The translations under genes and the position numbers were made by a program. Shown one piece after another: positions 1 through 64,000 of a stretch of 64,000 nt of DNA. Under the pieces are notes generated by a model. That model was not told where the DNA came from, did not search any database, and saw only the letters and a list, made by a program, of their open reading frames with translations. The DNA is from Sphingomonas sp. SUN039 (lineage in GTDB: Bacteria; Pseudomonadota; Alphaproteobacteria; Sphingomonadales; Sphingomonadaceae). Each line of letters opens with the position of its first letter. Position 1 is the stretch's first letter. The stretch covers positions 1,346,001-1,410,000 of the forward strand of contig NZ_CP096972.1 in assembly GCF_024758725.1 (NCBI RefSeq), given 5' to 3'.

Positions 1-1536
1 CATCCGATCCAGGAAACGGGCAAACGCCCGACGGCCGGGCTCGACCGCAACCTAGCCTATCTCGGCTTGGTCGAGGTGCTTTACGGCTATCCGCTCGACG
101 GGGTGGTCCTGACCATCGGTTGCGACAAGACGACGCCCGCGTGCCTGATGGCCGCCGCAACGGTGAACCTGCCCGCCATTGCCCTGTCGGTCGGGCCGAT
201 GCTCAATGGGTGGCATAAGGGCGAACGGACTGGCAGCGGCACTATCGTGTGGAAGGCGCGCGAAATGCTCAGCCGCGGCGAAATCGACGATGCGGGCTTC
301 ATCAAGCTGGTGGCGTCGTCGGCACCTTCGACGGGTTATTGCAACACCATGGGCACGGCGACGACGATGAATTCGCTGTGCGAAGTGCTGGGCATGTCGC
401 TCCCTGGCTCGGCTGCCATTCCCGCGCCCTATCGCGACCGGCAGGAAAATGCGTATCGCACGGGCCTGCGCATCGTCGAGATGGTCGAGGAAGACCTGAA
501 ACCGTCGGACATCATGACGCGCGACTCATTCCTGAATGCCATCGTCGTCAATTCGGCAATCGGCGGATCGACCAACGCGCCCATTCATCTGGCGGCGATC
601 GCGCGGCACACGGGTGTCGAGTTGGCGCTGCGCGACTGGCAGGACCACGGCCATAAAGTACCGTTGCTGGTCAACCTGCAACCGGCCGGCGAATATCTCG
701 GCGAGGATTATTACCGTGCGGGCGGCGTGCCGGCGGTCACGAACCAGCTGATCGAAGCGGGGCTGATCCGCGAAGAGGCGATGACCGCTAACGGACGCAC
801 TATCGGCGACAACTGCCGGGGCGTTGCCATCGAAGACGAGAAGGTCATCCGGCCCTTCGCGACGCCGATTCTGGCTGACGCCGGGTTCCTCGTTCTGTCG
901 GGCAATTTGTTCGACAGCGCCGTGATGAAGACCAGCGTGATCTCACCCGAATTCCGCGCACGTTACCTGTCGAACCCCGCCGATCCCGATGCGTTCGAGG
1001 GACCGGTCATCGTGTTCGACGGGCCGGAGGATTACCATGCGCGCATCGACGATCCGGCGCTGGCCATCGATGCGACGACGTTGCTCGTCATGCGCGGGGC
1101 GGGACCCGTCGGATATCCGGGGGCTGCCGAAGTCGTGAATATGCGCGCGCCCGCCTATCTGCTGCGCGAGGGCGTGGCCGCGCTGCCGTGTCTGGGCGAC
1201 GGGCGGCAATCGGGCACGTCGGGGAGTCCCTCGATCCTCAACGCCTCACCCGAAGCGGCAGCGGGCGGCGGCTTGGCGCTACTGGTGTCGGGCGACAGGG
1301 TACGAATCGACCTGAAGCGCGGCACGGTCGATGTGCTGGTCGACAACGCCGAACTGACGGCGCGCCGAGCGACGCTCGAGGCAAAGGGCGGCTATCCCTA
1401 TCCGGTATCGCAAACTCCGTGGCAGGCCATCCAGCGCGAGGTTGTCGGCCAGATGGAAACCGGGGCGATCCTCGAAGGCGCCGAAGATTTTCAGCGCATT
1501 GCCCAGACCCGCGGCCTTCCGCGCGACAACCACTGA
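1..1536 (+). CDS. Sugar-acid dehydratase, IlvD/Edd family (pentonate dehydratase), 5' end cut by window
   Basis: The reading frame is open from base 1, so the N-terminus is missing. IlvD/Edd enzymes are Fe-S, Mg-dependent dehydratases. The segment [18 protein letters not shown] followed by [18 protein letters not shown] closely follows what I recall of D-xylonate and L-arabinonate dehydratases rather than the amino-acid enzyme IlvD. Cys residues in GCDKTTP and in STGYCNTMG are the expected cluster ligands. The reaction would be aldonate to 2-keto-3-deoxy-aldonate plus water in the cytoplasm. It is the first visible gene of an operon with semialdehyde dehydrogenase, keto-deoxy-acid dehydratase and aldose dehydrogenase, which places it in a Weimberg-type pathway. 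Whether the substrate is L-arabinonate, D-xylonate or D-galactonate cannot be told; the neighbouring dehydrogenase favours L-arabinonate. About 490-515 codons are visible of a protein usually near 580-595 residues. Confidence 0.92.
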
Positions 1537-1551
1537 TTTCGGAGTATAAGC

Positions 1552-3093
1552 GTGACAGTCGACGGCTCAATTCTGATCGGTACGCGCGATGTGCGGCGCG
1601 ACGCCGTATTTCACGCGGTCGAGGCTGCAAGCGGGGCTGAACTTCCGCAGCCTTTTGCCGAGGCGAACGAAACCGACGTGGCCGAGGCTTGCGCGCTGGC
1701 CGAAGAAGCCTCTGGTGCGTTCGGGGCACTCGCACCCGATACCCGCGCTGCCTTCATCGAGACCGTGGCTATCGCGATCGAAGCGATCGGCGATGTCCTG
1801 ATCGAAACGGCGATGATGGAAACGGGCCTGCCTCGTGCGCGGCTCGAGGGCGAGCGTGGCCGCACGACCGGCCAGTTGCGGATGTTTGCTGCCGAGGTGC
1901 GCGAAGGCGGATGGCTGGACGCAGTGATCGATACTGCGCTGCCCGACCGCACGCCGCCACGCGCCGACTTGCGCCGGATGAACCTGCCGCTGGGGCCGGT
2001 CGCGGTATTCGGCGCGTCGAACTTCCCGCTCGCCTTTTCAGTCGCGGGCGGCGACACGGCGGCCGCGTTTGCGGCGGGCTGCCCGGTGGTCGTCAAAGGG
2101 CATCCGGCCCATCCCGGCACAGGCGAACTCGTCTCGCGAGCGATCCGGTCGGCTGTCCAGTCGTGCGGCCTGCCTGAGGGCGTATTCTCCTATTTGCCCG
2201 GCAGCAGCAATGCGCTCGGCGGCGCCCTTGTCGCCGATCCGCGCATCAAGGCTGTCGGCTTCACGGGCTCCCGCGGCGGCGGCCTCGCCCTGGTCGAAAT
2301 TGCGCGCCGACGGCCCGAACCCATCCCCGTCTATGCGGAAATGAGCAGCATCAATCCCGTGGTCCTGATGCCCGCCGCGCTTGCCGCGCGCGCCGAAGCG
2401 CTGGGCACGGCGTTTGTAGGATCGCTGACCATGGGTGCCGGTCAGTTCTGCACCAATCCGGGCTTGGTGATCGCGCTCGACGGCCCTGCCCTGGACCGCT
2501 TTATCGCGACGGCCTCGGCGGCACTTGCTGCGGCACCGCCCCCGGTGATGCTGACCCCCGGCATACATGCTGCGTTTACGGCAGGCGTGGCTGCGCTAGA
2601 CAGTAACGCGGCGGCAAAGCGGGTGGGTGCCGGTGCATTGTTCGAAACGACGGCAGCGCAATTCATTGCGGATCGCTCGCTCGGCCATGAAGTGTTCGGC
2701 GTGTCGTCGCTGGTCGTTCGATGCACCGATCTGGACGAGGTGGCTCAAGTGATTGCCGATCTCGAAGGCCAGCTGACGGCGACGCTGCAGCTCGACGCCG
2801 AGGATGTCGCGGACGCCGCGCCGATCCTTGCGCTGCTGCAAGCCAAGGTGGGTCGCGTGCTGGCGAACGGCTGGCCGACCGGCGTCGAGGTTACCCACGC
2901 CATGGTCCACGGTGGCCCCTATCCGGCAACGTCCGACGGTCGCACGACGTCGGTCGGCACGCTGGCGATGATCCGGTTCCTGCGCCCGGTCTGTTTTCAG
3001 GACATGCCAGATGTACTGTTGCCGCCCGCGCTGCAGGCGGCGAACCCTTTACGCCTCCCGCGCCGGGTCAATGGCGTACGGGAAGCGGCATGA
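1552..3093 (+). CDS. 2-oxoglutarate semialdehyde (2,5-dioxovalerate) dehydrogenase
   Basis: NAD(P)+-dependent aldehyde dehydrogenase, 513 residues, that would oxidise 2-oxoglutarate semialdehyde to 2-oxoglutarate, the last step of oxidative pentose catabolism. Seen in the sequence: a Rossmann region with FGASNFPLAFSVAGGDTAAA, the PVVVKGHPAHPGT cofactor segment, a general-base Glu near residue 263 (YAEMSSINP) and the catalytic Cys near residue 300 (GAGQFCTNPG). The FGASNFPLAFSVAGGDTA pattern is that of the ketoglutarate-semialdehyde branch (family of Caulobacter XylA). The start is GTG at 1552 with GGAG seven bases upstream; an ATG is absent at this end. The stop codon overlaps the next start, which indicates translational coupling in the operon. 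Confidence 0.92.
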   Translation: MTVDGSILIGTRDVRRDAVFHAVEAASGAELPQPFAEANETDVAEACALAEEASGAFGALAPDTRAAFIETVAIAIEAIGDVLIETAMMETGLPRARLEGERGRTTGQLRMFAAEVREGGWLDAVIDTALPDRTPPRADLRRMNLPLGPVAVFGASNFPLAFSVAGGDTAAAFAAGCPVVVKGHPAHPGTGELVSRAIRSAVQSCGLPEGVFSYLPGSSNALGGALVADPRIKAVGFTGSRGGGLALVEIARRRPEPIPVYAEMSSINPVVLMPAALAARAEALGTAFVGSLTMGAGQFCTNPGLVIALDGPALDRFIATASAALAAAPPPVMLTPGIHAAFTAGVAALDSNAAAKRVGAGALFETTAAQFIADRSLGHEVFGVSSLVVRCTDLDEVAQVIADLEGQLTATLQLDAEDVADAAPILALLQAKVGRVLANGWPTGVEVTHAMVHGGPYPATSDGRTTSVGTLAMIRFLRPVCFQDMPDVLLPPALQAANPLRLPRRVNGVREAA

Positions 3094-4070
3094 TGCGGTC
3101 GCTGTTACAGTTTGAGCAAGGCGGCACGCGGGGCGTTGCCGCGCTCGATGAAGCTGGCAAGGCGTGGCGGCTCGAAGGTGTGTCTTCGACGCGCGAGCTG
3201 GCGCTGCAAGCGTTGTCGTCGGGCGTCGGGCTGCGTGAGCTCGCGCAGCAGCGCGCCAATGACGCGATCGATCTGACCACTGTCACGCTTTTGTGTCCCA
3301 TCGACCATGCCGACCCGGCGCACCTGCTCGTGTCGGGGACCGGCCTCACGCATCTTGGCTCCGCCGAGGGCCGCGACAAGATGCACCGCGCGGCGGCGGC
3401 GGGCGAGACACTGACAGATTCGATGCGGATGTTCCTGATGGGGATGGAGGGCGGCAAGCCCGATTCCGGTGCGATCGGTGTCCAGCCTGAGTGGTTCTAC
3501 AAGGGCGACGGCGATATCCTCGTCGCGCCGGGTGCGCCGCTCACTGCCCCCGGCTTTGCCGAAGACGGGAGCGAGGAGCCCGAGATTGCGGGGGTCTATC
3601 TGATCGACCCGGATGGTCGCCCGGTCCGGCTCGGCTTCGTCCTCGGCAATGAGTTCTCGGACCATGTCGTCGAACGGACCAATTATCTGTGGCTTGCGCA
3701 CTCGAAGCTGCGGCAGGCAGCGCTCGGTCCAGAACTGCTGCTCGGCGATCTGCCCGACAGCGTGCGCGGCACCAGCCGGATCCTGCGCGACGGCAAGGTA
3801 CTGTGGGAAAAGGCATTCCTGTCGGGCGAGGCCAATATGTCGCACAGCATCGCCAACCTCGAACATCATCATTTCAAATGCGCGCATTTCTGCCGCCCGG
3901 GCGATGTGCATGTCCATTTCTTCGGCACGGCCACCCTTTCGTTCAGCGACGGCGTGACCACGCAGGACGGCGACATTTTCGAGATCGAGGCGGACGCCTT
4001 CCGGCTGCCGGTGCGTAACCTCCTGGTGCGCGAAGCCGCCTGCGCGCCGGTAGAAGTTCGCGCGTTATGA
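3090..4070 (+). CDS. 2-keto-3-deoxy-pentonate dehydratase, FAH superfamily (AraD1/XylX type)
   Basis: Fumarylacetoacetate-hydrolase-fold enzyme of 326 residues, of the group that includes Caulobacter XylX and AraD1/GguC proteins. It should dehydrate 2-keto-3-deoxy-L-arabinonate or -D-xylonate to 2-oxoglutarate semialdehyde, feeding the dehydrogenase encoded just upstream. Family-like segments are VSGTGLTHLGSA, GVQPEWFYKGDG, the acidic EEPEIAGVY stretch, GNEFSDHVVE and the C-terminal HFCRPGDVHVHFFGT. The frame is open much further upstream, but only from ATG 3090 does the protein look like the family, and this ATG overlaps the previous stop (ATGATG across TGA). The Azospirillum L-arabinose route uses a DapA-type enzyme at this step, so this operon has the alternative FAH enzyme. 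Confidence 0.87.
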   Translation: MMRSLLQFEQGGTRGVAALDEAGKAWRLEGVSSTRELALQALSSGVGLRELAQQRANDAIDLTTVTLLCPIDHADPAHLLVSGTGLTHLGSAEGRDKMHRAAAAGETLTDSMRMFLMGMEGGKPDSGAIGVQPEWFYKGDGDILVAPGAPLTAPGFAEDGSEEPEIAGVYLIDPDGRPVRLGFVLGNEFSDHVVERTNYLWLAHSKLRQAALGPELLLGDLPDSVRGTSRILRDGKVLWEKAFLSGEANMSHSIANLEHHHFKCAHFCRPGDVHVHFFGTATLSFSDGVTTQDGDIFEIEADAFRLPVRNLLVREAACAPVEVRAL

Positions 4071-4993
4071 CGAACATTCGCCTCGGACTGGTCGGGCTGG
4101 GCAAGATTGCTCGCGACCAGCATCTCCCCGCCATTGCCGCCACCGAAGGCATCGATCTGGTCGCCGTCGCCAGTCGCAACGCGACCGCAGAGGACGTGAA
4201 CAACTACCCTGATCTCGCCGCGATGCTCGGCGGCGAACCCGACCTCGACGCGGTGGTGCTGTGTCAGCCGCCGCAAGCGCGTTACGATGCGGCGCGGACA
4301 GCGCTTGCCGCAGGCAAGCATGTCTTCCTCGAAAAGCCCCCTGGTGCGACGGTGTCGGAGGCGCAGGCACTGGTCGCGCTAGCTTCCCAACGTGGTAAGA
4401 CACTCTTTGCCAGCTGGCATTCGCGTTATGCCGCCGCCGTACCCACCGCCAAGGCATGGGTCGCGGCCCACGCCCTCGAACGAGTCACAATCGACTGGAA
4501 AGAGGACGTTCGCCACTGGCATCCGGGACAGGACTGGATCTGGGAACCCGGCGGGTTCGGCGTGTTCGACCCCGGCATCAACGCACTGTCGATCCTGACC
4601 GAAATCATCGGCGTGCCGGTGCGCCTGATCGATGCCGAGCTCGAAACGCCAAGCAACCGGCAAGCGCCCATTGCCGCGCGGTTGAGCATGGAAACGGCCG
4701 GTGGCGTACCGATTGCGGCCGAGTTCGACTTTCGCCAGACCGGCCCGCAGACGTGGGATATCGCCATCGACAGAGCCGCCGGAACCCTTGTGCTCTCGAA
4801 TGGCGGCAATGAGGCGACGATCGACGGCGTCGCTCAAGACATCGGTCGGGAGGCCGAATATCCCGGCCTCTATCGCCGATTCGTCGACCTTATCCGAACC
4901 TGCGAGAGCGATGTCGATCTTGCACCGCTGCAGATTGTGGCCGACGCGTTTCTTCGGGGCCGGTCGATGGCCACCGACCCGTTTCTCGACTAG
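4067..4993 (+). CDS. Aldose 1-dehydrogenase, Gfo/Idh/MocA family (L-arabinose/D-galactose dehydrogenase)
   Basis: NAD(P)-dependent oxidoreductase, 308 residues, with an N-terminal Rossmann domain (GLVGLGKIARDQHLPAIA), the EKPPGAT segment of Gfo/Idh/MocA enzymes and a C-terminal substrate domain containing WKEDVRHWHPGQ and EPGGFGVFDPGINALS. From memory these segments match the Azospirillum L-arabinose 1-dehydrogenase very closely and in order. It would oxidise the sugar to the 1,4-lactone, the entry step of the pathway. The start ATG overlaps the previous stop as ATGA. L-arabinose, D-galactose and perhaps D-fucose are plausible substrates; D-xylose is less likely for this type. No lactonase gene is visible, so hydrolysis of the lactone must be spontaneous or encoded upstream of the window. 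Confidence 0.87.
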   Translation: MTNIRLGLVGLGKIARDQHLPAIAATEGIDLVAVASRNATAEDVNNYPDLAAMLGGEPDLDAVVLCQPPQARYDAARTALAAGKHVFLEKPPGATVSEAQALVALASQRGKTLFASWHSRYAAAVPTAKAWVAAHALERVTIDWKEDVRHWHPGQDWIWEPGGFGVFDPGINALSILTEIIGVPVRLIDAELETPSNRQAPIAARLSMETAGGVPIAAEFDFRQTGPQTWDIAIDRAAGTLVLSNGGNEATIDGVAQDIGREAEYPGLYRRFVDLIRTCESDVDLAPLQIVADAFLRGRSMATDPFLD

Positions 4994-5016
4994 ACGTACT
5001 GATCAGGGGTTCAGGA

Positions 5017-5712
5017 TTGGGCAAGGCTGAGCGTATTCATCAGGCGATCGCCCGCTCGCTTGGCACTGCCATCCTGAGCGGACGATACCGGCCGGGCGAC
5101 AGTTTCGAAGGAGAGATCGAGCAATCGCTTGCGCTCGGCGTCTCGCGCACCCCTTATCGCGAAGCCATCCGCATCCTCGTCGCCAAGGGATTGCTCGAAA
5201 GCCGCCCGCGAGCGGGAACGCATGTGACACCCCGCGCCCGCTGGAACCTGCTTGATCCCGATGTGCTTGCCTGGACGTTTTCAGGCGAGCCGGATGTAAA
5301 CTTCGTCCGCGGCCTTTTCGAGCTGCGCGGGATCATCGAGCCTGCCGCAGCCTCGCTCGCTGCGCGACGCCGTACGGAGGAACAGGTCGAGGCCATGCGG
5401 CAATCGCTGGCAGCAATGGAACGCTACGGCCTGTCAACGGAAGACGGGCGAACCGCCGACCAACAATTTCACCGCTCCATCCTCGAGGCGACTCACAATC
5501 CGGCGCTGGCATCGCTTGCAAGTTCGGTTGGCGCCGCCGTCGACTGGACGACGCGCTACAAGCAGCGGCATCAGCTGTTGCCGCGCGATCCCTTGCCCGA
5601 GCATCTGGCCGTTTTCGCGGCCATCGAGGCATCCGACGCCGATCGGGCGCACGGCGAGATGGACGAGTTGTTGCGCCTGGCGTTCGAAGACACTGTAGCT
5701 ACCTTGCCCTGA
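5017..5712 (+). CDS. FadR/GntR-family transcriptional regulator
   Basis: A 231-residue DNA-binding protein with an N-terminal GntR winged helix (residues 1-70, RIHQAIARSLGTAILSGRY through VSRTPYREAIRILVAKGLL) and a C-terminal all-helical FCD ligand domain (about 90-220, with RGLFELRGIIEPAAASLAA and a metal/ligand pattern Asp-His in DQQFHRSILEATHNP). It follows the pentose catabolic genes in the same direction after a 23-base gap, so it probably responds to a pathway sugar acid and controls this operon. The start is TTG at 5017, with an AGGGG stretch upstream; no ATG is available near this end. The effector and operator are not determinable here. Confidence 0.88.
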   Translation: MGKAERIHQAIARSLGTAILSGRYRPGDSFEGEIEQSLALGVSRTPYREAIRILVAKGLLESRPRAGTHVTPRARWNLLDPDVLAWTFSGEPDVNFVRGLFELRGIIEPAAASLAARRRTEEQVEAMRQSLAAMERYGLSTEDGRTADQQFHRSILEATHNPALASLASSVGAAVDWTTRYKQRHQLLPRDPLPEHLAVFAAIEASDADRAHGEMDELLRLAFEDTVATLP

Positions 5713-6157
5713 AGGTCTCAGGTCTGGTCGCGTCCTGCTATTAATCAAAGTATTAGGGGCCGGCGGCTTCGCGACCCCTTACGCTCGACTGCCTGTCGGC
5801 AATAGGCCGGCACTGCCCGTCAACAGGCGAGACGTCGTGCCGACGCAGCTGTTCGCGTCTGCCAACACCGCATAGCGTTCGCAAAAGTCTGGAACGATAA
5901 TCAAGCCCGGTTCCGGCCGTTCAGCAAATCTTCAATTCGGTCATGAACGGACGAGCGCTTTCGGGAATGGGGATCGGGCCGCTTAACGACCGAGATTGGA
6001 CACCAAGCGGACCTGGTATCATAATTTGAACGGACGGCGGCCGCCCAAGCGTGGCGTCAAAAGCCGGACTGTCGGCAAGGTCCAACTTCTAGCCCATTTC
6101 GTCTGCTAAGCTCAGGGTTCAACAGCTTCCAATCGCACCGCAACCCTCCGCGCTCGC
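5713..6157. other. Intergenic region without a recognised gene
   Basis: About 445 bases between the regulator of the pentose operon and the end of the minus-strand accessory gene. Short inverted repeats are present, for example AGGGG/CCCCT around 5752-5780 that could form a weak terminator stem for the plus-strand operon, but no T-run follows. I looked here for a tRNA gene or a copy of the att sequence found at 34.07-34.12 kb, because this would be the natural left edge of the mobile element, and saw none. Confidence 0.5.
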
Positions 6158-7468
6158 TCAATTCCCATCGCCCCCGCCTGGAAACAAAGCAATGTTCAGA
6201 ATCTCATCGATGTTTTCAGCGAAATTAGGGGTTCGAGAAACGACAGTCCCGATCATCTCCAGCAGTTCACGGCGGCGTAAACTTGCATCGGAGACCGAGC
6301 CATCAGCGGCATGAGCTTCGTCGATGACGAGGGTCTGCAGTTCTCCGGTGAGTCGATCGAACGTGTCGATTACGAAGTCTGGCCGGATGAATTCGTTCGC
6401 AATCGGGGCATCGAAGAGCGGGAACACGACCCGAACGTTAAGGCCGCGCAGATGCAGACGCCAGCGGGCGGCGTCGAGTGCTTTGATCAGAATGCGATCG
6501 TCATCTGATTTTACCGGCAGAAACCGCATGCCGCTATGGATTGGCTGGGCATACGCACCGATGGCATTGTACCGTTGGTCATCTGGATGTTTGCCGACGA
6601 CGACAAGCGTGAGGAACGGGCCATGTATTGCGCGGGCGCGCGTTGACGGGCTTAGCACACGACTTGTCGTCGTCATCGTCCGACCGTCGGCCAAATGGAG
6701 TGTATTCCCCCGTACCGACTGAGTATAAAGGATCAGAAAGGCTTGGGGCGCGTGACCGCCAGGCCAGTGACGCTCGAGAAATTTCAGATGGCCGAAGACA
6801 TGCCCTTTGAGAAAAGCATCGGCATGCGTGTACAGAACGTCAGAGAGCGCGATACCGGGCGCCACGAAAATCCGCTTTGACGCAGCGCGAATGGCTGCAA
6901 ACTCGCCCGTGATCGACCGCGACTTCTGTTCCGTCGATGCAATCGGCAAAATGACATTGCGCTTTGCGGCATCGAGCAATTCCCAGATCAGACGAGCGAG
7001 ACGGGGAACGCTGGCGCCCCGCGTGCGATCGTCAGGCGCGGTCGAGTTCGGGGCTTGTGCCAGATGCTCGGGGATCGGCTTCAAGACTTCGAAATAGCCG
7101 TCGGTGGGGCTGCGATGCGTCGCGGATGTAAGACGCTCGCGGATGCGGGGCGGTGCTTGCTCCCTGAAATACGGACAGTCGGTGCGATGGCGAGCCCTCC
7201 CGCGCCCCGTCAATCTTCGAAGATAATAGGTATCGGCAATCGCAAGGAACGCCGGCGACATCAACGGGGGCTTTTCGCCTTGGCCCTGGCAGCTGCAGGC
7301 TATCCACTTGCGACTTCGGCGGGCTTGCTGCACGAGAATGATCGACGCCTCCTCGTCGGCATCGGTTCCGCTGCCGTCGTACCAGAGTCGAAGCGTTTGG
7401 CTGAGCGCGCCTGGAATCTCGATCCGCGTTTGTTCCAAGCCATCGCCGTGGCGATCAATCAGCCACAT
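6158..7468 (-). CDS. Hypothetical protein, DUF1173-like, associated with conjugative elements
   Basis: A protein of about 436 residues if started at ATG 7468; the frame stays open to 7573, so a longer start is possible. The N-terminal third has a Cys/His pattern (IACSCQGQG ... RHRTDCPYF) preceding PTDGYFEVLKPIPEHL. The C-terminal third has RPDFVIDTFD and TLVIDEAH, acidic residues placed as in PD-(D/E)xK-like folds. The order Cys-x-Cys, Tyr-Leu-Arg-Arg, His-x3-Cys recalls DUF1173 proteins that accompany integrative elements; this is recognition by memory, not a search. It is the last gene on the minus strand of the conjugation region, separated from the DUF5818-like gene by 64 bases. No biochemical function is known to me. 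Confidence 0.6.
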   Translation of the reverse strand: MWLIDRHGDGLEQTRIEIPGALSQTLRLWYDGSGTDADEEASIILVQQARRSRKWIACSCQGQGEKPPLMSPAFLAIADTYYLRRLTGRGRARHRTDCPYFREQAPPRIRERLTSATHRSPTDGYFEVLKPIPEHLAQAPNSTAPDDRTRGASVPRLARLIWELLDAAKRNVILPIASTEQKSRSITGEFAAIRAASKRIFVAPGIALSDVLYTHADAFLKGHVFGHLKFLERHWPGGHAPQAFLILYTQSVRGNTLHLADGRTMTTTSRVLSPSTRARAIHGPFLTLVVVGKHPDDQRYNAIGAYAQPIHSGMRFLPVKSDDDRILIKALDAARWRLHLRGLNVRVVFPLFDAPIANEFIRPDFVIDTFDRLTGELQTLVIDEAHAADGSVSDASLRRRELLEMIGTVVSRTPNFAENIDEILNIALFPGGGDGN

Positions 7469-7532
7469 GCGCTTGGCCCTACCGCCGCATCGATGCCGAT
7501 TTCGGCGTCGACCATTATTCGAGCGCGCGAAG

Positions 7533-7745
7533 TTAGAGGGTATCCGGCGCTGTTGCTGTATATTGGTGCACATCGACTAGTTTTGCCGATCTGTGTCCGA
7601 TCACCGTGATTTGCTGGCCGAGAAAGTCGCGCGCGCTGCGGTCGATTTTCAGCGCCCATCGGACCCCATTGGCGTCTTCGAGAAAGAAGCCGTGCCGACC
7701 CGCCTTCAATCGCCCAGTGAGTTCGGTTTCGCCGGTTGCAGGCAT
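7533..7745 (-). CDS. Small DUF5818-like protein
   Basis: A 70-residue cytoplasmic protein with the pattern LTGRLKAGRHGFFLEDANG, VRWALKI and LGQQITVIGHRS. This is a small beta-barrel-like unit (OB-like repetition of G-x-V/hydrophobic strands) that I associate with DUF5818 proteins common in sphingomonads. ATG at 7745 is the only sensible start. It sits between the lytic transglycosylase and the DUF1173-like gene on the same strand. A longer overlapping frame on this strand (7459-7920) is rejected because it lacks protein-like composition. The function is unknown. Confidence 0.65.
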   Translation of the reverse strand: MPATGETELTGRLKAGRHGFFLEDANGVRWALKIDRSARDFLGQQITVIGHRSAKLVDVHQYTATAPDTL

Positions 7746-7817
7746 GGGTGCTCCGAGGACTCGACCCCGACTTGGGCCTCGCGCCCACCTTAGAGCAGCG
7801 GAAAGACTTGTAACGCC

Positions 7818-8771
7818 TCAAAAATTTGTGGCCCGGGCTGGCGCAAACACCAACTGCGCGTGGCGAAACAAAATCGACTGCGGCGAGCCAGGTGCAACCG
7901 TCATCGGCGCGCCCGTCCAATTCCCAATAATCGTGCGGACATAATCCTGTGTCTCGGCAATCGCGGGCACCCGCCAGCGTCGCTCGACGCGCTCTGGCCC
8001 CGCATTATAGGCCGCAAGCGCTAGATCGTAGCGACCGAACCGGTCGACATGCTGCTTGAGGTAACGTGCCCCGCCGCGCAGGTTTTCTAAGAGGGTATAG
8101 CGATCGACGCCAAGTTGCAGCGCCGTCCCCGGCATTAACTGGGCAAGGCCAAACGCTCCCTTTGGGGAAGTTACAGCGGATTGGTAGCGGCTCTCCTTCA
8201 TAATCAGTGCGTCGAAGAGCCCGACAGGCAGCCCAGCCTCGCACGCGGCGCGATGGACGAGTGGGAACAATATGCGCCGGCGTTCTTCAGCGGCGCGGCC
8301 GAATGCGAGGCTGGGCCGATACATAGGCATGACACAATCGCCGACCCCGCCAGCGGACGCGGCGGTCAGCGTGCGATCAAATGGCAGAGAATAAAGCGTG
8401 AATGGGTTTCGAAGGGCAGCTGCGCCGCTAACTGCGAACGACGTTGGCATCGATAATCGAGCAGTTTCGTTCGCATCATCAAGCGCAGCGCCGGTGAACT
8501 CGCTGGCCATTGCGCGCGCAACGTCGCTGAGTTTAGGGCTCAACATCGCTTCGGTGTTTTCCGTCGGAACAGCGCCTACCGCTGGTCGCAAGAAATCGAT
8601 CAATACGACAGTGCGATGTGCGCGCGCGTCGACCGCGGACGCTTGCGTCGTCAGAACTAGGGCTGCCAAAATTCCTGCCGGAAGTCTGAACCAGTTTAGT
8701 CGGCTGAATTGCTGCTCCGCTCCATTTCTGTTAGAAGAAAGATGGAGATTTGAAATGAGCCTCAACCCCAT
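7818..8771 (-). CDS. Lytic transglycosylase (SLT domain), VirB1-like, conjugation-associated
   Basis: A periplasmic peptidoglycan-cleaving enzyme that would open the wall for the type IV secretion channel. The SLT domain covers the C-terminal half: LFDALIMKESRYQ contains the catalytic Glu, followed by SPKGAFGLAQLMPGTA, GGARYLKQHVDRFG and the typical ALAAYNAGPERVE ending. A hydrophobic segment (LPAGILAALVLTTQASA) looks like a signal peptide. With ATG 8771, preceded by AGGG, this segment begins about 30 residues in, a long n-region. No better ATG/GTG lies closer; a TTG just before the hydrophobic core would make it too short. With this start the gene overlaps the divergent small gene at 8755 by 17 bases. 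It lies downstream of traG and is transcribed in the same direction. Confidence 0.85.
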   Translation of the reverse strand: MGLRLISNLHLSSNRNGAEQQFSRLNWFRLPAGILAALVLTTQASAVDARAHRTVVLIDFLRPAVGAVPTENTEAMLSPKLSDVARAMASEFTGAALDDANETARLSMPTSFAVSGAAALRNPFTLYSLPFDRTLTAASAGGVGDCVMPMYRPSLAFGRAAEERRRILFPLVHRAACEAGLPVGLFDALIMKESRYQSAVTSPKGAFGLAQLMPGTALQLGVDRYTLLENLRGGARYLKQHVDRFGRYDLALAAYNAGPERVERRWRVPAIAETQDYVRTIIGNWTGAPMTVAPGSPQSILFRHAQLVFAPARATNF

Positions 8772-8931
8772 GCAGGACCCTGGCAACCCAGGCAATCCGA
8801 ACAGCTTGGCTTGGAAGCGGTACCATGCTGTTACTAAGCGTTCACCAACAAGCCGGAGCGATCTCATCTGGTCAGGCGTTATTGTTGGCATTTTCGGGGT
8901 GATCATCGCGATAAACCTTTTGATTCAGTGA
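8755..8931 (+). CDS. Small single-span membrane protein, unknown
   Basis: A 58-codon frame with ATG 8755 preceded by GGAG at seven bases, an ideal ribosome-binding site. Its product has a short Pro/Gly/Asn-rich N-terminus (MQDPGNPGNPNSLAWKR) and one clear C-terminal transmembrane helix (WSGVIVGIFGVIIAINLLI). It is encoded on the strand opposite to the whole tra cluster, in the gap between traG and the lytic transglycosylase, and its first 17 bases are antisense to the probable start of the latter. A longer plus frame runs upstream to 8398, but that part is only the shadow of the transglycosylase. I do not recognise the family. Confidence 0.6.
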   Translation: MSLNPMQDPGNPGNPNSLAWKRYHAVTKRSPTSRSDLIWSGVIVGIFGVIIAINLLIQ

Positions 8932-8934
8932 CGT

Positions 8935-11900
8935 TCATCTGAGGCCCGTTGGTTTCGGATCGTATTCGATGTGCAAATGATTGCGGCTCGGATCGCGGAA
9001 CGTCTCGAACTTCACGTCGTAATCCCGACCCAGCGCGTTGCGGACGCGGTCCTGAAGTGCGCGACCCTGCGTAATCGTCAGATTGTTACCGCGAAAATCG
9101 AGGGCGTCGCCGTCAGGGTGAAGCGAACCATCCATATGGTGCCCATCGGTGCCTGAAGTGATCGTGGGAGCGGTCAGCCCCAGCGCGCGGCTTTCCGTCG
9201 CGACCGAAGCAATCGGCATCTGCATATGCTTGTCGAGGCTCGTAACAGTCACACCGGGCTTCACCCCTACGCCGTTTGCGCGAATATAGTTGGTGGCATC
9301 GAAGTGGGTGGCGTTCATCCGGTCGAGTATGGGAGCGACGAATGGCATAGTGCGCCCGAGCGGCAAATCCTGCGCCGCGCCGACATCCCCCGACAGCGCA
9401 TCGCCTTGCCGGTGGATGTAACCGTTGCTTAAATTCGTGTCGCGCTGACGACCATCCATGCGATCGTTGGCACCGCTGATCCGATCACCCACCAATGCGC
9501 TTAAACTCGTATCGCGCGAATCCCGAAGGACAATGACGTCGGGGCCAGATCCGTTGACGTCGCCGACTTGTCGGTGGCCCCACGCCTGCACATCGGCAGC
9601 ATTGGCAACCGAAGGGGCAGCGATACCGCTTGAGGCAAGGGGATCGATCGGGCCAAGCTCTCGGCGCATGTCATCGACGAACGAGCGCCGGAAGCGGTTT
9701 TCGAGGACATCGCGGGCATCGCGCTGTGGACCGATCGGCCGACCGCCGTCGAGATCGACATCTCGCATCCAGGTCGCATAGCCGGAATCGCGCAAGCTGG
9801 GGTTCCGCGCCATTTCGCTTGCGACAAAGCTCTGCCAGTTCTGGCTGTAATCGCGGCTTGTCTGAAAGCCGCCGGATTCGATGTCGCTGATCTGGCGGTC
9901 ATAGCGCTTCCCGACCTCTTCGAGACGACCGGCTTCGCGGGTGAAGGTCTCGGCCTGGGTGACGCTCGCATCACGACGGCGGGTTAGCCCTTCTAGCTCT
10001 GAGTTGCCGCTCGTCGATGCGGCGCGGAAGAAGCTCTCGCGCGAGCGTATCGCGTTGTCGCTCGTGCTTTCCGAATTGAGGAAATCCAAACCTTTTGAGA
10101 TGCGCTCGTTGACGCTGGCGCCTGACAATCTGTTACGCGATTCTTGGCTCAAGACGCTGGCATTTATGCCAGCAGTGATGCCGGGGATCGGCACGCCAAC
10201 GCCCAAATCGGCAGAGCCCTGGAGATAAGAATACCGAGCGAGTTCGTCGGCGGACCGGCGATCAAACCCATAGTCATTGACGAGGCGATCGGACCAGCTG
10301 CGCGTAAGATTCTGCGACTCGGTGATCGAATCCTGCAGCTGCCTTCCCGTCGTCGTCTCGCTGCCCCGCGAAGCTTGGACGGTCTTGAAAATTTGACTGC
10401 CAAGCGTGTTCGCCGCCGACCAGGCCTCGCTGGCATGCTCACGAGCCTGCGTCGACTGGTTCTGGAATTGGCCGACCGTCTCGCGCAGTTCGCCCAAATT
10501 GCCTTTGGTGAAACTCGGCTTCCATTCGAAACTCGAAATCGCCGGCTGCTGGTTGGTGACGACCGAGCCATCGGCATTGAGCGTCGAAATCGTGCCATTG
10601 GGCTGCCTGAACGAGAAGGCAGGCGCACCGCTCGCAAAATTGGGCTGCGCGTTCCACTGGTCGCGGCTCTGCGTGTTGACCGTGGCGTTGGCGAGGCTGG
10701 CGTTGCCATAGGCATAGTTGCCCGTCGTCGCCTCAAGCGCAGCCGCCTCGGCGGCGTTCTGGCTGGGGGCAAGAAAACTCGTCGCCTGCCCTGCAATAGC
10801 CATCGCGCCGCGGGCCATGCCTGCGGCAAGAAACGGCACCGTCGCGATCATGTAACCGGCGAGCGTTGCGGTCTCGTCGTTGATCGCGCCGATCCCGGCA
10901 AAACTGCCGAGCGACATCCCACCCGCGGCGATGGCGTTACCCGACGACAGCCCCTTGCTCAGCAGGATCATGTGAAGGACGACGTAAAGCGGTCCCCAGG
11001 CTGCCAGATAGAAAAACCCTGTCGCATAGCCTTTCAGCGCTCCGACGCCGGTGCGGGGTATCAGGAAGAGCGGAAACAGCACCGGGAACATCGCGTAAAA
11101 GACGACAGTCAATACGATGTTCAGGATCGGCACCCATTTCATCGCACCCTGTGCGATCGCCGAGTAGGTATTGCGCGTCTGCAGGTCGGCTCTCGTGGCG
11201 GCAAAGCTGTCGATCGACGAAGCCCCCGTCCCGCCCGACATATCGTCGCGCGCCTGCATGAACGCGTTGATCGCCAGGCTCTGGCGCATGATCGCGAACG
11301 CGTTGGCCGCATTGCCGGTGAACGCCTGATAAGTTACCGGAAGGTCCGCAGCGAGCTTGGCCTGTGCGACCGCATTTGCGTAATTGGGATAGAGGTGCTT
11401 CGCCCAGGGCAGGTTGAAGCCGGTCAGAAACTGCTGCCACTGAGGTGTCAGCGCAGCATAGGCGTCACGGCATGAGATGACCGCCGTTGCCGTCGTCGCC
11501 CCGGGGCCGTTGCCGTTGCGGGTCAGAAACGTCTGGAACCGCGCCGGGCTTCCCGGGCCGATATCCGCCCAGAGATCGGGCGACCGCGCGAGCGAGTCCA
11601 TCGACTTGAAGCCCATCATGACGTCGTAGAACACGCAGCGCTTCATGTGCTCGTTGATGTTGGCGGCAAATTCGGGATCGTTGATCCGGATTTGCCGGGT
11701 CTCTTCCATGAGGCGCGATCCATAGATCATCCCATTCGACGAATATTGCAGCTGCGCGGGCATCACGAACACCGTCTCGGCCTCGCGCGTCAGATAGTCG
11801 CCGACCTGGCTCGTGAAGCTCGCGATTAGCCCGAGCCCCAGTGGCACATTGGCAACAACCGACGGCGCGAGACCTGCATTGACACGGTCGGTGACCTTGA

Positions 11901-12132
11901 CCGTCACCGTCGGCACCATCAGGCACAGATAGATCAGCGTCGATTGGAGGAACCAGTTCATCCACGCCCGCCAGTCGAGATTGAACGCGACGATCAGCAG
12001 CGTGTAAATAAGTCCCATCACCAGCACGACGCGGATCAGCGATTTGTATCCGCCGCCACCGGTCCATGCCGCGACCGCGTTCATCACGTTGACGATGTAT
12101 TCGCCGCCGCCGATCGTGAAGAGTTCGAGCAT
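8935..12132 (-). CDS. traG: TraG, F-type mating-pair stabilisation protein with C-terminal M15-like domain
   Basis: A 1065-residue inner-membrane/periplasmic protein. The first ~470 residues are TraG_N: several transmembrane helices (SLIRVVLVMGLIYTLLIVAF, STLIYLCLMVP, MFPVLFPLFLIP, GFFYLAAWGPLYVVLHMILL). A long polar, partly coiled-coil region follows (about 500-960). The last ~80 residues contain TSGTDGHHMDGSLH, GDALDFRG and NHLHIEYD, the Ser-x-His/Asp and His-x-His pattern of LAS (M15-type) metallopeptidases, near residues 1003-1012 and 1052-1054. F TraG acts in pilus assembly and in mating-pair stabilisation/entry exclusion; a C-terminal peptidase is not part of the classical description as I know it. 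The gene ends the core tra operon, 37 bases after traH, with a purine-rich SD before ATG 12132. Confidence 0.92.
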   Translation of the reverse strand: MLELFTIGGGEYIVNVMNAVAAWTGGGGYKSLIRVVLVMGLIYTLLIVAFNLDWRAWMNWFLQSTLIYLCLMVPTVTVKVTDRVNAGLAPSVVANVPLGLGLIASFTSQVGDYLTREAETVFVMPAQLQYSSNGMIYGSRLMEETRQIRINDPEFAANINEHMKRCVFYDVMMGFKSMDSLARSPDLWADIGPGSPARFQTFLTRNGNGPGATTATAVISCRDAYAALTPQWQQFLTGFNLPWAKHLYPNYANAVAQAKLAADLPVTYQAFTGNAANAFAIMRQSLAINAFMQARDDMSGGTGASSIDSFAATRADLQTRNTYSAIAQGAMKWVPILNIVLTVVFYAMFPVLFPLFLIPRTGVGALKGYATGFFYLAAWGPLYVVLHMILLSKGLSSGNAIAAGGMSLGSFAGIGAINDETATLAGYMIATVPFLAAGMARGAMAIAGQATSFLAPSQNAAEAAALEATTGNYAYGNASLANATVNTQSRDQWNAQPNFASGAPAFSFRQPNGTISTLNADGSVVTNQQPAISSFEWKPSFTKGNLGELRETVGQFQNQSTQAREHASEAWSAANTLGSQIFKTVQASRGSETTTGRQLQDSITESQNLTRSWSDRLVNDYGFDRRSADELARYSYLQGSADLGVGVPIPGITAGINASVLSQESRNRLSGASVNERISKGLDFLNSESTSDNAIRSRESFFRAASTSGNSELEGLTRRRDASVTQAETFTREAGRLEEVGKRYDRQISDIESGGFQTSRDYSQNWQSFVASEMARNPSLRDSGYATWMRDVDLDGGRPIGPQRDARDVLENRFRRSFVDDMRRELGPIDPLASSGIAAPSVANAADVQAWGHRQVGDVNGSGPDVIVLRDSRDTSLSALVGDRISGANDRMDGRQRDTNLSNGYIHRQGDALSGDVGAAQDLPLGRTMPFVAPILDRMNATHFDATNYIRANGVGVKPGVTVTSLDKHMQMPIASVATESRALGLTAPTITSGTDGHHMDGSLHPDGDALDFRGNNLTITQGRALQDRVRNALGRDYDVKFETFRDPSRNHLHIEYDPKPTGLR

Positions 12133-12169
12133 TGTCCGCCCCTTCCCGCTTTACCCTACTGGCGCCCCA

Positions 12170-13636
12170 TTACTGGAGCCCCTGCGCGTTCAGCCCGCGC
12201 GAGAAATTGAGCGCCGCCGACATGCCCGGCGACATGCTGTTCTGGAGCGTCGATTCGAGCTGTACCGTGCGATCGATGACGCGCATCGTGACTTCGACGC
12301 GCTGGGCATTGCGGATTTCGCGCTGCGCGAATTTGGCGCGGACCCCCTGGACCTGCGCCGCCCAGGCCGCCGCGCTGTTCTCGTCAGCCTTGACGAGGCT
12401 TACCTTGGCCATGTCGAACTTGCCGAGCACATCGTTCATGATCGACTGCAGGAGATCGATCGCGGTCAACTCGGCGAGCGTGTCGACCTCGCCGGTGCCC
12501 ACAATGCTCGAACGCGACGCCACCTGCACGGCAAGGATCTTGTACAGCGGCAGGCTCGCGACGTTGAGCAACGTCTTTTCGGCATCGGTGATCGCTGTAT
12601 CGGCCTGGATATGCAGCACCATGTCGAGCAGCATGGCCCGTACCCGCGGTCGGATCGCCTGATTGGTATCGATAAACAGGCGCTGCGTCCCGACGTCGAG
12701 GCATTCGGCATCGTTACACTTCAGAATATCGACCTTGACGCCCTGGTACTGGGTACCGTCGAGCAAGGCTTCGACGATCGAATCGTCGCCGGGTCCGAAC
12801 TTCTGGATGATCGTACCCTTGGTCTTGTCGGGCGAGGGCTTGGTGACCACCGTTCCGATGATCGTCATGACCATTTCCTTGAACTGCTGGTCGTATCCCT
12901 GAAATTGCGGGCTCTTGTTCAGAATATCCCAGGTAAAATTGTGCGGTTCGCCGATCAGCTGGTCCTTCATTTCGGGATTGGTGTTGGCCGCGATCGTCTG
13001 GTCGCGCTTGTCGCCATTGTTGCAGCCCTGACGGCTCGCAGCCCAGTCGGAGAACAGTCCCTGGCTGTTGCCGACCGCTTCGCAGATCGTCGAGCGCGTC
13101 GTCTCCATCTTCGGCCACAACCCGCCGACCAGCCCCTGCGCAGTCTCGCAGCTCGAAATGTTCATCTGGTTGATCTGCTGGAGCTTCTGGCTCATGTCCT
13201 TGATGACGCCCGATATCTGCGGACTGATCGCTTCGATCGCGAGCTGGAAGGCAAAGCCGATCGCATTGTTCGCGGTGGCTTTCAGCATCGCGACCAGCTC
13301 GGCGGTATTGATGAAGGAAAAGCTGCCCGCGAACAGGTCGATACCGCCGCAGCCGGCGCGCGCGTGCGGCAGCTGTAGGTTGAAGGGCTGGATCGACTTC
13401 TGCGGGAAGCGCGTCCAGATATTGCCCCCCGAATAATATCCCGCCGACTGGCCCTGGAACGCAGAGGGCCCGGTGGCATTGGCGCGGCCCCCAGCATCGT
13501 CGAAATAGGCCTGCATGTCCTGCCCGACATTGGCATGGGCTGGGGTCAGAATGCTCGCGTTGAAAGCCGCCACAAGGCCAAGCGTTGCCGCTATTCGGGC
13601 AAAGATACGCCGCGGGGTGCTGCGTAAATCGGCCAT
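12170..13636 (-). CDS. traH: TraH, F-type conjugal transfer pilus assembly protein
   Basis: A 488-residue periplasmic/outer-membrane-associated protein with an N-terminal signal peptide (IFARIAATLGLVAAFNASI...AHA). TraH-type features are the GYYSGGNIWTRFPQKSIQPF segment, the RAGCGGIDLFAGSFSFI block, and conserved Cys residues in ISSCETAQGL, STICEAVG and RQGCNNGD. TraH works with TraF and TraU/TraW/TrbC in pilus extension. Its ATG overlaps the traF stop as TGATG, so translation is coupled. Length is typical for the family (about 450-490). Confidence 0.93.
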   Translation of the reverse strand: MADLRSTPRRIFARIAATLGLVAAFNASILTPAHANVGQDMQAYFDDAGGRANATGPSAFQGQSAGYYSGGNIWTRFPQKSIQPFNLQLPHARAGCGGIDLFAGSFSFINTAELVAMLKATANNAIGFAFQLAIEAISPQISGVIKDMSQKLQQINQMNISSCETAQGLVGGLWPKMETTRSTICEAVGNSQGLFSDWAASRQGCNNGDKRDQTIAANTNPEMKDQLIGEPHNFTWDILNKSPQFQGYDQQFKEMVMTIIGTVVTKPSPDKTKGTIIQKFGPGDDSIVEALLDGTQYQGVKVDILKCNDAECLDVGTQRLFIDTNQAIRPRVRAMLLDMVLHIQADTAITDAEKTLLNVASLPLYKILAVQVASRSSIVGTGEVDTLAELTAIDLLQSIMNDVLGKFDMAKVSLVKADENSAAAWAAQVQGVRAKFAQREIRNAQRVEVTMRVIDRTVQLESTLQNSMSPGMSAALNFSRGLNAQGLQ

Positions 13637-14520
13637 CAGAAATCACTCCCGGGCTTTGTGTTGGTGAGCACGAAAATCCGGTCGATGATTTCGTCGGCGG
13701 CCATCAGCCCGGTTCCGATTGGGATCGGTCGCCGGGTCAGCGTGTCGAACAGCACAAGCGCGGGCGTGGCCTTGCCGACAAGTCCCATGCGTTCGCGCTG
13801 GCCGCTGTCGACCACATAATTGGGGAAGGTTCGACTGGGGCCGCCGTCCATCGAGACCGCAACCACCGACAGACGGTTGCTGTCGGCGACCGACTTCAGG
13901 ATCGGCGACTGGATGTCGCAGGCAGCACAGCTCTGCGCATAGAAATAAAACACGCCATAGCGCTGTGCCAGATGCGCCATCGCCGCAGTGCGGGCGGCCG
14001 AGCGATTGTCGAGCCACGCGCGCTTTCCAACCGTCGAGACCGGACGCTGCAGCGTGTAATCGACGTCGGGGTTCTGCCAGAGCGCGCGTTGCCAGACATC
14101 GGCAAAGGTCGACGACCGGTCGAGCTGCGCGCGCTGGAAGCGCACATAGGCGAGCACATTGGCTTCGGTCGGCTCAAGGATCGCGCGCGCCTTCAGCTCG
14201 TCGAGCTGATGCCCGATCGCCTTCAGCTGCGCATCTGCCGTTTGTCGCGGTGCTGCTTGCGGCAACGTTTCTCGCGGTCTGGCCTTCGGCTTGTCGCAAT
14301 AGAACCAAGTACCGAGTTTGCGACGGCAATAAAGATCGCCCCCCTGCCTTTCGTCCTCATCCCACCCGCGCTCATGCGACACAGGCGGGGCCATCGTGGC
14401 AACCTCGGTCGTCAGGGCGATCGATGACGGGTCGGCGGCTTCTTGCGCGGACAAGGGCGCGGATAACGGCATCGACGCCATGATGACGACAAGCGCAAGC
14501 TGGCGAGATCTATTCAGCAT
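13636..14520 (-). CDS. traF: TraF, F-type conjugal pilus assembly protein (thioredoxin-like)
   Basis: A 294-residue periplasmic thioredoxin-fold protein of F-type secretion systems. It has a signal peptide (LALVVIMASMPLSAPLSAQ), the TraF-type N-terminal block RGWDEDERQGGDLYCRRKLGTWFYC, and a C-terminal thioredoxin domain with YGVFYFYAQSCAACDIQ, a CxxC motif near residue 198. F-plasmid TraF generally lacks CxxC, so this one may be redox active, like TrbB. The ORF is followed by traH (1-base overlap), and its start is overlapped for 11 bases by the small wHTH-like gene. Confidence 0.9.
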   Translation of the reverse strand: MLNRSRQLALVVIMASMPLSAPLSAQEAADPSSIALTTEVATMAPPVSHERGWDEDERQGGDLYCRRKLGTWFYCDKPKARPRETLPQAAPRQTADAQLKAIGHQLDELKARAILEPTEANVLAYVRFQRAQLDRSSTFADVWQRALWQNPDVDYTLQRPVSTVGKRAWLDNRSAARTAAMAHLAQRYGVFYFYAQSCAACDIQSPILKSVADSNRLSVVAVSMDGGPSRTFPNYVVDSGQRERMGLVGKATPALVLFDTLTRRPIPIGTGLMAADEIIDRIFVLTNTKPGSDF

Positions 14521-14884
14521 CGGGACGGTCCTCTCTTATGAGCGTGACGTCGAGGAGCTTTCCGACGTCAAAAAAATAGCGATCGCGGTAGATGAGCTGG
14601 ACGATCCCGCGCGCCGCGAGCTCGGCTTTGTCGCGCGCCGCTTCGGTGGCGTGGAGCGCGATGCCATCGGTCGTCAGCCACTCGCGGTGGATCAACCGTC
14701 GCAGCGCATTCGATATGTCGCTTTCGACAAGGCTGATGTTGAACCAGCGGCCAATCTCCGCGACGACCGATGCGACGTCGCTCCCCGGACGACGGGTAAA
14801 GCAAATGACGACCGCCAGCTCGACGACCGAGATCTCGGGAATCGGTGCCAGGGCATCGATGGCCGTGACGCTCCTCGGTTCCAT
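14510..14884 (-). CDS. Hypothetical protein, possible winged-helix, within tra operon
   Basis: A 124-residue soluble protein without signal peptide or membrane span, embedded between traN and traF and coupled to both (TAATG with traN, 11-base overlap with traF). The middle (ISLVESDISNALRRLIHREWLTTDGIALHATEAARDKA) has the helix-turn-helix-wing rhythm of PadR/MarR-type winged helices: an N-terminal helix, a recognition-like helix, then a short beta turn. I do not recognise a named family. F has trbE-like small genes in this region, but those are membrane proteins, so this is not an obvious equivalent. A regulator of transfer or a structural adaptor are both possible. Confidence 0.7.
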   Translation of the reverse strand: MEPRSVTAIDALAPIPEISVVELAVVICFTRRPGSDVASVVAEIGRWFNISLVESDISNALRRLIHREWLTTDGIALHATEAARDKAELAARGIVQLIYRDRYFFDVGKLLDVTLIREDRPDAE

Positions 14885-16752
14885 TACGGCCCCCTGCGCG
14901 CATAATAGGCACGGATCCTGGCCTGGATATCGGTCATGGCAGCGGCCTCGTTGGGTACCTTCGCCGCGTCCATGAATTCCTTGTAGACCTCGGTGAAATC
15001 CATCTTGGACAGGTCGAGCGCCGCAAATTCATCGATGGTGAAGCCCGCGCAGTCAGGAGTCTTGGGCGTTCCCCAGCTTTTGCGCAGCTGGTCGCGTCCC
15101 TGCTCCTGCAGGATGCGCGTCAGCTTCGACAGGAAGCAGCACGAACTGCGGCGCTTGGTCGTGCAGATGCCGAGAAACGATTCCGAGCACCACGAGCCAA
15201 GCGTGTGACACAGACCCATACGGTCGCGGACGTCGAGCTCCATTTCCTTCGGCCCGCACAGGAACAGCGTCAGAAAGGGCGTTGCCAGCCCCGCGATCGC
15301 AGCGGGCCCTGCGGCGAGCGCGGCAAAGCCTGTCGCCACCGGAATCAGTCCCGATGTCTTGCCGGCGCAGCAATTGACCAGTCCGAAGATCGGCTTGTGG
15401 CAGCTCATCGCGGTGCCCTTGAACAGCTTGAAGTCGATGTCGCTGAACTCGCGGTTCGCCTGCGCGAGCGATTCCATCCCGACCACGGCATCCTTGAATT
15501 CGTCCGACGCCTCGCGCGTCACCGCCTCGCAATCGCCACCGATGCAATAGACATCGCCGCCGCACACGAACTGCTTGGGATCAGTCGCGCTGGCCGGAAT
15601 CGGACACGTGTAAATGCGCTCTTCGACCTTGCACGCGCCTGCTCTCGGGTCGTCGAGGCATTCGGTGCGGTCGAACCGACAGGCAGGGTTGTTGTCGAGG
15701 TCGGTGCAGTCGTTGCCGCGGGTGATCGTCTTGCACTGATAGTCGCGCTTCCACGCCCAGCAGGGCTGCGTGATCAGCGTTCCGCCCATGTCGCGCGTCT
15801 GCGGGCTGGAATCGGTGCAGACTTCCGGCCCAGTTAAGCTGCAATCGGGATCGGTCGACAGGGCCGAACAGACGCCATCGTCGCGCGCCACGGTCGTCGT
15901 GCTGCGTGTTTGCGTCGCGAAATACAGCTGGCCTGTGGCGACCGCCGGGAACGGTTGATTGGTGCCGAACGGTGTCGGTACCTGGTTCGAGCACGTGTAG
16001 CGTTGCGCGTTCCCGACCACCCGCGGTCGACAAAACTGCAGATAGGCCTGCGGGTCGCTGCCGCCGGCACCATAGACAATCTGGGTATCGCACACCGGCA
16101 GATATTCAGGAAGCGCGACGCATTGTCCTGACTGGATCATCGCCGCGAACCCTGACATCACCGGCACGCCGTTGGGTCCGAAACGATCGTCGGACACCCA
16201 ATAGTCGTAAAAAGTCTGGTCGACCGTCGTCGGCACGAGCGCGGGTGCACAGCTGCGCACCTCGTCGACGATTTTCGACCCCGAATTGCAGGTCGCCTCG
16301 AACGTCCCTGCCGAACTCGTCGACGGCGGCAACTCGACGCACTGCCCCGTCGTCCCCTGTGGATCGACACCGCGCGCATAGGTCGCGGGATCCTGGTTGA
16401 TGATCTCGCCGCGCGCGACGGTCTCGTCGACCTGGGCGGCGGGCACGACGGGACGGATCGCATTGCCGTCGATGACGAGGATGGCTCCGGGATTGGTCCG
16501 CGCCGCACCAATCCGCGCGGCTTCCAGCGCGCCGGGATTGTTTTCATAGCTTCGCTCGGGCGCGTTCGCGCCCTGATAACCCGGCAGATTGTCGATCGCT
16601 GTCTGTTCGGTTTCAGCGGTGCCTTGCGCTGCCGTCGTTGCGGCGGTGCCGAAAACTCTGGCGTCGTCGCGTACACCCTGCATCTGCGCCATTACGGGGA
16701 TCGCGGGCGACGCAAGCGCAAGCAGCAGGCCGAGGCTCAATGCGCGGCGCAT
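14884..16752 (-). CDS. traN: TraN, F-type mating-pair stabilisation outer-membrane protein
   Basis: A Cys-rich secreted protein of 622 residues from ATG 16752, which gives a clean signal peptide (ALSLGLLLALASPAIPVMAQ). TraN is the outer-membrane adhesin of F-type systems that stabilises the mating pair by contacting recipient porins. Visible are many paired cysteines (for example CNSGSKIVDEVRSC, CDTQIVYG, CSLTGPEVC, CWAWKRDYQC, FVCGGDVYCIGGDC) and the conserved C-terminal TraN block around MSCHKPIFGLVNCC and LGSWCSESFLGICTTKRRSSCC. The start overlaps the trbC stop as TGATG. The frame remains open upstream, but that part is the trbC shadow. Confidence 0.93.
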   Translation of the reverse strand: MRRALSLGLLLALASPAIPVMAQMQGVRDDARVFGTAATTAAQGTAETEQTAIDNLPGYQGANAPERSYENNPGALEAARIGAARTNPGAILVIDGNAIRPVVPAAQVDETVARGEIINQDPATYARGVDPQGTTGQCVELPPSTSSAGTFEATCNSGSKIVDEVRSCAPALVPTTVDQTFYDYWVSDDRFGPNGVPVMSGFAAMIQSGQCVALPEYLPVCDTQIVYGAGGSDPQAYLQFCRPRVVGNAQRYTCSNQVPTPFGTNQPFPAVATGQLYFATQTRSTTTVARDDGVCSALSTDPDCSLTGPEVCTDSSPQTRDMGGTLITQPCWAWKRDYQCKTITRGNDCTDLDNNPACRFDRTECLDDPRAGACKVEERIYTCPIPASATDPKQFVCGGDVYCIGGDCEAVTREASDEFKDAVVGMESLAQANREFSDIDFKLFKGTAMSCHKPIFGLVNCCAGKTSGLIPVATGFAALAAGPAAIAGLATPFLTLFLCGPKEMELDVRDRMGLCHTLGSWCSESFLGICTTKRRSSCCFLSKLTRILQEQGRDQLRKSWGTPKTPDCAGFTIDEFAALDLSKMDFTEVYKEFMDAAKVPNEAAAMTDIQARIRAYYARRGP

Positions 16753-17498
16753 CACCCACCCGAACCGAGATGCTTGAGCGCCGTTGCCGCAATCCTGGCG
16801 CCAGGTCCGCCGCCTTCCGCAAAACTTTCGAGCGCATAGGGCACCGTGACATTGCCTGCGAGCCGATCGTGCGGCGGCGTCGCGGTCTTGCAGTCGAACC
16901 CGTCGCACAGGTCGAAATCGGACGTGACAACGACGAACGCCGGCACCGTCGTCACGTTGAACGCCCGGAACAGACGAGGGTCGATGCCGATCGACTTGGC
17001 CTCCTGACCCTGGTCGACGACCCGCGCGATGCCCTGTTGGAACGCCTTGATCGAATTGCCGGGGAATCCTTGAAAGACAATGGTACCGCCGGCTTTGCTG
17101 ACATCGCGAATAAGCGGTTTGAGGCTCTCAGGCGGCATCGACAGCGAGACGAAAACGATGAACTGCGGTGCGTCGCCGGTTTGCGCCTTGCCGGTGACAT
17201 CGGCCATCATCCGGTCGAGCTCGGAGGCCCCCGGCGCTTTGCCTGCCGCATCGACGTAGCGCCGATGGTTCCCCTGACCCGTTGCCGCCGTTTCGCGCGC
17301 ATCCCCCGCCACGGCATCCGTGCGGCGCTTGATCTCGTCGACAAAGGCTTGCGCGTCGGCAGCCGTCGCATCGGCGCGCCTTTGGATCGCCTGGACGTCG
17401 AGACCTGCGAGTGGGTTGGCGCCGGTCTGGGCCAACACGGCCGCGGTGCAGAACAGGCCGACGGCGCCGCCGATGAGAAGCGTCGATTTCCGGTTCAT
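16752..17498 (-). CDS. trbC: TrbC, F-type conjugative pilus assembly protein
   Basis: A 248-residue periplasmic protein with signal peptide (STLLIGGAVGLFCTAAVLAQ). The second half is the F-type TrbC domain, a thioredoxin-like fold without CxxC: APQFIVFVSLSMPPESLKPL, GTIVFQGFPGNSIKAF, IGIDPRLFRAFNVTTVPAFVV and the ending block DRLAGNVTVPYALESFAE. F-type TrbC interacts with TraW in pilus assembly. The N-terminal part before residue 100 is charged and probably helical. The start ATG 17498 overlaps the traU stop (ATGA). Confidence 0.92.
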   Translation of the reverse strand: MNRKSTLLIGGAVGLFCTAAVLAQTGANPLAGLDVQAIQRRADATAADAQAFVDEIKRRTDAVAGDARETAATGQGNHRRYVDAAGKAPGASELDRMMADVTGKAQTGDAPQFIVFVSLSMPPESLKPLIRDVSKAGGTIVFQGFPGNSIKAFQQGIARVVDQGQEAKSIGIDPRLFRAFNVTTVPAFVVVTSDFDLCDGFDCKTATPPHDRLAGNVTVPYALESFAEGGGPGARIAATALKHLGSGG

Positions 17499-18538
17499 AG
17501 CGCGCAACAATTGCGTTTGCGCCAGACGAGATACCCGAAGTCTTCGCCGACGACCGGCCAGACCCGACCGACGCCGGGTTTGAGGTCGGAGACGCCGATC
17601 ATCGAGCAGGCGAACTTGCCTTTGACCATCGGTGACGGGTTCACCATCTGGAAGCGGTATTGCTGCTTCTTGAGGATCGGCATCGGGTATTTTTTGCAAA
17701 GGCCTTGGGCGCCCATTGTGCCCCAGGCGAGCAGCTCGCGGTGCATCTTGTAGGCCATGCGCGATGCGGCGAGGCGCGACGACTGGATGGGGTTCAGATG
17801 ATGGCCGATATTGCCGTTCATCGGATACATCGAGCCCTGGCAGCCCGCGCACCAGAACAAGGCATCGACCGGGCGCTTGACGGTCGCGGCCACGCAATCG
17901 GCGGCACAGGCGAGCGTCGCGACCGGATTGGCGAACACCGCGGCTTCCGGATTGATGAGCATCGTCAGCGTATCGTCCTGCCAGAGCGGGTCGATCTCGG
18001 TGACATAGGCAATGTCGAAGCTCGACTGCTCGAGGCAGAGAAAGTCGGCGACGATCTCCATCCAGTAGAGCAGCGGGTAGATATACCAGTGGACGTTGTA
18101 TTTGGCGGCGTTCTGCCCTGCTCCGCCGATCTGGTTGGTCGTCGTGTAGGTGCCACGCCCGATGTCGAAGCCGGGCTTGATCGAAATCCCGCCGAGATTG
18201 GGGAAGCACCAGGGCTTCACGCTCACATCGACGAGGCGGACCGGTTCCCAAAAGCCGACTGCAACGCCGATGCGCGGCACCGGATCGCCGCACAGACATA
18301 TCGGCAGCGCCGGATTATTGTCGGTATCGGGGCGCGCGCTCGGCCAGATCGGCAGTTTGCCGACCGATAACGGAAACAGGCACCCCCAACAGACGTCGGT
18401 GATCGGATTGACGAACTTGCCGGTGCACGATCCTGGCACGCCCCCCGCTTGCGCCGGGGTACTCGCGCACAGCAGAGCGAACGGCAATGCGGCGAACAAT
18501 GCCCGCCATCGCATCATGAGCGATGATGCGCACCTCAT
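17495..18538 (-). CDS. traU: TraU, F-type conjugal transfer protein
   Basis: A periplasmic protein of 347 residues with signal peptide (ALFAALPFALLCASTPAQA). It closely follows the TraU family: CTGKFVNPITDVCWGCLFPLS, CLCGDPVPRIGVAVGFWEP, KPWCFPNLGGI, VHWYIYPLLYWMEIV, DALFWCAGCQGSMYPMNG and the C-terminal MIGVSDLKPGVGRVWPVVGED. The many Cys residues fit with DsbC being encoded in the same operon. The start is taken as ATG 18538 because it overlaps the stop of the preceding small gene (ATGA); internal ATGs at codons 8-9 would also leave a signal peptide. Confidence 0.95.
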   Translation of the reverse strand: MRCASSLMMRWRALFAALPFALLCASTPAQAGGVPGSCTGKFVNPITDVCWGCLFPLSVGKLPIWPSARPDTDNNPALPICLCGDPVPRIGVAVGFWEPVRLVDVSVKPWCFPNLGGISIKPGFDIGRGTYTTTNQIGGAGQNAAKYNVHWYIYPLLYWMEIVADFLCLEQSSFDIAYVTEIDPLWQDDTLTMLINPEAAVFANPVATLACAADCVAATVKRPVDALFWCAGCQGSMYPMNGNIGHHLNPIQSSRLAASRMAYKMHRELLAWGTMGAQGLCKKYPMPILKKQQYRFQMVNPSPMVKGKFACSMIGVSDLKPGVGRVWPVVGEDFGYLVWRKRNCCAL

Positions 18539-18834
18539 GCCGCCTCCCCTTCGCCATCGAACCCGCGATCGGGACTCCAGCGGTCATCGGTTTGCGCTTT
18601 GCGAACGACGTAAACCGCGCCAGCCATCAGGTATGAGGCGATCAATGCGGCGAGCGATCCGCCAGCAACTGCGCGCCCGACGAACGAAATGATCGGACCG
18701 ATCGCGACGATGCCGATCGCGGTCGTTGCCGCCAGCGCGATGACCGCTATGCGCAAGCGGCGCAGCGACGCCGTCTCGGGTGCAGCCATCGGCGGTCCGA
18801 AAACGCGCTCAAGGTGTCTCCCGATCCGGCTCAT
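18535..18834 (-). CDS. Small two-span membrane protein in tra operon, unknown
   Basis: A protein of 99 residues from ATG 18834, chosen because it overlaps the stop of the preceding gene (ATGA); its own stop overlaps traU in the same way. It has two hydrophobic segments (IAVIALAATTAIGIVAIGPI and LAALIASYLMAGAVYVV), a basic N-terminus and a polar C-terminal tail. This suggests an inner-membrane protein. Together with the next 74-residue membrane protein it is inserted between traW and traU, where the F plasmid has no equivalent I can name. Confidence 0.7.
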   Translation of the reverse strand: MSRIGRHLERVFGPPMAAPETASLRRLRIAVIALAATTAIGIVAIGPIISFVGRAVAGGSLAALIASYLMAGAVYVVRKAQTDDRWSPDRGFDGEGEAA

Positions 18835-19055
18835 TCGACCGGTATCCTGCGGCGTGCGACGATCGCTCTGGCCGATGACCCGATTACGCAACAGATGACG
18901 AGCGCTGCATCGAGCTGGACGATAAAGTTGGTGGTGAAGCGCCAGACGCGCCATTCACCGATCCAGGCGAGACCGGCGATGATACTGCCATGCGCGAGGA
19001 CGACCGCAAGAATTGCGGCGATCGAAGTCAGCCGCTGGCGACGCTCATTGCTCAT
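18831..19055 (-). CDS. Small membrane protein in tra operon, unknown
   Basis: A 74-residue protein with two hydrophobic stretches (LTSIAAILAVVLAHGSIIAGLAW and FIVQLDAALVICCVIG), so two membrane passes with a short periplasmic loop containing several Trp/Arg. ATG 19055 overlaps the traW stop (ATGA) and its TGA overlaps the next ATG. This strict coupling argues that the frame is real despite its small size. I do not recognise the family. Confidence 0.68.
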   Translation of the reverse strand: MSNERRQRLTSIAAILAVVLAHGSIIAGLAWIGEWRVWRFTTNFIVQLDAALVICCVIGSSARAIVARRRIPVE

Positions 19056-19687
19056 GATTTTTTAGCTCCCACCGGCATTTCGGTGACACGCATGACGCGG
19101 CCCGCCTGTTCGACGACGGCGGGGACATGACTGATCCCGAACTTGGTTGTGAGCGTGCCTGACTGGTCGAAATAGAAGCGGCGCTGACGCTTGGTCATGA
19201 GCTCGAGCGGCGCACCCCTCACCAGAATGAGCTTGGCACTGTTGCTGAAGCGTTGCATCGCCCAGGCAAGCTGCGCGGCGTCGTCGCCATCGATGAACAC
19301 CAGCGGTGTCTTGATCACGACATAGTCGAGCGGATTGACGCGCGTGCCGGCCGCCGCAATCAGCTGGCCCTTATGGTCGCGAATATCGTGATCGATGATG
19401 ATCGACGGATCGTAAAGCCAGCTGCGTGAGCGGATCGCAGGGTCGATCCCTGCCACCGGATCGGGGCGATTGACCTTGGTTCGGGTGCGATCGGCAAGTC
19501 GCTGGTTCATGACATCGATCTGCCCCGACGCCTGCATCGACTTCAGCCTGGCCTCGATAACGCGCAGCAGATCGGGCTCAATTACCGGAAATACCGCGCC
19601 GACCTGGCCATAGTCCCTCGCCACTGCTGGCGGGCAGACGGCAGCGAAGCCGACGCAACCCAAAAGCAAGCTGATCTGCGTCCTCAC
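19052..19687 (-). CDS. traW: TraW, F-type conjugal pilus assembly protein
   Basis: A 211-residue periplasmic protein; signal peptide ISLLLGCVGFAAVCPPAVA, then ARDYGQVGAVFPVIEPDLL, the usual start of mature TraW. Further family blocks are RSRSWLYDPSIIIDHDIRD, INPLDYV-like VNPLDYVVIKTPLVFIDGDD and the C-terminal FGISHVPAVVEQAGRVMRVTE. It would act with TraU and TrbC in pilus extension. The start is GTG 19687, overlapping the stop of the signal-peptidase gene (GTGA). The open frame upstream to 20164 is a shadow of that gene. Confidence 0.93.
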   Translation of the reverse strand: MRTQISLLLGCVGFAAVCPPAVARDYGQVGAVFPVIEPDLLRVIEARLKSMQASGQIDVMNQRLADRTRTKVNRPDPVAGIDPAIRSRSWLYDPSIIIDHDIRDHKGQLIAAAGTRVNPLDYVVIKTPLVFIDGDDAAQLAWAMQRFSNSAKLILVRGAPLELMTKRQRRFYFDQSGTLTTKFGISHVPAVVEQAGRVMRVTEMPVGAKKS

Positions 19688-20223
19688 AGCACCGGAACTC
19701 CGGTGCCGACAATCTGGCGGGCACATACCCACCCGATATCGGCGTAGCGGCTGTCGAACCCGTCCTTGTGCGGTGTCGCCACGAAATAGCAGTTGTCCGG
19801 CACACGCCCGAGTGGCCCCGGGGTGAGCGGTTCGCCGCGCTTCGAAACGGGCTTCAGGACGGCCACCGGCGCGCCGTTGACGGCGACAATGTTCCCCGCG
19901 CGCGCGACGAGGTCGCCCGACACGCCATAGACCAGTTTGCCGAAGGGCTGGGGATCGTCGCCGAAATGCGCGCGGATCAGCGGCGTGGCTGGCACGCGGA
20001 AAAATACATATTGGCCGCGCGTCGGCATGACATGCCTTTCGACCAAGAACGCCCAGTTCGGCAGCGAGTCTGTCGCGTTGATCATGAAGACATGGTTGGC
20101 GGACCAGTCGCGAATGGCGACATAGGCCCATCCCGCGATGCCGAGCGCAGCAAGCGTCCGCCACCGTGGCAACGTGGCGTGCTGCGGGACGGGCTTCGGC
20201 GGGGACACGGATGCACCGGTCAT
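19684..20223 (-). CDS. S26-family signal peptidase of conjugation systems (TraF/TrhF type)
   Basis: A 179-residue membrane-anchored peptidase. One N-terminal transmembrane segment (LAALGIAGWAYVAI) is followed by the S26 catalytic region: a Ser near residue 53 (NATDSLPNWAFLV), the RGQYVFFRVP strand, a Lys near residue 96 (FGKLVYG), GDLVARAGNIVAVNG, and the C-terminal PDNCYFVATPHKDGFDSRYADIGWV. Such peptidases mature pilin or other transfer proteins in R27/SXT-type (TrhF) and RP4 systems. The classical F plasmid lacks one here, so this operon combines F order with an H/SXT-like member. ATG 20223 overlaps the trbI stop (ATGA). Confidence 0.9.
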   Translation of the reverse strand: MTGASVSPPKPVPQHATLPRWRTLAALGIAGWAYVAIRDWSANHVFMINATDSLPNWAFLVERHVMPTRGQYVFFRVPATPLIRAHFGDDPQPFGKLVYGVSGDLVARAGNIVAVNGAPVAVLKPVSKRGEPLTPGPLGRVPDNCYFVATPHKDGFDSRYADIGWVCARQIVGTGVPVL

Positions 20224-20849
20224 TGCTGCGCCCCTGTGTCCGCCGACGGCCTGACGGTCGCGTCGGGTGCTACAGCGGAATCGAACGCCGACTCCCTGGG
20301 CGCCGGCGCTGCACGCGGCGATATCGGCGCCGGCATCACAGGGAGCACTTCGCCAGCTGTCGGCATCTTCACAAACCTGCCCAAATCGGCAACGACGTCG
20401 GCGGTGACGTCGGGCACCGAAGATGCCACGACCGCTTCGCCGACGAGAACGACCTCTCCCGATGCGGCGCGCTTTTTGAGCACGGTATCGAGCGCCGTCA
20501 TGAAAGCCCGGGTTCGCGGCGCGAGTTGCTCGGGTGGCGTTCCCGATTTTGCCTCGACGGTCACAAAATCGTTGACGATTGACGCAAGCCGGACCGAGAC
20601 GACGCGACGGTCGTCGAGGGCGAAAATGCGCGATGTCGCCCACATCCCCCAGATCGCCGCAAAGACGAGCAGCGTGCCGAGCGCAAGCTGCCCATAGGAG
20701 AATCCCGCGAACCGTCGCTGGGGCGGCATCGCCGCGCGACTGGGCGCTGACACAGCGGTCTGCGGCACTGCTTCCCGGGACCGTGACGACGCCGCTTGCT
20801 CGACAGACTCGACGGGGCGCTTAGCTGTGATCGGCGTGTCGTGACCCAT
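20220..20849 (-). CDS. trbI: TrbI, F-type conjugative transfer protein
   Basis: A 209-residue protein with a Pro/Ser-rich cytoplasmic N-terminus, one transmembrane helix (FSYGQLALGTLLVFAAIWGMWA) and a periplasmic part containing VVSVRLASIVNDFVTVEA and TALDTVLKKRAASGEVVLVG, the TrbI block, then EAVVASSVPDVTADVVADLG and a Pro/Ala-rich tail. F-type TrbI is an inner-membrane protein affecting pilus extension/retraction. It lies between traC and traW as in F. Its first 29 bases overlap the preceding membrane gene. Confidence 0.88.
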   Translation of the reverse strand: MGHDTPITAKRPVESVEQAASSRSREAVPQTAVSAPSRAAMPPQRRFAGFSYGQLALGTLLVFAAIWGMWATSRIFALDDRRVVSVRLASIVNDFVTVEAKSGTPPEQLAPRTRAFMTALDTVLKKRAASGEVVLVGEAVVASSVPDVTADVVADLGRFVKMPTAGEVLPVMPAPISPRAAPAPRESAFDSAVAPDATVRPSADTGAQQ

Positions 20850-21186
20850 CGACCCCTCCCGTCTTGAAGATCGAGATCAGCGACGCGCGGCGGAAAAAAC
20901 CGGTGGCAAACAGAATGATCAGAACGATGACGAATAGCTGACCATCGAAGGCTGCACGTCGCGGACCATCGGCGGCAAGGTAATGCCAGGCAAGACGTTC
21001 GACCTGCGCGAAGAAGCCGCCCACGCTGCCGTTGCCCGCCAGCGCGAACAGGACGACGAAACATCCTGCGGCGGCAAGCAACGTCGTCGCCAACCACCCG
21101 AGGAACGCCAGCGATACATACAGCAGGTCGCCCAATACGACCGGGCACGACCGCTTGACGCGCTGCAAAGGCGCAGCCGTCGCCAT
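20821..21186 (-). CDS. Membrane protein in tra operon between traC and trbI, unknown
   Basis: A 121-residue protein from ATG 21186, which overlaps the traC stop as TGATG. There are two or three hydrophobic segments (LYVSLAFLGWLATTLLAAAGCFVVLFAL and LFVIVLIILFATGFF) around a polar loop with WHYLAADGPR. The stop lies inside trbI, a 29-base overlap in another frame. The F plasmid does not have a gene I can match here. The position next to the ATPase gene suggests an inner-membrane component or accessory of the secretion machine. Confidence 0.7.
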   Translation of the reverse strand: MATAAPLQRVKRSCPVVLGDLLYVSLAFLGWLATTLLAAAGCFVVLFALAGNGSVGGFFAQVERLAWHYLAADGPRRAAFDGQLFVIVLIILFATGFFRRASLISIFKTGGVDGSRHADHS

Positions 21187-23765
21187 CACGCGGCCGCCGC
21201 CGCGCGTACGGGCTCGTCGATCACGCTCCATTGCGAAGGGTCTTGCGGATAGGCGATACGCTCGATGGCGGCCTCCATGGGCAACCCCTGCGCAACGAGC
21301 GTCTCGATCTCGGCGAAAACGCGCGGCGACGACGAATAGATCGTTGCCGAATAGGGATCGAGCACGAGCCGCCCGATCGCCAAAGTCTCCGGCCCCTTGA
21401 TCATCAGGTCGGAATATTCGACGCCGTTGCGCTTCAAGCTTCGCATCAACGCTTCGGTCGAGGCCGACATCTCGAAGCGATCGTGCTTCATGAAATCGGA
21501 AATCGATTCGGGCTTTTGCTGGAGGATGACAAACCAGTCGCTGTTCTCGAGCGCGGCCACCGATCCTTCGGACTTGTAATAGTCGTTCAGACTTTGCGTC
21601 GCGGTAACCAGCGACGCCCCGTATTTGCGACAGGTGCGCGCATAGGTTTCGACGAACTCGGCCATCGCGCCGCCGCGCAGCATCTGCCAGGCTTCGTCCA
21701 TGATCAGCGCTTTGCGCCGGGCGCGGTCCAGTTTGCGCATGCTCTGCGATGACATGAACATGATTGCGGTGAGCACGACCGAACGTAATTCCTCGCGGCT
21801 CGACAGGTCCGATAGCTCGAACACGGTCAGGTCGGCGTCGAGTTTGAAGGTCGCCTCGCCGATAAAGAATTTGCCGTAGGTGCCGCTCGAGCCGAACGGC
21901 AACATCGACACCGCCAGACTGCGCGACAGTCCGTCGCCATTCGCTTGCAAGCGCGCAATCACGTCGTCGACCGACCCGCCCCTGCCCCTTTCGTTCCAGA
22001 CAGCGTTGACCACCCCATCGATCAACCCGCGCTCGGTATCGTTCAACCGGTCGATATGGCGCGCCATCTGGCTGACCATGGCTTTGAGCATCGACAGACA
22101 ATCGAGCTTGTAGTCTTCGTCATCGGAAGCAGCGTCTTCGTCGATCATCGAAAAGGGATTGATGCAAAAGCCCGACGACAGGGTGAACTCGACGAACGCC
22201 CCGCCCTGTAGCTTGCACGAATGCTCGAAGCTGCGCCCGTCGTCGATGACGATGACGTTCGACCCGGCGCCGACAAGTGCGGCGCAAAGTTCCTGCAGGC
22301 AGACCGACTTGCCCGAGCCGGATTTGCCGAACACCGCGACATTATGATTGCCCGCGGTATTTTCGAACGGCGACCAGAAAAACGGCTCGCCGCGCCGCCC
22401 GACGAGCAACAGATGCGGGTTGTTGCTGCCCTTATACTCGCCTTGAAAGGGAGCCAAATTGGCGGCGGTCGTGGTGAGCATCGTGCGCATCCGCTTCATG
22501 CGCTCAAGGTCGCGCGCCAATCCGCTCGCAAGCGTCATGGGCAGGCAGGCCAGAAAGCCCACCATCTGCATGTATTTCTCGGATTGCAGATCCCATCCGC
22601 ACGCCTTGTACATCGACTTGAGGACACGTTCGTTTGCTTCGGTACGGCCCTTCGGGCTGAACGCGGTCACGCCGTAGAAGGCGCGCACGAGCTTGTTGCC
22701 TTGGCGCAGTTCGTCCTGAACATGCTCCCATTCGCGGCTCTGGTCCTTCAACTGCGGCAGGAAGCGCGCGGAGCGCGTATCGGCCAGACTCGAGGTCCGC
22801 ATGAATTTGTAGGACGCCTTGTTCGAGGCGGCCGTGGCATCGGGATAGACGAGGCATAACGTCGTTGCGACCGGACAGGGCAGCCGCAGCTTGTCGGTGA
22901 ACAAATCGCCGATCAGCCGCGCACAGTCCCAGGGCGCCCAGCGCGGGGGGAGGTTCCTGACGGCATAGGAGCGCACGTCGAACACATCGGGATACATCTC
23001 GCCGATCTCGGGAACACCGTCCTTGTCGACGCCGGTCGCGCGCAGGCGCTCGGTCCGAAGCTCGACGCGATCGGGATAATGGCGCAGCTCCACGTCGCGG
23101 CGCACGGCCTGGTCGGCGATCGGATCGAAGGCGTTGTAGGAGATTGGATCGTCGCCCGCCGCCGTCGTCGGCGACGTGATGTCATCGATCAGCGCGAGCA
23201 GATTAACGGGATCGATGAGACGCGCGGGAACATCGATCGCGCGGAACGCCGAAACGATCGAATCGGCAATCGCCACGAGTTCCTCGTCGCTTGCTTTGAC
23301 CCGGTCTGGCAGCCCGACGGAGACGATCAGCCGGAAGTGCCGCAAGTGAAACGGCGCGTCGCTCGACAGCGACTGCCAGACGCCGTTCGACAGATAGTCG
23401 GTGCGGTGCTTGGCCATGCGCTCGTAGACGCCTTCGGCCGAATAACGCGGCACGAACCAGTCGGAGAGCTTGGTGCCGATCCGCGACGACGCAAAATTGA
23501 TGATCTGGACGCAGGCACCTGCAGGCACGCCCTCGGACAGGCATTGCGCGATGATGTCGGCAGACCGCTCGTCGGCCCCCACCATCGGTGCCAGTTCGAG
23601 CGCGACCTCGCGGGCGCCTGCATTATGGAAGATATGCGTCTTCGCATCAAAACTGCGATACGGCAGCCAGTGCGCGAGCATCGGGATCGTCGGATCGGGC
23701 CGCGCTTGCTCGGCCCGCACGCTATCCCCGACCAGCGCGTCGAAAAGGCCGGACAGCGGCCTCAC
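21186..23765 (-). CDS. traC: TraC, F-type type IV secretion ATPase (VirB4-like)
   Basis: An 859-residue cytoplasmic ATPase energising pilus assembly. The N-terminal TraC domain (PYRSFDAKTHIFHNAG, GACVQIINFASSRIG) is followed by a central region and the AAA-like domain. That domain has Walker A GKSGSGKSVC near residues 478-487, Walker B-like IVIDDGRSFE, then KALIMDEAWQML with the DE box, and VTATQSLNDYYKSE as sensor. Length matches F TraC (about 875). The ATG overlaps the traV stop (23762-23765). It is the largest enzyme of the operon and the only motor protein in view: no TraD-type coupling ATPase is found. Confidence 0.96.
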   Translation of the reverse strand: MRPLSGLFDALVGDSVRAEQARPDPTIPMLAHWLPYRSFDAKTHIFHNAGAREVALELAPMVGADERSADIIAQCLSEGVPAGACVQIINFASSRIGTKLSDWFVPRYSAEGVYERMAKHRTDYLSNGVWQSLSSDAPFHLRHFRLIVSVGLPDRVKASDEELVAIADSIVSAFRAIDVPARLIDPVNLLALIDDITSPTTAAGDDPISYNAFDPIADQAVRRDVELRHYPDRVELRTERLRATGVDKDGVPEIGEMYPDVFDVRSYAVRNLPPRWAPWDCARLIGDLFTDKLRLPCPVATTLCLVYPDATAASNKASYKFMRTSSLADTRSARFLPQLKDQSREWEHVQDELRQGNKLVRAFYGVTAFSPKGRTEANERVLKSMYKACGWDLQSEKYMQMVGFLACLPMTLASGLARDLERMKRMRTMLTTTAANLAPFQGEYKGSNNPHLLLVGRRGEPFFWSPFENTAGNHNVAVFGKSGSGKSVCLQELCAALVGAGSNVIVIDDGRSFEHSCKLQGGAFVEFTLSSGFCINPFSMIDEDAASDDEDYKLDCLSMLKAMVSQMARHIDRLNDTERGLIDGVVNAVWNERGRGGSVDDVIARLQANGDGLSRSLAVSMLPFGSSGTYGKFFIGEATFKLDADLTVFELSDLSSREELRSVVLTAIMFMSSQSMRKLDRARRKALIMDEAWQMLRGGAMAEFVETYARTCRKYGASLVTATQSLNDYYKSEGSVAALENSDWFVILQQKPESISDFMKHDRFEMSASTEALMRSLKRNGVEYSDLMIKGPETLAIGRLVLDPYSATIYSSSPRVFAEIETLVAQGLPMEAAIERIAYPQDPSQWSVIDEPVRAAAAA

Positions 23766-24838
23766 GGATTGACCTCCGAAACCGGGAAGGCTGCGGGGCC
23801 GTTGACCGGCTTTGCGGCTTGTAAACTTGGTGCCGATGGCGATGCTGGCGGCGTCTGCTTGGCAAACGGCGTCGCGGTCCGGAGGCGATCGGCGACCTGG
23901 AGCTTGATCGCTTCCATCGGATCGACCGTCGTTTTGGGCGGCAATGAATAGCGGATCGGTGCTGCCGCAGTCACTGCGCCTTGCGGCGCCGGTGCCAGCG
24001 TTGCCGACACGCGCGTTCCGGATCTGCCCGTGATCGCCTTTTCGGGTCGCCGCGCGACGGGCTTGGCGGCGAGCGCCGGAACTGGCGTGTCCGGATCCGC
24101 CGATGCCGAAGTCGACTCAGCCGCATTCTGCACGTCGATGTCGGCAACGGGATCGGGAAAACGGACTTCGGGTGCGGCTGCGGCCAGTTCGCCCAAACTC
24201 CGCATCGGCGGCGCGGCCTGCGCGGGATGATCCGAGATTGCGCTCGTGGGTAATGCTGCCGACATCCGGACGGGAGTGACCCGAAGCGACCCCGCCATCC
24301 ATTCCCCGCGCTCGACGACGGCATGGATTGCGGCCGTTTCCCGGAAACGCCCTGCTCCATCGATATGCGCCGGGAAAACGATCCGAAGCACCTTCTCGCC
24401 CGACCGGACAGGTTCGACTGCCGTTGGAATCGGGCGCGGCTGTGCCGCGGGCGCCTTATATGCCCCGGCGGGCTGTGCGCTCGCCTCGCCGCCGATCATC
24501 GCAAGCGCGGCATCGTCGATCGTCGAAGTTGGCGCGCAAATGCCGTCGGGCGCGCGACACGCAAAACTGCCTTTGACATTGCCGCCGAACGTCGCACAGC
24601 CCGCGAGCGACGCGGCAACGGCGAGCGTCGTGCCGGTTCCCAGTATTTGCGTGAGGTCCGACCGGCTAGAAACCCGATTGCTCGCGATGTCGCTGACGAA
24701 CGCGCCCGAACCATTCCAGACGGCGATACCCTGGGCGACGGTCATGGGCTTTGGTCCGACCCTGACCCGCCCGCCCGTTCGTTTGGCGAGCGCGCGATTA
24801 AGCGAGGCCATTTCGCCGCGTGAAAGTAGGTCGCTCAT
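23762..24838 (-). CDS. traV: TraV, F-type conjugal transfer lipoprotein
   Basis: A 358-residue protein containing a lipobox (AASLAGC, Cys81) followed by ATFGGNVKGSFACRAPDGIC, which is the hallmark of TraV, the outer-membrane lipoprotein of the core complex with TraK and TraB. The remainder is Pro/Ala-rich and low-complexity. The odd feature is about 70 residues ahead of the lipobox (starting MSDLLSRGEMASLNRALAKR), where TraV normally begins almost at the signal sequence. ATG 24838 overlaps the dsbC stop (ATGA) and no suitable start lies closer to the lipobox. Either the N-terminal extension is real or a rare codon is used. Confidence 0.9.
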   Translation of the reverse strand: MSDLLSRGEMASLNRALAKRTGGRVRVGPKPMTVAQGIAVWNGSGAFVSDIASNRVSSRSDLTQILGTGTTLAVAASLAGCATFGGNVKGSFACRAPDGICAPTSTIDDAALAMIGGEASAQPAGAYKAPAAQPRPIPTAVEPVRSGEKVLRIVFPAHIDGAGRFRETAAIHAVVERGEWMAGSLRVTPVRMSAALPTSAISDHPAQAAPPMRSLGELAAAAPEVRFPDPVADIDVQNAAESTSASADPDTPVPALAAKPVARRPEKAITGRSGTRVSATLAPAPQGAVTAAAPIRYSLPPKTTVDPMEAIKLQVADRLRTATPFAKQTPPASPSAPSLQAAKPVNGPAAFPVSEVNP

Positions 24839-25707
24839 GATTTCGCGCCCTTGAGCCAGGCGATCAGGAAGTCCTTCGGGCGGAAGCCGTGCAGGACCGC
24901 GCCATCCGAGCGGACGATTACCGGCGTTCCCGAAAAGCCGTTCGCGCGCGCGAACTTCTCGTTTGCATCCAGACCCGACGTGTCACACTTCGCCTCGGGC
25001 GGGACGTCGCCCGCATAAGCGGCATGAAGCGCGCGGACACGGTCCTTGGCGCAGTAGACGCGGTCGGTCAGCGCCCGCGTGCCGAGCACGGAGATCGGTC
25101 GCTCGACAACGGTGACGTTCATCGTCTCGAGCGTGTTGGTCAGCGCACGGCAATAGCCGCAGCGAAAATCGGTAAAGATCGTGACCCTGGGGCCGCCGTT
25201 GCCCCATTGGATCGCGCCTGACGCGGGCAGCGATGCCAGCGAAACCGATGGCTCGGCCGCTGCGACCCCCGAGCCGGGCGTTGCCTCATTCGCTTTGGGC
25301 ATGGGATAATCGCGCGCGACCGGTCGTCCGGCTTGTGCCGAAGCCAGTGCTTGGCTGTCACCTTCGTCGGCAGTCTCGGTCCGCTGCGACGCGCCGCCCA
25401 AAAGCGCTTCGGGGTTGATTTCGAGCAACCGCGCCGAGGTCAGGTCCTGACGCGTCTGCATGTCGAAGACATGGCCGACGATCAGATAGCGGGCGGTTGG
25501 ATCGACGTAGAAAACCGACTTGCCCGCGGTGACTTCGCATAACCCGCGCATTGCCTTGCAGTCGACCTTGGCAACCTCGGTCTTGGGCAGCCGCGCCTTG
25601 AGCGCTGCCGTGACAGCGGCATCGGATGTCGCGCTCGCTGCTACTGCATAGCCCGTGGCGCCGCAGAGCAGCGCCGCCGCCCAGGTCGCCTTTTGGAGTC
25701 CGAACAT
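24835..25707 (-). CDS. DsbC-like thiol:disulfide interchange protein of conjugation system
   Basis: A 290-residue periplasmic disulfide isomerase with signal peptide (ATWAAALLCGATGYAVAA), an N-terminal dimerisation-like domain (KSVFYVDPTARYLIVGHVFDMQT) and a thioredoxin domain with FTDFRCGYCRALTN (CxxC near residue 182), cis-Pro loop SGTPVIVRSDG and C-terminal HGFRPKDFLIAWLKG. It probably folds the Cys-rich TraN, TraU and TraH. The start ATG 25707 has a strong AAGGAGG site seven bases upstream, one of the best in this operon, which would allow independent high-level initiation. A longer open frame to 25815 is discarded for that reason. Confidence 0.92.
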   Translation of the reverse strand: MFGLQKATWAAALLCGATGYAVAASATSDAAVTAALKARLPKTEVAKVDCKAMRGLCEVTAGKSVFYVDPTARYLIVGHVFDMQTRQDLTSARLLEINPEALLGGASQRTETADEGDSQALASAQAGRPVARDYPMPKANEATPGSGVAAAEPSVSLASLPASGAIQWGNGGPRVTIFTDFRCGYCRALTNTLETMNVTVVERPISVLGTRALTDRVYCAKDRVRALHAAYAGDVPPEAKCDTSGLDANEKFARANGFSGTPVIVRSDGAVLHGFRPKDFLIAWLKGAKS

Positions 25708-25720
25708 CGATCTGCCTCCT

Positions 25721-27067
25721 TCAATTGCGGACGAAAGCGCCGTCCAGAAACACGATTTCGACATCGATGCCGGTCGGCATCTCGATGACCGGCTGATATT
25801 GTTCGGCGCGCTCAATCAGATATTTGCTGACCGTATCGGCGGCGGTGGACACGCCTTCGCCGAGGCCGCCCTGAAGGATGTCGCCGGCGCCGAGCTGCTG
25901 GCGCTTGCCGTTGACGCTGACGTTGGTGCCCTGAAGCAGGCTTTGCGTGTTTGCGGAGAAGCCGCGGCCGAACCCACCGGCGAGCCCGGCCAGAAATGCC
26001 TGGGTGATCAGGCCGCCTTCGCGACTGACGACGCGCCCGCGCACGCCCGACTTGCCGGCAAAGGCGATGAAACCCTTGACCTCGCTGACGGCATAACGAC
26101 CGCCTGGCTGCGCGCAGGTCATGCGCTGCAATTTCACATAGACTTTTTCGGATGACAGGTCGCCGCGCGCCGCCCCATTGATCAGGCACCCCTGGATCCG
26201 CGTGGTCAGCACCCGACCATTGTCGGCGACCGATCGTGCAGGTCCGGTGATACGCAGGACAACGGGCAAGGGATCGGTCTGCGACGATACGCCCGCGCTC
26301 GCATCGACACCGACGATGACGCGCGCGGTCGCAAAGCTGTTCGCGGGGAGATAGTCGGGCGAGTCCGAAAATACCGTGGTGCCGCGCTCGGCGCGTGTCG
26401 CATTGCCCCCACCTTGCCCGCTTGTAGCGAAGGAGACCGTCTTGACCTCGCGCGGCAATGGTGACGGCCCTGCCGCGCCGACCGCACCCCCGCCGGTACC
26501 CCCCGCCGTCTGATAAAGCGCAGGCGATCCGGGTCCGTAGAGCGCCGTCGGCCCTGGGACTTGCACAGGCGGTGCATTCTGCGCGGCGGCGAGCTGCGAC
26601 TTCAGCCCCTCGTTCTCGGTCTGATAGGCCGACAGCACGCGCTGGCCATCGGTCGACATGGCGCTGTTTGCGCCGCGCAGCGCGTCCATTTCCTTTTGCA
26701 TCGCTGCAAGCTGAGCGGCCTGACCATCGACGGCGCGAAGGCGATTGTCGGTCGATGCGAAACGGTTCTCCGAGCGCGCCATCCACTCCTGCTCGCTCAT
26801 ATTGCGATTGACGAGATCCCCGGTCGCGACCTTGATCTCCTTGCCATTCGCTGCTGCAGGACTGTCGGGTGTCGTGCCGCCACTGAATATCCAGAAGCTC
26901 GCGCCAAGCAGGGCGGCCCCGGCAACGCCGCCCAGAAGCAGCTGTTGCTTGCGGCGTACGCTCTCGTTCCCGGACATTGCTTCCCCAATCGGCGAGACAC
27001 TGGCATCATCGCCGACTGCCGTTGCGGCCTCTGGTCTGGGTTTGCGGAGCCGGTCGATGAGGGTCAT
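25721..27067 (-). CDS. traB: TraB, F-type conjugal transfer core-complex protein (VirB10-like)
   Basis: A 448-residue inner-membrane protein spanning to the outer membrane. Order: cytoplasmic tail, transmembrane helix (LLLGGVAGAALLGASFWIF), a coiled-coil stretch (RLRAVDGQAAQLAAMQKEMDAL), a Pro/Gly-rich linker, then the TrbI/VirB10 domain with PANSFATARVIVGVDASAGV, LPVVLRITGPA, TTRIQGCLINGAARGDLSSE, VKGFIAFAGKSGVRGRVVSR and the C-terminal VEIVFLDGAFV. With TraK (VirB9-like) and TraV (VirB7-like) it forms the core complex. ATG 27067 overlaps the traK stop (ATGA). Confidence 0.95.
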   Translation of the reverse strand: MTLIDRLRKPRPEAATAVGDDASVSPIGEAMSGNESVRRKQQLLLGGVAGAALLGASFWIFSGGTTPDSPAAANGKEIKVATGDLVNRNMSEQEWMARSENRFASTDNRLRAVDGQAAQLAAMQKEMDALRGANSAMSTDGQRVLSAYQTENEGLKSQLAAAQNAPPVQVPGPTALYGPGSPALYQTAGGTGGGAVGAAGPSPLPREVKTVSFATSGQGGGNATRAERGTTVFSDSPDYLPANSFATARVIVGVDASAGVSSQTDPLPVVLRITGPARSVADNGRVLTTRIQGCLINGAARGDLSSEKVYVKLQRMTCAQPGGRYAVSEVKGFIAFAGKSGVRGRVVSREGGLITQAFLAGLAGGFGRGFSANTQSLLQGTNVSVNGKRQQLGAGDILQGGLGEGVSTAADTVSKYLIERAEQYQPVIEMPTGIDVEIVFLDGAFVRN

Positions 27068-27870
27068 TGGCTCGCTCCCGCAGGCAGGACGATGTAAGCG
27101 GTGGTTGCAGCGCCAGGCGCGAGGGTCGGCTCGGCGATCGTGATCGCCACCGCATTCGAGGGGGCGACCACCTTTTCGGTAATGGCGACCGCCGCTTTGC
27201 CTGTGTTCTCGATGCGGATCACCTTGCCGATGAGCGTCGCGCTCCGGTATTCGGCGATCATCTGGACCTTGAGCGCGCCGACGTGGACGGCGGCGAGCAC
27301 AGGCTGGCGCATCCGGTAGCCGTCGGGAATGGTCGAGGTGTACATCGCTTGGACCAGGCGGACCGCCTGTTCCTGGGGATCGGGCACGGCTGCAATGCGG
27401 GTTTCGTCGGGCTTGTCGCCCGCAATCGCCGGATTGGCGACGAACACCTGCTGCGCTTCGGCGCCCGCCAGGCGGCACGCGAATTTATAGACATAGCCCT
27501 TTTTCGATGTCGCGAAGAACGACAGGGTTTTGGGCGCAAAGCCCTCGGGCACCGAGACATAGATGTCTCCGCGCACTGGCTCGTTGACGACCGCAAAATC
27601 CTCGTTCGGATTACCCGTCTGAAGCTTCGACACGCTGGCGATTTCGTCACCAACCAGGCTGATCCGCGTCAGATCGCGCGACGAGGCGATGCAATCGACG
27701 CGCGCATTATCCGACGCCATCACCGTCTGATCGGCAAAGGCCGGCGTCGCCAGGGCGAGCAGCGACAGCGCCATCAACCCTGCGCCGACGTAGCGGCCGC
27801 CGAGATCGAAGGGACGCGAGCACAGGATGGTGCCGCAGGCGAGCCCGCAGCCGCACAGCAACGCATTCAT
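27064..27870 (-). CDS. traK: TraK, F-type conjugal transfer secretin-like protein (VirB9-like)
   Basis: A periplasmic/outer-membrane core-complex protein of 268 residues. The signal sequence is late (LMALSLLALATPAFA ending near residue 46), behind a Cys-rich 30-residue n-region; a start further in (for example the Met of GLMALSLL) would give a normal signal peptide. The mature part has DNARVDCIASSRDLTRISLVGD, EDFAVVNEPVRGDIYVSVPE, KTLSFFATSKKGYVYKFACR and the C-terminal beta domain, as in TraK. ATG 27870 overlaps the traE stop and is chosen on coupling. Confidence 0.92.
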   Translation of the reverse strand: MNALLCGCGLACGTILCSRPFDLGGRYVGAGLMALSLLALATPAFADQTVMASDNARVDCIASSRDLTRISLVGDEIASVSKLQTGNPNEDFAVVNEPVRGDIYVSVPEGFAPKTLSFFATSKKGYVYKFACRLAGAEAQQVFVANPAIAGDKPDETRIAAVPDPQEQAVRLVQAMYTSTIPDGYRMRQPVLAAVHVGALKVQMIAEYRSATLIGKVIRIENTGKAAVAITEKVVAPSNAVAITIAEPTLAPGAATTAYIVLPAGASQ

Positions 27871-28442
27871 GATGCCACCGCCTTTTTGGGATCGACCTTT
27901 TCGACCATGCCGAACTGGACCAGCTTCAAACTGAGGCCGTTATAAACCCAGCCATAATGAAAGGTTTTGGGGGTCGCCGACACTTCCTGACGGCCGACCA
28001 TGGTATGCAGGACGCCGGTAACCTCGGACGTCAGTGCCTCGGGATCGACTTTCATCGATTCGACCGTGAAGAACTGGGCAATCGACGAGCCGCGCTGGTC
28101 GTCGACGATCTTCATGAGATCGGCCTTGACCTGGCCATAAGCGCTCGGATGCACCATCTCGAGCACCGACTTCATCCAATAGTCGAGACTTTGGGGGGTC
28201 CGGTTGAGCGTCAGTACGGCGGCATCGCGTGTGACTGCTTCGAGGTATTCGCGGCTGACACCCGCGCTCGAAAGGGTCAGCGGCGTGTGCAGGACAGGCT
28301 GTAGCACCACTTCGCGGTCGCGCGACGATGCCGCGACGCCGAGCACTGCGGCCAGCCCGGCAAGCGCCAGGCTGGTGACGACCAGCATGTTGCGCTGCTT
28401 AAGGACACGCTGGTTCTGCGAATGCGAATAGGAGAGTTCCAT
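27867..28442 (-). CDS. traE: TraE, F-type conjugal transfer inner-membrane protein (VirB8-like)
   Basis: A 191-residue bitopic inner-membrane protein: short cytoplasmic tail (SHSQNQRVLKQRN), one transmembrane helix (MLVVTSLALAGLAAVLGVAAS) and a periplasmic domain with VSREYLEAVTRDAAVLTLNRTP, DYWMKSVLEMVHPSAYG and IAQFFTVESMKVDPEAL, all typical TraE blocks. It is part of the pilus-assembly scaffold. ATG 28442 lies four bases after the traL stop. Confidence 0.95.
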   Translation of the reverse strand: MELSYSHSQNQRVLKQRNMLVVTSLALAGLAAVLGVAASSRDREVVLQPVLHTPLTLSSAGVSREYLEAVTRDAAVLTLNRTPQSLDYWMKSVLEMVHPSAYGQVKADLMKIVDDQRGSSIAQFFTVESMKVDPEALTSEVTGVLHTMVGRQEVSATPKTFHYGWVYNGLSLKLVQFGMVEKVDPKKAVAS

Positions 28443-28446
28443 CGCC

Positions 28447-28734
28447 TTACCCCGCCATCACGCGCAGAAAAGAGGGTGGTGTGGCGCGAAGGCCCACGAA
28501 GCCGCCCGGCAGATGCCAGTAGGCAAGATGGAGCAACCACGATGAAGCACGGCCTGCTTTTGCTTTCCTGAGGCCCCACCAACCGCCAAACGCCAGAAGA
28601 ATTCCAATGACGATGTGTTGCGACAAAATGCCCCAGGCAAATGGCACGACCATCGCGATAAACTCGTCGAGCGTCCAAAGCCCGATGAGCTCGGGATCGT
28701 CGAGCCTTGCTGGGATTACGTATTTGTCGGTCAT
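28447..28734 (-). CDS. traL: TraL, F-type conjugal transfer protein (VirB3-like)
   Basis: A 95-residue inner-membrane protein beginning with YVIPARLDDPELIGLWTLDEF, the standard TraL N-terminus, followed by hydrophobic segments (AMVVPFAWGILSQHIVIGILLAFGG) and a C-terminal HLAYWHLPGG segment that recurs in TraL proteins. It lies between traA and traE in the canonical order, 56 bases downstream of traA. Confidence 0.95.
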   Translation of the reverse strand: MTDKYVIPARLDDPELIGLWTLDEFIAMVVPFAWGILSQHIVIGILLAFGGWWGLRKAKAGRASSWLLHLAYWHLPGGFVGLRATPPSFLRVMAG

Positions 28735-28790
28735 GCGCCCACCACCCTCGATTGCATCCGCGCACCCGTTGTCCGGCGTGCGGACGACAC

Positions 28791-29120
28791 TCAGATCGTT
28801 GCCGTGACGGCAGCGGTGACGATCGGCACCCCGGTGCCGGCACCCACGCCGACGCCGACCGGGATTGCGACTTGCCCGAGACTGAACCGACCCGACGCCA
28901 GCCCGACGATCCCGCCGGCAAGGCTCATAAGCGTGATGATCTTGCCGCCCGACCCTTCGAGAAATCCGGTGAACGCGGTCAGCGCGGTATTGAAGGTTGT
29001 ATCGGCACCAGCCTGTGCCGCCTCGGTTCCCACCAGGGTCGCGACCCCGACGAGCGCGACTACTTTAAGCAGCGCGCCGACCGACGCCGTTCCTTTGCGC
29101 GGCATTGCAAATGTTTCCAT
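28791..29120 (-). CDS. traA: TraA, F-type conjugative pilin precursor
   Basis: A 109-residue pilin precursor from ATG 29120, which has AAGGA eight bases upstream; the TTG seven codons earlier is less likely. The structure is that of a F-type propilin: a long leader (METFAMPRKGTASVGALLKVVALVGVA...), a probable cleavage near AQAGADTTF, and a mature ~65-residue peptide with two hydrophobic helices (GGKIITLMSLAGGIVGLASGR and VAIPVGVGVGAGTGVPIVTAAV) separated by a short polar loop. It is first in the operon, so promoter and control elements lie just upstream. An imperfect hairpin with ACGCC/GGCGT arms (about 29141-29155) lies directly before it. Confidence 0.88.
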   Translation of the reverse strand: METFAMPRKGTASVGALLKVVALVGVATLVGTEAAQAGADTTFNTALTAFTGFLEGSGGKIITLMSLAGGIVGLASGRFSLGQVAIPVGVGVGAGTGVPIVTAAVTATI

Positions 29121-29248
29121 CGGAACATCCTTCGTTGACAACGCCTCGCTGGCGTCATCGACAAAGGTTCAGCGAACGGACGAAATCACCAAGTATGTTC
29201 CCGAAAATATCGGCCATACAGACCCATTTTTCATGAAAGAGAGGCTCA

Positions 29249-29364
29249 TTGTCCGAAAGCTGTGACAGTCGGGCGACTGGCAGTGCCAATATTGGCTCAA
29301 CTATGTGCCAATCCGGCAACAGACTGTCGCCAGACTGGCGACATATTTGGCCAAAATCGGACAA
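29249..29364. promoter_or_regulatory. Palindrome cluster upstream of traA (candidate operator/oriT region)
   Basis: Within 116 bases are several perfect inverted repeats. TTGTCCGA (29249-29256) is the inverse of TCGGACAA (29357-29364). CAGTCG-GG-CGACTG lies at 29266-29279, GCCAATATTGGC at 29285-29296, and a 9-bp perfect repeat around a single central A at 29325-29343 (TGTCGCCAG/CTGGCGACA). GTGCCAAT also recurs directly at 29283 and 29304. The cluster lies between traA (minus) and the divergent HTH gene at 29862 (plus). It is thus positioned for a transfer regulator or a relaxosome. No promoter hexamers were convincing. What binds here is inference. Confidence 0.6.
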
Positions 29365-29861
29365 ACGAGTCGAATCATGTCAATTCGACCGCGCTTTCCC
29401 GTAAGGAAAGAGAATTTACAGCAAGCTCCAAAACCTCGAAGATATTGAAATCTCACGCGCCTATGGTCCCCCACCAGGCTCGTTATGATGTGAGACGTGC
29501 AATCATATGACGTACGACTACAATACCCTAACAACCGCTCGTTCCGCGCCTCACACTACTCCCCACCAAGTCGTACGCAGAGACACGCGATCCGTAACAT
29601 CATGATAGTTATGAATAAATCGGCGATTGTGATCGCTCTTGGCATTCGCTCACTTTCCGGTCGCGCTCTCCGGCGGGGACGGAATGGGTGCGCGGGCGGC
29701 GCGAAGCGTCGCGGAGGCATGTCGGGCGGCGTGTTACAATTGTGGAGCACATCTTTCATGCCACCCGCGCTATTTGTTCATTGAGCCGAGTAGATCGCGG
29801 CTCTTGCCAACTTGTTTTAAACTAATTTAACCTTCTGCTGAACTTCAGTGGGGGCGGGGAC
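29365..29861. other. Long non-coding stretch upstream of the HTH gene
   Basis: About 500 bases, clearly less GC-rich than the surroundings, between the palindrome cluster and the HTH regulator. The short frames on both strands have no ribosome-binding sites or protein-like composition. Nothing specific was recognised. The region is a reasonable place for the regulator's own promoter and, together with the palindromes, for an origin of transfer. Confidence 0.45.
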
Positions 29862-30347
29862 ATGCACACCGAGCTGTTCGAAGGTCACAATCCCTTTGCG
29901 GGCAAGCTTGTCCGCAATCACGCGTTCGTACCGCTTATTCGCGCAGTGCAACGCGACAAGCGTATACCGAGCCGCGATCTGGCACGCTCGGTGGGTTTGA
30001 CGCGCAGCTTTCTTTACCGCCTCTTCAACGGGTCGCGCATTTTGACCGAGGAGCATATCCAGTCGCTCTTCTTCGCATTGGGTATCGACCGCGGCAGAGC
30101 CTATATCGCCGTGATCGAGCTCGGCGACTGGCGACGTTACGACGATCCCAATGTCATTCTCGTCAGCGATCTGGTCCAGGTCTTTATTCCCGATCTCGAT
30201 CGCGAGCGGACCGGCGCCATCGTCGCCAAGCTGCCAGCGGCGGCGATCAAGCATCTCAGCAGCCAGTTGACGACCGCCATCGTGCAAAACGATCGCGAAG
30301 TCGCCGAGCGCCGCGACCGACTGGCCGTTAACGGTGGCCGGGCCTAA
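29862..30347 (+). CDS. Helix-turn-helix transcriptional regulator, divergent from tra operon
   Basis: A 161-residue protein with an N-terminal XRE-like helix-turn-helix (FVPLIRAVQRDKRIPSRDLARSVGLTRSFLYRLFNGSRILTEEHIQSLFFALG, residues about 20-75). The C-terminal half includes LGDWRRYDDPNVILVSDLVQVF and a charged tail. ATG 29862 is preceded by a GGGG-rich stretch. It faces away from traA across a region rich in palindromes, the usual arrangement for a transfer regulator controlling both directions. I do not recognise a named homologue. Confidence 0.75.
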   Translation: MHTELFEGHNPFAGKLVRNHAFVPLIRAVQRDKRIPSRDLARSVGLTRSFLYRLFNGSRILTEEHIQSLFFALGIDRGRAYIAVIELGDWRRYDDPNVILVSDLVQVFIPDLDRERTGAIVAKLPAAAIKHLSSQLTTAIVQNDREVAERRDRLAVNGGRA

Positions 30348-30584
30348 CGTCTTTCAGCGCATGGCCCGTGGGATCGGCCGTAAAATTCGACTGGTCGACA
30401 GAGGCTTGGCGGATCGAAGGACGGCGCGTAGATCGTCCACCCCTGATCGTCGACATCCGCACTTGTCCAGCCGTTCGGTCGACCGAGCTCCATCGACGGT
30501 GAGTTTCCAGCACACGGCTCTCCCTGCCAGAGAGGCATTCATCCTGCGGAGATATGCGACAAAGGTCACAAGGACGTCATTGCC

Positions 30585-31745
30585 TTGAACGCCAGCGAGC
30601 CTTCCACGACAGGGGTCTGGATACCGCTTCAGGATGCAATTCGCCATTTTGCACGCGCTTACGGCCAGCTTGACGAATTCGAACACCACCTTCTGGTGCT
30701 GACGTCTTTTGCGCAGAGACTTTACTTCGCTGCCTTGCTTTTTTCATGGTTCGCCTTCGTCGTAGCTGTGTTCGCAACAACGTCGCTGTACTTTTTCCCG
30801 CGTCATCCAATTGGCTGGTTGGGCGTCATCAGTGCGACAGCAGCCATCCTGCTTGTAAACTTTATTTGGGTGCGCTTTCCACATAGCCGTACCGGCCACC
30901 AGTGGCTGAACAGGCGATTGGCCCCGCCACCCGTCCTGGCCTCGACATTCCGCCAGATGCGATCCGGCGACATTACAGCGTCAATTGGAACTGAGTCAGT
31001 CGCTGAGCTGCTGACAAATGCCTTTAGCGCGCTTCTATGCTCGCACGATGAGCACATACGAAAACTGGTGCGCACCCGACACAATGCCACGCCGCGTCAT
31101 TCGGTTTCTGTTTTCATGGTTCAAACCTCGCCAGGCACCCGCGCGGCGGCAAAGCATGCCAAAAGCCGATCGATCCGAGCGCCGCGCGAACGGGCAACGA
31201 TGCCCTGCATGATCGTGCCGGAAACTGCCGATAAGAATGCAGCTGGCGATGGTGCCATTTCACCTGAACGGACTGCAAATCTGCCCGGCGATCCCCTCCC
31301 GAGCCATGCAAAGTCCAACGTTAGACAATTGTACGATTATGATTGGGTAAGATCGCTTGGCGTCACTGCGGACGAGACGGCGGCGCGCGTCCAGGCCCTC
31401 GCGCTACCGGCTGAAGAAGCCGAACCTCGCAAGGTGCGCGCCGGCCTCGAGCATGCCCTGGTATTTCTGATCGAGAACCCGACACTTTCGCTACAAAATG
31501 CCTTGGACCATGCCGAAGAAGCTCTCGATCGCGAATTCGGCTCAGCGGGCAAGCGCCGGAACGCGAAAGGCGCGCCTTGGCTTCGGCAGCACATCAAATA
31601 TCCGCCTGCGTGGCTGAGAGAAGGCATGAAAATTCCTTCAGCACCTCCGCCTTTCGGCGCATTTCTCGCTTTACCCATTGCGCTTAAGCCCAAGCAGCCG
31701 GGTAATTCGAGCACTTCTGTAGATAAGGATGGGGACGGAACTTAG
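30585..31745 (+). CDS. Hypothetical protein with two N-terminal membrane spans
   Basis: A 386-codon frame starting at TTG 30585 (AAGGA about ten bases upstream). Residues 44-100 contain two transmembrane helices (LYFAALLFSWFAFVVAVFATTSLYFF and WLGVISATAAILLVNFIWV). The middle (about 165-215) is basic and poorly structured. The C-terminal ~130 residues (RSLGVTADETAARVQALALPAEEAEPRKVRAGLEHALVFL...) look helical and soluble. The uneven composition leaves open that the frame joins two genes or that translation of the second half starts internally. No family is recognised. It lies on the mobile element between the transfer regulator and the excisionase-like gene. Confidence 0.5.
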   Translation: MNASEPSTTGVWIPLQDAIRHFARAYGQLDEFEHHLLVLTSFAQRLYFAALLFSWFAFVVAVFATTSLYFFPRHPIGWLGVISATAAILLVNFIWVRFPHSRTGHQWLNRRLAPPPVLASTFRQMRSGDITASIGTESVAELLTNAFSALLCSHDEHIRKLVRTRHNATPRHSVSVFMVQTSPGTRAAAKHAKSRSIRAPRERATMPCMIVPETADKNAAGDGAISPERTANLPGDPLPSHAKSNVRQLYDYDWVRSLGVTADETAARVQALALPAEEAEPRKVRAGLEHALVFLIENPTLSLQNALDHAEEALDREFGSAGKRRNAKGAPWLRQHIKYPPAWLREGMKIPSAPPPFGAFLALPIALKPKQPGNSSTSVDKDGDGT

Positions 31746-31789
31746 CATTGTTCGATCGGGACGTCCGACCCAGGACTGAAAGAGGTGCA

Positions 31790-32173
31790 ATGCGCGCGCA
31801 ACGACGAACGGCCAAACGGCCCGGCACAGGCCCCCACTTATTTCAGATGCAGCTCGATTTCGATCGGCCGCAGCCACGCGCGCTTGCCGAGCCGACCAAG
31901 CTTCCGATAAACCGCCCCGCCCCGGAATCGCCGAAGCGGCAATCCCGGACGTACAGCCCGGCTGCCGACGTTTCACCAAAACCCTTAGCTGTGCCAATCA
32001 AGGTCGCGTGTGCGTACCTTGGGATCAAGCGCAGCACTGTCTACAATCTCATGAAATCCGAGAAACTCGCCTGGCAAAAAATCGGGGCCCGTCGCGTGGT
32101 GCTCTTTGCAAGCATGGAGACGCTGCTCGGCATGACCGACCGACTCGAAACATCGCCGGAAAATGGCCTGTAG
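31790..32173 (+). CDS. Excisionase-like helix-turn-helix protein
   Basis: A 127-residue protein from ATG 31790 (AGAGG four bases upstream); a TTG at 31748 would add 14 residues. The N-terminal half is basic and Pro-rich. The C-terminal half is a compact MerR/excisionase-type domain (HTH_17): VPIKVACAYLGIKRSTVYNLMKSEKLAWQKIGARRVVLFA. Such small DNA-bending proteins direct integrase towards excision. Its place 480 bases from the integrase and near the attachment site fits a recombination directionality factor. It could instead be an unrelated regulator of the element. Confidence 0.65.
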   Translation: MRAQRRTAKRPGTGPHLFQMQLDFDRPQPRALAEPTKLPINRPAPESPKRQSRTYSPAADVSPKPLAVPIKVACAYLGIKRSTVYNLMKSEKLAWQKIGARRVVLFASMETLLGMTDRLETSPENGL

Positions 32174-32273
32174 GATCTCGCCGTCGGTTGAAGCACAGCG
32201 TGACCGGTTGGCTAGATCGAAGAGCATCGCTCGGCCCGAGGGCTTTTATTAATTCCCATACAGCAAATCAAAA

Positions 32274-32496
32274 ATGGTGTTGGATTGGGCGAATGACGAG
32301 CAACGGCCCACGACCCATTCTGCCGAGCGGTACCAGCTGTTCGATCTGAGCGAGTTGCGCGGATGCCTAGGCGCCGACACTGTCGCGCAATTGGACCAAA
32401 AAAAATGGCTATGTGGTCGCCGGAGCGGGAAATGATGCGGCAGGTCGCGGCATTATCAGCGGGAATTTCATAGCCTTCAAGCGCCGGAAAGGCTAG
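32274..32496 (+). pseudogene. Possible frameshifted small gene at an A8 run
   Basis: Starting at ATG 32274, a protein-like frame (MVLDWANDEQRPTTHSAERY... LRGCLGADTVAQLDQ) reaches a run of eight A residues at 32398-32405 and would stop at 32435. If one A is skipped, the frame continues as KNGYVVAGAGNDAAGRG through GNFIAFKRRKG to a stop at 32496, giving about 73 residues. That could be a mutated gene, polymerase slippage at the run, or chance. No convincing ribosome-binding site precedes the ATG. The rest of the gap between the excisionase-like gene and the integrase (32174-32648) shows nothing recognisable. Confidence 0.3.
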
Positions 32497-32648
32497 GAAA
32501 TCCGCGCGTTTCGACTTCCAAAACGTCCAAATTCAGCTGAGTCAGAAGCGCACAAAACGAGCCTTTGCGAGGACCATTTCATGGCACACCCTACGCTACT
32601 GGCTACTGGCTGCCGACAAATCACGAAAATGACCGCCAGTGTCCGAGG

Positions 32649-33914
32649 CTAAGCAATAGCGGCAATGTTACTCTGTTCGATAATGCCTAGTCCAGCGACG
32701 GCTCCACGAATCGTTTCGCCGACATAGGACTTGCTCAAATGTGCGTAGTGTCGACGCGTGATGCGTTCATCGGCATGTCCGAGTGCCTCTGCAATAACTG
32801 CCATCGGTACACCACGCAGTGCGAGTCTTGCACCATAGGTTCGGCGGAGGTCATGGAAGCCAGTGGGTTCTAGTTTCGCTGCAAGGCAAGCCGCTGCGAG
32901 CGGGCGCGTTTGCTGAGACGGCCCCCATCGCTTCCCGTCCGCTCGCGGGAATATGAGATCGTTTGCCGCTTTGCCGGCCGTCGCCTGTTCAAACAATAAA
33001 ACGCCCTCGCCTTCCAAATAGACGGCGCGGGCTACGCCCGCTTTCGTTTCACGAAGCCAGACAGTCTGCGATTGGCGGTCGAAGTCACGCGCCTCCAGTC
33101 CCGCGAGTTCGGCATATCGCGCGCCAGTCAGCAACGCTGCCTGCACCAGAGGGCGGAACGAGATGTCCGTCGCGTTCACAATCCGTCGTGATTCCGCGTC
33201 AGAAAGGTAACGCAGCTTCGATGCGTCGGCTTTCGCAAACGGCTTCACCCGCCGCCAAGCATCGTCGGCTGGAACGCTTCCGTCGCGATATGCAGCATTC
33301 AACGCCGCTTTTAGGATCGTGAGAACGCGGTTGGCGCTGGAACGCCGCCGCCGCCGCGCTTCGTCCGTATCGGCCGTCACTCGAATATTCTGCGAGGCAC
33401 CCTTGGCGGTTCGCAACCGCGCGGGCGACGAGGCGAGCGCCGCGAGCCAGTCGCTGATTGCCTTCGTCGTTAGTTTTGCAACCTCGTGTGTGCCCATTTG
33501 AGGCCGGATGATGGCTTCAATCCGGCGACGTGTGTTGGCGAGGTCGCGCCCTCGAAAGCCCAAAAGATAATCGTCGAGTGCATCGGAGACGGTATACGTG
33601 CTTGCGCGACGACCGCCGTTGCGCTCCAGCCCCACAAACCAATCGCGCGCCCGATCCTGTGCTTGCTTGAAGTTCAAGATGACCGCGCCATCAGCATCAA
33701 TCGTATCGTCCGCCTCACCGATTGTGACTTGCTGATAATTTCCGGTCGATCCGGCACGGCGAAAGCGTGCTAGCCATTTGCCGACACGGTTACCTCGATA
33801 ATACCCTAGGTGCTCGCCCTCATTCAAAGTCATCCAATAGGGCTTTGAGCGAGCCTCAAGACGCAACCGTTGCTCGCGTTTTGCCAACCTCGCATCCTGT
33901 ACCGTCCGCGCCAT
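32649..33914 (-). CDS. int: Tyrosine-type site-specific integrase
   Basis: A 421-residue phage-type integrase. The N-terminal region (residues 1-200) carries arm-binding and core-binding segments, including NEGEHLGYYRGNRVGKWLARF and GTHEVAKLTTKAISDWLAAL. The catalytic domain has the Arg in LLTGARYAEL (about 264), HDLRRTYGARLAL (His/Arg about 352-355), LGHADERITRRHYAHL with the final His and the nucleophilic Tyr near 386. Its start at 33914 is only about 155 bases from the tRNA-Glu 3' fragment at 34070-34116, the expected attachment site. A purine-rich SD precedes the ATG. Confidence 0.94.
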   Translation of the reverse strand: MARTVQDARLAKREQRLRLEARSKPYWMTLNEGEHLGYYRGNRVGKWLARFRRAGSTGNYQQVTIGEADDTIDADGAVILNFKQAQDRARDWFVGLERNGGRRASTYTVSDALDDYLLGFRGRDLANTRRRIEAIIRPQMGTHEVAKLTTKAISDWLAALASSPARLRTAKGASQNIRVTADTDEARRRRRSSANRVLTILKAALNAAYRDGSVPADDAWRRVKPFAKADASKLRYLSDAESRRIVNATDISFRPLVQAALLTGARYAELAGLEARDFDRQSQTVWLRETKAGVARAVYLEGEGVLLFEQATAGKAANDLIFPRADGKRWGPSQQTRPLAAACLAAKLEPTGFHDLRRTYGARLALRGVPMAVIAEALGHADERITRRHYAHLSKSYVGETIRGAVAGLGIIEQSNIAAIA

Positions 33915-34000
33915 TTTCCCCGTCTCCCAAACTTACCCAATACTTATCTAATATCCATTGGAGAACAAGGGGGGACAGCTATGGACGAAGAAATCAGTAA

Positions 34001-34016
34001 CCCACTGTAAAGTGGG
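34001..34016. repeat. Short perfect hairpin between integrase and attachment site
   Basis: CCCACT-GTAA-AGTGGG forms a 6-bp stem with a GTAA loop in the 155-base interval between the integrase start and the tRNA fragment. It may be an integrase/excisionase arm-type site or a weak terminator. Only its position suggests a role. Confidence 0.4.
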
Positions 34017-34069
34017 CATTTGCACGCGTTTGAGGCTGGCTCAAAATATTCAAAAAACCCCGTTTTAAC

Positions 34070-34116
34070 GCCCTCTCACGGCTGAAACACGGGTTCGATT
34101 CCCGTAGGGGTCACCA
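34070..34116 (+). other. Attachment site: 3' fragment of tRNA-Glu (CUC)
   Basis: This stretch reads as the 3' part of tRNA-Glu, from the anticodon loop CTCTCAC (anticodon CTC at 34075-34077) through the 3' anticodon strand GGCTG, variable loop, T-arm ACGGG-TTCGATT-CCCGT, acceptor strand AGGGGTC, discriminator A and CCA. The 5' half of the gene is absent: bases upstream do not form a D-arm or the matching GACCCCT acceptor strand, and the outer two pairs of the anticodon stem fail. A tRNA fragment beginning at the anticodon loop next to a tyrosine integrase is the classic scar of integration into a tRNA gene. The intact copy should lie at the other (left) end of the element. Confidence 0.8.
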
Positions 34117-34157
34117 CGGTCCAAAATCGTCCGGGGGACGATTTTGGACCGTGGTGA
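34111..34157. repeat. 22-bp perfect palindrome immediately downstream of the tRNA fragment
   Basis: Left arm 34111-34132 and right arm 34136-34157 are perfectly complementary (22 bp) around a GGG loop; the left arm begins inside the tRNA-Glu CCA end. A second stem, ACGGCAGC-GCAA-GCTGCCGT at 34157-34176, follows directly. The first could serve as tRNA terminator/processing signal even without a long T-run, or as part of the recombination site. Because it duplicates the tRNA end in inverted orientation, it may also be a genomic repeat that inserted after the tRNA. Confidence 0.75.
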
Positions 34158-34200
34158 CGGCAGCGCAAGCTGCCGTGAGCGCGAAGCGCGAGCCGGTACG

Positions 34201-34644
34201 CTACTCCGGCACTGTCATCCCGACTTTCGCCCAACGCTCGACCAGCGCCTCATGCTCGTCGCAGCGCTTGCCCGGCAGATCGAGAGTATTCGACCAAGCA
34301 TCGTGCCGACTCTCGATCCCGAACTGGCTGACTGGCACGAAATACGCCGCATCGTCGAAGCTGCCGACGGTGAGGTCGCAATTCTCGCCATCGACAAACT
34401 CGAACCCGAGCGGCGTGCCGCACGCCGAACAGAACGGTCGCCGCGCAATCGGTGAAGAGTGATACCAGTCGGGCTCGGCTTCCCATGTCCGTGCCGCCTT
34501 GGGCAGATTGACGAACGCAATCGACACTCCGCCCGTCGCGCGCTGGCACATCCGGCAATGGCAGAGATAGGCATCGGGTGAAGCGATTTCGGCGGTGTAA
34601 CGGATGCGCCCACACTGGCAGCCGCCGGAACGCGACGTGCTCAC
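34201..34644 (-). CDS. GFA/CENP-V family zinc protein
   Basis: A 147-residue member of the GFA (glutathione-dependent formaldehyde-activating enzyme-like) fold. Zinc ligands are visible in order: GGCQCGRIRY, CHCRMCQRATG, and CSACGTPLGFEF. Most such proteins have no proven enzymatic role. The start is GTG 34644, overlapping the stop of the next family member (GTGA); the frame is open further upstream, but that part is shadow. It is the first chromosomal gene beyond the att site and is distantly related to its neighbour, so the pair probably arose by an old duplication. Confidence 0.82.
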   Translation of the reverse strand: MSTSRSGGCQCGRIRYTAEIASPDAYLCHCRMCQRATGGVSIAFVNLPKAARTWEAEPDWYHSSPIARRPFCSACGTPLGFEFVDGENCDLTVGSFDDAAYFVPVSQFGIESRHDAWSNTLDLPGKRCDEHEALVERWAKVGMTVPE

Positions 34645-35072
34645 CGGTTCAGTGCCGCAACAAACTCTGCCAGCGGCGGCACTTCCGGCCACGACGGCAC
34701 CGTATCAGGTATTTCGACCCAGCCCTGCCGATACGCTGTGAAGATATGCGCCATGCAGCTTAGCTCCTCCGACCGATCAATTGTCCCTGCACGGACGACG
34801 GCAATGCTGGGACGCCGTGAGTTGGTGTTGTAGACCCGTGCCAGGCATTCGCCGCAAAACCGCTGGCTCGATGTGCGGTCCTCGGTAACGATCTCGCGCA
34901 CGATTATAGGGCCGGTGACCGTGAGCAGTTCCTCGCCGACCAACGCTTGAACGCTGAAAGCGCTGCCCGAAACGCGTTGGCAGATATGGCAGTGGCAAGC
35001 GTACACGGGTGGCAACGCGTCGAGCGCGATCGTGTAGCGCACTGCGCCACAACGGCAGCCGCCCTCGATCAT
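34641..35072 (-). CDS. GFA/CENP-V family zinc protein (second copy)
   Basis: A 143-residue GFA-fold protein with EGGCRCGAVRY, ACHCHICQRVSGSAF and FCGECLARVY as zinc ligands, then a C-terminal helix region (WVEIPDTVPSWPEVPPLAEFV). ATG 35072 overlaps the stop of asd (ATGA), and its own stop overlaps the next GFA gene. All three genes therefore form one translation unit, although a link between GFA proteins and aspartate-family biosynthesis is not known to me. Confidence 0.85.
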   Translation of the reverse strand: MIEGGCRCGAVRYTIALDALPPVYACHCHICQRVSGSAFSVQALVGEELLTVTGPIIVREIVTEDRTSSQRFCGECLARVYNTNSRRPSIAVVRAGTIDRSEELSCMAHIFTAYRQGWVEIPDTVPSWPEVPPLAEFVAALNR

Positions 35073-36097
35073 GCCGCTTTCTTAAGCACCCGCCGCCCGA
35101 GCAATTCGGCGATCTGCACCGCGTTGAGCGCGGCGCCCTTGCGGAGGTTGTCGCTGACGCACCACAGGCTCAGCCCGTTCTCGACGGTCTGGTCTTCACG
35201 TACGCGGCTGACATAGGTCGCGTAATCGCCGACGCATTCGACGGGCGTGACGTAGCCGCCGTCCTCGCGCTTGTCGACGAGCATGATGCCGGGGGCTTCG
35301 CGGAGCAGGCTCTGTGCCTTTTTCGCCGAAATCTCGCGTTCGAACTCGATGTTCACGGCTTCGGAATGGCCGACGAACACCGGCACGCGGACGCAAGTCG
35401 CGGTCAGCTTGATCTTGGTGTCGAGGATCTTCTTGGTCTCGACCATCATCTTCCACTCTTCCTTGGTCGATCCATCGTCGAGGAAGCTGTCGATGTGCGG
35501 AATCACGTTGAACGCGATCTGCTTGGTGAACTTCTTCGCCTCGGCGCTGTCGCCGACGAAGATGTTGCGCGATTGCTCGAACAGCTCGTCCATGCCCTCT
35601 TTGCCCGCGCCCGACACCGACTGGTAGGTGGCGACGACGACGCGCAGAATCTTGGCGTAATCGTGCAGCGGCTTGAGCGCGACGACGAGCTGCGCGGTCG
35701 AACAGTTCGGGTTCGCAATGATGTTGCGGCGCGTGTAGCCCGAGATTGCCTCGGGGTTCACCTCGGGCACGATCAACGGGACGTCTGGGTCCATGCGGTA
35801 GAGCGACGAATTGTCGATGACCGTGCAACTCGCCGCGGCAAAGCGTGGCGCGTGAATCTTCGTCCCCTCCGAGCCGATGGCGAACAGCGCGATGTCCCAG
35901 CCCTTGGGATCGAAATGTTCGATGTTTTGGACCTTGAGCATCTTACCGGTATCGCCCAGCTCGACTTCGGTGCCCTGGCTGCGCGACGAGGCAACCGCCG
36001 CGATCTCGTCGATCGGGAATTGGCGCTCGGCGAGAATGTTGAGCATCTCGCGCCCGACATTGCCTGTCGCCCCTGCGACCACGACCCGGTAACCCAT
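35069..36097 (-). CDS. asd: Aspartate-semialdehyde dehydrogenase
   Basis: A 342-residue NADPH-dependent enzyme that reduces aspartyl phosphate to aspartate semialdehyde, the branch point to lysine/diaminopimelate, threonine and methionine. It contains the nucleotide-binding VVVAGATGNVGREML, the SSRSQGTEV segment, the catalytic Cys near residue 130 in IANPNCSTAQL, the QSVSGAGKEG loop, and the catalytic His region RVPVFVGHSEAVNIEF. The start ATG 36097 matches the usual N-terminus; the longer frame upstream is non-coding. It supplies the DAP pathway, in which dapF of this window also acts. Confidence 0.96.
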   Translation of the reverse strand: MGYRVVVAGATGNVGREMLNILAERQFPIDEIAAVASSRSQGTEVELGDTGKMLKVQNIEHFDPKGWDIALFAIGSEGTKIHAPRFAAASCTVIDNSSLYRMDPDVPLIVPEVNPEAISGYTRRNIIANPNCSTAQLVVALKPLHDYAKILRVVVATYQSVSGAGKEGMDELFEQSRNIFVGDSAEAKKFTKQIAFNVIPHIDSFLDDGSTKEEWKMMVETKKILDTKIKLTATCVRVPVFVGHSEAVNIEFEREISAKKAQSLLREAPGIMLVDKREDGGYVTPVECVGDYATYVSRVREDQTVENGLSLWCVSDNLRKGAALNAVQIAELLGRRVLKKAA

Positions 36098-36158
36098 GAT
36101 GCACTCCACTCGTTCGATTGAGCGGGCGCACATAGCCGCAACCGGTAAAAAGTCCAGT

Positions 36159-37502
36159 TCAGGCTGGGTCAGGCAGCGCCCCGCGTCGGTGCGCCGCCAG
36201 GAACGGCTGCCATTCGACATAGGCGAGCGAGCGCCACAGCCATTCGAGCGGCCCCGCGACGAAGAAGCGCATCCAGATATTGGCGAATATCAGCTGGCCG
36301 AGGATCACCAAAGTCGCGATTCCCGCAAGTTCGGCATGGCCGTATCTGCCCCACAGGCCGAAGCCCCAGGGCGCAAACAATATCCATAGCCCGATGATCT
36401 GCTGCATGAAGTACAGCGAGAACGCCATGCGGCCGGCGGCTTTGAACGGCGCGAACAGGCCCGCCCCGATCGCGGATTTCACCGCAAGATTGATCAGCGC
36501 GACATGGCCGAGAGTCACTGCGAGCCGGGCGAACTCGCCGGTCATCCAGATGGTCTTGGGAATCGGGCTGAACGTCGTAATCTCCGCCACGCCGATAGCA
36601 CGCGCCGTAAATCCGAACCCGTAAGCGGCAAGCATCATCACGAGGTAGAACCGCGCCGTCCGCCCGCCCTGGATGATCCGCCATTTCCACAGGGCGATCC
36701 CGATCAGCATCGTGGCAAAGGCTTCGACAATCCAGAAGAACTGGGTAAATTCGCTTAACAGCTTCAACCAGAACCCGCTCGCAGCCCCGATATAGTCGAA
36801 CACACTGGTGCCCGGTTTATGCGCTTGGGCTTCGGCGTCGATATCCTTCTTTTCCTCGGCATCGACCTTGAACCGGTCGAGCTTCTTTTGCCACTCGGCG
36901 AGCGTCTTGGTGTTCTCGGCAGTCAGCGGCTGCTTGGCAGCCCGTTTGACGTGGATCGCTTCGACCTTGGCGATCAGGTCGCCGCGCGACACGTATTCGC
37001 CGACGGACGCCGCCGCAAGCGCAAGCGGGTAGACGAGGCCGAGCGCCACCAGTGTGCGCGGCTTCAACGTCCGGAACGGAAACAGGAACAATGCCGCAAT
37101 CGCATAGGTGTGCAGGATGTCGCCGACCCAGCCGAGCACAAACACGTCGAACAGCCCGAACGCCAGCAGCCAAATATTGCGCCGGAGATAAAGATCGGCG
37201 ACTGCCACAGGACCATCCGGTTCCATCGCCCGCGCAGCCAATACCATCATCCCTGCGCCGAACAGCATTTCGAGCAAGCCGCGCTGCGTGCCTTCTGCGA
37301 CAATCGAAATGATGCTCCACACCGTCTGGTCAGCGCCCGACCACCCGATCGACCGGATGTCGTTTTCCTGCATCGACCCACTGTTCCCCATGAAGGGGAT
37401 GTTCATGTAAAAAATACCGAGGATCGCGATCCCGCGCAGCATGTCGAGAACGTCGATGCGGTCGCGGCGCGCGACGGGCGCGAGGCTGGTGTCGGTCATC
37501 AT
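36159..37502 (-). CDS. DUF418-type polytopic membrane protein
   Basis: A 447-residue integral membrane protein with an N-terminal RIDVLDMLRGIAILGIFYMNI, the typical start of DUF418/acyltransferase-3-like membrane proteins, and about ten hydrophobic helices. The C-terminal FKAAGRMAFSLYFMQQIIGLWI and LGQLIFANIWMRFFVAGPLEWLWRSL match the DUF418 end region. A charged cytoplasmic loop interrupts it at about 195-250 (HVKRAAKQPLTAENTKTLAEW), longer than usual. ATG 37502 has GGGGG a few bases upstream. The function is uncertain; the family is often called a predicted transporter or acyltransferase-related. Confidence 0.85.
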   Translation of the reverse strand: MMTDTSLAPVARRDRIDVLDMLRGIAILGIFYMNIPFMGNSGSMQENDIRSIGWSGADQTVWSIISIVAEGTQRGLLEMLFGAGMMVLAARAMEPDGPVAVADLYLRRNIWLLAFGLFDVFVLGWVGDILHTYAIAALFLFPFRTLKPRTLVALGLVYPLALAAASVGEYVSRGDLIAKVEAIHVKRAAKQPLTAENTKTLAEWQKKLDRFKVDAEEKKDIDAEAQAHKPGTSVFDYIGAASGFWLKLLSEFTQFFWIVEAFATMLIGIALWKWRIIQGGRTARFYLVMMLAAYGFGFTARAIGVAEITTFSPIPKTIWMTGEFARLAVTLGHVALINLAVKSAIGAGLFAPFKAAGRMAFSLYFMQQIIGLWILFAPWGFGLWGRYGHAELAGIATLVILGQLIFANIWMRFFVAGPLEWLWRSLAYVEWQPFLAAHRRGALPDPA

Positions 37503-37525
37503 GTGTCCCCCGGGTTTACAATTCG

Positions 37526-38875
37526 CTATTGCTGCGCGCTCGATTTGTCCACCGGCAGCGCGTCGAACGCGACGGTCAGGCGGGGTGCTGTGCTGGTAAA
37601 AGGCAATGTCCCGTGCCAGAAATAGGACGGAAACAGCACGAGTTTGCCCGGACGCGGGGCGATGATGCGGCGCTGTGCGAGATCGAGGCCGAGCAGCGTT
37701 TCGGGCACGCCGAACGCCAGCGCGCCTTCCTGTTCGCTGGCGACCACTTCGGACGGCAAGTCGATATAAGCCGCCGAACTCAGCCAGCCTGCCGGATGGA
37801 TATGGCCGATATGGTGCCCCTCGCTCCGTAACCGTACCGACCATGATCCCGCAAAAGCGAAATGCGGTCGCTTGCGGCGCAGGAAAGGGTGCGCGGCATC
37901 GTCGGATAGCCCAGCGAGCGCCCCGCCGATGCCGCGCGAAATGCTGTCCCTGAGCGCGCGGATCGCCGGGTCGGCCTTGTCGAACAGAATGCCGCGCGTC
38001 TGGGTGCCCCCGCGCAGCGATTGTTCGGCGGGATGCTCCGCCGTGCGGTGCAGGCCGCCCAGCACTGCAGCGGTGGCTGCAAGATCGATTCCGTCGAGGT
38101 CGATTTCCATGACGAGGCGGTCATAGTCTGCCAGCCAGGCCTCGCGAGCGTCGCCGGTCAGCCGCCAGATGACGGTCAGCAGCGACCAGCCGGTCTGCTC
38201 GTCAGGCGCAATGCGCGTCGCTGCCAGTGCTGCTGCCTCGGCTGTCGCCAGATCGCCAGTGCGGATGGCGAGCTGCGCCAGCGTCGCCTGTGCGCCTGCA
38301 TTGTCCGGATCGGCGGCAATGACGGGCAGAAGCCGCGCCAGCGCCGCGCCGTCTTCGCCGCGCCAGGAATGGGCCTGCGCGGCGAGCAGGCCGAGAAACG
38401 GCTCCGACCCGAACCGCGCTTCCGCTGCCGCGACCCAGTCGAGCAGCCGGTCGCCGTCGCGCAAATCCTTGGCTGCCGCCAGCGCCGACATCCACAGCGC
38501 GCCCATGTGCGGTGCCCGGGCAAGGGCATCGGCATAGGCATCGAACGCCGCGGCGCGTTGCCCGATCTGTGGCAGCAACCTCGCCAGCGTCTCGTGCGCG
38601 TCGATATGGCCCGGATGGGTGTCGAGCACGCGCCGATAGGCCGCGACCGCTTCGTCGAAGCGTCCGAAATCAGCCAGGAGATGGGCGTGGACTGTGGCCG
38701 TCTCGGGCGCGACCGCCCCGAGCGCCAGCGCGCGCTCCATCGTCGCCAGCGCCTCTTCGAGCCGGTCGGCCCTGCGGAGTTCGACCCCGAGGTTGTGCAG
38801 GGCAATCACATCGCGGGGATTGGCGACAACGAGGCGGCGTTGCGCCGAGATCGCCGCGCTGTCCGGCGCCGTCAT
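37526..38875 (-). CDS. TPR-repeat protein with putative 2-oxoglutarate/Fe(II) oxygenase domain
   Basis: A 449-residue protein. Residues 1-245 are tetratricopeptide-like helical repeats (PRDVIALHNLGVELRRADRLEEALATMERALALG, then FDEAVAAYRRVLDTHPGHIDAHETLARLLP). The C-terminal ~180 residues form a putative 2OG-Fe(II) oxygenase domain: SEGHHIGHIHPAGWLSSAAYIDLP holds the first iron-ligand region, and KLVLFPSYFWHGTLPF and RLTVAFD the distal His and Arg. That type usually hydroxylates proteins or small molecules; the substrate is unknown. It starts four bases after the preceding peptidase gene, so the two are co-transcribed. Confidence 0.82.
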   Translation of the reverse strand: MTAPDSAAISAQRRLVVANPRDVIALHNLGVELRRADRLEEALATMERALALGAVAPETATVHAHLLADFGRFDEAVAAYRRVLDTHPGHIDAHETLARLLPQIGQRAAAFDAYADALARAPHMGALWMSALAAAKDLRDGDRLLDWVAAAEARFGSEPFLGLLAAQAHSWRGEDGAALARLLPVIAADPDNAGAQATLAQLAIRTGDLATAEAAALAATRIAPDEQTGWSLLTVIWRLTGDAREAWLADYDRLVMEIDLDGIDLAATAAVLGGLHRTAEHPAEQSLRGGTQTRGILFDKADPAIRALRDSISRGIGGALAGLSDDAAHPFLRRKRPHFAFAGSWSVRLRSEGHHIGHIHPAGWLSSAAYIDLPSEVVASEQEGALAFGVPETLLGLDLAQRRIIAPRPGKLVLFPSYFWHGTLPFTSTAPRLTVAFDALPVDKSSAQQ

Positions 38876-38879
38876 GGCG

Positions 38880-41102
38880 TCACTTCGGGGCGGTGGTGCG
38901 GTCGAGGAAGTTCAGGATCGTCCGCCACAGATGGACGCTCACCCCCGGCCCCGCGACGCGGTGCGTCTGGCCGGGATAGACCATCGTCTCGAACGGCTTC
39001 CCCGCCGCCTGCAACTTGGCCATCAGCGCTGTCGAATTTTCGAACACGACATTGTCATCGGCCATGCCGTGGATGAGTAGCAGCGGATCGGCGATCTTGT
39101 CGCTATAGGTCAGCGGATCGGCCTTGGCATAGGCACCGCCCGGGTCCTGCGGCATGCCCATGTAGCGCTCGGTATAGTGGGTGTCGTAGAGTTCCCATCT
39201 GGTCACCGGCGCGCCCGAAACACCTGCTGCAAATGTGCCCGGTGCGCTTTCGAGCAGGCGCAGGGTCATATAGCCGCCATAGGACCAGCCGTAGACGGCA
39301 ATGCGCTTGGGATCGACCCAGGGCTGGCTCCTGAGCCACTCGACGCCGGCGAGCTGGTCCTTCACCTCGACCGACGACATCGCACGGTAGATCTGGTCCT
39401 CGAACGCCTTGCCCCGGTCCGGCGTCCCGCGTCCATCGACCGAGAACACCGCCCAGCCCTGCTGCACCAGATATTGTTCGATGGGGCTGGCCCAGCTGTT
39501 GGTCACCTGCCGCCCTGCGCCAGGTCCGCCATAGACGATGACCATCACGGGCGCCTTCGCCCCGTCGGCAACGGCGGGCTTGAGCAATTTGGTGTGGAGG
39601 ACCGACCCGTCCGCCGCCTTGATCGTCCCGAAAGTCGCGGCGACATGCGCCGGGAGATAGGGCGCATAGGGGTGGCCGTCCGCCACCTTGTTCTCGTCGA
39701 TCCACGACAGGCGCTTGCCGTCCATGTCGGCCAGATAGGCCTGTTCGGGCTGCGACTGGCTCGAGCGGGTGACAATCATGCGGTCGCCGCTGGCGCTGCA
39801 CGATTCGGCCCGCGACCCGCTGCGGGCGCAGGTCCAATAGCCGTTCTCGCTCAGCTGGGTGACGGGGCCGCCCGCGAGCGGGACGGCGTAGAGCTGGTTT
39901 TCGAGCGGGGTTTCGCGGTTGCCAGCGAAAACGATGCGCCCTTTGGCCTCATCCACCGAAATAATATTGCGGGCGTTCCATGCGCCCTTGGTCAGCTGCG
40001 TCCATTTCCCCGTAGCGAAACGGTAGAGATGGCTGGACCCGTCGCGCTCCGACGACCACAGGATGCTGCCGTCCTTCAGCGCGCGGAAATTGTCGTGCAG
40101 GTTGAGCCATGTTTTCGCCCGCTCGGTAAACACAACGGTGGAAGCACCCGTCGCCGGATCGACGCGGAGCAGGTCGAGCGTCTTCTGGTCGCGGGTCTGG
40201 CGCTGGACATAGAGCGTCTTGCCGTCCGCCGCCCAATCGACACGCGCGAGATAGATATCGTCATTGTCGCCGAGATCGACACGGGCGAGGCCGGTGCCGT
40301 CGTTCCGCATCACGAACAGCTGGACCTTGGCGTTGGCGGCACCGGCACGCGGATAGCGCTGGTCGTAGATTTTCGTCCCGTTGGCCCCGATGGCGGCGCG
40401 GCTGATAACGGCGACGCCGCTCTCGTCGACGCGCGCTACCGCAATGCGGGCATCGTCGGGAGACCACCATGCGCCCTTGGTGCGGTCCATTTCCTCCTGC
40501 GCGACGAATTCAGCAAGACCCCAACTCAGTGTACCACCACCGTCGCGGGTCAGGCGGCGTTCGTTCCCGGTCGCCAGATCGACGACGAAGACATTCTGGT
40601 CGCGGACGAACGAGACGAAACCGCCCTTCGGACTAATCGTCGCGTCGAGTTCGCCTTGCGGGGTATTGGTCAGGCGACGAGTGCTGCCGTCGAGACCGGC
40701 GAGATAGATATCGCCGTCGAGCGGCACCAGCAGCGACTTGCCGTCCGCCGCCCAGTCATAGGCGACGATCCCGCGCGTGCCGCCGATCCGCGCGCGTTCG
40801 CGCTGCATTTTTTCGGCTTCGGACAATTCGCCGCCGCCGAATTTGGTCGAATCGACGAGCATCCGCGCTTCGTTGGTGTCGGTATCGACCGCCCACAGGT
40901 CGAACCGCTCGCGGTCGTCGGTGCGCGCGCGCAACGAGGTCAGGAGTTTGCCGTCAGGCGATAGTTTCAGCGCGCGGGGTGCCGCGCCGCCGAGGTTGGG
41001 CGACGCAAAGACGCGTTCGAGCGTCAGCTTCTGCGGGGCGGGTTCGTCAGCCAAGGCGGGAACCGATACGACAACCGCGAGCGCGAAGACCCATTTCAGC
41101 AT
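38880..41102 (-). CDS. S9-family peptidase, dipeptidyl-peptidase IV-like
   Basis: A 740-residue secreted serine peptidase from ATG 41102, giving the signal peptide WVFALAVVVSVPALA. An N-terminal beta-propeller (WAADGKSLLVPLDGDIYLAG and similar repeats) includes the Glu-Glu motif in FVAQEEMDRTKGAWWSPD that binds the substrate N-terminus. The alpha/beta-hydrolase domain has catalytic Ser in YGWSYGGYM (about 606), Asp in GMADDNVVFENS and His in GQTHRV. It would remove X-Pro/X-Ala dipeptides from peptides in the periplasm or outside the cell. A Met four codons earlier is also possible. Confidence 0.93.
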   Translation of the reverse strand: MLKWVFALAVVVSVPALADEPAPQKLTLERVFASPNLGGAAPRALKLSPDGKLLTSLRARTDDRERFDLWAVDTDTNEARMLVDSTKFGGGELSEAEKMQRERARIGGTRGIVAYDWAADGKSLLVPLDGDIYLAGLDGSTRRLTNTPQGELDATISPKGGFVSFVRDQNVFVVDLATGNERRLTRDGGGTLSWGLAEFVAQEEMDRTKGAWWSPDDARIAVARVDESGVAVISRAAIGANGTKIYDQRYPRAGAANAKVQLFVMRNDGTGLARVDLGDNDDIYLARVDWAADGKTLYVQRQTRDQKTLDLLRVDPATGASTVVFTERAKTWLNLHDNFRALKDGSILWSSERDGSSHLYRFATGKWTQLTKGAWNARNIISVDEAKGRIVFAGNRETPLENQLYAVPLAGGPVTQLSENGYWTCARSGSRAESCSASGDRMIVTRSSQSQPEQAYLADMDGKRLSWIDENKVADGHPYAPYLPAHVAATFGTIKAADGSVLHTKLLKPAVADGAKAPVMVIVYGGPGAGRQVTNSWASPIEQYLVQQGWAVFSVDGRGTPDRGKAFEDQIYRAMSSVEVKDQLAGVEWLRSQPWVDPKRIAVYGWSYGGYMTLRLLESAPGTFAAGVSGAPVTRWELYDTHYTERYMGMPQDPGGAYAKADPLTYSDKIADPLLLIHGMADDNVVFENSTALMAKLQAAGKPFETMVYPGQTHRVAGPGVSVHLWRTILNFLDRTTAPK

Positions 41103-41117
41103 TACCAATCCCACATT

Positions 41118-41206
41118 CCGTCATGCTGAACTTGTTTCAGCATCCACCTCGACGCGCGACTGCTATCGCGCGGTCCGGTGGACCCTGAAACAAGTTCAGG
41201 GTGACG
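41118..41206. repeat. Palindromic intergenic repeat
   Basis: Two ~31-base arms (41118-41148 and 41176-41206) are nearly perfect inverses. Each is itself partly palindromic around CTGAACTTGTTTCAG and its complement, with a ~27-base spacer. It resembles the repeated extragenic palindromes widely dispersed in sphingomonad genomes, which give spurious MLNLFQH-type translations. It lies between the peptidase gene and rplS. A copy count cannot be made from one window. Confidence 0.8.
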
Positions 41207-41244
41207 GCAATCGGGGAATTGGAAGAATGCTGTTTGGGCGCAAT

Positions 41245-41622
41245 TTAAGCGTTGTCGCCCCGCGTGTCGCGACGTTCGGCGATACGCGCCGATTTGCCGC
41301 GGCGGCCGCGCAGGTAATAGAGCTTGGCACGACGCACGGCGCCCTTGCGGACGATCTCGATGCTGTCGATGTTGGGCGAATAGAGAGGGAAGACGCGCTC
41401 GACGCCTTCGCCGAAGCTGATCTTGCGAACTGTGAAGTTCGATCCCATGCCCTTGTTCGAACGCGCGATGCACACGCCTTCGTAGTTCTGGACGCGGGTG
41501 CGCTCGCCTTCGACGACGCGGACGCCGACCTTCAGCGTGTCGCCGGGACGGAATTCAGGGATGGCACGCTTGGCAGTGTGCTTCGCGATGTTTTCGGCTT
41601 CGATCGTCTGGATGAGGTTCAT
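41245..41622 (-). CDS. rplS: 50S ribosomal protein L19
   Basis: A 125-residue ribosomal protein at the 30S-50S interface. Characteristic blocks are [53 protein letters not shown] and [21 protein letters not shown] 41622 begins seven bases after the trmD stop, the classical trmD-rplS order. A short acidic/basic tail ([10 protein letters not shown]) ends the protein. Confidence 0.97.
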
Positions 41623-41629
41623 GCCCCAT

Positions 41630-42370
41630 TTAATCCTTATTCTTTCGTCGCGCGTCAGAGGCAGGCTGGACCCGAGCGCCGATATGACGCTCCCAAAGAT
41701 CCGGTCTGCGTAACCGTGTATCGTCTTCTGCGGTGCGTTGCCGCCACGCTGCGATTTTCGCATGATCCCCCGATCGCAACACTTCCGGGATCGTGCGCCC
41801 TTCCCACTCAGCGGGTCGGGTATAGTGCGGATATTCGAGAAGCCCCGCTTCGAAGCTCTCGTCATCCCCGCTCAAGGGCGCGCCCATTACGCCGGGAAGC
41901 AACCGGATGCAAGCGTCGAGCAGCACGAGCGCCGCGACCTCCCCGCCCGACAGGATGAAGTCGCCGATAGAGACCTGTTCGATCTGCGGGCGAGCGTCGA
42001 ACAAGCGTTCGTCAATGCCCTCGAAACGACCACACAGGATTGTCACGCCGGGGCCGCTGGCGAGGTGGCGGATGCGGGCTTGTGTGAGCGGCTTGCCGCG
42101 CGGGGTCATGGCAAGGATGGGAGCTGTGGGCTGGGCCGCGATGGCGTGATCGACAGCAGCAGCCAGTACATCCGCCCGCATCACCATCCCTGCCCCGCCA
42201 CCCGCAGGGGTATCATCGACCGACTTGTGTTTATCGGCGGCAAAGTCTCGGATTTGGATTGGGCTGCAGGACCATTTCCCCTCGGCGAGCGCGCGCCCCG
42301 CTAACGATGTGCCGAGCGGGCCGGGGAACATCTCAGGATAGAGGGTCAGGATGCGTGCGGCGAAGGTCAT
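41630..42370 (-). CDS. trmD: tRNA (guanine-N1-)-methyltransferase
   Basis: A 246-residue SPOUT methyltransferase forming m1G37 in tRNAs, important for reading-frame maintenance. Typical elements are [33 protein letters not shown], the knot region [14 protein letters not shown] with [19 protein letters not shown], and [16 protein letters not shown] 42370 overlaps the stop of the preceding small membrane gene (ATGA). The tail RIGARV-like basic stretch is slightly longer than in Escherichia coli. Confidence 0.97.
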
Positions 42371-42654
42371 CGTGAACGCAGGGCCGACAAGGCCGACGTA
42401 AGCGCCACCGCACCCAAACACGATGCCAGTGCAACACATCCGTATAGCGCCAAAATCTCCCACACCTCATCGGAACGGTGCTCGGTGCGCGCATCCAAAG
42501 CAAACGCGACGGCAAAAATGGCGGGCAGTAACAGGCCGAAGCCCATTGAAGTGGCTGATCGCACAACCGTCGGAATGTCTCGTTGGAGCAGCCACGCCAG
42601 TCCGGCAACGATCATGCCCACCGGAATCGCAAGCAACGCCATCGGTACGATCAC
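42367..42654 (-). CDS. Small membrane protein between vapC and trmD, unknown
   Basis: About 95 residues from GTG 42654, which overlaps the vapC stop (GTGA); a TTG at 42666 and an ATG at 42642 are alternatives. There are three hydrophobic segments ([58 protein letters not shown]) with a charged loop [12 protein letters not shown]. Its stop overlaps trmD (ATGA), so it is translated as part of the ribosomal-protein operon. I do not recognise it; linkage to vapBC by the same overlap style suggests that the three arrived together. Confidence 0.65.
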
Positions 42655-43031
42655 GCGACCGTCCAATTCTCGACCTTCAACCCCGACACGTCGGCGAAGT
42701 CGGCTTCGTTGTTGGTAATCACCACCGCTCCGATGCTGAGCGCGTGCGCCGCCAGCAACCGGTCGAACCGGGCGCGCTTGAACGGGAGACGGGCATACTC
42801 CCGGGCGGCTGCCTCGTCGAATGCGAGAAGCGGAATCGCGCGCACGAATGCTTCCAGCACTTCGGGAGCGGGCGGTTTGCCGACATGCGTACCATAAGCG
42901 ATCTCCGCGAAACTGATCACGGAGATCGCCATTTCACCGGCATCGCAATCGGCGATGCGCGCCTTGAGGCCGCCATAGCCGACATCCATCGCGTATACCG
43001 CGCAATTCGCGTCGATCAGATAGCGGATCAC
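42651..43031 (-). CDS. vapC: VapC-type PIN-domain toxin
   Basis: A 126-residue PIN-domain ribonuclease, the toxin of a type II toxin-antitoxin pair. Acidic active-site residues lie in YLIDANCAVYAMD, ISFAEIAYG, FDRLLAAHALSIGAVVITNNEADFADV. VapC toxins usually cleave tRNA or rRNA. Its start overlaps the vapB stop (ATGA). It is inserted between rimM and trmD, genes normally adjacent. Confidence 0.92.
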   Translation of the reverse strand: MIRYLIDANCAVYAMDVGYGGLKARIADCDAGEMAISVISFAEIAYGTHVGKPPAPEVLEAFVRAIPLLAFDEAAAREYARLPFKRARFDRLLAAHALSIGAVVITNNEADFADVSGLKVENWTVA

Positions 43032-43318
43032 GCGCCGTCACGCGCCTTCGCTGCCGCCTCTTCGGCGCGTCGCAGGATCGTGCTGGGACGCTCCTCGAAA
43101 TCCTCGCGCGGTGCCAGCCTAATACCCGGCGCTTTGCCCGCGAAGCCGCTGATGTCGATCTTCTTGCGCGGCGCGACGATTGGTTCGACCCTGAACGACA
43201 TCGGTGCCTCCTGAACCATGCGGACTTGAGTTCCCTCGGGAACGCCGAGCCCCTTCGGCAGGCGCAGGGCGACGGAATTGCCTGACTTGAATGTCGTGCT
43301 TTGATATTCGTCGCTCAT
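43028..43318 (-). CDS. vapB: VapB-type antitoxin (AbrB/SpoVT fold)
   Basis: A 96-residue antitoxin with an N-terminal swapped-hairpin DNA-binding domain (QSTTFKSGNSVALRLPKGLGVPEGTQVRMVQE) and a C-terminal toxin-binding tail (FEERPSTILRRAEEAAAKARDGA). ATG 43318 with GGAG at six bases is preferred; the ATG immediately before is also possible. It should repress its own promoter together with VapC. An inverted repeat of GTATA-type half sites lies directly upstream at 43329-43349. Confidence 0.9.
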   Translation of the reverse strand: MSDEYQSTTFKSGNSVALRLPKGLGVPEGTQVRMVQEAPMSFRVEPIVAPRKKIDISGFAGKAPGIRLAPREDFEERPSTILRRAEEAAAKARDGA

Positions 43319-43328
43319 CATTGGCTCC

Positions 43329-43349
43329 GTATACACATCGCGTATATAC
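43329..43349. promoter_or_regulatory. Inverted repeat, candidate VapB operator
   Basis: GTATAC (43329-43334) and GTATATAC (43342-43349) face each other across a seven-base spacer, just before vapB and reaching the rimM stop codon. AbrB-type VapB antitoxins autoregulate by binding such repeats. An internal promoter here would let vapBC, and perhaps trmD and rplS, be transcribed apart from the upstream ribosomal genes. This is inferred from position and symmetry. Confidence 0.5.
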
Positions 43350-43810
43350 TAACCGATAAAGGCACTGTCAATCACCACCCGCTCGCCCCATTCGGGCACC
43401 GCATCTGGGCGCATCGGGACCATGAAGCGTTTTTTGTCGGGGCGCTCGATCTCGATCACGTCGCCTGCGCCGAAGTTTTCGACTGCAACGACATGACCGA
43501 GGTCTGCGCCGTCCGTGGACACAGCCGGAAGCCCGATCAGGTCGGCGTGGTAGTATTCGCCCTCGCCCAATGGCGGTAGCGTGTCGCGCGGGACGGTCAG
43601 CGCTGTCCCTCGCAGGCGTTCGGCAGCGGTGCGATCGGGGATTTCGGCGAAGCGCGCGATATTGCCGCGCAGCGACTTCAGCGTCAGCGCGCCGTCGTTG
43701 AAGCTCATGTACCCCGACAGATCGTCGGTGAAGAGCTTCAGCTTCACCTCGCCGCCCACACCATGCGCGCCGGCGATTGCGGCGAGCGTGACGGGGCGGC
43801 GCGGGTCCAA
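43349..43810 (-). CDS. rimM: Ribosome maturation factor RimM
   Basis: A 153-residue factor for 30S maturation that binds S19. It has the N-terminal RimM block VTLAAIAGAHGVGGEVKLKLFTDD, EIPDRTAAERLRGTALTVPRDTLP, and the PRC-barrel segment GEYYHADLIGLPAVSTDGADLGHVVAVENFGAGDVIEI, ending with KRFMVPM. The start is TTG 43810, three bases after the rpsP stop. A later start would remove the conserved first strand. Confidence 0.95.
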   Translation of the reverse strand: MDPRRPVTLAAIAGAHGVGGEVKLKLFTDDLSGYMSFNDGALTLKSLRGNIARFAEIPDRTAAERLRGTALTVPRDTLPPLGEGEYYHADLIGLPAVSTDGADLGHVVAVENFGAGDVIEIERPDKKRFMVPMRPDAVPEWGERVVIDSAFIG

Positions 43811-43813
43811 GAC

Positions 43814-44410
43814 TTAAGCCTCGGCCGTCTTTTCTTCTTCGACGGCATCGGGCGCAGCGTCGGCCTGTTCGGCGGCGGGCGCTTCCTCAGCCTGAGCCTG
43901 TTCGACCGGTGCTTCTTCAGCGACTGCTTCGGCAGGAGCTTCTTCGGCCTGTGCCTGTTCGGCAGGGGCTTCCTCAGCGGCTACTTCAGCAGCAGGCGCT
44001 TCTTCGGCCACCGGCTCTTCAACGACTTCGGGTGCGGGAGCAGCAGCTGCGGCAGCAGCAGCCTCGGCGGCTTCCGCCGCCTTCTTCTGCTGCTCTTCCA
44101 GACGATCGGTGGCTTTTTCGCCGGGCTTGCCCTTGTTCGGGTTGTTGCGCGCGGCACGCTCGCGGACGCCCGCCGCATCGAGGAAGCGCGCGACGCGGTC
44201 GGTCGGCTGCGCCCCGACGCCCAGCCAATGCTTGGCGCGCTCGACGTTCAGCACGACGCGGTTGGCGTCGTCCTTGGCGAGCAGCGGGTTGTAGCTGCCG
44301 AGACGCTCGATGAAATTGCCGTCGCGGGGGCTGCGCGCGTCGGCAACGACGATGCGGTAATACGGGCGCTTCTTGGAGCCACCGCGCGAGAGACGAATTG
44401 AAACTGCCAT
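43814..44410 (-). CDS. rpsP: 30S ribosomal protein S16 with long acidic C-terminal extension
   Basis: Residues 1-85 are ordinary S16 ([37 protein letters not shown], then [21 protein letters not shown]). From about residue 100 a 95-residue tail of Ala/Glu/Pro repeats follows ([17 protein letters not shown], then units such as [16 protein letters not shown]), making 198 residues against 80-90 in most bacteria. Acidic tails on S16 occur in sphingomonads as I recall, but this one is long and repetitive. It lies 39 bases after ffh and starts the rpsP-rimM-(vapBC)-trmD-rplS operon. Confidence 0.96.
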
Positions 44411-44449
44411 TGTCTTACTTCCTTCGTTGATCTGATTGTTATCGTGAAA

Positions 44450-45859
44450 CTATTTTTTGAAACCGGGAGGCATACCGCCGCCGAGCAGACCACCGAGGCC
44501 GCCCATGCCGCCGGGACCACCACCGCCACCCATCATGCCCATCAACGCCTTCATGCCGCCCATTTTCTTGAGCTTTTTCATGGCTCCGGCCATTTCCTGA
44601 TGCATCTTCAACAGCTTGTTGACCTCTTGAACGGTCAACCCTGCCCCTTTGGCGATGCGAATTTTACGCTTGGCCTGAAGCAGTTCGGGCTTGGCGCGTT
44701 CCTTCGGCGTCATCGACCCGATGATTGCGTCCATGTGAACCAGCATCTTGTCCGAGCCGGGTGCCGACGCCATCGCCGTCTGGGCCTTCTTCAAGCCCGG
44801 AATCATGCCTGCGAGCGCGCCGAGCCCGCCCATGTTTTGCATCTGCTTCAACTGCATCTGCAGGTCGTTCATGTCGAACTGACCCTTGGACATCTTGGCC
44901 GCGAGCCTTTCGGCGTCCTCGACCTCGATGGTCTGCGCGGCGCGTTCGACCAGCGAAACGACGTCGCCCATGCCCAGGATTCGGCCCGCGACGCGGCTCG
45001 GGTGGAACAACTCAAGCCCGTCGAGCTTTTCGCCGGTACCGACGAACTTGATCGGCTTGCCGGTCACTGCACGCATCGACAGCGCCGCGCCGCCGCGTGC
45101 ATCGCCGTCCATGCGGGTCAGCACCACCCCGGTCAGTGGAACCTGATCTGTGAAGCTCTTGGCGACGTTGACCGCGTCCTGGCCGGTCAAGCTGTCGACG
45201 ACGAGCAGCATCTCGGTCGGAGATGCGACCTGGGACACCGCCTTCATCTCGTCCATCAGCGCCTGATCGACATGGAGGCGACCGGCGGTGTCGAGGATCA
45301 GGACGTCATAGCCCTGAAGTTTGGCCGCCGTGAGCGCGCGCCGGGCGATATCGACCGGCTGTTGGCCCGCGACGATGGGAAGCGTTGCGACACCGGTCTG
45401 GGTGCCGAGCACGGCGAGCTGTTCCTGCGCAGCGGGCCGGTTGACATCGAGCGACGCCATCAGAACCTTCTTGCGGTCCTTCTCCGTCAGCCGCTTGGCA
45501 ATCTTGGCCGAGGTCGTCGTTTTACCCGAGCCCTGGAGCCCAACCATCATGATAATCGCGGGCGGCGTGACGTCGAGCGCAAGGTCCGACGCGTCCGACC
45601 CCAGCATTTCGGTCAGCGCATCGTTGACGATCTTGACGACCTGTTGGCCGGGCGTGATCGAGCGCAGAACGTTCTGGCCGACCGCCTTGTCGGTGATGCT
45701 GTCGACGAACGAGCGCACGACGGGCAGCGCGACATCGGCCTCGAGCAGCGCGACGCGCACCTCGCGCATCGCCGCGCGCACGTCCGCCTCGGTCAGGGCA
45801 CCCCTGCCCTTCAACCGGTCGAAGACGCTCCCGAGGCGGTCGCTCAGCGTGTCGAACAA
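44450..45859 (-). CDS. ffh: Signal recognition particle protein Ffh
   Basis: A 469-residue SRP GTPase delivering nascent membrane proteins to FtsY. Order: N domain from FDTLSDRLGSVFDRLKGRGALTEADV, G domain with GLQGSGKTTTSAKIA (P-loop), DTAGRLHVDQALMDE, RMDGDARGGAALS, and the C-terminal Met-rich M domain (MKKLKKMGGMKALMGMMGGGGGP) that binds 4.5S RNA and signal peptides. The start is TTG 45859, with GAAGG upstream; the extra N-terminal codons of the longer frame (to 45961) run through a terminator-like hairpin and are not part of the family. Confidence 0.96.
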   Translation of the reverse strand: MFDTLSDRLGSVFDRLKGRGALTEADVRAAMREVRVALLEADVALPVVRSFVDSITDKAVGQNVLRSITPGQQVVKIVNDALTEMLGSDASDLALDVTPPAIIMMVGLQGSGKTTTSAKIAKRLTEKDRKKVLMASLDVNRPAAQEQLAVLGTQTGVATLPIVAGQQPVDIARRALTAAKLQGYDVLILDTAGRLHVDQALMDEMKAVSQVASPTEMLLVVDSLTGQDAVNVAKSFTDQVPLTGVVLTRMDGDARGGAALSMRAVTGKPIKFVGTGEKLDGLELFHPSRVAGRILGMGDVVSLVERAAQTIEVEDAERLAAKMSKGQFDMNDLQMQLKQMQNMGGLGALAGMIPGLKKAQTAMASAPGSDKMLVHMDAIIGSMTPKERAKPELLQAKRKIRIAKGAGLTVQEVNKLLKMHQEMAGAMKKLKKMGGMKALMGMMGGGGGPGGMGGLGGLLGGGMPPGFKK

Positions 45860-45902
45860 GTGGCCTTCACTCCCGATCCAAAACAGGCAGTCCCGCACAA
45901 GC

Positions 45903-45938
45903 AAAAAACGCCAGCGGACGAAACCTCGTCGGCTGGCG
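45903..45938 (-). terminator. Rho-independent terminator-like hairpin in the ffh leader
   Basis: On the minus strand, a GC-rich stem (arms at 45909-45921 and 45926-45938, one mismatch, short loop) is followed by a run of six T (45903-45908), the form of an intrinsic terminator. It lies about 45 bases upstream of the ffh start in the direction of ffh transcription. It therefore either ends a short leader/small RNA starting near 46.0 kb or acts as an attenuator for ffh and the ribosomal genes behind it. Confidence 0.65.
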
Positions 45939-46072
45939 CACACCGCAGTGTACATCGGCATCGCAAGTCGATGCAGCGACGCCCCTAGGCGCAGTCGGTG
46001 TCAGGGTCAACTAGGGTGCAGACAGCCGACATTTACAGCTTCTTCACGCTCCAACGCTAGGGCGAAGGGCAA

Positions 46073-47755
46073 GTGGGAATACGGGAGCTACCGGTGGGCG
46101 AAATCATACAGGGGCGCGCGCGCACAGCCAACGCGCGCAACGATATCGTCACCGGCGGCATCGTCCTGGCTGCTACCGTCATGTTCGTCGGAACCGGTGG
46201 GCAGCTCTTGTCCAGCACGATCGCGATGCTGTCCGGCGTCGGTGGTGGTGCCGACCGCACGCTGACCATTGCGCTGCTGCTCAACATCGCCCTCATCCTG
46301 TTCGGCTGGCGGCGTTACCGCGACCTGTCGAACGAGGTCGACGAGCGCGCAGCCGCCGAACAGCGTGCCCAATCGCTGGCGATCCGCGATCCGCTGACCG
46401 GGTTCTACAACCGGCGCGCGCTGACCGAACACGGCAGTGCGCTGATTACCCGCGCCTTCCGCCGCCAGAAGGCCGTCGCGCTGCTGATGCTCGACCTCGA
46501 CCATTTCAAGAACGTCAACGATGTCCATGGCCACGCCGTGGGCGACTCTTTGCTCAGGTCGGTGGCGGCGGAAATCGCCACGATCATGCCGCCGTCAGCG
46601 CTCACTGCACGGCTGGGCGGCGATGAATTCGCCTGCATCTTTGCGTTCGACCATAGCCATCCCGATGTTGTCGAGCGCGTTTCGCAGGCGGTGGTCTCGC
46701 GCCTGTCGCAGCCGTTCGATGTCGATGGCGTCCATGTCCATATCTCGGTGTCGTGCGGCATTGCGCGTTCGGAAAGCGACTGCAACGACGTCGATTCACT
46801 AATGCGGCGTGCCGATATCGCCATGTATGCCGCCAAGCATCAGGGCCGGAACCGCCACAGCTGGTTCGATGCCTCGATGGAGCGCGAACTGCATGCCCGC
46901 AACGAGCTGGAAGACGGAATGCGGCGTGGTATTCCGCTAGGGCAATTCGTGCCGTTCTACGAACAACAGATCGACCTGACAACAGGGCGACTGCACGGTT
47001 TCGAAATGCTGGCCCGCTGGGAACATCCGACCCGCGGGCTCGTCTCGCCCGAAATCTTCATCCCGATTGCCGAGGAAACCGGCATGATCGCCGACCTGTC
47101 GATGGCAGTGATGCGGCAGGCCTTCGTCGAGGCGCGCAACTGGGACACAAGCCTGACCTTGTCGGTCAACATCTCGCCGATCCAGTTGAAAGATCCTTGG
47201 CTTGCCCAGAAAATCGTCAAGCTGCTCACCGAAACCGGTTTTCCGGCGACGCGGCTCGAAGTCGAGATCACCGAAAGTTCGTTGTTTGAGAACCTGGCGC
47301 TTGCCCAGTCGATTGTCGGCAGCCTCAAGAACCAGGGGATCAAACTGGCGCTCGACGATTTCGGCACGGGCTATTCGTCGCTGGCGCATTTGCGGGCGCT
47401 GCCGTTCGACAGGATCAAGATCGACAAGAGCTTTGTTACCTCGATCCTCGACAACCCCGACAGCGCGGCCATCGTCAATGCGATTGCCAAGCTCGGCGAC
47501 AGCCTGAACCTGCCGGTTACCGCCGAGGGGATCGAGGACGCCGCCATCGAGGAACGCCTGCGTCAGCTCGGCTGTCACAAGGGACAGGGCTGGTATTACG
47601 GCAAGCCGATGCCGGTTGCAGCCACGCGCACCTTGCTGGCCGAGCGCAACCTGCTGCCGAATGCACGCGTGACGCCGGTTGTCGTGGAAGCGCCGATCGT
47701 TGCCGAAATCGACGGCGGCGGGGTGGCGTACGAACCGCTGCGCCGCTCGGCGTGA
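46073..47755 (+). CDS. GGDEF-EAL domain cyclic-di-GMP protein
   Basis: A 560-residue membrane protein: two N-terminal transmembrane helices (GGIVLAATVMFVGTGGQLL and LTIALLLNIALILFGW), a diguanylate cyclase domain with DHFKNVNDVHGHAVGD and an intact GGDEF near residue 181, then an EAL domain with FEMLARWEHP, SVNISPIQLKD, EITESSLFE, LDDFGTGYSSL (about 428) and GQGWYYGKP. The first EAL motif reads EML, but the Asp-Asp and other metal residues are kept, so phosphodiesterase activity is still possible. The start is GTG 46073 with AAGGG just upstream. It is transcribed divergently from ffh. Confidence 0.93.
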   Translation: MGIRELPVGEIIQGRARTANARNDIVTGGIVLAATVMFVGTGGQLLSSTIAMLSGVGGGADRTLTIALLLNIALILFGWRRYRDLSNEVDERAAAEQRAQSLAIRDPLTGFYNRRALTEHGSALITRAFRRQKAVALLMLDLDHFKNVNDVHGHAVGDSLLRSVAAEIATIMPPSALTARLGGDEFACIFAFDHSHPDVVERVSQAVVSRLSQPFDVDGVHVHISVSCGIARSESDCNDVDSLMRRADIAMYAAKHQGRNRHSWFDASMERELHARNELEDGMRRGIPLGQFVPFYEQQIDLTTGRLHGFEMLARWEHPTRGLVSPEIFIPIAEETGMIADLSMAVMRQAFVEARNWDTSLTLSVNISPIQLKDPWLAQKIVKLLTETGFPATRLEVEITESSLFENLALAQSIVGSLKNQGIKLALDDFGTGYSSLAHLRALPFDRIKIDKSFVTSILDNPDSAAIVNAIAKLGDSLNLPVTAEGIEDAAIEERLRQLGCHKGQGWYYGKPMPVAATRTLLAERNLLPNARVTPVVVEAPIVAEIDGGGVAYEPLRRSA

Positions 47756-47781
47756 TGGACTTGGAGCCGTCGGCTCCCTAG

Positions 47782-48600
47782 ATGCGCGCGGTCATGACTG
47801 GCCGCTTTCACAAGATGCATGGACTGGGCAACGACTTTGTCGTGATCGACGCACGCGTGGACGCCGTTGCGATGACGGTATCGCGCGCGCGCGCGATTGC
47901 CGACCGGTGCACGGGCATCGGGTGCGATCAGTTGATCATGGTCGAGCCATCGGACAGCGCCGATGCGACGATGCGGATCTGGAACCACGACGGCAGCGAA
48001 GTCGAAGCGTGCGGCAATGCGATGCGCGCGCTCGCGGTGTTGATCGGCAAGGCGACGCTGGCGACCAAAGGCGGGAACGTCCAAATCGCGCCCGACGATA
48101 GCGGAGCGACTGTCGAGATCGGTGCACCGCGTTTCGGCTGGCAGGACATTCCGCTGGCCTACGCGATGGACACCGCCGCCATGCCGGTCGGCTGGGAACA
48201 GCTCGAATCCCCGATGGCCGTCAATGTTGGCAATCCGCACGTCGTATTTTTCGTGGAAGACCTCGATGCGGTCGATGTCGAACGGCTGGGCCCGCAGATC
48301 GAAACCGACGCGCTGTTTCCTCAGCGAATTAATGTGAACATCGCGCAAATGGTCGATGCGGGACATATCCAGTTGCGGACTTGGGAACGTGGTGCCGGAT
48401 TGACGCTGGCCTGCGGGACCGGCGCCTGTGCGACGGCCGTCGCCGCGATCCGTTCGCGCAAGGCGACCGGCCCGGTCGAGGTCGCGATGACGGGCGGCAC
48501 GCTGACCATCGACTGGCGCGACGGCGAGCCAATCCGGATGACCGGCCCCGCCACGCATGTGTTCACCGGCGAGGCGGACTGGAGCCGGTTCGGCGCATGA
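47782..48600 (+). CDS. dapF: Diaminopimelate epimerase
   Basis: A 272-residue PLP-independent epimerase converting LL- to meso-diaminopimelate for lysine and peptidoglycan. Catalytic cysteines are in VEACGNAMRALA (about residue 76) and LTLACGTGACATAV (about 211); KMHGLGNDFVVID is the typical N-terminus. ATG 47782 is used, though an ATG four codons later gives the common length. A perfect stem GGAGCC-GTC-GGCTCC (47763-47777) lies just before it, after the GGDEF-EAL gene. The stop overlaps mtaB. Confidence 0.95.
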   Translation: MRAVMTGRFHKMHGLGNDFVVIDARVDAVAMTVSRARAIADRCTGIGCDQLIMVEPSDSADATMRIWNHDGSEVEACGNAMRALAVLIGKATLATKGGNVQIAPDDSGATVEIGAPRFGWQDIPLAYAMDTAAMPVGWEQLESPMAVNVGNPHVVFFVEDLDAVDVERLGPQIETDALFPQRINVNIAQMVDAGHIQLRTWERGAGLTLACGTGACATAVAAIRSRKATGPVEVAMTGGTLTIDWRDGEPIRMTGPATHVFTGEADWSRFGA

Positions 48601-49745
48601 GTGTCGAAGTGCTCGATTTCGGCTGTCGCCTGAATATCGCCGAAGGTGCGGCGATCCGTGCGCGGCTGACCGGCGGCGACCCGCAAGTCGTCATCAACAG
48701 CTGCGCAGTTACCGGCGAAGCGGTGCGGCAGGCCCGACAGGCTGTGCGGCGCAGTGCCCGGGCGCGACCCGGGGTGCCGATCACCGTCACGGGCTGCGCG
48801 GCGGTGACCGACCGCGCGGCATTCGAAGCCATGCCCGAGGTGTCGCGCGTCATCGCCAAGGAAAGACCGCGCGGCGACGTCCCAGCCGTCAGCGACGAGG
48901 GCCACGCCCGCGCCTTTGTCGAGGTTCAGAATGGCTGCGACCATAACTGCACGTTCTGCGTCACGACGATCGCCCGCGGTGCGAGCCGGTCGTTCGATGC
49001 TGGTGTCGTCGTCGAAACGATTGCGCGCGCGGTCGAGCGCGGCCAGCGCGAAGTCATCCTGACCGGGGTGGACCTGACCAGCTATCGCCCGTCGCTTGCG
49101 GGGCTCGTCGCCGCGATCTTGCGCGAAGTGCCTGCCCTGCCCCGGCTGCGGTTGTCGTCGCTCGATCCCGCAGAGGTCGATGGCGCGCTGTTCGACCTGA
49201 TCGTGCATGAGCCACGGATCATGCCGCACGTCCATCTGTCGCTCCAGTCGGGCGATCCGATGATCCTGAAACGGATGAAGCGGCGGCACACGCGCGAACA
49301 GGCGATTGCTCTGGTCGAACGGCTGAAGGCGGCGCGACCCGGCGTTGCCGTCGGTGCCGACCTGATCGCCGGATTCCCGACCGAGACCGACGCGATGCAC
49401 GCCAGCAGCCGCGCGATCATCGATGAATGCGACATCGTGTTCGGCCATATCTTCCCCTATTCGCCGCGCGCGGGCACGCCCGCCGCGCTGATGCCGCCGG
49501 TCGCGACGAGCATAGCCAGGACCCGCGCCGCCGAACTGCGCGAAGCGAGTGCGGGGCGTCGTGCCGCATGGCTGGCGACACTGGTCGGCACGACGCAGAC
49601 AGTGCTTGTCGAGCGTAGCGGGCAGCGCGGACATGCTCCGAACTTTGCCACAGTCGATGCGTCGGCGGCGGTGGCACCGGGCAGCATCGTGCCCGTCCGC
49701 ATTACGGCCAGCGATGGCGCGACCCTGACCGGAGACCCCGCATGA
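48597..49745 (+). CDS. mtaB: tRNA N6-threonylcarbamoyladenosine methylthiotransferase MtaB
   Basis: A 382-residue MiaB-family radical-SAM enzyme that adds a methylthio group to t6A37 of tRNA. The N-terminal UPF0004 domain carries cluster cysteines in LDFGCRLNIAE, VINSCAVTGEA and TVTGCAAVTD. The radical-SAM CxxxCxxC is in NGCDHNCTFCV; further blocks are LTGVDLTSY, HLSLQSGDPMILKRMKR, GADLIAGFPTET and HIFPYSPRAGTPAA, and a TRAM-like C-terminus. ATG 48597 overlaps the dapF stop (ATGA). Confidence 0.94.
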   Translation: MSVEVLDFGCRLNIAEGAAIRARLTGGDPQVVINSCAVTGEAVRQARQAVRRSARARPGVPITVTGCAAVTDRAAFEAMPEVSRVIAKERPRGDVPAVSDEGHARAFVEVQNGCDHNCTFCVTTIARGASRSFDAGVVVETIARAVERGQREVILTGVDLTSYRPSLAGLVAAILREVPALPRLRLSSLDPAEVDGALFDLIVHEPRIMPHVHLSLQSGDPMILKRMKRRHTREQAIALVERLKAARPGVAVGADLIAGFPTETDAMHASSRAIIDECDIVFGHIFPYSPRAGTPAALMPPVATSIARTRAAELREASAGRRAAWLATLVGTTQTVLVERSGQRGHAPNFATVDASAAVAPGSIVPVRITASDGATLTGDPA

Positions 49746-50668
49746 GCGAGACCAGCTGGGCCAAACGCCTGTTCTCGGGACTGCGCCGCACGTCGGAAAA
49801 GGTCACCGAGAGCGTCACGACGCTGATCGGGATCGGTCAGCTCGGCGAGTCCACGCTGGACTCGGTCGAAGATGCGCTGATCGCTGCCGATCTCGGTTCA
49901 CCCACCGCCGCGCGGGTGCGCGCCGCCATTGCCGCCCGGAATTTCGAACGCGGGATCGACGAGCCGGGGCTCCGCGCGGTGATCGCAAGCGAAGTGGCGG
50001 CAGTGCTGGCACCGGTTGCCAGGCCGCTCGTGATCGACGCCTTCCCGCGCCCGCAAGTGATCCTCGTCATCGGCGTCAACGGCTCGGGGAAGACCACGAC
50101 CATTGCCAAGCTGGCGCATAATCTCCTCGAGCAGGACTATGGCGTGATGCTCGTCGCAGGCGATACGTTCCGCGCTGCCGCCATCGGCCAGTTGAAGGTG
50201 TGGGCCGAGCGGCTCGGCGTTCCCATCGTCAGCGGCCCCGAGGGCGGCGACGCGGCAGGCGTGGTGTTCGACGCGGTCAAACAGGCGACAGCGACGGGCA
50301 TCGACGTGCTGATCGTCGATACCGCGGGGCGGCTCCAGAACAAGACCGAGCTGATGGACGAGCTCGCCAAGGTCCGCCGCGTGCTGGGGCGGCTCAATCC
50401 CGCCGCGCCGCATAATGTCGTGCTCGTGCTCGACGCGACGACGGGCCAGAACGCGCTCAACCAGATCGAGGTGTTCAGGAATGTCGCGGGTGTGACGGGC
50501 CTGGTGATGACCAAGCTCGACGGGACCGCGCGCGGCGGTGTGCTCGTGGCGGCGGCGGAGAAATACGGCCTGCCGATCCATGCGGTCGGCGTCGGCGAAA
50601 CCATCGACGACCTGCGCCCGTTCGACGCGCAGGAACTGGCGAATGCGATTGCGGGAGTGAAGGCGTGA
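49742..50668 (+). CDS. ftsY: Signal recognition particle receptor FtsY
   Basis: A 308-residue SRP receptor GTPase, partner of the Ffh encoded in the same window. N domain (FSGLRRTSEKVTESVTTLI), P-loop GVNGSGKTTTIAKLAH near residue 111, AGDTFRAAAIGQLKVWAER, DTAGRLQNKTELMDELAK, TKLDGTARGGVLVAA and the final GVGETIDDLRPFDAQEFA-like end. It has almost no acidic A domain, as in many alphaproteobacteria. ATG 49742 overlaps the mtaB stop (ATGA). Confidence 0.96.
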   Translation: MSETSWAKRLFSGLRRTSEKVTESVTTLIGIGQLGESTLDSVEDALIAADLGSPTAARVRAAIAARNFERGIDEPGLRAVIASEVAAVLAPVARPLVIDAFPRPQVILVIGVNGSGKTTTIAKLAHNLLEQDYGVMLVAGDTFRAAAIGQLKVWAERLGVPIVSGPEGGDAAGVVFDAVKQATATGIDVLIVDTAGRLQNKTELMDELAKVRRVLGRLNPAAPHNVVLVLDATTGQNALNQIEVFRNVAGVTGLVMTKLDGTARGGVLVAAAEKYGLPIHAVGVGETIDDLRPFDAQELANAIAGVKA

Positions 50669-51252
50669 GCGACGTGAAGCCCAAGAGTGCGGGAAATCTG
50701 GGGTTGTTGCTCGATTACGGGCCGCTGATCGCGTTTTTTATCGGATATAAAATCTGGGGTGTGTTCGCGGGTACGGGCGTGTTCATGGCGGCAATGATCG
50801 TCGCGCTGGTTGTATCGAAATGGAAGCTCGGTCGGATTGCGCCAATGCTGTGGATTTCGGCGATCCTGATTATCGGCTTCGGCGCGCTGACCATCTGGTT
50901 CCACGATCCCAGTTTTATCCAGAAAAAACCGACGATCATCTATGCGGGACTAGGCGTGCTGCTGCTGGGCGGCGCGATGCTGGGCAAACCGCTGCTCAAA
51001 TATGTGCTCGAAGCGGGCTTCGAGGGGCTCCACCAACGCGCATGGCTCGTCCTGTCGCGCAACTGGGGACTGTTCTTTTTTGCGATGGCCGTGCTCAACG
51101 AAATTCTGGTGCGGCAACTGAGCTTCGACACGTGGCTTTCGGTCAAGGTCTGGGCGCTGATCCCGCTCTCGATGGCGTTCGGGATCGCGCATGTACCCTA
51201 TATGATGAAGAACGGGCTGGGCGGCGAGGCAGAGGTGCCGCCCGCAAGCTGA
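50665..51252 (+). CDS. yciB: Inner membrane-spanning protein YciB (septation protein A)
   Basis: A 195-residue protein with five or six membrane helices: LLLDYGPLIAFFIGYKIWGVFAGTGVFM, PMLWISAILIIGFGALTIW, KKPTIIYAGLGVLLLGGAMLGKPLLKYV and the conserved WLVLSRNWGLFFFAMAVLNE. YciB/IspZ proteins affect envelope integrity and septation. GTG 50665 overlaps the ftsY stop (GTGA), making it the last gene of the dapF-mtaB-ftsY-yciB operon. Confidence 0.93.
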   Translation: MSDVKPKSAGNLGLLLDYGPLIAFFIGYKIWGVFAGTGVFMAAMIVALVVSKWKLGRIAPMLWISAILIIGFGALTIWFHDPSFIQKKPTIIYAGLGVLLLGGAMLGKPLLKYVLEAGFEGLHQRAWLVLSRNWGLFFFAMAVLNEILVRQLSFDTWLSVKVWALIPLSMAFGIAHVPYMMKNGLGGEAEVPPAS

Positions 51253-51873
51253 TCACCCCTTCTGGTCTGCCCTGCCCGCGCCCTTACCGTCGAGATTCTG
51301 CGCGACGAAATCCCAGTTCACGATGTTCGCCAGCACGGTTTCGGCAAACTTGGGCCGGGCGTTGCGATAGTCAATGTAGTAGGCGTGCTCCCACACATCG
51401 AGGGTGAACAGCGGCGCGACATTGTGCGCGATGGGCGTGTCGGCGTCGTGGTAGGACGCGACCTTCAGCTTGCCGCTATCGAGCACCAGCCACGCCCAGC
51501 CGCTGCCGAAATGCGCGACGCCCTCTGCCGCGATCTTCTTGAGCAAAGCCTCGGTCGAGCCGAAATCGCGCACGATCAGGTCGGCGAGCTTGCCGCTCGG
51601 CACTTGCTTCTTGGGCGACAGGCATTGCCAGAAGAAACTGTGGTTCCACAGCTGTGCCGCTTGGTTGAACAACTGCTTGTCGCCCGGTGCCGTGTGGTTC
51701 TTGATCAGCTCGACCAGCGACATACCGCCCAAGCCCTTGGCCGCGACGATCTCGTTGGTCTTGTCGACATAGGCCTTGTGGTGCTTGCCATGGTGGAAAT
51801 CGAGCGTTTCGCCCGACATGTGCGGGGCGAGTGCGTCGCGGGCATAGGGCAGCGGGGGCAGCACGAACGGCAT
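51253..51873 (-). CDS. sodB: Superoxide dismutase (Fe/Mn)
   Basis: A 206-residue cytoplasmic dismutase. Metal ligands are His27 in LDFHHGKHHKAYV, His in AAQLWNHSFFWQ, and Asp and His in LDVWEHAYYIDY. The NHSFFWQCLSP segment and the overall pattern favour an iron enzyme, though the metal cannot be proved from sequence. ATG 51873 has GAGGAG nine bases upstream. It converges on yciB with no gap between the stop codons, so transcripts may overlap. Confidence 0.95.
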   Translation of the reverse strand: MPFVLPPLPYARDALAPHMSGETLDFHHGKHHKAYVDKTNEIVAAKGLGGMSLVELIKNHTAPGDKQLFNQAAQLWNHSFFWQCLSPKKQVPSGKLADLIVRDFGSTEALLKKIAAEGVAHFGSGWAWLVLDSGKLKVASYHDADTPIAHNVAPLFTLDVWEHAYYIDYRNARPKFAETVLANIVNWDFVAQNLDGKGAGRADQKG

Positions 51874-51937
51874 GACTGGACACTCCTCGAGTATAGTTCG
51901 GCCCTAGAACGCGCGTAACGGCGTTCGGTCGCATCGC

Positions 51938-52990
51938 TCAACCCGCATTTTCGTTGTCCGCTATCTCGAACAGCCCGTGGCGCTTCATCGCGTGGCGCAG
52001 CTGATCGTAGCTGAGCGCCACCGCTTTCGCTGCCGCACGCTGATTGTACCGGCAGCGCTTCAATGCCTCGGCCAGGATATCGCGTTCGTATTCGGCCACC
52101 GCAGCCCGGAAATCACGGACATCGGCAACGCTGCGCGCAATCGCGGTCGCGCTCATTGGCACGAGCGCCCCAGAGACGACCGGCGCGGCTGCTGCCCCCG
52201 ACACCGCTTTGGGCATCCACGGCGAGTCGAACGGGTCGAAATCGATCTCGTCGATCGCCTTGTTCTCGTCCTCCCAGCGATAGACGGCGCGTTCGACGGT
52301 GTTGCGGAGTTCGCGTACATTGCCCGGCCAGTCGTAACGTTCGAGCACTTCCATCGCCCCGGTCGAAAAGCCCGGCCATTTGCGCCAGTCGAGTTCGGCC
52401 GCCATGCGTCGCCCGAAATGGTCGGTCAGCACCGGCACATCACCCGTCCGCGCGCGCAACGGCGGCAAGGTGACGACCTCGAATGCCAAGCGGTCGAGCA
52501 GGTCGGCACGGAACCGGCCCTTATCGACCAGCGACGGCAAATGCTCGTTGGTCGCGGCAACGATGCGCACGTCGACGCGCAGTGGCTTGTTCGAGCCGAT
52601 CCGGGTGACCTCGCCATATTCGACCGCGCGCAGCAGCCGTTCTTGCGCGCCCGCCGAAAGCGTCGCGAGTTCGTCGAGGAACAATGTGCCCCCGTCGGCC
52701 TCCTCGAAACGCCCCTCACGCGCCTTGGTCGCGCCGGTGAAAGCACCCGCCTCGTGCCCGAACAGTTCGGCTTCGATCAGCGTCTCCGCGAGCGCGGCGC
52801 AGTTCATCGTGATCAGCGGGGCCGCCCAGCGTGGGCTGAGGCGGTGGAGACGTTCGGCAACCAGCTCCTTGCCCGTCCCCCGCTCGCCGATGACCAGCAC
52901 GGGGCGGTTCAACCCGGCGGCGCGACTGGCACGCTCGATCGAATCGAGAAAGGCGAATGACTCGCCAACGACTTGATTGCCCCTGTCCAT
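51938..52990 (-). CDS. pspF: PspF, sigma-54-dependent activator of the phage-shock operon
   Basis: A 350-residue bacterial enhancer-binding protein without a receiver domain. The AAA+ domain starts at once (ESFAFLDSIERAS), with Walker A GERGTGKE near 34-41, the sigma-54 contact loop GAFTGA near 85, Walker B GGTLFLDELATL and WPGNVRELRNTVERAVYRW. A C-terminal Fis-type helix-turn-helix (EALKRCRYNQRAAAKAVALSYDQLRHAMKR) binds enhancers. PspF is normally held inactive by PspA. It is divergent from the psp genes and faces the sigma-54 promoter at 53079. Confidence 0.95.
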   Translation of the reverse strand: MDRGNQVVGESFAFLDSIERASRAAGLNRPVLVIGERGTGKELVAERLHRLSPRWAAPLITMNCAALAETLIEAELFGHEAGAFTGATKAREGRFEEADGGTLFLDELATLSAGAQERLLRAVEYGEVTRIGSNKPLRVDVRIVAATNEHLPSLVDKGRFRADLLDRLAFEVVTLPPLRARTGDVPVLTDHFGRRMAAELDWRKWPGFSTGAMEVLERYDWPGNVRELRNTVERAVYRWEDENKAIDEIDFDPFDSPWMPKAVSGAAAAPVVSGALVPMSATAIARSVADVRDFRAAVAEYERDILAEALKRCRYNQRAAAKAVALSYDQLRHAMKRHGLFEIADNENAG

Positions 52991-53078
52991 TCCGCAGAGT
53001 TAGTGAAAATTACCGAACATTGGCAAGGATGATTTTGCGAACTCGATCAAGAATGCCGGATTTCCGCCATTCCTTAAA

Positions 53079-53095
53079 TTGGCACGCATTCTGCA
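53079..53095 (+). promoter_or_regulatory. Sigma-54 promoter of the psp operon
   Basis: TTGGCACGCATTCTGCA matches the sigma-54 consensus TTGGCACRNNNNYTGCW at every position, with GG and GC exactly 12 bases apart. It lies about 100 bases downstream of the divergent pspF start and 62 bases before the TonB-C-like gene, which is therefore the first gene of the PspF-controlled transcript. The interval 52991-53078 should contain PspF enhancer sites, which I cannot delimit. Confidence 0.9.
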
Positions 53096-53156
53096 AAACG
53101 GTTCATGTCCCCGCCAACCCCGACGGCGACAGCAACAGGTTTCAGGAGTTTACCCG

Positions 53157-53612
53157 ATGTACACCGCTACCGCCCCCAGCTTTCGCACCACGGCAACTGC
53201 CGTTGCGGCGTCGATGCTCGGCACCGCGCTGATCTTCGCGGCCCCGCAGGCGGCGCAAGCCTCCCCCAAAAGCGATTTCGTGCGCAACGTCGAAGCGCAG
53301 CTGAAGACCGAGGCCTATGCCCCCGCCGATCTGTCGGGGGTTGCGACCATCGCGGTCCGGATCGACGCCGACGGCAAGGTGCTAAGCGCCGACGTCGCCG
53401 GTTCGAGCGGCCACAAGCTGCTGGATGACGACGCACTGCTGACGGCAAAATCGGTCGTCTTTCCCAAGGGCGCGGCCCGCACGGTCGCCGTTGTGATGAA
53501 GTACGGCAACGTCGCCAAGCCCGGCGAGGCCCAGTCGGTCGCGCTCGTCAACCGCTACGTCAACGCCAAGGGCGAAGCGCTCGCACAGAATCCCGCCAGC
53601 CCCGTCGGCTGA
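53157..53612 (+). CDS. Periplasmic TonB-C-like protein, first gene of psp operon
   Basis: A 151-residue protein with a signal peptide (TTATAVAASMLGTALIFAAPQAAQA) and a TonB C-terminal-like domain: GVATIAVRIDADGKVLSADVAGSSGHKLLDDDALLTAKSV, the beta-alpha-beta pattern of energy-transducer tails. It has no membrane anchor beyond the signal and no ExbBD partner nearby, so it is unlikely to be a real TonB. The perfect sigma-54 promoter lies 62 bases upstream, which implies induction by PspF with envelope stress. ATG 53157 is chosen because the signal peptide begins there. Confidence 0.8.
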   Translation: MYTATAPSFRTTATAVAASMLGTALIFAAPQAAQASPKSDFVRNVEAQLKTEAYAPADLSGVATIAVRIDADGKVLSADVAGSSGHKLLDDDALLTAKSVVFPKGAARTVAVVMKYGNVAKPGEAQSVALVNRYVNAKGEALAQNPASPVG

Positions 53613-53618
53613 TCCGGG

Positions 53619-53650
53619 GCCGGGACGGGCAAACCCCTGCTCGTCCCGGC
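53619..53650 (+). terminator. Hairpin between the TonB-C-like gene and pspA (attenuator candidate)
   Basis: GCCGGGACG (53619-53627) and CGTCCCGGC (53642-53650) form a perfect 9-bp GC stem with a 14-base loop just after the stop codon of the TonB-C-like gene. No T-run follows, so full termination is unlikely. It may lower read-through into pspA or protect the upstream mRNA. Confidence 0.45.
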
Positions 53651-53697
53651 ACATGTTTCACGCTAGATAATAAGTCGCATACAGAAAGGCCGTTTCC

Positions 53698-54366
53698 ATG
53701 GGTATCTTCTCCCGAACCCGCGACATCGTCGCCGCCAACTTCGCCGACTTGCTCGACAAGGCCGAAGACCCGGCGAAGATGATCCGCATGATCATCCTCG
53801 AAATGGAGGAGACGTTGGTCGAGGTCCGCGCGACCGCCGCGCGCACCATTGCCGACCAGAAGGAAATGCGCCGCCATATCGGCAAGCTCCAGTCGCTCGA
53901 AGCGAACTGGGAAGAAAAGGCCGAGCTCGCGCTGTCGAAGGACCGAGAGGATCTCGCCAAGGCCGCGCTGGTCGAAAGGCAGAAGGCGACCGACCTGATC
54001 GAAAGGATGCAGGCCGAACTCGCCATACTCGACGATGCGCTGAAAGCGTCGGAGGGAGATATCGCCAAGCTCCAGTCGAAGCTGCGCGATGCCCGCAGTC
54101 GCCAGTCGGCGATCGCGACGCGGATGGAAACCGCGCATCAGAGCATCCGCGTCCGCGAAGCCTATTCGGGCGAGCGCGCGCAGGACGCCTTCTCGCGCTT
54201 CGAAGTGCTCGAAAAGCGTGCCGACCTGGCCGAGGGCCGCGCCGAGGCGCTGGCGATGGGTGCCACCAAAACGCTCGACGAGGAAATCGACGAGCTGAAA
54301 TCATCGGAAAAAGTCGATGCCGCGCTCGAAGCGCTGAAGGCAAAGGCCGCAGGAAAGGCGAAGTAA
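53698..54366 (+). CDS. pspA: Phage shock protein A
   Basis: A 222-residue coiled-coil peripheral membrane protein of the ESCRT-III/Vipp1 superfamily. The N-terminal amphipathic helix MGIFSRTRDIVAANFADLLDKAEDP is followed by long helices (MIRMIILEMEETLVEVRATAARTIADQK ...). It inhibits PspF at rest and, on envelope stress, oligomerises on damaged inner membrane to preserve the proton gradient. ATG 53698 follows an AAAGG site at nine bases. One base separates its stop from pspB. Confidence 0.95.
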   Translation: MGIFSRTRDIVAANFADLLDKAEDPAKMIRMIILEMEETLVEVRATAARTIADQKEMRRHIGKLQSLEANWEEKAELALSKDREDLAKAALVERQKATDLIERMQAELAILDDALKASEGDIAKLQSKLRDARSRQSAIATRMETAHQSIRVREAYSGERAQDAFSRFEVLEKRADLAEGRAEALAMGATKTLDEEIDELKSSEKVDAALEALKAKAAGKAK

Positions 54367-54367
54367 G

Positions 54368-54592
54368 ATGGAAGACGTCCTTCTCCCCATCGTCATCGTC
54401 GGGATGCTGTTCATCGGGATGCCGTGGGTCATTCTCCACTACGTCTCCAAATGGAAGCAGGCGAAAACGCTCACCGTCGATGACGAAAACCTGCTCGACG
54501 ATCTGCACGATACCGCCCGCCGCCTGGAAGACCGCGTGGTCACGATCGAGCGCATCATGACCGCTGATAACCCCAATTGGAAAAACGGCTGA
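54368..54592 (+). CDS. pspB: Phage shock protein B
   Basis: A 74-residue bitopic membrane protein: one helix (LLPIVIVGMLFIGMPWVILHYV) and a cytoplasmic coiled-coil tail with LEDRVVTIERIMTADNPNWKNG, the PspB ending (compare ERILDAEHPNWR in Escherichia coli from memory). It acts with PspC to sense stress and recruit PspA. The tail motif 'LE-R---IER(I)--AD' recurs in the four small proteins that follow. Confidence 0.93.
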   Translation: MEDVLLPIVIVGMLFIGMPWVILHYVSKWKQAKTLTVDDENLLDDLHDTARRLEDRVVTIERIMTADNPNWKNG

Positions 54593-54614
54593 ACCGCCGC
54601 TTAGGAGACCTGCA

Positions 54615-54992
54615 ATGACCGCACGTCGTACATCCTTCTACCTCGACAAACAGAACGCCAAATGGCTGGGCGTGTGTTCGGGGATCGCCGACTACACCGG
54701 CATCGACCTGACAGTCGTTCGCGTCGTCACAGTGCTCGGCACCGTGTTCGGATCGGGCGCGCTGCTGGTCGCCTATCTGATCATCGCGTGGATGGCCCCG
54801 GCCAAGCCGGTCGGCCTCTACGACGACGCCGATGACGCCAAATTCTGGCAAGGCGTGCGCCAGTCGCCGTCGCGCTCGACCCGTGATGTCCGCGCCAAGT
54901 TCCGCGATCTCGACCGTCGGCTTGCCGATGTCGAAACCTATTACACCAGCCGCAACTCGTCGCTCGCCGACGAGATCGACAGCTTGCGCTAG
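54615..54992 (+). CDS. pspC: Phage shock protein C
   Basis: A 125-residue inner-membrane protein with the PspC domain (FYLDKQNAKWLGVCSGIADYTGIDLTVVRVVTVLG and a membrane helix ending in AYLIIAWMAP) and a cytoplasmic helical tail (FRDLDRRLADVETYYTS) that ends in LADEIDSLR. The same terminal peptide ends the next protein, which suggests that segments were copied within the operon. ATG 54615 follows a TAGGAGA site. Confidence 0.94.
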   Translation: MTARRTSFYLDKQNAKWLGVCSGIADYTGIDLTVVRVVTVLGTVFGSGALLVAYLIIAWMAPAKPVGLYDDADDAKFWQGVRQSPSRSTRDVRAKFRDLDRRLADVETYYTSRNSSLADEIDSLR

Positions 54993-55013
54993 GGTGTCGG
55001 CAAAGGGGGAGTG

Positions 55014-55310
55014 ATGACAATGGAGCACGGAGCACCCGAGTTCATTATCGCGCTGGTGGCGATCAGCACCTTCGGCTGGATCGCGACGAGCTGGATCAGG
55101 GCTCGGCACGGCTACCCGGTCGAGGGCGAATGGGGCGGATCGGTCGCCAAGTCCGACCCGCAAGCCGACCGCAAGATCGAGCTGCTGTCGTCCGAGAGCG
55201 AGCGTCTGACCGGCCAGGTCGATCGCTTGCAGGAACGGATCGCGGTTCTCGAACGCATTGCCACCGACAAGCCCGCGCGGCTTGCCGAAGAAATCGATAG
55301 CCTGCGCTGA
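55014..55310 (+). CDS. PspB-like small membrane/coiled-coil protein 1
   Basis: About 98 residues. An N-terminal membrane helix (FIIALVAISTFGWIATSWI) is followed by a polar linker and a C-terminal coiled coil with VDRLQERIAVLERIATDKP and the ending LAEEIDSLR. GTG 55011, ATG 55014 and ATG 55020 are possible starts; GGGGGA at 55004-55009 fits ATG 55014 or ATG 55020. Its topology and tail copy PspB, and its last residues copy PspC. It is not a family I can name and probably serves as an extra partner of PspA or PspC. Confidence 0.8.
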   Translation: MTMEHGAPEFIIALVAISTFGWIATSWIRARHGYPVEGEWGGSVAKSDPQADRKIELLSSESERLTGQVDRLQERIAVLERIATDKPARLAEEIDSLR

Positions 55311-55336
55311 GCAGCTGACATCAAGGGACAACGACC

Positions 55337-55585
55337 ATGCAACACTGGATATGGGTTCTCATTCCGCTCGCGGCCATCGGCATCGCCCCGTTCAAGATGT
55401 GGCTTCGCCTCAAGGAACGGCAGCTCGAACAACAGTCGATGATGACCGCGGAAAAGACCGCGCAATACGCCGCGCATACCGAGCGGCTCGAGGAGCGCAT
55501 GCGCGTGCTCGAACGGATCGCCACCGACAAGGGGGTCAATCTGTCCGACGAGATCGAGGCGCTGCGCGACACGCCGCTAAATTGA
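55337..55585 (+). CDS. PspB-like small membrane/coiled-coil protein 2
   Basis: An 82-residue protein with a short membrane helix (IWVLIPLAAIGIAPFKMWL) and a strongly charged coiled-coil tail (TERLEERMRVLERIATDKG) ending LSDEIEALRDTPLN. AAGGGA lies eight bases before ATG 55337. The plan is that of PspB: one N-terminal span, coiled coil, VLERIATD motif. It follows the previous gene after 26 bases. Confidence 0.8.
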   Translation: MQHWIWVLIPLAAIGIAPFKMWLRLKERQLEQQSMMTAEKTAQYAAHTERLEERMRVLERIATDKGVNLSDEIEALRDTPLN

Positions 55586-55612
55586 CGCCAATTCCACTGG
55601 GGAGTGCATTCG

Positions 55613-55858
55613 ATGAATCCGTTTGAAATGGTTGTGCTGATCATCGCCATCGCGATGATCGGGAGCATTATCAAGGCACGATACGGCTTTTCCACCGACC
55701 GTATGGGACGCACAATTCCGACACGCTCGGATGCTGAGGCGGGCCGGTTGAAGGAGGAAATCGTCCAGCTGAAGGAGCGTATTGCGGTGCTCGAACGGCT
55801 GGCCACCGACGAAAATGGCGCACGCCTGCTCGATCGCGAGATCGAGAAGCTGCGGTGA
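55613..55858 (+). CDS. PspB-like small membrane/coiled-coil protein 3
   Basis: An 81-residue protein from ATG 55613 (GGGGAG at eight bases; a GTG three codons earlier lacks spacing). There is an N-terminal helix (FEMVVLIIAIAMIGSIIKA), a short linker with two Arg/Thr-rich turns, and a coiled coil LKEEIVQLKERIAVLERLATDE ending in EIEKLR. Its stop lies 14 bases before the ATG preferred for the next gene. Confidence 0.8.
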   Translation: MNPFEMVVLIIAIAMIGSIIKARYGFSTDRMGRTIPTRSDAEAGRLKEEIVQLKERIAVLERLATDENGARLLDREIEKLR

Positions 55859-55872
55859 CAGGAGCAATGGTC

Positions 55873-56115
55873 ATGGACAGTCTGACGCTGTATTTCGGCA
55901 TGGGAATGACCGCGCTGATCGCCAGCACCGTGCTCGGCCTGATCGGCCTCAAGGGCTTTACCGCCTGGATCGATCTGAAACGTGCCGAGATCGGCGCACG
56001 GGTCGAGGGAGCAATGCCCGTCTCGGGCCCGACGGTCGGCCAGCGCATCGATGTTGCCGACCTGAAAGAGCGCGTGCGGCGGTTGGAGGCGATCGCGGCG
56101 GGAGTGGATATCTAA
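55873..56115 (+). CDS. PspB-like small membrane/coiled-coil protein 4
   Basis: An 80-residue protein from ATG 55873, with AGGAG eight bases upstream (a GTG at 55855 overlapping the previous stop would add six residues). It has a long N-terminal membrane helix (LYFGMGMTALIASTVLGLIGL), then WIDLKRAEIGARVEGA and a coiled-coil end VADLKERVRRLEAIAAGVDI, the shortest version of the shared tail. It is the last member before a palindromic repeat. Confidence 0.78.
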   Translation: MDSLTLYFGMGMTALIASTVLGLIGLKGFTAWIDLKRAEIGARVEGAMPVSGPTVGQRIDVADLKERVRRLEAIAAGVDI

Positions 56116-56116
56116 C

Positions 56117-56232
56117 CCTCTTCGCTTCGCGGAGAGTGCGATGCGAAGCATCGGGAGAGGCACGCCGCCTCCACAACATGCCTCTCCCGGCTGCGCTTTG
56201 CTTCGCCACCCTCTCCACAAAGTGGAGAGGGT
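56117..56232. repeat. Compound palindromic repeat after the psp operon
   Basis: Two perfect stems occur: CGGGAGAGGCA with its inverse TGCCTCTCCCG (about 56150-56191), and an 11-bp stem with an AAA loop at 56208-56232 (ACCCTCTCCAC/GTGGAGAGGGT). Flanking TTCGCTTCGC and TTTGCTTCGCC segments add further symmetry. It has the look of a dispersed intergenic element and could terminate the psp transcript, though no T-run follows. Confidence 0.65.
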
Positions 56233-56248
56233 CTGTATAGCGATCGGC

Positions 56249-56671
56249 ATGTCCCTGCCCGCTCTCTCCGATATTCGCGACGAATACGACTTCCTCGACG
56301 CCGACGACCGATATCGCCTGCTGATCGATCTGGGCCGCGATCTTCAGGCGATGCCCGATGCACTCAAGACCGACAGCACTTTGGTGCGGGGATGTTCGGC
56401 CAGCGTGTGGGTTTATCCGATGCGGGATGGGGACAAGCTCCATTTCCTCGCCGACTCCAATGCCGCGATCACCAAGGGGATCATCGCGCTGGTCCTGACC
56501 ACTGTTCAGGACCGGACCGCGACCGAGATCGTCGCGACCGACATTGCCGCCGAACTCGCCCCGTTCGACCTGTCGCGCCAACTGAGCTCGAACCGGACGC
56601 AGGGCATTCCGAACATGATCGCGCTGATCAAGTCGACCGCAGAGCGGCATCTGGTATCGCCGCCGTCATGA
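56249..56671 (+). CDS. sufE: SufE-family sulfur acceptor
   Basis: A 140-residue cytoplasmic protein that accepts persulfide from the cysteine desulfurase SufS for Fe-S cluster assembly. Typical blocks are IRDEYDFLDADDRYRLLIDLGRDLQAMP, the catalytic Cys in LVRGCSASVWV, the metal-free FLADSNAAITKGIIALVL, and IPNMIALIKSTAE. ATG 56249 starts right after the repeat. The stop overlaps the next gene (ATGA). Confidence 0.93.
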   Translation: MSLPALSDIRDEYDFLDADDRYRLLIDLGRDLQAMPDALKTDSTLVRGCSASVWVYPMRDGDKLHFLADSNAAITKGIIALVLTTVQDRTATEIVATDIAAELAPFDLSRQLSSNRTQGIPNMIALIKSTAERHLVSPPS

Positions 56672-56991
56672 ATGCCGCGCTGATCCTGTTTATCGCCGCG
56701 CAGATCAGCGTGGCGGGCAAGCCGCTCAAGCCAGCCGATTTCCTCGACGGACGCGCGATCGCGGGCGGCACCGGCGCGCCCGTGGTGATGCTGACACTCA
56801 CACCGGCCGCGGCAGCGCGGGTCAAGCGGCTGGGGCCGACGGCAAAAATCGCGCTCGACGGCAAACCAGCGCCCGCGCGGTTCGTGGACAACACGATCGA
56901 ACTCGACGGGCAAAAAACATTCGACGCGGCGGCAAAACTGGCCCGCGCGATTTCCGGGAAAGCGCCTTTACCCGACAGTCTCGAGGAATAG
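56668..56991 (+). CDS. Small exported protein, unknown (weak SecD P1-head resemblance)
   Basis: A 107-residue protein with a signal peptide-like start (AALILFIAAQISVAG) and a mature part containing VVMLTLTPAAAARVKRLGP, IALDGKPAPARFVDNTIELDG and AAKLARAISGKAPLPDSLE. The pattern of LDG-x-strand followed by a helix and 'G-x-LP' recalls the SecDF P1 head subdomain, but I cannot verify this. It is coupled to sufE by ATGA and converges on the ferredoxin-like gene with a 24-base overlap. Confidence 0.65.
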   Translation: MNAALILFIAAQISVAGKPLKPADFLDGRAIAGGTGAPVVMLTLTPAAAARVKRLGPTAKIALDGKPAPARFVDNTIELDGQKTFDAAAKLARAISGKAPLPDSLEE

Positions 56992-57240
56992 CGCGGCCAC
57001 CTCGTCGGCAGGCGTGCCATGGGCAACGATCGCCCATTCGCGTGGCTTGCGCGAATCGTGCAGGGTGACGGCATCTCTTGGACAGACGCCGAGGCAGCGG
57101 GTCTTGACCAGCTTGATCCGGTGCGGCTTGAGCGCGCGCTTCAGCGGCTTGGTGAGCTTGTCTTTGGCATGCGTCCGCTTGAAGCACTTCTCGCACGCCA
57201 TAACGATCGCAACCGGTTTTGCGCGGGCCAGCCGGATCAT
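56968..57240 (-). CDS. (2Fe-2S) ferredoxin-like protein
   Basis: A 90-residue thioredoxin-like ferredoxin. The cluster ligands are two Cys pairs, ACEKCFKRTHAKD and TRCLGVCPRDAVTLHD, about 30 residues apart. A C-terminal helix follows (TPADEVAALFLETVG). It is a small electron carrier of unknown partner. ATG 57240 overlaps the stop of the J-domain gene (ATGA). The 3' ends of this gene and the plus-strand exported protein overlap by 24 bases. Confidence 0.85.
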   Translation of the reverse strand: MIRLARAKPVAIVMACEKCFKRTHAKDKLTKPLKRALKPHRIKLVKTRCLGVCPRDAVTLHDSRKPREWAIVAHGTPADEVAALFLETVG

Positions 57241-57791
57241 GTTGCTGTCTTGACTGCTTCGCGCCGCTCCTCCGCAGACCTCAGCACGTCCCAAGCGGCC
57301 TGGATCTCGCGAAAACGCGCGGCGGCATCGGCATCGCCGGGCTTCAGATCGGGGTGGTTGGCCTTGGCGAGGCCACGCCACGCGATGCGGATGTCTTCGA
57401 AAGACGCATCGCTCGCCACCCCCAGCACGTTCAGCGCGCGCATCTCGTCGTTGCTGCGCGTGCCATCGCCCGGCCCCGCCCATTGCTGGTAGGCGCTGGT
57501 CTTCCAGCCCCCCGCTTCGGCCTGCTCCTGTGCTTCGCGCGCAGCGGCTTCTTCGGGGGTAAGCCCCTGAAAATAGTCCCAGTTGCGATTGTACTCGGCG
57601 GCGTGCGTCTCGCAGAAATACCAGCGGTCCTTGCTGTTCGGCGCCTTGGGCGCGGGCTTGTCGCCCTTCGCCTCGCAGCCGTGCCGGTCGCAGAGCCGCA
57701 CGGTCGTTGCCGCCGTTTCCGACCCGTACTCGCGCCAGCGCGGAAAGCCCCAGTCGAGCGAACGTGTTGTGCGGCGCGGCATGGGGCGCAT
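57237..57791 (-). CDS. J-domain (DnaJ-like) protein
   Basis: A 184-residue protein with a Cys-containing N-terminal part (LCDRHGCEAKGDKPA, WYFCETHAAEYNRNWDYFQGL) and a C-terminal J domain (RALNVLGVASDASFEDIRIAWRGLAKANHPDLKPGD) with the HPD motif that stimulates DnaK. It belongs to the group of alphaproteobacterial J proteins with the domain at the C-terminus. ATG 57791 lies next to the 3' end of rnpB. Confidence 0.9.
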   Translation of the reverse strand: MRPMPRRTTRSLDWGFPRWREYGSETAATTVRLCDRHGCEAKGDKPAPKAPNSKDRWYFCETHAAEYNRNWDYFQGLTPEEAAAREAQEQAEAGGWKTSAYQQWAGPGDGTRSNDEMRALNVLGVASDASFEDIRIAWRGLAKANHPDLKPGDADAAARFREIQAAWDVLRSAEERREAVKTAT

Positions 57792-57814
57792 CTAGGGACT
57801 GGGGGCGTAATGCG

Positions 57815-58183
57815 CCAGAGGGTCTGTAAGCCGGGTTCTGTCCACGCGGTTGCCCGCGCTGTGCGACCATTCCTCTAGGACTGCCGTTGCCGACAGCCTC
57901 CAGCAATCAACCCGGACGACGGAACCGAGCAGGTCCATATGCCGTCCCTATTCGATCTTGCTCCAGGTGGGGTTTGCCCTGCCAGCCTTGTTGCCAAGGC
58001 CGCGGTGCGCTCTTGCCGCACCGTTTCGCCCTTGCCGCGCCGAAGTGCGGCGGTCTGTTTTCTGTGGCACTGTCCCTTGCCCCGGCTTGCGCCGCGACCG
58101 CCGGGCGTTACCCGGCACCTTCACTCTGTGGAGCCCGGACTTTCCTCGCGCGGCAAGCCGCCCGCGGTCGCCCGACCCTCTGG
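57815..58183 (-). ncRNA. rnpB: RNase P RNA (class A)
   Basis: On the minus strand the region begins with CCAGAGGGTCGGGCG and ends with ACAGACCCTCTGG, so the two ends pair as helix P1. The conserved core GAGGAAAGTCCGGGCTCC appears 40 bases in, and its P4 partner CAGAACCCGGCTTA near the 3' end. Length of about 369 fits bacterial class A. RNase P RNA cleaves the 5' leader of tRNA precursors. Open frames across it (for example 57887-58762) are spurious. It lies between the amidase and J-domain genes. Confidence 0.96.
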
Positions 58184-58195
58184 CACATGTGCGCC

Positions 58196-58894
58196 TTACT
58201 CGTCGCCCTGCGGTTTGGGAAGCAGGAGGGCGAGCAAGATCGCTCGGCACTCGCCGTCGATGGTGCCGTCGAGCAATTCGGGCCGGAACCTGCGCTGGAA
58301 CGCGACGACGGCGGCCAGCCTGTCGCTGACGTCGTAACCGAATCGCTCGAGCGCGAGCAGGAACCCCGCATCGGTCCAGTTGGGATCGATCAGATTCCTG
58401 GTCGGGCGCGGCAAGGCGAGGCGGACCTTCGCCAGCCGCGCCCAGGGGAACAGCTCGCCGGGGTCCTGCTTGCGCGCGGGGGCAACATCCGAATGGCCGA
58501 CGACATTGCCGCGCGTGATGCTGTGGCGGCTCTTGATATCGGCGACGAGCTCGATCACCGACTCGATCTGCGCTTCGGGAAACGGGCGATACCCCCATTC
58601 GTGTCCGGGGTTGACGATTTCGATGCCGACGCTCGCCGAATTCACGTCGTCGGTCACTTCGCGCCAGTGCGACCGGCCGGCGTGCCAGGCACGCTTGTCC
58701 TCGGCCACCAGCCGCAGGATTTGCCCGTCCTCGGCGACGACATAATGCGACGATACCTTTGACTCGGGGATCGTCAATTGGCGGATCGCGAGGTCGGCGC
58801 TCTGCATGCCAGTGTAATGCAAAACGATGATGCTGACAGGGCGTTTGCGCTCGTCGAAATTGGGCGAGGGCGTCTCGATGATGCGGTCGATCAC
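58196..58894 (-). CDS. N-acetylmuramoyl-L-alanine amidase (AmpD-like)
   Basis: A 232-residue amidase_2 family protein. Zinc ligands and active-site segments: SIIVLHYTGMQSAD, VAEDGQILRLVAEDKRAWHAG, ASVGIEIVNPGHEWG and GHSDVAPARKQDPGELFPW. A C-terminal peptidoglycan-binding-like region follows (DAGFLLALERFGYDV, AAVVAFQRRFRP). No signal peptide is seen, so cytoplasmic recycling of anhydro-muropeptides, as for AmpD, is likely. The start is GTG 58894, overlapping the EamA gene stop (GTGA). Confidence 0.92.
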   Translation of the reverse strand: MIDRIIETPSPNFDERKRPVSIIVLHYTGMQSADLAIRQLTIPESKVSSHYVVAEDGQILRLVAEDKRAWHAGRSHWREVTDDVNSASVGIEIVNPGHEWGYRPFPEAQIESVIELVADIKSRHSITRGNVVGHSDVAPARKQDPGELFPWARLAKVRLALPRPTRNLIDPNWTDAGFLLALERFGYDVSDRLAAVVAFQRRFRPELLDGTIDGECRAILLALLLPKPQGDE

Positions 58895-59778
58895 GCCTGC
58901 TCCTCCCTCGCGCGTGCGCTGCGCGTCGTCACGATGGCGACACCCGCCAGCGCTATCGTTCCGCCCAGCACCATAACCGGCGTGAGCGGATTGCCAAATA
59001 CGATGCTGGAGGCAACCACGCCGATAACCGGCGCGCCGAGTGTCACAGGGATGACCGTCGTGACCGGATGGCGCTGGAGCAGCCACGCCATGCCGCCCGA
59101 TCCGATCAGCGTCGAGCCGAGCGCGGAAAAGGCAATCCACACGAACGCGACGGGCGGTACCAGAACGGCACCCGTCATCACCGGCGCTTCGAAAAACAGC
59201 GCGAGCGGCGCGAGGATGATCGTGCCGCCAAGGCCGATCCACGCATACATCGTCGGGATGTCCACACCGACGAGGCGACGCTGGAGCAGCGAACCGGTCG
59301 CCCACATCAGCGAGGCCAGCACGGTCAACAGCAGTCCGGGCACCTCCTTCGCCGCCGCAGGATCGAACACCAGCAGCAGGCAACCGCCCATCGCGAGCGC
59401 CATGCCCGCCACGCGGACGATACCGATACGCTCTCCCAGAAATATGATGGCAAGGATCAGCGAGAACGGCGCGCCCAATTGCCCCGCAATCGCCAGCGCG
59501 CCGACATTTTCGGTGACCACCAGCGACAGGTTGACGATGGCGAAGAACGCGCCGCCGATGACGACGGACAGGGCGAGCAGATCGCGCATCCGCCCCGGCA
59601 CGATGCGAAGCCACGGCAGGCAGACGATGAGTACCAGCGACTGGCGCAGCAAGGCCGCAGTGAACGGCGGCACCAGATCGACCGACATCTTGATGGCAAC
59701 GATGTTCAGCCCCCAGACGAGGTTGATCGCCAGCGCGACGGCGATGTCGCGCGGCCCGAATCGGCTGGGAGATGACAC
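58891..59778 (-). CDS. EamA-family (DMT) transporter
   Basis: A 295-residue inner-membrane protein with ten hydrophobic helices in two EamA repeats: DIAVALAINLVWGLNIVAIKMSVDLVPPFTAALLRQS and LLTVLASLMWATGSLLQRRLVG..., the second ending in PVIGVVASSIVFGNPLTPVMVLGGTIALAGVAI. The substrate (amino acids or metabolites) is not predictable. It starts nine bases after cheR, so it may share the chemotaxis transcript. Confidence 0.9.
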   Translation of the reverse strand: MSSPSRFGPRDIAVALAINLVWGLNIVAIKMSVDLVPPFTAALLRQSLVLIVCLPWLRIVPGRMRDLLALSVVIGGAFFAIVNLSLVVTENVGALAIAGQLGAPFSLILAIIFLGERIGIVRVAGMALAMGGCLLLVFDPAAAKEVPGLLLTVLASLMWATGSLLQRRLVGVDIPTMYAWIGLGGTIILAPLALFFEAPVMTGAVLVPPVAFVWIAFSALGSTLIGSGGMAWLLQRHPVTTVIPVTLGAPVIGVVASSIVFGNPLTPVMVLGGTIALAGVAIVTTRSARAREEQA

Positions 59779-59787
59779 TGGCCCCGC

Positions 59788-60645
59788 TTAGCGGGTTGCG
59801 ACGCGCAATGGCGACCGCGAAACCTCATGCGCGGCGACATAAAGCCCGCGCATGTCGGGATGCGAGGCAAAGCGTTCGGTCTGGCCGATCACGGTCTCAC
59901 CCGCGCCGAGCATCAGCACGCCACCAGGGTCGAGCGCGTCGGCCATATGGTCGAGCACCTGCGTCCGCAGCGGCACTACGAAATACATGAGCACATTGCG
60001 GCACAGGATCAGGTCGAAGCGGCCGGGTGCGGGCTGGCGGATATCATGTGTGGCAAAGCGGATATCGCGCGCGAGCAGGCCATCGGCGACCCAGTCTTCG
60101 CCGTCCTCGCGAAACCAGCGCAGCATCGTGCGAACCGGAAGGCCGCGCTGGATTTCGAACCGGCTGTAGCGGCCGGTCCGCGCGCGGGCGACGGCAGCGG
60201 CAGACGCATCGGTTGCAAGGATGTCGAACGTCCAGCCTGCCCAGCGCGGTCCCCCGTCGCGGAGCAGCATCGCCAGCGAATAAGCCTCCTGTCCCGTCGA
60301 ACATGCCGCCGACCAGATCCGCAGGCGACGCGAAGCCGTGCGGTTGAGGCGGAGCAACTCGAGCGCGTCGCGGTCGAGCTGGTCGAACGCCGTTGCGTCG
60401 CGGAAGAACGAGGTTTCGTTGTTGAGCAAGGCCTCGACCACGCGGCTCGCGAGCGCGGGATCGCGCCCAGACGACAATTGCGCGACAAGCGGATCGAGTG
60501 TCGGCATCCCCAGTTCGCGCAGGATAGGCTTCAGCGATGCCTCGATCCGCCAACTCCGCGCAGGCGACAGGATCTGGCCGGTGCGCGCTTCGAGCAGGGC
60601 CGACAAGATCCGCGTTGCCGCGCTCGTGGTTTCGGGCGCAGTCAT
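59788..60645 (-). CDS. cheR: CheR chemoreceptor methyltransferase
   Basis: A 285-residue S-adenosylmethionine-dependent methyltransferase modifying glutamates of chemoreceptors. N-terminal helical domain, then NNETSFFRDATAFDQL, the SAM-binding LRIWSAACSTGQEAYSLAML, DILATDASAAAVARARTGRYSRFEI and the FDLILCRNVLMYF motif. It lacks extra TPR or PAS domains. ATG 60645 overlaps the cheB stop (ATGA). Confidence 0.95.
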   Translation of the reverse strand: MTAPETTSAATRILSALLEARTGQILSPARSWRIEASLKPILRELGMPTLDPLVAQLSSGRDPALASRVVEALLNNETSFFRDATAFDQLDRDALELLRLNRTASRRLRIWSAACSTGQEAYSLAMLLRDGGPRWAGWTFDILATDASAAAVARARTGRYSRFEIQRGLPVRTMLRWFREDGEDWVADGLLARDIRFATHDIRQPAPGRFDLILCRNVLMYFVVPLRTQVLDHMADALDPGGVLMLGAGETVIGQTERFASHPDMRGLYVAAHEVSRSPLRVATR

Positions 60646-61709
60646 TTGGACCCCCGCCGCGCGAGATGTGCAGCCAGCCGCGCGGGTGGTGCGGCAACAC
60701 AGGCCAGCCCTTGCGTCGCGATCGATCCCGGCATGCCCCAGACGGCGCTGCTTGCACTGTCCTGGACCATAACCGATCCACCCACATCGACGAGGCGGGC
60801 CGCACCCGCGCTGCCGTCGCGGCCCATGCCCGTCAGCACGACGGCGGCAGCATCCGGCCCCGCTGCTTCGCCGAGCGATACCAGCATCGGATCGACCGAG
60901 GGACAGCAGCGCGTCGGAACCGGCGCGTCGCTGAGGCTCGCCACGAAATGTGTCCCCTGCCGACGGACCAGAAGGTGCGCGTGTCCCGGCGCAACGAGAA
61001 TTTCACCGGGTTCGGCGATCCGCCCCTCGGTTGCGACATGGGCGAAGCGCCCGGCCATCGCCGCCAGCTGGTCGGCGAAATAGGGCATGAAGCTCGGCGG
61101 CAAATGCTGCGTGACCACGATCGGCGCGCCGAAGCTTGCGGGAAGTCCGGCGAAGAATGCGGCAAGCGCACTGAGCCCGCCGGTCGATGCCCCGATGCCG
61201 AGCAGGGCAACCGGCGTCGCGGGTTCGGGACGTAACGTGAAACGGGCAACCTCGCCGCCATGGCGCGACGCGCGACCGAGGCGTTCGATCCGGTCGATCA
61301 GGACCGCCTGGAACGACTGGTTGAGCTGGCCCATCGCCGGTTTGGCGAGCGTATCGGCCGCGCCGGCCGCAAGCGCACGCAAGGTCGCCTCTGCCCCGGC
61401 GCGCGCGGTCGAGGAAACCACCAGAACCTTCGCCCCCCGCCCGGCAGCCAACAGGTCCGGCAGCGCGGCAAGGCCGTTCCAGCCCGGCATTTCGAGATCG
61501 AGCAGCACGACATCGGCACGGTTGTCGCGCAGCCAGGCAATTGCCCGTCCGGCCCCGTCGACCGCCCCGGCGAGTTGGAGCGATCCGCCGCAATCGACCA
61601 TCTGCGACAGGGCGGCCCGTGCGACTGCCGAATCATCGACAATCAGAACGGAGATCGGACGGTGTTGTCCGGCAACTGGGTCGATCCGGGTAGCAACGGC
61701 ACTTGCCAC
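60642..61709 (-). CDS. cheB: CheB chemoreceptor methylesterase/glutamine deamidase
   Basis: A 355-residue two-domain protein. The receiver domain (ISVLIVDDSAVARAALSQMV) has the phosphoacceptor Asp in ADVVLLDLEMPGWNG. The methylesterase domain has the catalytic triad Ser in GIGASTGGLSAL, His in VTQHLPPSFM and Asp in LTGMGRDGSAGA. Phosphorylation by CheA would activate receptor demethylation. It starts four bases after the cheY stop. Confidence 0.95.
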   Translation of the reverse strand: MASAVATRIDPVAGQHRPISVLIVDDSAVARAALSQMVDCGGSLQLAGAVDGAGRAIAWLRDNRADVVLLDLEMPGWNGLAALPDLLAAGRGAKVLVVSSTARAGAEATLRALAAGAADTLAKPAMGQLNQSFQAVLIDRIERLGRASRHGGEVARFTLRPEPATPVALLGIGASTGGLSALAAFFAGLPASFGAPIVVTQHLPPSFMPYFADQLAAMAGRFAHVATEGRIAEPGEILVAPGHAHLLVRRQGTHFVASLSDAPVPTRCCPSVDPMLVSLGEAAGPDAAAVVLTGMGRDGSAGAARLVDVGGSVMVQDSASSAVWGMPGSIATQGLACVAAPPARLAAHLARRGSK

Positions 61710-61713
61710 GGGG

Positions 61714-62082
61714 TCAGGCGACCCCGGCGAACTGGAGCTTGCTCGCGAGTGTGTCGCGGTCGAAAGGTTTCATGACATATTCGTCCGCCCCGGCGTCGAG
61801 CGCGGCGCGGATATGGGCGGTGCCGTTTTCGGTGGTGCAGAACACGACCTTCGGCCGCGGCTGGACGTTGCGTTCGCCCAGCGCGCGCAAGAATTCGATG
61901 CCGCTCATCACCGGCATATTCCAGTCGAGCAGGACGACATCGGGAACCGACCGCGCCACCGCATCGAGCGCTTCCTGCCCGTCGCCGGCCTCCTCGACCG
62001 AAAAGTCGAGCGTTTCCAGTATGTGGCGCGCAACTTTGCGGATGACCTTCGAATCATCCACAACCAGACACGTTTTCGACAT
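61714..62082 (-). CDS. cheY: CheY-type chemotaxis response regulator
   Basis: A 122-residue single receiver domain: TCLVVDDSKVIRKVARHIL with the acidic pocket, phosphoacceptor Asp in VVLLDWNMPVMSGIEFL, Thr/Ser in VVFCTTENGTAH and conserved Lys in EYVMKPFDRDTL. It would carry the signal to the flagellar switch or another output. ATG 62082 follows a 62-base gap after cheW. Confidence 0.94.
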   Translation of the reverse strand: MSKTCLVVDDSKVIRKVARHILETLDFSVEEAGDGQEALDAVARSVPDVVLLDWNMPVMSGIEFLRALGERNVQPRPKVVFCTTENGTAHIRAALDAGADEYVMKPFDRDTLASKLQFAGVA

Positions 62083-62144
62083 GTGCGACCCCTGCAGTTC
62101 TTGGAACGGACGTTAGTTTGCAGGTATGAGCGAGCCGTTAATCG

Positions 62145-62573
62145 TTATGCCGCAATCGCCGCAGGCACGACCGCAACGAGCTTCGCCGGATCGACGACGA
62201 TGGCAAAACTATCGCCGACTTCGATCACGCCAGTGGCAATATCGCCCCACAACGGACCCAGCGGGACACCGGCATCGGCACTCACCGAGCCCGCGACGAC
62301 ATCGTCGACCCGGTCGACTCGCATGGCGTAACGATGGCCGTCGATTCCGGTCAGCACGGCACGCCCCGTCGGCGACGCAAACGGCCCGCCGGTGGCCGCA
62401 CTGCAGTCGATCACCGTGATGACCTGACTACGGATCGAGGCCAGCCCCACGACATGCGACGCGGCAAGCGGCACCGGCACGACCAGCGGGATATCGACGA
62501 CGGCCTCGACGCTCGTTGCCTCGAACGCAACCTGTTGCGCCCCGATCCAGGCGAGGACGAACAAGCCGCTCAT
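62145..62573 (-). CDS. cheW: CheW coupling protein
   Basis: A 142-residue CheW-domain protein linking chemoreceptors to CheA. It contains QVAFEATSVEAVVDIPLVVPVPLA, VVGLASIRSQVITVIDCSAA and GHRYAMRVDRVDDVV, the two beta-barrel halves. The start ATG 62573 overlaps the cheA stop (ATGA). It is somewhat divergent and short compared with enterobacterial CheW (about 165). Confidence 0.9.
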   Translation of the reverse strand: MSGLFVLAWIGAQQVAFEATSVEAVVDIPLVVPVPLAASHVVGLASIRSQVITVIDCSAATGGPFASPTGRAVLTGIDGHRYAMRVDRVDDVVAGSVSADAGVPLGPLWGDIATGVIEVGDSFAIVVDPAKLVAVVPAAIAA

Positions 62574-64000
62574 GCCGATTTCCGGCGTGTGGCGCCAATA
62601 AGCGTACGAAGTGCGGGGCCGTCGTAGCGATCGATGGCGACGCCGCCCTCGGCTTGCCGTTCCAGCGGGATGCGGAGCGCCGCATTTGACGGGACATCGT
62701 CGCCGTCGAGATGGATGACCAGCTCGGGTGCATCGGCGGCGCCGAAGTGAACTTCGTACCCCGCAGCCGCTACCAGCGGTGCAAGTATCGCCTGCGACCA
62801 GGGTGTCCGGTCGAGCAGAATTGCCGCCACAGGCCGCTTCGCTGCGATGTCGGTTGCGCGCTCGAACAGGCTGAGCGCGTCGAGCAACTCCACCGGGAGA
62901 TCGCCGATATTGAGCAGCGCCTCGACCCCCTTGGCATCGACAACGGCCATTTCGACCAGCGGCGCGAGGTCGTGAACGGTGGCGACCGGCAGGACGACAC
63001 GACGCTGCCCATCGAACAGCAGCATCGCCAAAATCGATGCGTTGTCGGGCATGTCACCCGACCAGCAACTGGGAAGATGCCGCCCCTCGACGATTGCGAA
63101 CCACCACCCGCCTGCCTCGACCCAGTCGGCACGCGATGTTTCGACCAGGCGCTCGACCAGCAAGCTCCGCACGGCGACACGCCGACCGTCGAGCGCGGTT
63201 GCGACGACCACTGAAGCAGGTCTGGCGGTGACGACCGTCGCTGCGGGCTCGACCGCACGGGTGTCGCGCGCAAGACCGATTGCACCGGCAATGCCGACCG
63301 GATCGAGCACGATAACCGGCCGACCGTCGTCGCCAAGGCTTTGGCCCGCGAACATCCCTTGCGAAACCAGTTGCGGTGCCATCGGGCGGACCACCAGTTC
63401 TTCATGGTCGAGCACGGCCTCGACCGCGAGTACATAACGCCCGCCAGACGGCGTCGCGACGATCATCGCCAGCCGCGAGTCCTGCGCCCGCAGTCCGAGC
63501 AGGTCGGCAAGGATATAGGCCGGATGCGCCACGCCCCGGATCACCGCGATATGGCCGCGGCCGACCGCTTCGATCCGGGCGTTGTCGCGCCCGAGCGCCA
63601 CGACTTCCTCGACCGCCCCACGCGGGACGGCAAAACCCTGTCCCCCTGCCCGCACCACCAGCGCATTGACGATACTGAGCGTCAGCGGCGCGCGAAGCGT
63701 CACCGTCAAACCGAGTCCGGGCCGGTTGACGAGCGCGACACTGCCACCGAGCCGTTCGACATTGGCGCGGACGACATCCATGCCGACACCGCGCCCCGAA
63801 ATCGTTGTGACCTTTTCGGCGGTCGACAGGCCCGCCTCGAAAATGAGCTGCGTTGCCGCAGCAGGATCGAGCACGGCTGCCCGTGCCGCATCGATTTTTC
63901 TGGCAGCGACGGCACGCTGGACAAGGACGCCCGTATCGATCCCGCGTCCATCGTCCGAAATCTCGATGCTGACCTGATTGCCCGATTGCAGCGCCGCGAT
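62570..64000 (-). CDS. cheA: Chemotaxis histidine kinase CheA, C-terminal part (cut by window end)
   Basis: The frame is open to base 64000, so the N-terminus (Hpt, dimerisation) is missing. The visible part begins in the ATPase domain: VSIEISDDGRGID (G1-type box), LIFEAGLSTAEKVTTISGRGVGMDVV (F and G2 boxes) and GLGLTVTLRAPLTLSIVNALVV, followed by a CheW-like domain. After that come ~230 further residues: a second CheW-like stretch and a terminal receiver-like region (AAKRPVAAILLDRTPWSQAILAPLVAAAGYEV) in which the phosphoacceptor Asp is not obvious. It starts the cheA-W-Y-B-R operon, though a promoter is outside the window. Confidence 0.93.
   Translation of the reverse strand: MAALQSGNQVSIEISDDGRGIDTGVLVQRAVAARKIDAARAAVLDPAAATQLIFEAGLSTAEKVTTISGRGVGMDVVRANVERLGGSVALVNRPGLGLTVTLRAPLTLSIVNALVVRAGGQGFAVPRGAVEEVVALGRDNARIEAVGRGHIAVIRGVAHPAYILADLLGLRAQDSRLAMIVATPSGGRYVLAVEAVLDHEELVVRPMAPQLVSQGMFAGQSLGDDGRPVIVLDPVGIAGAIGLARDTRAVEPAATVVTARPASVVVATALDGRRVAVRSLLVERLVETSRADWVEAGGWWFAIVEGRHLPSCWSGDMPDNASILAMLLFDGQRRVVLPVATVHDLAPLVEMAVVDAKGVEALLNIGDLPVELLDALSLFERATDIAAKRPVAAILLDRTPWSQAILAPLVAAAGYEVHFGAADAPELVIHLDGDDVPSNAALRIPLERQAEGGVAIDRYDGPALRTLIGATRRKSA

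Follow-up and report, generated by a model that had tools for sequence, protein, structure and literature searches.

In the F-type conjugation systems, the portion of TraG that follows residue 451 in F and R100 (TraG*) is periplasmic, is attached through a flexible linker, and is required both for the stabilisation of the mating pair and for entry exclusion, whose specificity in F it carries (PMC9797247); F TraG* has also been modelled as reaching into the recipient (PMC7555446). The wall enzymes of type IV secretion systems (T4SS) are separate proteins of the VirB1 type, to which TraG of pIP501 and PrgK of pCF10 must be added (PMC12857230), although the pIP501 "TraG", with its SLT and CHAP domains, is unrelated to F TraG. 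Little is understood of how conjugative DNA passes through the peptidoglycan, in particular through that of the recipient. To our knowledge, the VirB1-type enzymes account for the donor side only, and F TraG is not known to carry an enzyme domain.

The TraG of Sphingomonas sp. SUN039, encoded in the window analysed here (64,000 nucleotides, positions 1,346,001 to 1,410,000 of NZ_CP096972.1), shares with that of F and R100 the TraG_N membrane half, the operon traN-traF-traH-traG and a periplasmic C-terminal half, but it extends to 1065 residues, whereas that of F stops near residue 940 (PMC9797247). From the sequence alone, its end had been read as a peptidase of the M15/LAS type. Its predicted tail would be, like the VirB1-type proteins, pIP501 TraG and PrgK, a wall hydrolase of a conjugation machine. 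Such enzymes are already known in these machines; their fusion to an F-type TraG is apparently undescribed, as a search of the literature, covering mostly work outside the subscription journals, found no description of it. This tail, and the apparently repeated attachment of different wall enzymes at the same spot of TraG in related plasmids, suggest that TraG itself helps to open the cell wall in bacterial mating.

Layout of the periplasmic half of TraG

The tail of TraG presents H1005-x6-D1012 and H1052-x-H1054, the zinc layout of the LAS enzymes, and H999 and E1043 complete a set of six active-site residues. The motifs named in the sequence-only reading are all present: TSGTDG at residues 992-997, SLH with H1005, D1012 in GDALDFRG exactly seven residues further on, and HLH with H1052 and H1054. 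That reading had placed the domain in the last ~80 residues, for which its coordinates were right, but in the AlphaFold model the folded domain is larger, of about 115 residues (~945-1060). Beyond residue 447 the protein has no hydrophobic segment, and the model of residues 461-1065, of low confidence as a whole (mean pLDDT 63), consists of helices (~543-826), a disordered stretch (~829-942), and then the folded domain (Table 1), so that the C-terminal domain may be pictured as a wall cutter held by a tether past the end of the stalk.

Table 1. Features of traG, its C-terminal domain and the neighbouring transfer genes (positions within the window)
Feature	Position	Strand	Basis
traG, F-type mating-pair stabilisation protein, 1065 aa	8935..12132	-	TraG_N PF07916, E 2.4e-110 (Pfam); translation
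TraG_N membrane part, residues 3-462; final hydrophobic segment ends at residue 447	10747..12126	-	Pfam match and hydrophobic segments
Long helical stalk of TraG*, predicted, residues ~543-826	9655..10506	-	AlphaFold model of residues 461-1065, pLDDT mostly 70-90 there
Linker of TraG, predicted disordered, residues ~829-942	9307..9648	-	pLDDT <50, model residues 369-482
LAS/hedgehog-type zinc peptidase-like domain of TraG, residues ~945-1060	8953..9300	-	AlphaFold and Foldseek
H1005, predicted Zn ligand (= Shh H141)	9118..9120	-	invariant in 30-row alignment
D1012, predicted Zn ligand (= Shh D148)	9097..9099	-	invariant in 30-row alignment
H1054, predicted Zn ligand (= Shh H183)	8971..8973	-	29/30 rows
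E1043, predicted catalytic Glu (= Shh E177)	9004..9006	-	at least 90% conserved; role from PMC8052667
H999, one of the stacking histidines (= Shh H135)	9136..9138	-	invariant in 30-row alignment
H1052, one of the stacking histidines (= Shh H181)	8977..8979	-	invariant in 30-row alignment
SLT lytic transglycosylase gene, 28 bp downstream of traG	7818..8906	-	PF01464, E 2.4e-17
traH	12170..13636	-	PF06122, E 1.2e-105
traF	13636..14520	-	PF13728, E 4.3e-67
traN	14884..16908	-	PF06986, E 1.6e-75
traU	17495..18538	-	PF06834, E 4.6e-117
traC ATPase	21186..23765	-	PF11130, E 5.8e-137
traK	27064..27870	-	TraK_N and TraK_C
Tyrosine recombinase, possible integrase of the element	32649..33914	-	PF00589, E 3.2e-23

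Fold and family assignment

Structure prediction, proposed as a check along with the original reading, gives the tail a LAS fold. When residues 940-1065 were modelled from an alignment with 29 relatives, AlphaFold2 reached a pLDDT of 88.8 and a pTM of 0.84, with moderate confidence only in the loop around H1005 (block means 66-85). In the PDB, Foldseek placed hedgehog N-domains first (3n1o, E 1.1e-3, prob 1.00, TM 0.60; 6dmy, TM 0.64) and, next among the plausible matches, the penicillin-insensitive murein endopeptidase MepA (prob 0.69-0.82); among viral models the best was a Microviridae protein (E 2.9e-6, 34% identity). Hedgehog also ranks first in a profile search of PDB sequences (E 0.006), as it does with phmmer, the alignment being on the zinc motif.

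The family is less easily named. Compared alone with Pfam, NCBIfam and PHROGs, the tail has no family match and no significant PHROG match; the Pfam M15 models leave it unmatched even at E values up to 10 (one of the 30 relatives at E 0.13), and so does the HH_signal profile (two of 30, best E 0.18). With peptidase M15 (Pfam M15_3, VanY and others) it shares the zinc motif and the length of the domain, but no M15 Pfam model is reached, and hhalign against a set of Pfam M15_3 proteins gave E 3.6e-4 with a probability of only 37% (reversed control 0.39). With MepA (M74) it shares the LAS fold, although the sequence family is different, hhalign finding the HxH strand alone in common. As no M15 model is reached, the profile-profile match to M15_3 is no more than suggestive, and hedgehog N-domains and MepA come closest in fold, the domain fits better as a hedgehog-type member of the LAS superfamily than as a member of Pfam M15; the peptidase reading keeps its LAS part and loses its M15 label in the strict sense. 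A Pfam match to ATPgrasp_N in nine of the 30 relatives (best E 1.2e-4) was judged spurious, as it lies in the helix-strand ahead of the active site and the predicted fold is LAS.

The animal proteins of the hedgehog fold are signalling proteins, with peptidase activity unproven. The zinc ligands of Shh are H141, D148 and H183; its site further contains the stacked histidines H135 and H181, as well as E177, the residue that is catalytic in the related peptidases (PMC6027127, PMC8052667). No function is known for the published bacterial hedgehogs (PMC6027127). The tail of TraG is like the bacterial hedgehog (BacHh) and the hedgehog N-domain in its fold (TM ~0.6), its H-x6-D and HxH motifs, its catalytic Glu and its pair of stacking His, E1043, H999 and H1052 having been matched to E177, H135 and H181 by motif alignment, with a loop E1043-H1052 that is five residues longer than in Shh. 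It differs in that the calcium centre of hedgehog (Shh E90, E91, D96, E127, D130, D132) is essentially absent: in an alignment by eye, E127 corresponds to S993, D996 is the sole candidate for D130 or D132, and the stretch from E90 to D96 is unmatched. The HH_signal profile found no matches in 385 alphaproteobacterial genomes, a kind of search that does not prove absence. We know of no hedgehog-type domain in conjugation proteins so far, and the tail of TraG would place a peptidase of this type in a defined bacterial process.

Conservation and distribution of the domain

The domain was found at 63 loci in a scan of 84,980 genomes; by reading of their ORFs, these loci comprise 44 tails of TraG, 14 LysM proteins, one protein with a VgrG3-like C-terminal domain, and four fragments. 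In an alignment of 30 rows, with relatives at 27-73% identity to the SUN039 tail, four of the six active-site residues (H999, H1005, D1012, H1052) do not vary, and the other two, E1043 and H1054, are conserved to at least 90%. Conservation of the zinc ligands across relatives, another check that had been proposed, is thus found for H1005 and D1012 in every row and for H1054 in 29 of 30; in one LysM protein (L079) the last ligand is replaced by Arg (HLR). TraG* (residues 461-1065) has 47 invariant columns, 27 of which lie within its final 108 of 605 residues. Against the closest relative (L068), dN/dS is 0.086 in the tail and 0.080 in the TraG core, with the dS of the tail saturated (1.0-2.4); to judge from these ratios, the domain is under purifying selection.

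The domain also occurs away from TraG. Proteins with LysM and Hydrolase_2, by family wall-binding proteins and wall hydrolases, end in the same LAS domain, and in microviruses it stands alone in proteins of ~100 aa, with 34-38% identity over the domain and the same invariant residues. A scan of viral contigs gave one distant relative (L131).

Some of these proteins merit mention in themselves. The LysM and Hydrolase_2 family (L072-L084, L086, L033), in which the LAS domain is unannotated, is found in sphingomonad genomes and small plasmids. In Sphingomonas parva (L087:3382-4737) the VgrG3-like C-terminal domain (Pfam E 2.1e-44) is joined to the LAS domain, possibly making a two-enzyme wall hydrolase or a secreted effector. 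The hypothetical proteins of two Microviridae (L185:293-595 and L186:293-616), of ~100 aa and consisting of the domain only, have all the ligands and are candidates for unannotated endolysins; M15_3 genes of microviruses have been proposed as endolysins (PMC3394797).

Exchange of tails among TraG proteins

In four sphingomonad TraGs (L039, L056, L057, L060) roughly the same stretch is occupied by an M23 peptidase (Pfam E 1e-28 to 1e-32), and the TraG of Croceicoccus (L032) carries at the same position an M74, MepA-like peptidase (Pfam E 1e-6, or 1e-8 with the tail alone), the protein being named a murein endopeptidase in one automated annotation. M23 and M74 are known families of wall enzymes, and these tails too keep the H..D / HxH layout. 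Many sphingomonad TraGs end without any peptidase tail, and none of the TraGs sampled from other alphaproteobacterial orders has one; since tail-less TraGs exist, the F-type machine works without it.

The tree of the TraG core requires at least five changes of tail type. Descent of all M15-like tails from one origin is rejected on it (AU p 0.003), and so is the same assumption for the M23 tails. The Croceicoccus TraG (M74) and L039 (M23) form a fully supported pair of sisters; over residues 1-450 they are 80-100% identical per block of 50 residues, mostly above 92% and ~95% overall, but beyond about residue 500 their identity collapses and their tails are unrelated. This pattern of identity indicates a recent exchange that began near the junction to the periplasmic half. 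In the related plasmids, different wall-cutting enzymes appear, then, to have been repeatedly attached at the same position of TraG. Nothing speaks more strongly for a function of the wall peptidase at the end of TraG than this repeated placing, at that end, of various members of the LAS group, and what these natural swaps have kept would be the activity and not one particular enzyme.

In plasmid pNL1 (NC_002033), traG (L065:3001-7093) is interrupted by an IS630, which leaves the peptidase tail as a separate ORF of 97 aa. As pNL1 has been reported to be transferable (PMC3877037), it can probably do without the fused tail, unless transfer was measured in a differing strain or enzymes of the host make up for the loss. 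The loss of the ligands in a homologue that transfers had been named beforehand as a result that would speak against the peptidase domain; pNL1, with the tail cut off and transfer reported, is in part such a case; it counts against the tail being essential and leaves the identity of the domain untouched. In Novosphingobium olei (L088) a TraG without the tail is accompanied by a separate tail ORF.

Possible function and alternative explanations

The LAS-type peptidase reading is supported by the fold, by the conservation of the full active site, by the wall-active partners of the domain elsewhere, and by its replacement with other wall peptidases. From these computed features we infer zinc binding, catalysis, a peptidoglycan substrate and a role in mating, and with good confidence we take the tail to be a zinc endopeptidase of peptidoglycan tethered to TraG, which would cut the wall at the mating junction, most likely as a D,D-endopeptidase/carboxypeptidase of the stem peptides. 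The peptidase would hang from TraG* by its disordered linker of ~110 residues, past the long helical stalk, and during mating it would cut the cross-links of the wall locally, beside the transfer channel, the glycan strands being left to the SLT enzyme whose gene follows traG. A peptidase within TraG, which is thought to touch the inner membrane of the recipient, would be a candidate enzyme at the right place.

A bolder version, which is possible but to our mind rather doubtful, is that TraG* reaches into the mating pore on its stalk and tether to cut the recipient's peptidoglycan, with the LAS peptidase as an exchangeable cartridge (hedgehog-type, M23 or M74) that could match the wall chemistry of the partner or the exclusion type. 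If so, the cutter would be carried across by TraG*, and the machine of the donor would itself open the wall of the recipient.

The same tail could also have kept the LAS fold and the zinc site as a binding module, keeping the mating cells together through a grip on a partner protein or on peptidoglycan, in the manner of the animal hedgehogs in signalling. The nearest solved folds are indeed hedgehog N-domains, wall enzymes without activity have been suggested to serve as adhesins in some T4SSs of Gram-positive bacteria (PMC12857230), and the LysM relative with HLR has lost one of its ligands; but the catalytic Glu and both additional histidines are retained across the family, and the enzymes that replace the domain belong to known wall enzyme families and also keep the H..D / HxH layout, which makes simple binding improbable. 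That a disordered tail resembles these motifs merely by chance, as the lack of matches in Pfam, NCBIfam and PHROGs might have led one to think, is ruled out by the high-confidence fold, the invariant ligands and the independent hosts of the domain.

More unlikely than the binding module, though less so than chance, is that selection swaps the whole periplasmic half of TraG for the specificity of entry exclusion, the peptidase being carried along as a passenger and acting in the donor wall to a minor extent. It would agree with the exchange between L032 and L039, which starts near residue 500, where TraG* begins, and with the exclusion specificity that resides in F TraG* (PMC9797247); however, the peptidase is the most conserved, not the most variable, part of TraG*, holding over half of its invariant columns, and the halves that are swapped in end again in a LAS peptidase.

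The transfer operon and the surrounding element

The presence of TraG_N and the order traN-traF-traH-traG are features of the F-type, although the NCBIfam equivalog of F TraG (PRK13735) gave 288 bits against a cut-off of 600. The SLT-type transglycosylase that the sequence-only reading had seen downstream of TraG is indeed encoded there, and its homologues adjoin traG in the close relatives L034, L070 and L158. A TrwC-type relaxase (frame of 1148 aa) and a TrwB-type coupling protein lie next to each other at 1267170-1270136 (1.267-1.270 Mb) of the same 3.53-Mb contig, outside the window and ~76-79 kb before its start, so that both the relaxase and the coupling protein expected of a conjugative system (MOBF, F-type) are present in the same genome. 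The operon looks like part of a large conjugative element integrated in the chromosome, which, given the distance to this MOBF-type relaxase and its coupling protein, probably exceeds 100 kb.

Two further reading frames accompany the transfer genes. Between traN and traF (14510-14884) there is a small protein with a weak winged-helix match only (E 0.07), and many related plasmids have unnamed small ORFs at this same place; downstream of the SLT gene (6158-7573) an ORF of 471 aa has only a weak similarity to DUF1173 (E 0.019).

Follow-up and report, generated by a model that had tools for sequence, protein, structure and literature searches.

Membrane-helix and coiled-coil-tail genes added to the psp operon of Sphingomonas sp. 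SUN039 and its family

Models of phage shock protein (psp) signalling derive from enterobacteria, which have a single PspB and a single PspC. PspG and PspD probably act downstream, as effectors or as scaffolds at the membrane. Zymomonas mobilis is presumably a sphingomonad. The psp genes of Z. mobilis rise under ethanol; ZMO1061 and ZMO1063-1065 are given as phage shock proteins and ZMO1062 as hypothetical, and the passages of that paper on these genes make no mention of extra tail genes (PMC3495753). The E. coli fragment PspC40-119 contacts PspA via a leucine zipper and, when overproduced, induces psp without PspB; at basal level it failed to support pIV-dependent induction, for which full-length PspC was required (PMC3068692). 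In the scheme of the same paper the PspC tail lies in the periplasm, and its topology may switch (PMC3068692). PspB duplicates in pspFABC operons have been given one line in print, in 2024, with AOL22920.1 as the example (PMC11237479). The available text of that paper neither counts nor groups them and is silent on tail type, phyletic range, loss of PspB and copies that stand alone. As far as the accessible text of the open-licence literature goes, supplements aside, the array is otherwise undescribed, and PMC11237479 alone gives PspB duplicates within the operon.

The psp locus of strain SUN039

The window analysed was a 64,000 nt stretch of Sphingomonas sp. SUN039, to which all coordinates refer. 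The gene for the sigma-54 activator PspF is on the minus strand at 51938..52990 (TIGR02974, 475.4 bits, cut-off 443.55). All other features are on the plus strand. A candidate sigma-54-type promoter, TGGCACGCATTCTGCA, was assigned at 53080..53095 solely by its match to the consensus. The interval between this promoter and pspA holds a gene for a small TonB_C-domain protein (53157..53612; PF03544, 31.8 bits, cut-off 24.6), which is possibly co-transcribed with the psp genes; a gene of this type occupies the equivalent position in 4/81 psp loci, the window counted in. pspA (53698..54366) scored 265.7 bits with TIGR02977 (cut-off 242.95). pspB (54368..54592) scored 94.3 bits with PF06667 and 82.8 bits with TIGR02976, each above cut-off. 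pspC (54615..54992) scored 59 bits with PF04024 and 113.9 bits with TIGR02978 (cut-off 104). The latter alignment reaches the model end (121/121), and the C-terminal tail is complete, ending LADEIDSLR.

The ORF coordinates confirmed the original prediction that four short same-strand genes follow pspABC. Under the group names used in the family survey below, gene 1 (55011..55310, ATG 55017) is an alpha member with juxtamembrane IRARHGYPVEGEWGG and a PspC-type tail. Gene 2 (55337..55585) is a gamma member, the most PspB-like of the four, also with a PspC-type tail. Gene 3 (55604..55858, ATG 55613) is a delta member that starts MNPFEMVV and has stand-alone relatives in sister families, and gene 4 (55855..56115, ATG 55873) is an epsilon member ending LKERVRRLEAIAAGVDI. 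Beta is absent. The tail strings quoted in the prediction are present in the translations, and PspC and protein 1 do both end EIDSLR.

By sequence, the locus has the same-strand packed genes, sigma-54 site and adjacent pspF of a PspF/sigma-54 psp operon, and the four extra genes are probably expressed with PspABC from a single such promoter. A sigma-54-like pattern was found upstream of pspA in 62/81 loci, whereas 345 kb of sequence on the downstream side of pspA in these 81 loci gave 0 matches.

Extra genes across the Sphingomonadaceae

The surveyed family is the Sphingomonadaceae, going by the names of close loci. Roughly 342 extra genes were found in 81 psp loci (68 genera), at 0-8 per locus, and they formed five groups whose order within arrays is loosely fixed. 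A gene labelled gamma in locus L038 is PspC, hence 342 rather than 343 genes and 60 rather than 61 gamma loci. The group labels come from one Louvain run plus a motif rule splitting alpha from beta, and some 'alpha' members have beta-type motifs. Alpha is present in 45/81 loci, beta in 49, gamma in 60, delta in 78 and epsilon in 72; epsilon is the terminal gene in 72/72 arrays that contain it. For the best 80 of 441 named alpha relatives the counts were PspB 80, beta 65, gamma 61, delta 75 and epsilon 79. Gaps after PspB (n = 284, 81 loci) were 60 nt or less in 273 cases, with overlap in 95; gene starts were set by rule, and PspC-to-array gaps were counted only in the 21 loci with a labelled PspC. 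Synteny of the extra genes is conserved beyond SUN039, and the strain-only scenario did not occur.

The original prediction was of local duplication. The duplications are old, since the groups are common to 68 genera. Recent duplication or gene conversion was considered at the DNA level. The tail-coding repeat of gene 1 (55220..55271) has copies at 55480-55531 (73%) and 55762-55813 (71%), and shared DNA amounted to at most 52 nt at 71-73%, or 27 nt at 81%. Recent duplication was rejected because these repeats are short and 71-81% alike and because the groups span genera. Mixing of PspB and PspC tails had also been proposed, in part from the shared EIDSLR, which is a conserved PspC-type ending and therefore no evidence of recent mixing.

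In the array dN/dS (pN/pS where saturated) was below 1 in every comparison, and the motif GYPLE(D/N)xWG is conserved specifically in alpha and beta. The delta dN/dS of up to 0.62 in one pair, a frameshifted beta in one same-genus genome and L052, which has pspB and pspC with zero extra genes, indicate that single members are dispensable. The PspC profile matches end to end in L051, L057, L077 and L081, and over 41-126 in L052. In a midpoint-rooted tree of 73 proteins from 17/81 loci plus 21 outside sequences, gamma and delta were not cleanly monophyletic. The PspM model matched 2/60 epsilon members (best E 5e-4), a possible link.

The architecture of one N-terminal membrane helix plus a coiled-coil tail was upheld by hydropathy of 335 members and by AlphaFold2 models of alpha and gamma. 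A second hydrophobic segment was found in none of 335/343 members, the set being proteins of 70-120 aa, with 8/343 outside the filter. The first segment exceeded the 1.6 hydropathy threshold in 93% of alpha (n = 54), 98% of beta (47), 100% of gamma (80), 99% of delta (82) and 100% of epsilon (72). Among the extra-gene products, four were over-long and one was very short. The alpha model has a membrane helix at 7-30, a short hairpin and a helix at 48-96 (mean pLDDT 76, pTM 0.37), and the gamma model is a single helix at 3-78 (pLDDT 75, pTM 0.31). The tails would be cytoplasmic; the charge pattern of alpha is weak, the C-flank being more positive in 33/54. A Foldseek search of the alpha model against the PDB gave nothing at E 0.001 or better.

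No PspB match was obtained in 14 family genomes; PspA and alpha-delta are missing together from 10 of these, and the other 4 retain both. One of the four, G060, has the operon pspA-pspC-gamma-delta, without pspB and with a tailless PspC of 88 aa. Two others, of one genus (G504 and G703), have pspA-pspC-gamma-gamma-delta with pspB missing. In the fourth, G085, a contig end cuts the locus, and the PspA match, on another contig, is divergent (42.4 bits). Only two lineages with pspB loss were seen.

A delta-like gene stands alone, outside psp, in sister families. Three such relatives follow a sigma-70 gene, at distances of 33 nt, 1.7 kb and 3.5 kb, and another, in G292, adjoins a dUTPase gene. In the tree the stand-alone G442 and G292 proteins fall within delta with low support, and the FtsL model matches 4/60 delta members. 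These stand-alone copies outside the Sphingomonadaceae argue for a function of the delta type that is separate from psp. A gene of the stand-alone type probably entered psp separately in family f8.

Relationship of the tails to PspC and PspB

An alpha-delta profile built from other genomes, with the window rows omitted, was run on the 594 window ORFs of at least 40 aa. Proteins 1, 2 and 3 ranked top at ~106-107, 71 and 61-62 bits, followed by PspB (19.5 bits) and PspC (17.8 bits); the best unrelated ORF scored 8.7 bits and protein 4 about 8.5-8.6 bits. Shuffling everything after residue 30, 500 times per protein, gave top scores of 33, 16, 31 and 7 bits for proteins 1-4. The epsilon profile, in contrast to the alpha-delta one, did include window gene 4. 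With hhalign, alpha, beta, gamma and delta matched one another at 98.6-99.9% (reversed controls at most 21%) and matched PspC at 89.6-95.7% and PspB at 49-94%, the listed stretches aligned with PspB being 22-25 residues long. Beta matched reversed PspC at 48%. Against solved structures neither the mixed profile nor the PspB profile listed a Psp protein, and all listed matches were helical proteins of a generic kind. The best match of the mixed profile was prefoldin (E 0.0044, 20.6 bits), with a score near those of PspB and PspC on the window ORFs; the best E of the PspB profile was 0.25. The reversed-PspC and prefoldin results mean that coiled-coil tails can resemble one another by composition.

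The alpha, beta and gamma tails carry the PspC-type ending L..EI[DE].LR, which PspB lacks, and window proteins 1-3 end in PspC-like fashion. Homology to TIGR02978 72-121 was found for alpha-delta and not for epsilon; window gamma 27-76 aligns to this region with E 0.018. Epsilon lacks the PspC ending, has no detectable PspB or PspC similarity, and connects to the other groups solely via gamma and delta. For a scan with 18950 NCBIfam models, 60 of 83 gamma, 60 of 83 delta and 32 alpha members were taken. PspB was the most-matched family for gamma (43/60) and delta (21/60), and the PspC model matched 35/60 gamma, 6/60 delta and 5/32 alpha members. Window gamma fell below the PspB cut-offs, with 25.4/51.7 bits for TIGR02976 (E 1.3e-5) and 16.6/25.6 for PF06667; alpha scored below gamma, and delta and epsilon had no match to the PspB models. 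A second PF06667 match occurs in 10/110 PspB-positive genomes, in 4 of these above cut-off. PF04024, the PspC domain, was absent from all four window extras at E up to 10.

The extra proteins thus resemble the PspC C-terminal region in having a membrane helix followed by a coiled-coil tail, in profile homology (alpha-delta) and in the shared ending (not epsilon), and differ from PspC in lacking the PspC domain, in being separate genes and in their group-specific juxtamembrane parts. They resemble PspB in small size, in the N-terminal membrane helix and in the R[IV]..[LIV]E coiled-coil motif, and gamma and delta members match PspB models, a few of them above the Pfam cut-off. They differ from PspB in having a PspC-type end instead of the NPxW-type end, and in lacking the P-W...H-Y membrane exit: P19, H24 and Y25 are invariant and W20 nearly so in 37 PspB sequences (alignment A6), and the exit is missing from the consensus of the extra-group alignments A1-A5.

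On profile evidence, the tails of genes 1-3 are homologous to the PspC C-terminal tail and more weakly to the PspB tail. The view of the genes as tandem paralogues stands, and homology of the tails holds for proteins 1-3, which score above their shuffles; for protein 4 no direct PspB or PspC similarity was detectable. The description 'PspB-like' was half right; proteins 1-3 have PspB similarity in their tails but end as PspC does and miss the PspB cut-offs. 'All four are PspB paralogues', as worded, was rejected on the sub-cut-off scores, the PspC-type ends and the dissimilarity of protein 4.

A role for the extra proteins

The extra proteins likely act with PspA, PspB and PspC, judging from sequence, and may form the array of alternative adaptors or the hetero-oligomeric sensor originally envisaged. 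Most likely they are natural mini-adaptors, each a membrane helix joined to a tail (of PspC type in genes 1-3), that would provide PspA with docking sites alongside PspB/PspC or in their place. By analogy, genes 1-3 would be counterparts of PspC40-119; the failure of that fragment at basal level confines the analogy to overproduction. The extra proteins would assemble with PspB and PspC in the membrane and supply additional or varied PspA-docking tails. The switch would then be a mixed assembly whose composition sets sensitivity and PspA placement, and after loss of PspB or the PspC tail gamma and delta would take over. We give this explanation as a whole a probability of about 0.58; its experimental anchors are PMC3068692 and PMC5596341.

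The strongest competitor, which we regard as rather unlikely, is that the extras are effectors or scaffolds, made in bulk after switch-on to hold PspA at the membrane with no part in signalling. Their close packing downstream of pspABC fits this, high copy number suggests dose, and the predicted single helix of gamma would suit a scaffold; yet the alpha-gamma tails end as does PspC, the signalling part, and a pure effector leaves unexplained why operons keep gamma and delta without pspB, once without the PspC tail. Harder to credit is an old tandem array that expands and shrinks, in which a few tails are enough and individual members have little function. Such redundancy would account for copy numbers of 0-8 across 81 loci, for a beta that the window lacks and that carries a frameshift in another genome of the genus, and for dN/dS up to 0.62, but it sits poorly with distinct groups kept in largely fixed order over 68 genera, with group-specific motifs such as that of alpha and beta, and with dN/dS below 1 throughout.

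We think it very improbable that the extras have a role of their own, for example in the envelope or division, share merely a promoter with psp, and have tails alike through general coiled-coil character. The relatives behind sigma-70 genes (three loci) or beside the dUTPase gene point that way, as do the FtsL matches. Against it, alpha-delta match 0/10 PspA-less genomes and 4/4 genomes that have PspA but lack PspB; PspB and PspC are next-best among the window ORFs; and the probable second entry into psp in family f8 was by a gene of the stand-alone type. The mini-adaptor explanation can be extended, tentatively and with more doubt than belief, to a psp switch of modular design. Several mini-PspC tails with their own membrane-side motifs would, in mixed assemblies, tune or specialise PspA release per insult; PspB, and once the PspC tail, would be dispensable, leaving a natural split PspC, and the tail proteins would be kin of a stand-alone gene that entered psp at least twice.

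One bacterial family thus has up to eight further tail proteins in its psp operon, and a few members do without pspB. Where E. coli senses stress with a simple pair, this family may use a device of several parts. If the extra proteins dock PspA, the natural deletions, splits and swaps of this family would open stress sensing by PspB and PspC, and its relay to PspA, to testing.

The psp locus of the window and its four extra genes

The genome containing the window is a single contig of 3.53 Mb. In the upstream part of the psp locus pspF lies on the minus strand, and a pattern match identified a sigma-54-type site at 53080-53095. Next come a small TonB_C-domain gene (53157-53612), pspA, pspB and pspC, and then genes 1 to 4, which end at 56115. 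PspF, PspA, PspB and PspC each scored above the Pfam/NCBIfam cut-off. Its position, between the sigma-54 site and pspA, makes the TonB_C-domain gene a possible member of the stress operon; 4/81 psp loci, the window counted, have a comparable gene at this place. A sufE-type gene (56252-56671) comes after the array, and this neighbor is conserved, since 73/81 psp loci, again with the window, have a SufE match.

The original prediction was that genes 1 to 4 encode extra PspB-like proteins sharing a tail motif, and the tail strings it quoted are present in the window sequence. In the Pfam and NCBIfam scan the PspB model matched gene 2 at E 1.3e-5, which is under the model cut-off. The match of gene 1 was confined to the tail (E 0.035), and genes 3 and 4 had none. 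The extra proteins, each with one N-terminal membrane helix and a coiled-coil tail, form five groups; genes 1 to 4 belong to alpha, gamma, delta and epsilon, respectively. A profile of alpha to delta proteins from other genomes, with window rows excluded, was run on the 594 window ORFs of at least 40 aa. Genes 1, 2 and 3 ranked first (107, 71 and 62 bits), followed by PspB (19.5 bits) and PspC (17.8 bits); the best other ORF scored 8.7 bits and gene 4 8.5 bits. Gene 4 was recovered with the epsilon-group profile, whose runner-up in the window was gene 2 (25 bits). As that profile includes gene 4 itself, the gene 2 score alone is independent.

Tail sequence and relationship to PspB and PspC

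Tails were aligned on the R..E motif and positions were counted from it. The 75 PspC tails end with L at +10 (100%), E at +13 (97%), I at +14 (100%), L at +17 (100%) and R at +18 (94%). At these positions the values were 89, 89, 93, 100 and 95% for beta (49 tails) and 58, 71, 82, 83 and 75% for alpha (56). For gamma (82) they were 48, 41, 95, 96 and 93%, with V or I as the alternative at +10 and Q in 52% at +13. None of the five residues occurs at these positions in the 81 PspB tails. In delta the PspC-type ending is displaced, and the window protein shows a shift of two residues; the epsilon tail stops short of this ending.

In profile comparisons alpha, beta, gamma and delta matched one another at 98.6-99.9%, PspC at 89.6-95.7% and PspB at 49-94%. 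PspB versus PspC gave 24 and 81%, one value per direction. Epsilon reached 86-94% with gamma or delta; its values did not exceed 37% for alpha or beta and were 1.5% for PspB and 0.2% for PspC. The values for reversed controls were ≤21%, except for beta-PspC (48 and 33%). Among 18950 NCBIfam models, PspB was the top-matched family for gamma (43/60 members) and delta (21/60), and PspC for alpha (5/32). Neither was among the matches of the 60 epsilon members; the PspM model of mycobacteria matched two of these, with E 5e-4 at best. Sequence comparison thus gives good support for alpha, beta and gamma tails common to PspB and PspC with a PspC-type end, and for a delta tail of the same kind with that end shifted.

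Distribution of the array

The family of the window was called Sphingomonadaceae because the named loci closest to the window belong there. PspB was found in 110/119 and 384/397 of its genomes in two genome sets. The window and 80 loci fetched from the PspB loci of the 119-genome set, representing 68 genera, were scored. As counted, these 81 loci hold 343 extra genes, including one PspC that was labelled wrongly. One locus has none, four have 1, four have 2, ten have 3, 28 have 4, 21 have 5, eight have 6, four have 7 and one has 8. The locus in which no extra gene was found, L052, does have pspB and pspC. Three loci (L038, L045, L053) carry a tandem pspC pair, the first tailless and the second full length.

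Clustering generated four clusters; in the biggest, alpha and beta were told apart by a motif rule. Alpha is present in 45 loci, beta in 49, gamma in 61, delta in 78 and epsilon in 72. Epsilon is the final array gene in 72/72 loci, delta precedes it in 70/70, and alpha precedes beta in 26/27. Gamma is variable in position, the last gamma following alpha in 26/37 loci. PspB-alpha-beta-gamma-delta-epsilon was the commonest order (21 of 80 named loci, kept from 441 alpha relatives and including Sphingomonas, Sphingobium, Sphingopyxis and Sphingorhabdus); these loci were picked via alpha and so do not measure its frequency. The genes come and go, since the window lacks beta, and a genome of the same genus (L034) lacks alpha and has its beta split over two frames (oriented 2325-2660), through a frameshift or an assembly error.

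A sigma-54-like site lies upstream of pspA in 62/81 loci, and none was found downstream of pspA in 345 kb searched. Gaps were ≤60 nt in 273/284 measured. Over nine locus pairs dN/dS was 0.03-0.62 for the extra genes and 0.04-0.40 for pspB; dS was saturated in two gene comparisons, where pN/pS was 0.14 and 0.16. Ethanol raises the psp genes of Zymomonas, according to the portion of PMC3495753 consulted, which leaves the extra genes unmentioned.

The mixed alpha-delta profile matched 130/147 genomes of the order: 86/86 in the window's family, 84 of them with two or more matches, and 44/61 in other families, with two matches in 7 of the 44. In the class set 12/289 genomes matched, 5 from the window's family; of the other seven only G292 matched strongly. 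At five other matched loci opened outside the family (L195-L199) the proteins are longer or unlike. G292, a distant genome of the class, has a tandem pair of delta-like genes (L194, 3479-3709 and 3227-3421) adjoining a dUTPase gene, with no PspB match within the 8 kb locus.

Seven other-family genomes were opened. In six (G027, G029, G031, G033, G035, G039) the delta-like gene stands alone, on another contig than pspB or >400 kb away; in the seventh, G036, one copy is at psp and another stands alone. At three of these sister-family loci a sigma-70 gene lies upstream of the stand-alone gene, at a distance of 33 nt for G036, 1.7 kb for G033 and 3.5 kb for G027. The stand-alone gene is at 3896-4168 in L188, the 33 nt case, and at 4001-4222 in L187 and 4180-4404 in L184, where the distance is larger. 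In family f8, 9/22 genomes of the order set matched, and a delta-like gene lies 0.9-1.0 kb downstream of pspB in 6/7 genomes inspected closely. In a tree these psp copies group with stand-alone copies from f8 at a support of 99, away from the delta of the window's family, so a delta-like gene probably entered psp separately in f8. Deeper branches of the tree have weak support, neither gamma nor delta forms a clean clade, and two of the outside genes are placed within delta. A genome of family f5 (G452) has a second PspB-type gene near pspB (L203, 3171-3395; 36.5 bits, above the Pfam cut-off).

Natural losses and a proposed role

Fourteen genomes of the family without a PspB match were examined for PspA and alpha to delta. 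Ten, which span six genera and are therefore not ten events, had no match to either. In each of the remaining four a PspA-family match is accompanied by retained array genes. In one (G085) the locus ends at the contig end and the PspA match is divergent and on a different contig. Two of one genus (G504, G703) read pspA-pspC-gamma-gamma-delta. The last, G060, has pspA, an 88-aa PspC above the PspC domain cut-off but without a tail, then gamma and delta, both with PspC-type tails. We read the last three loci as two losses of PspB and one split of PspC.

In Yersinia the C-terminal cytoplasmic domain of PspC binds PspA in the on state, thereby freeing PspF (PMC5596341). The E. coli fragment PspC40-119 comprises one membrane helix and the tail. 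Its overproduction in the absence of PspB induces psp, and its leucine zipper mediates PspA contact; at basal level only full-length PspC supports pIV-dependent induction (PMC3068692). The tailless PspC1-68 makes no contact with PspA and does not induce psp; it lowers pmf, an effect that PspB counteracts. In the same source the tail of E. coli PspC is placed in the periplasm, and a topology switch is considered possible. Charge flanks favor a cytoplasmic tail in beta (47/47), gamma (80/80), epsilon (66/72) and delta (65/82), and weakly in alpha (33/54), compared with 73/81 for PspB. Since the alpha to delta proteins are built like PspC40-119 and the G060 PspC like PspC1-68, we infer that alpha to delta may act as PspA-docking mini-adaptors.

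A literature search found no description of the array groups, the tail type, PspB loss or the stand-alone copies, and the sections of PMC9239133 at hand do not mention such an array. One printed line, in the part of PMC11237479 seen, concerns PspB duplicates in pspFABC operons. Beyond that line, the array appears to be an undescribed, lineage-wide expansion of a known system, whose products would serve in PspA docking.
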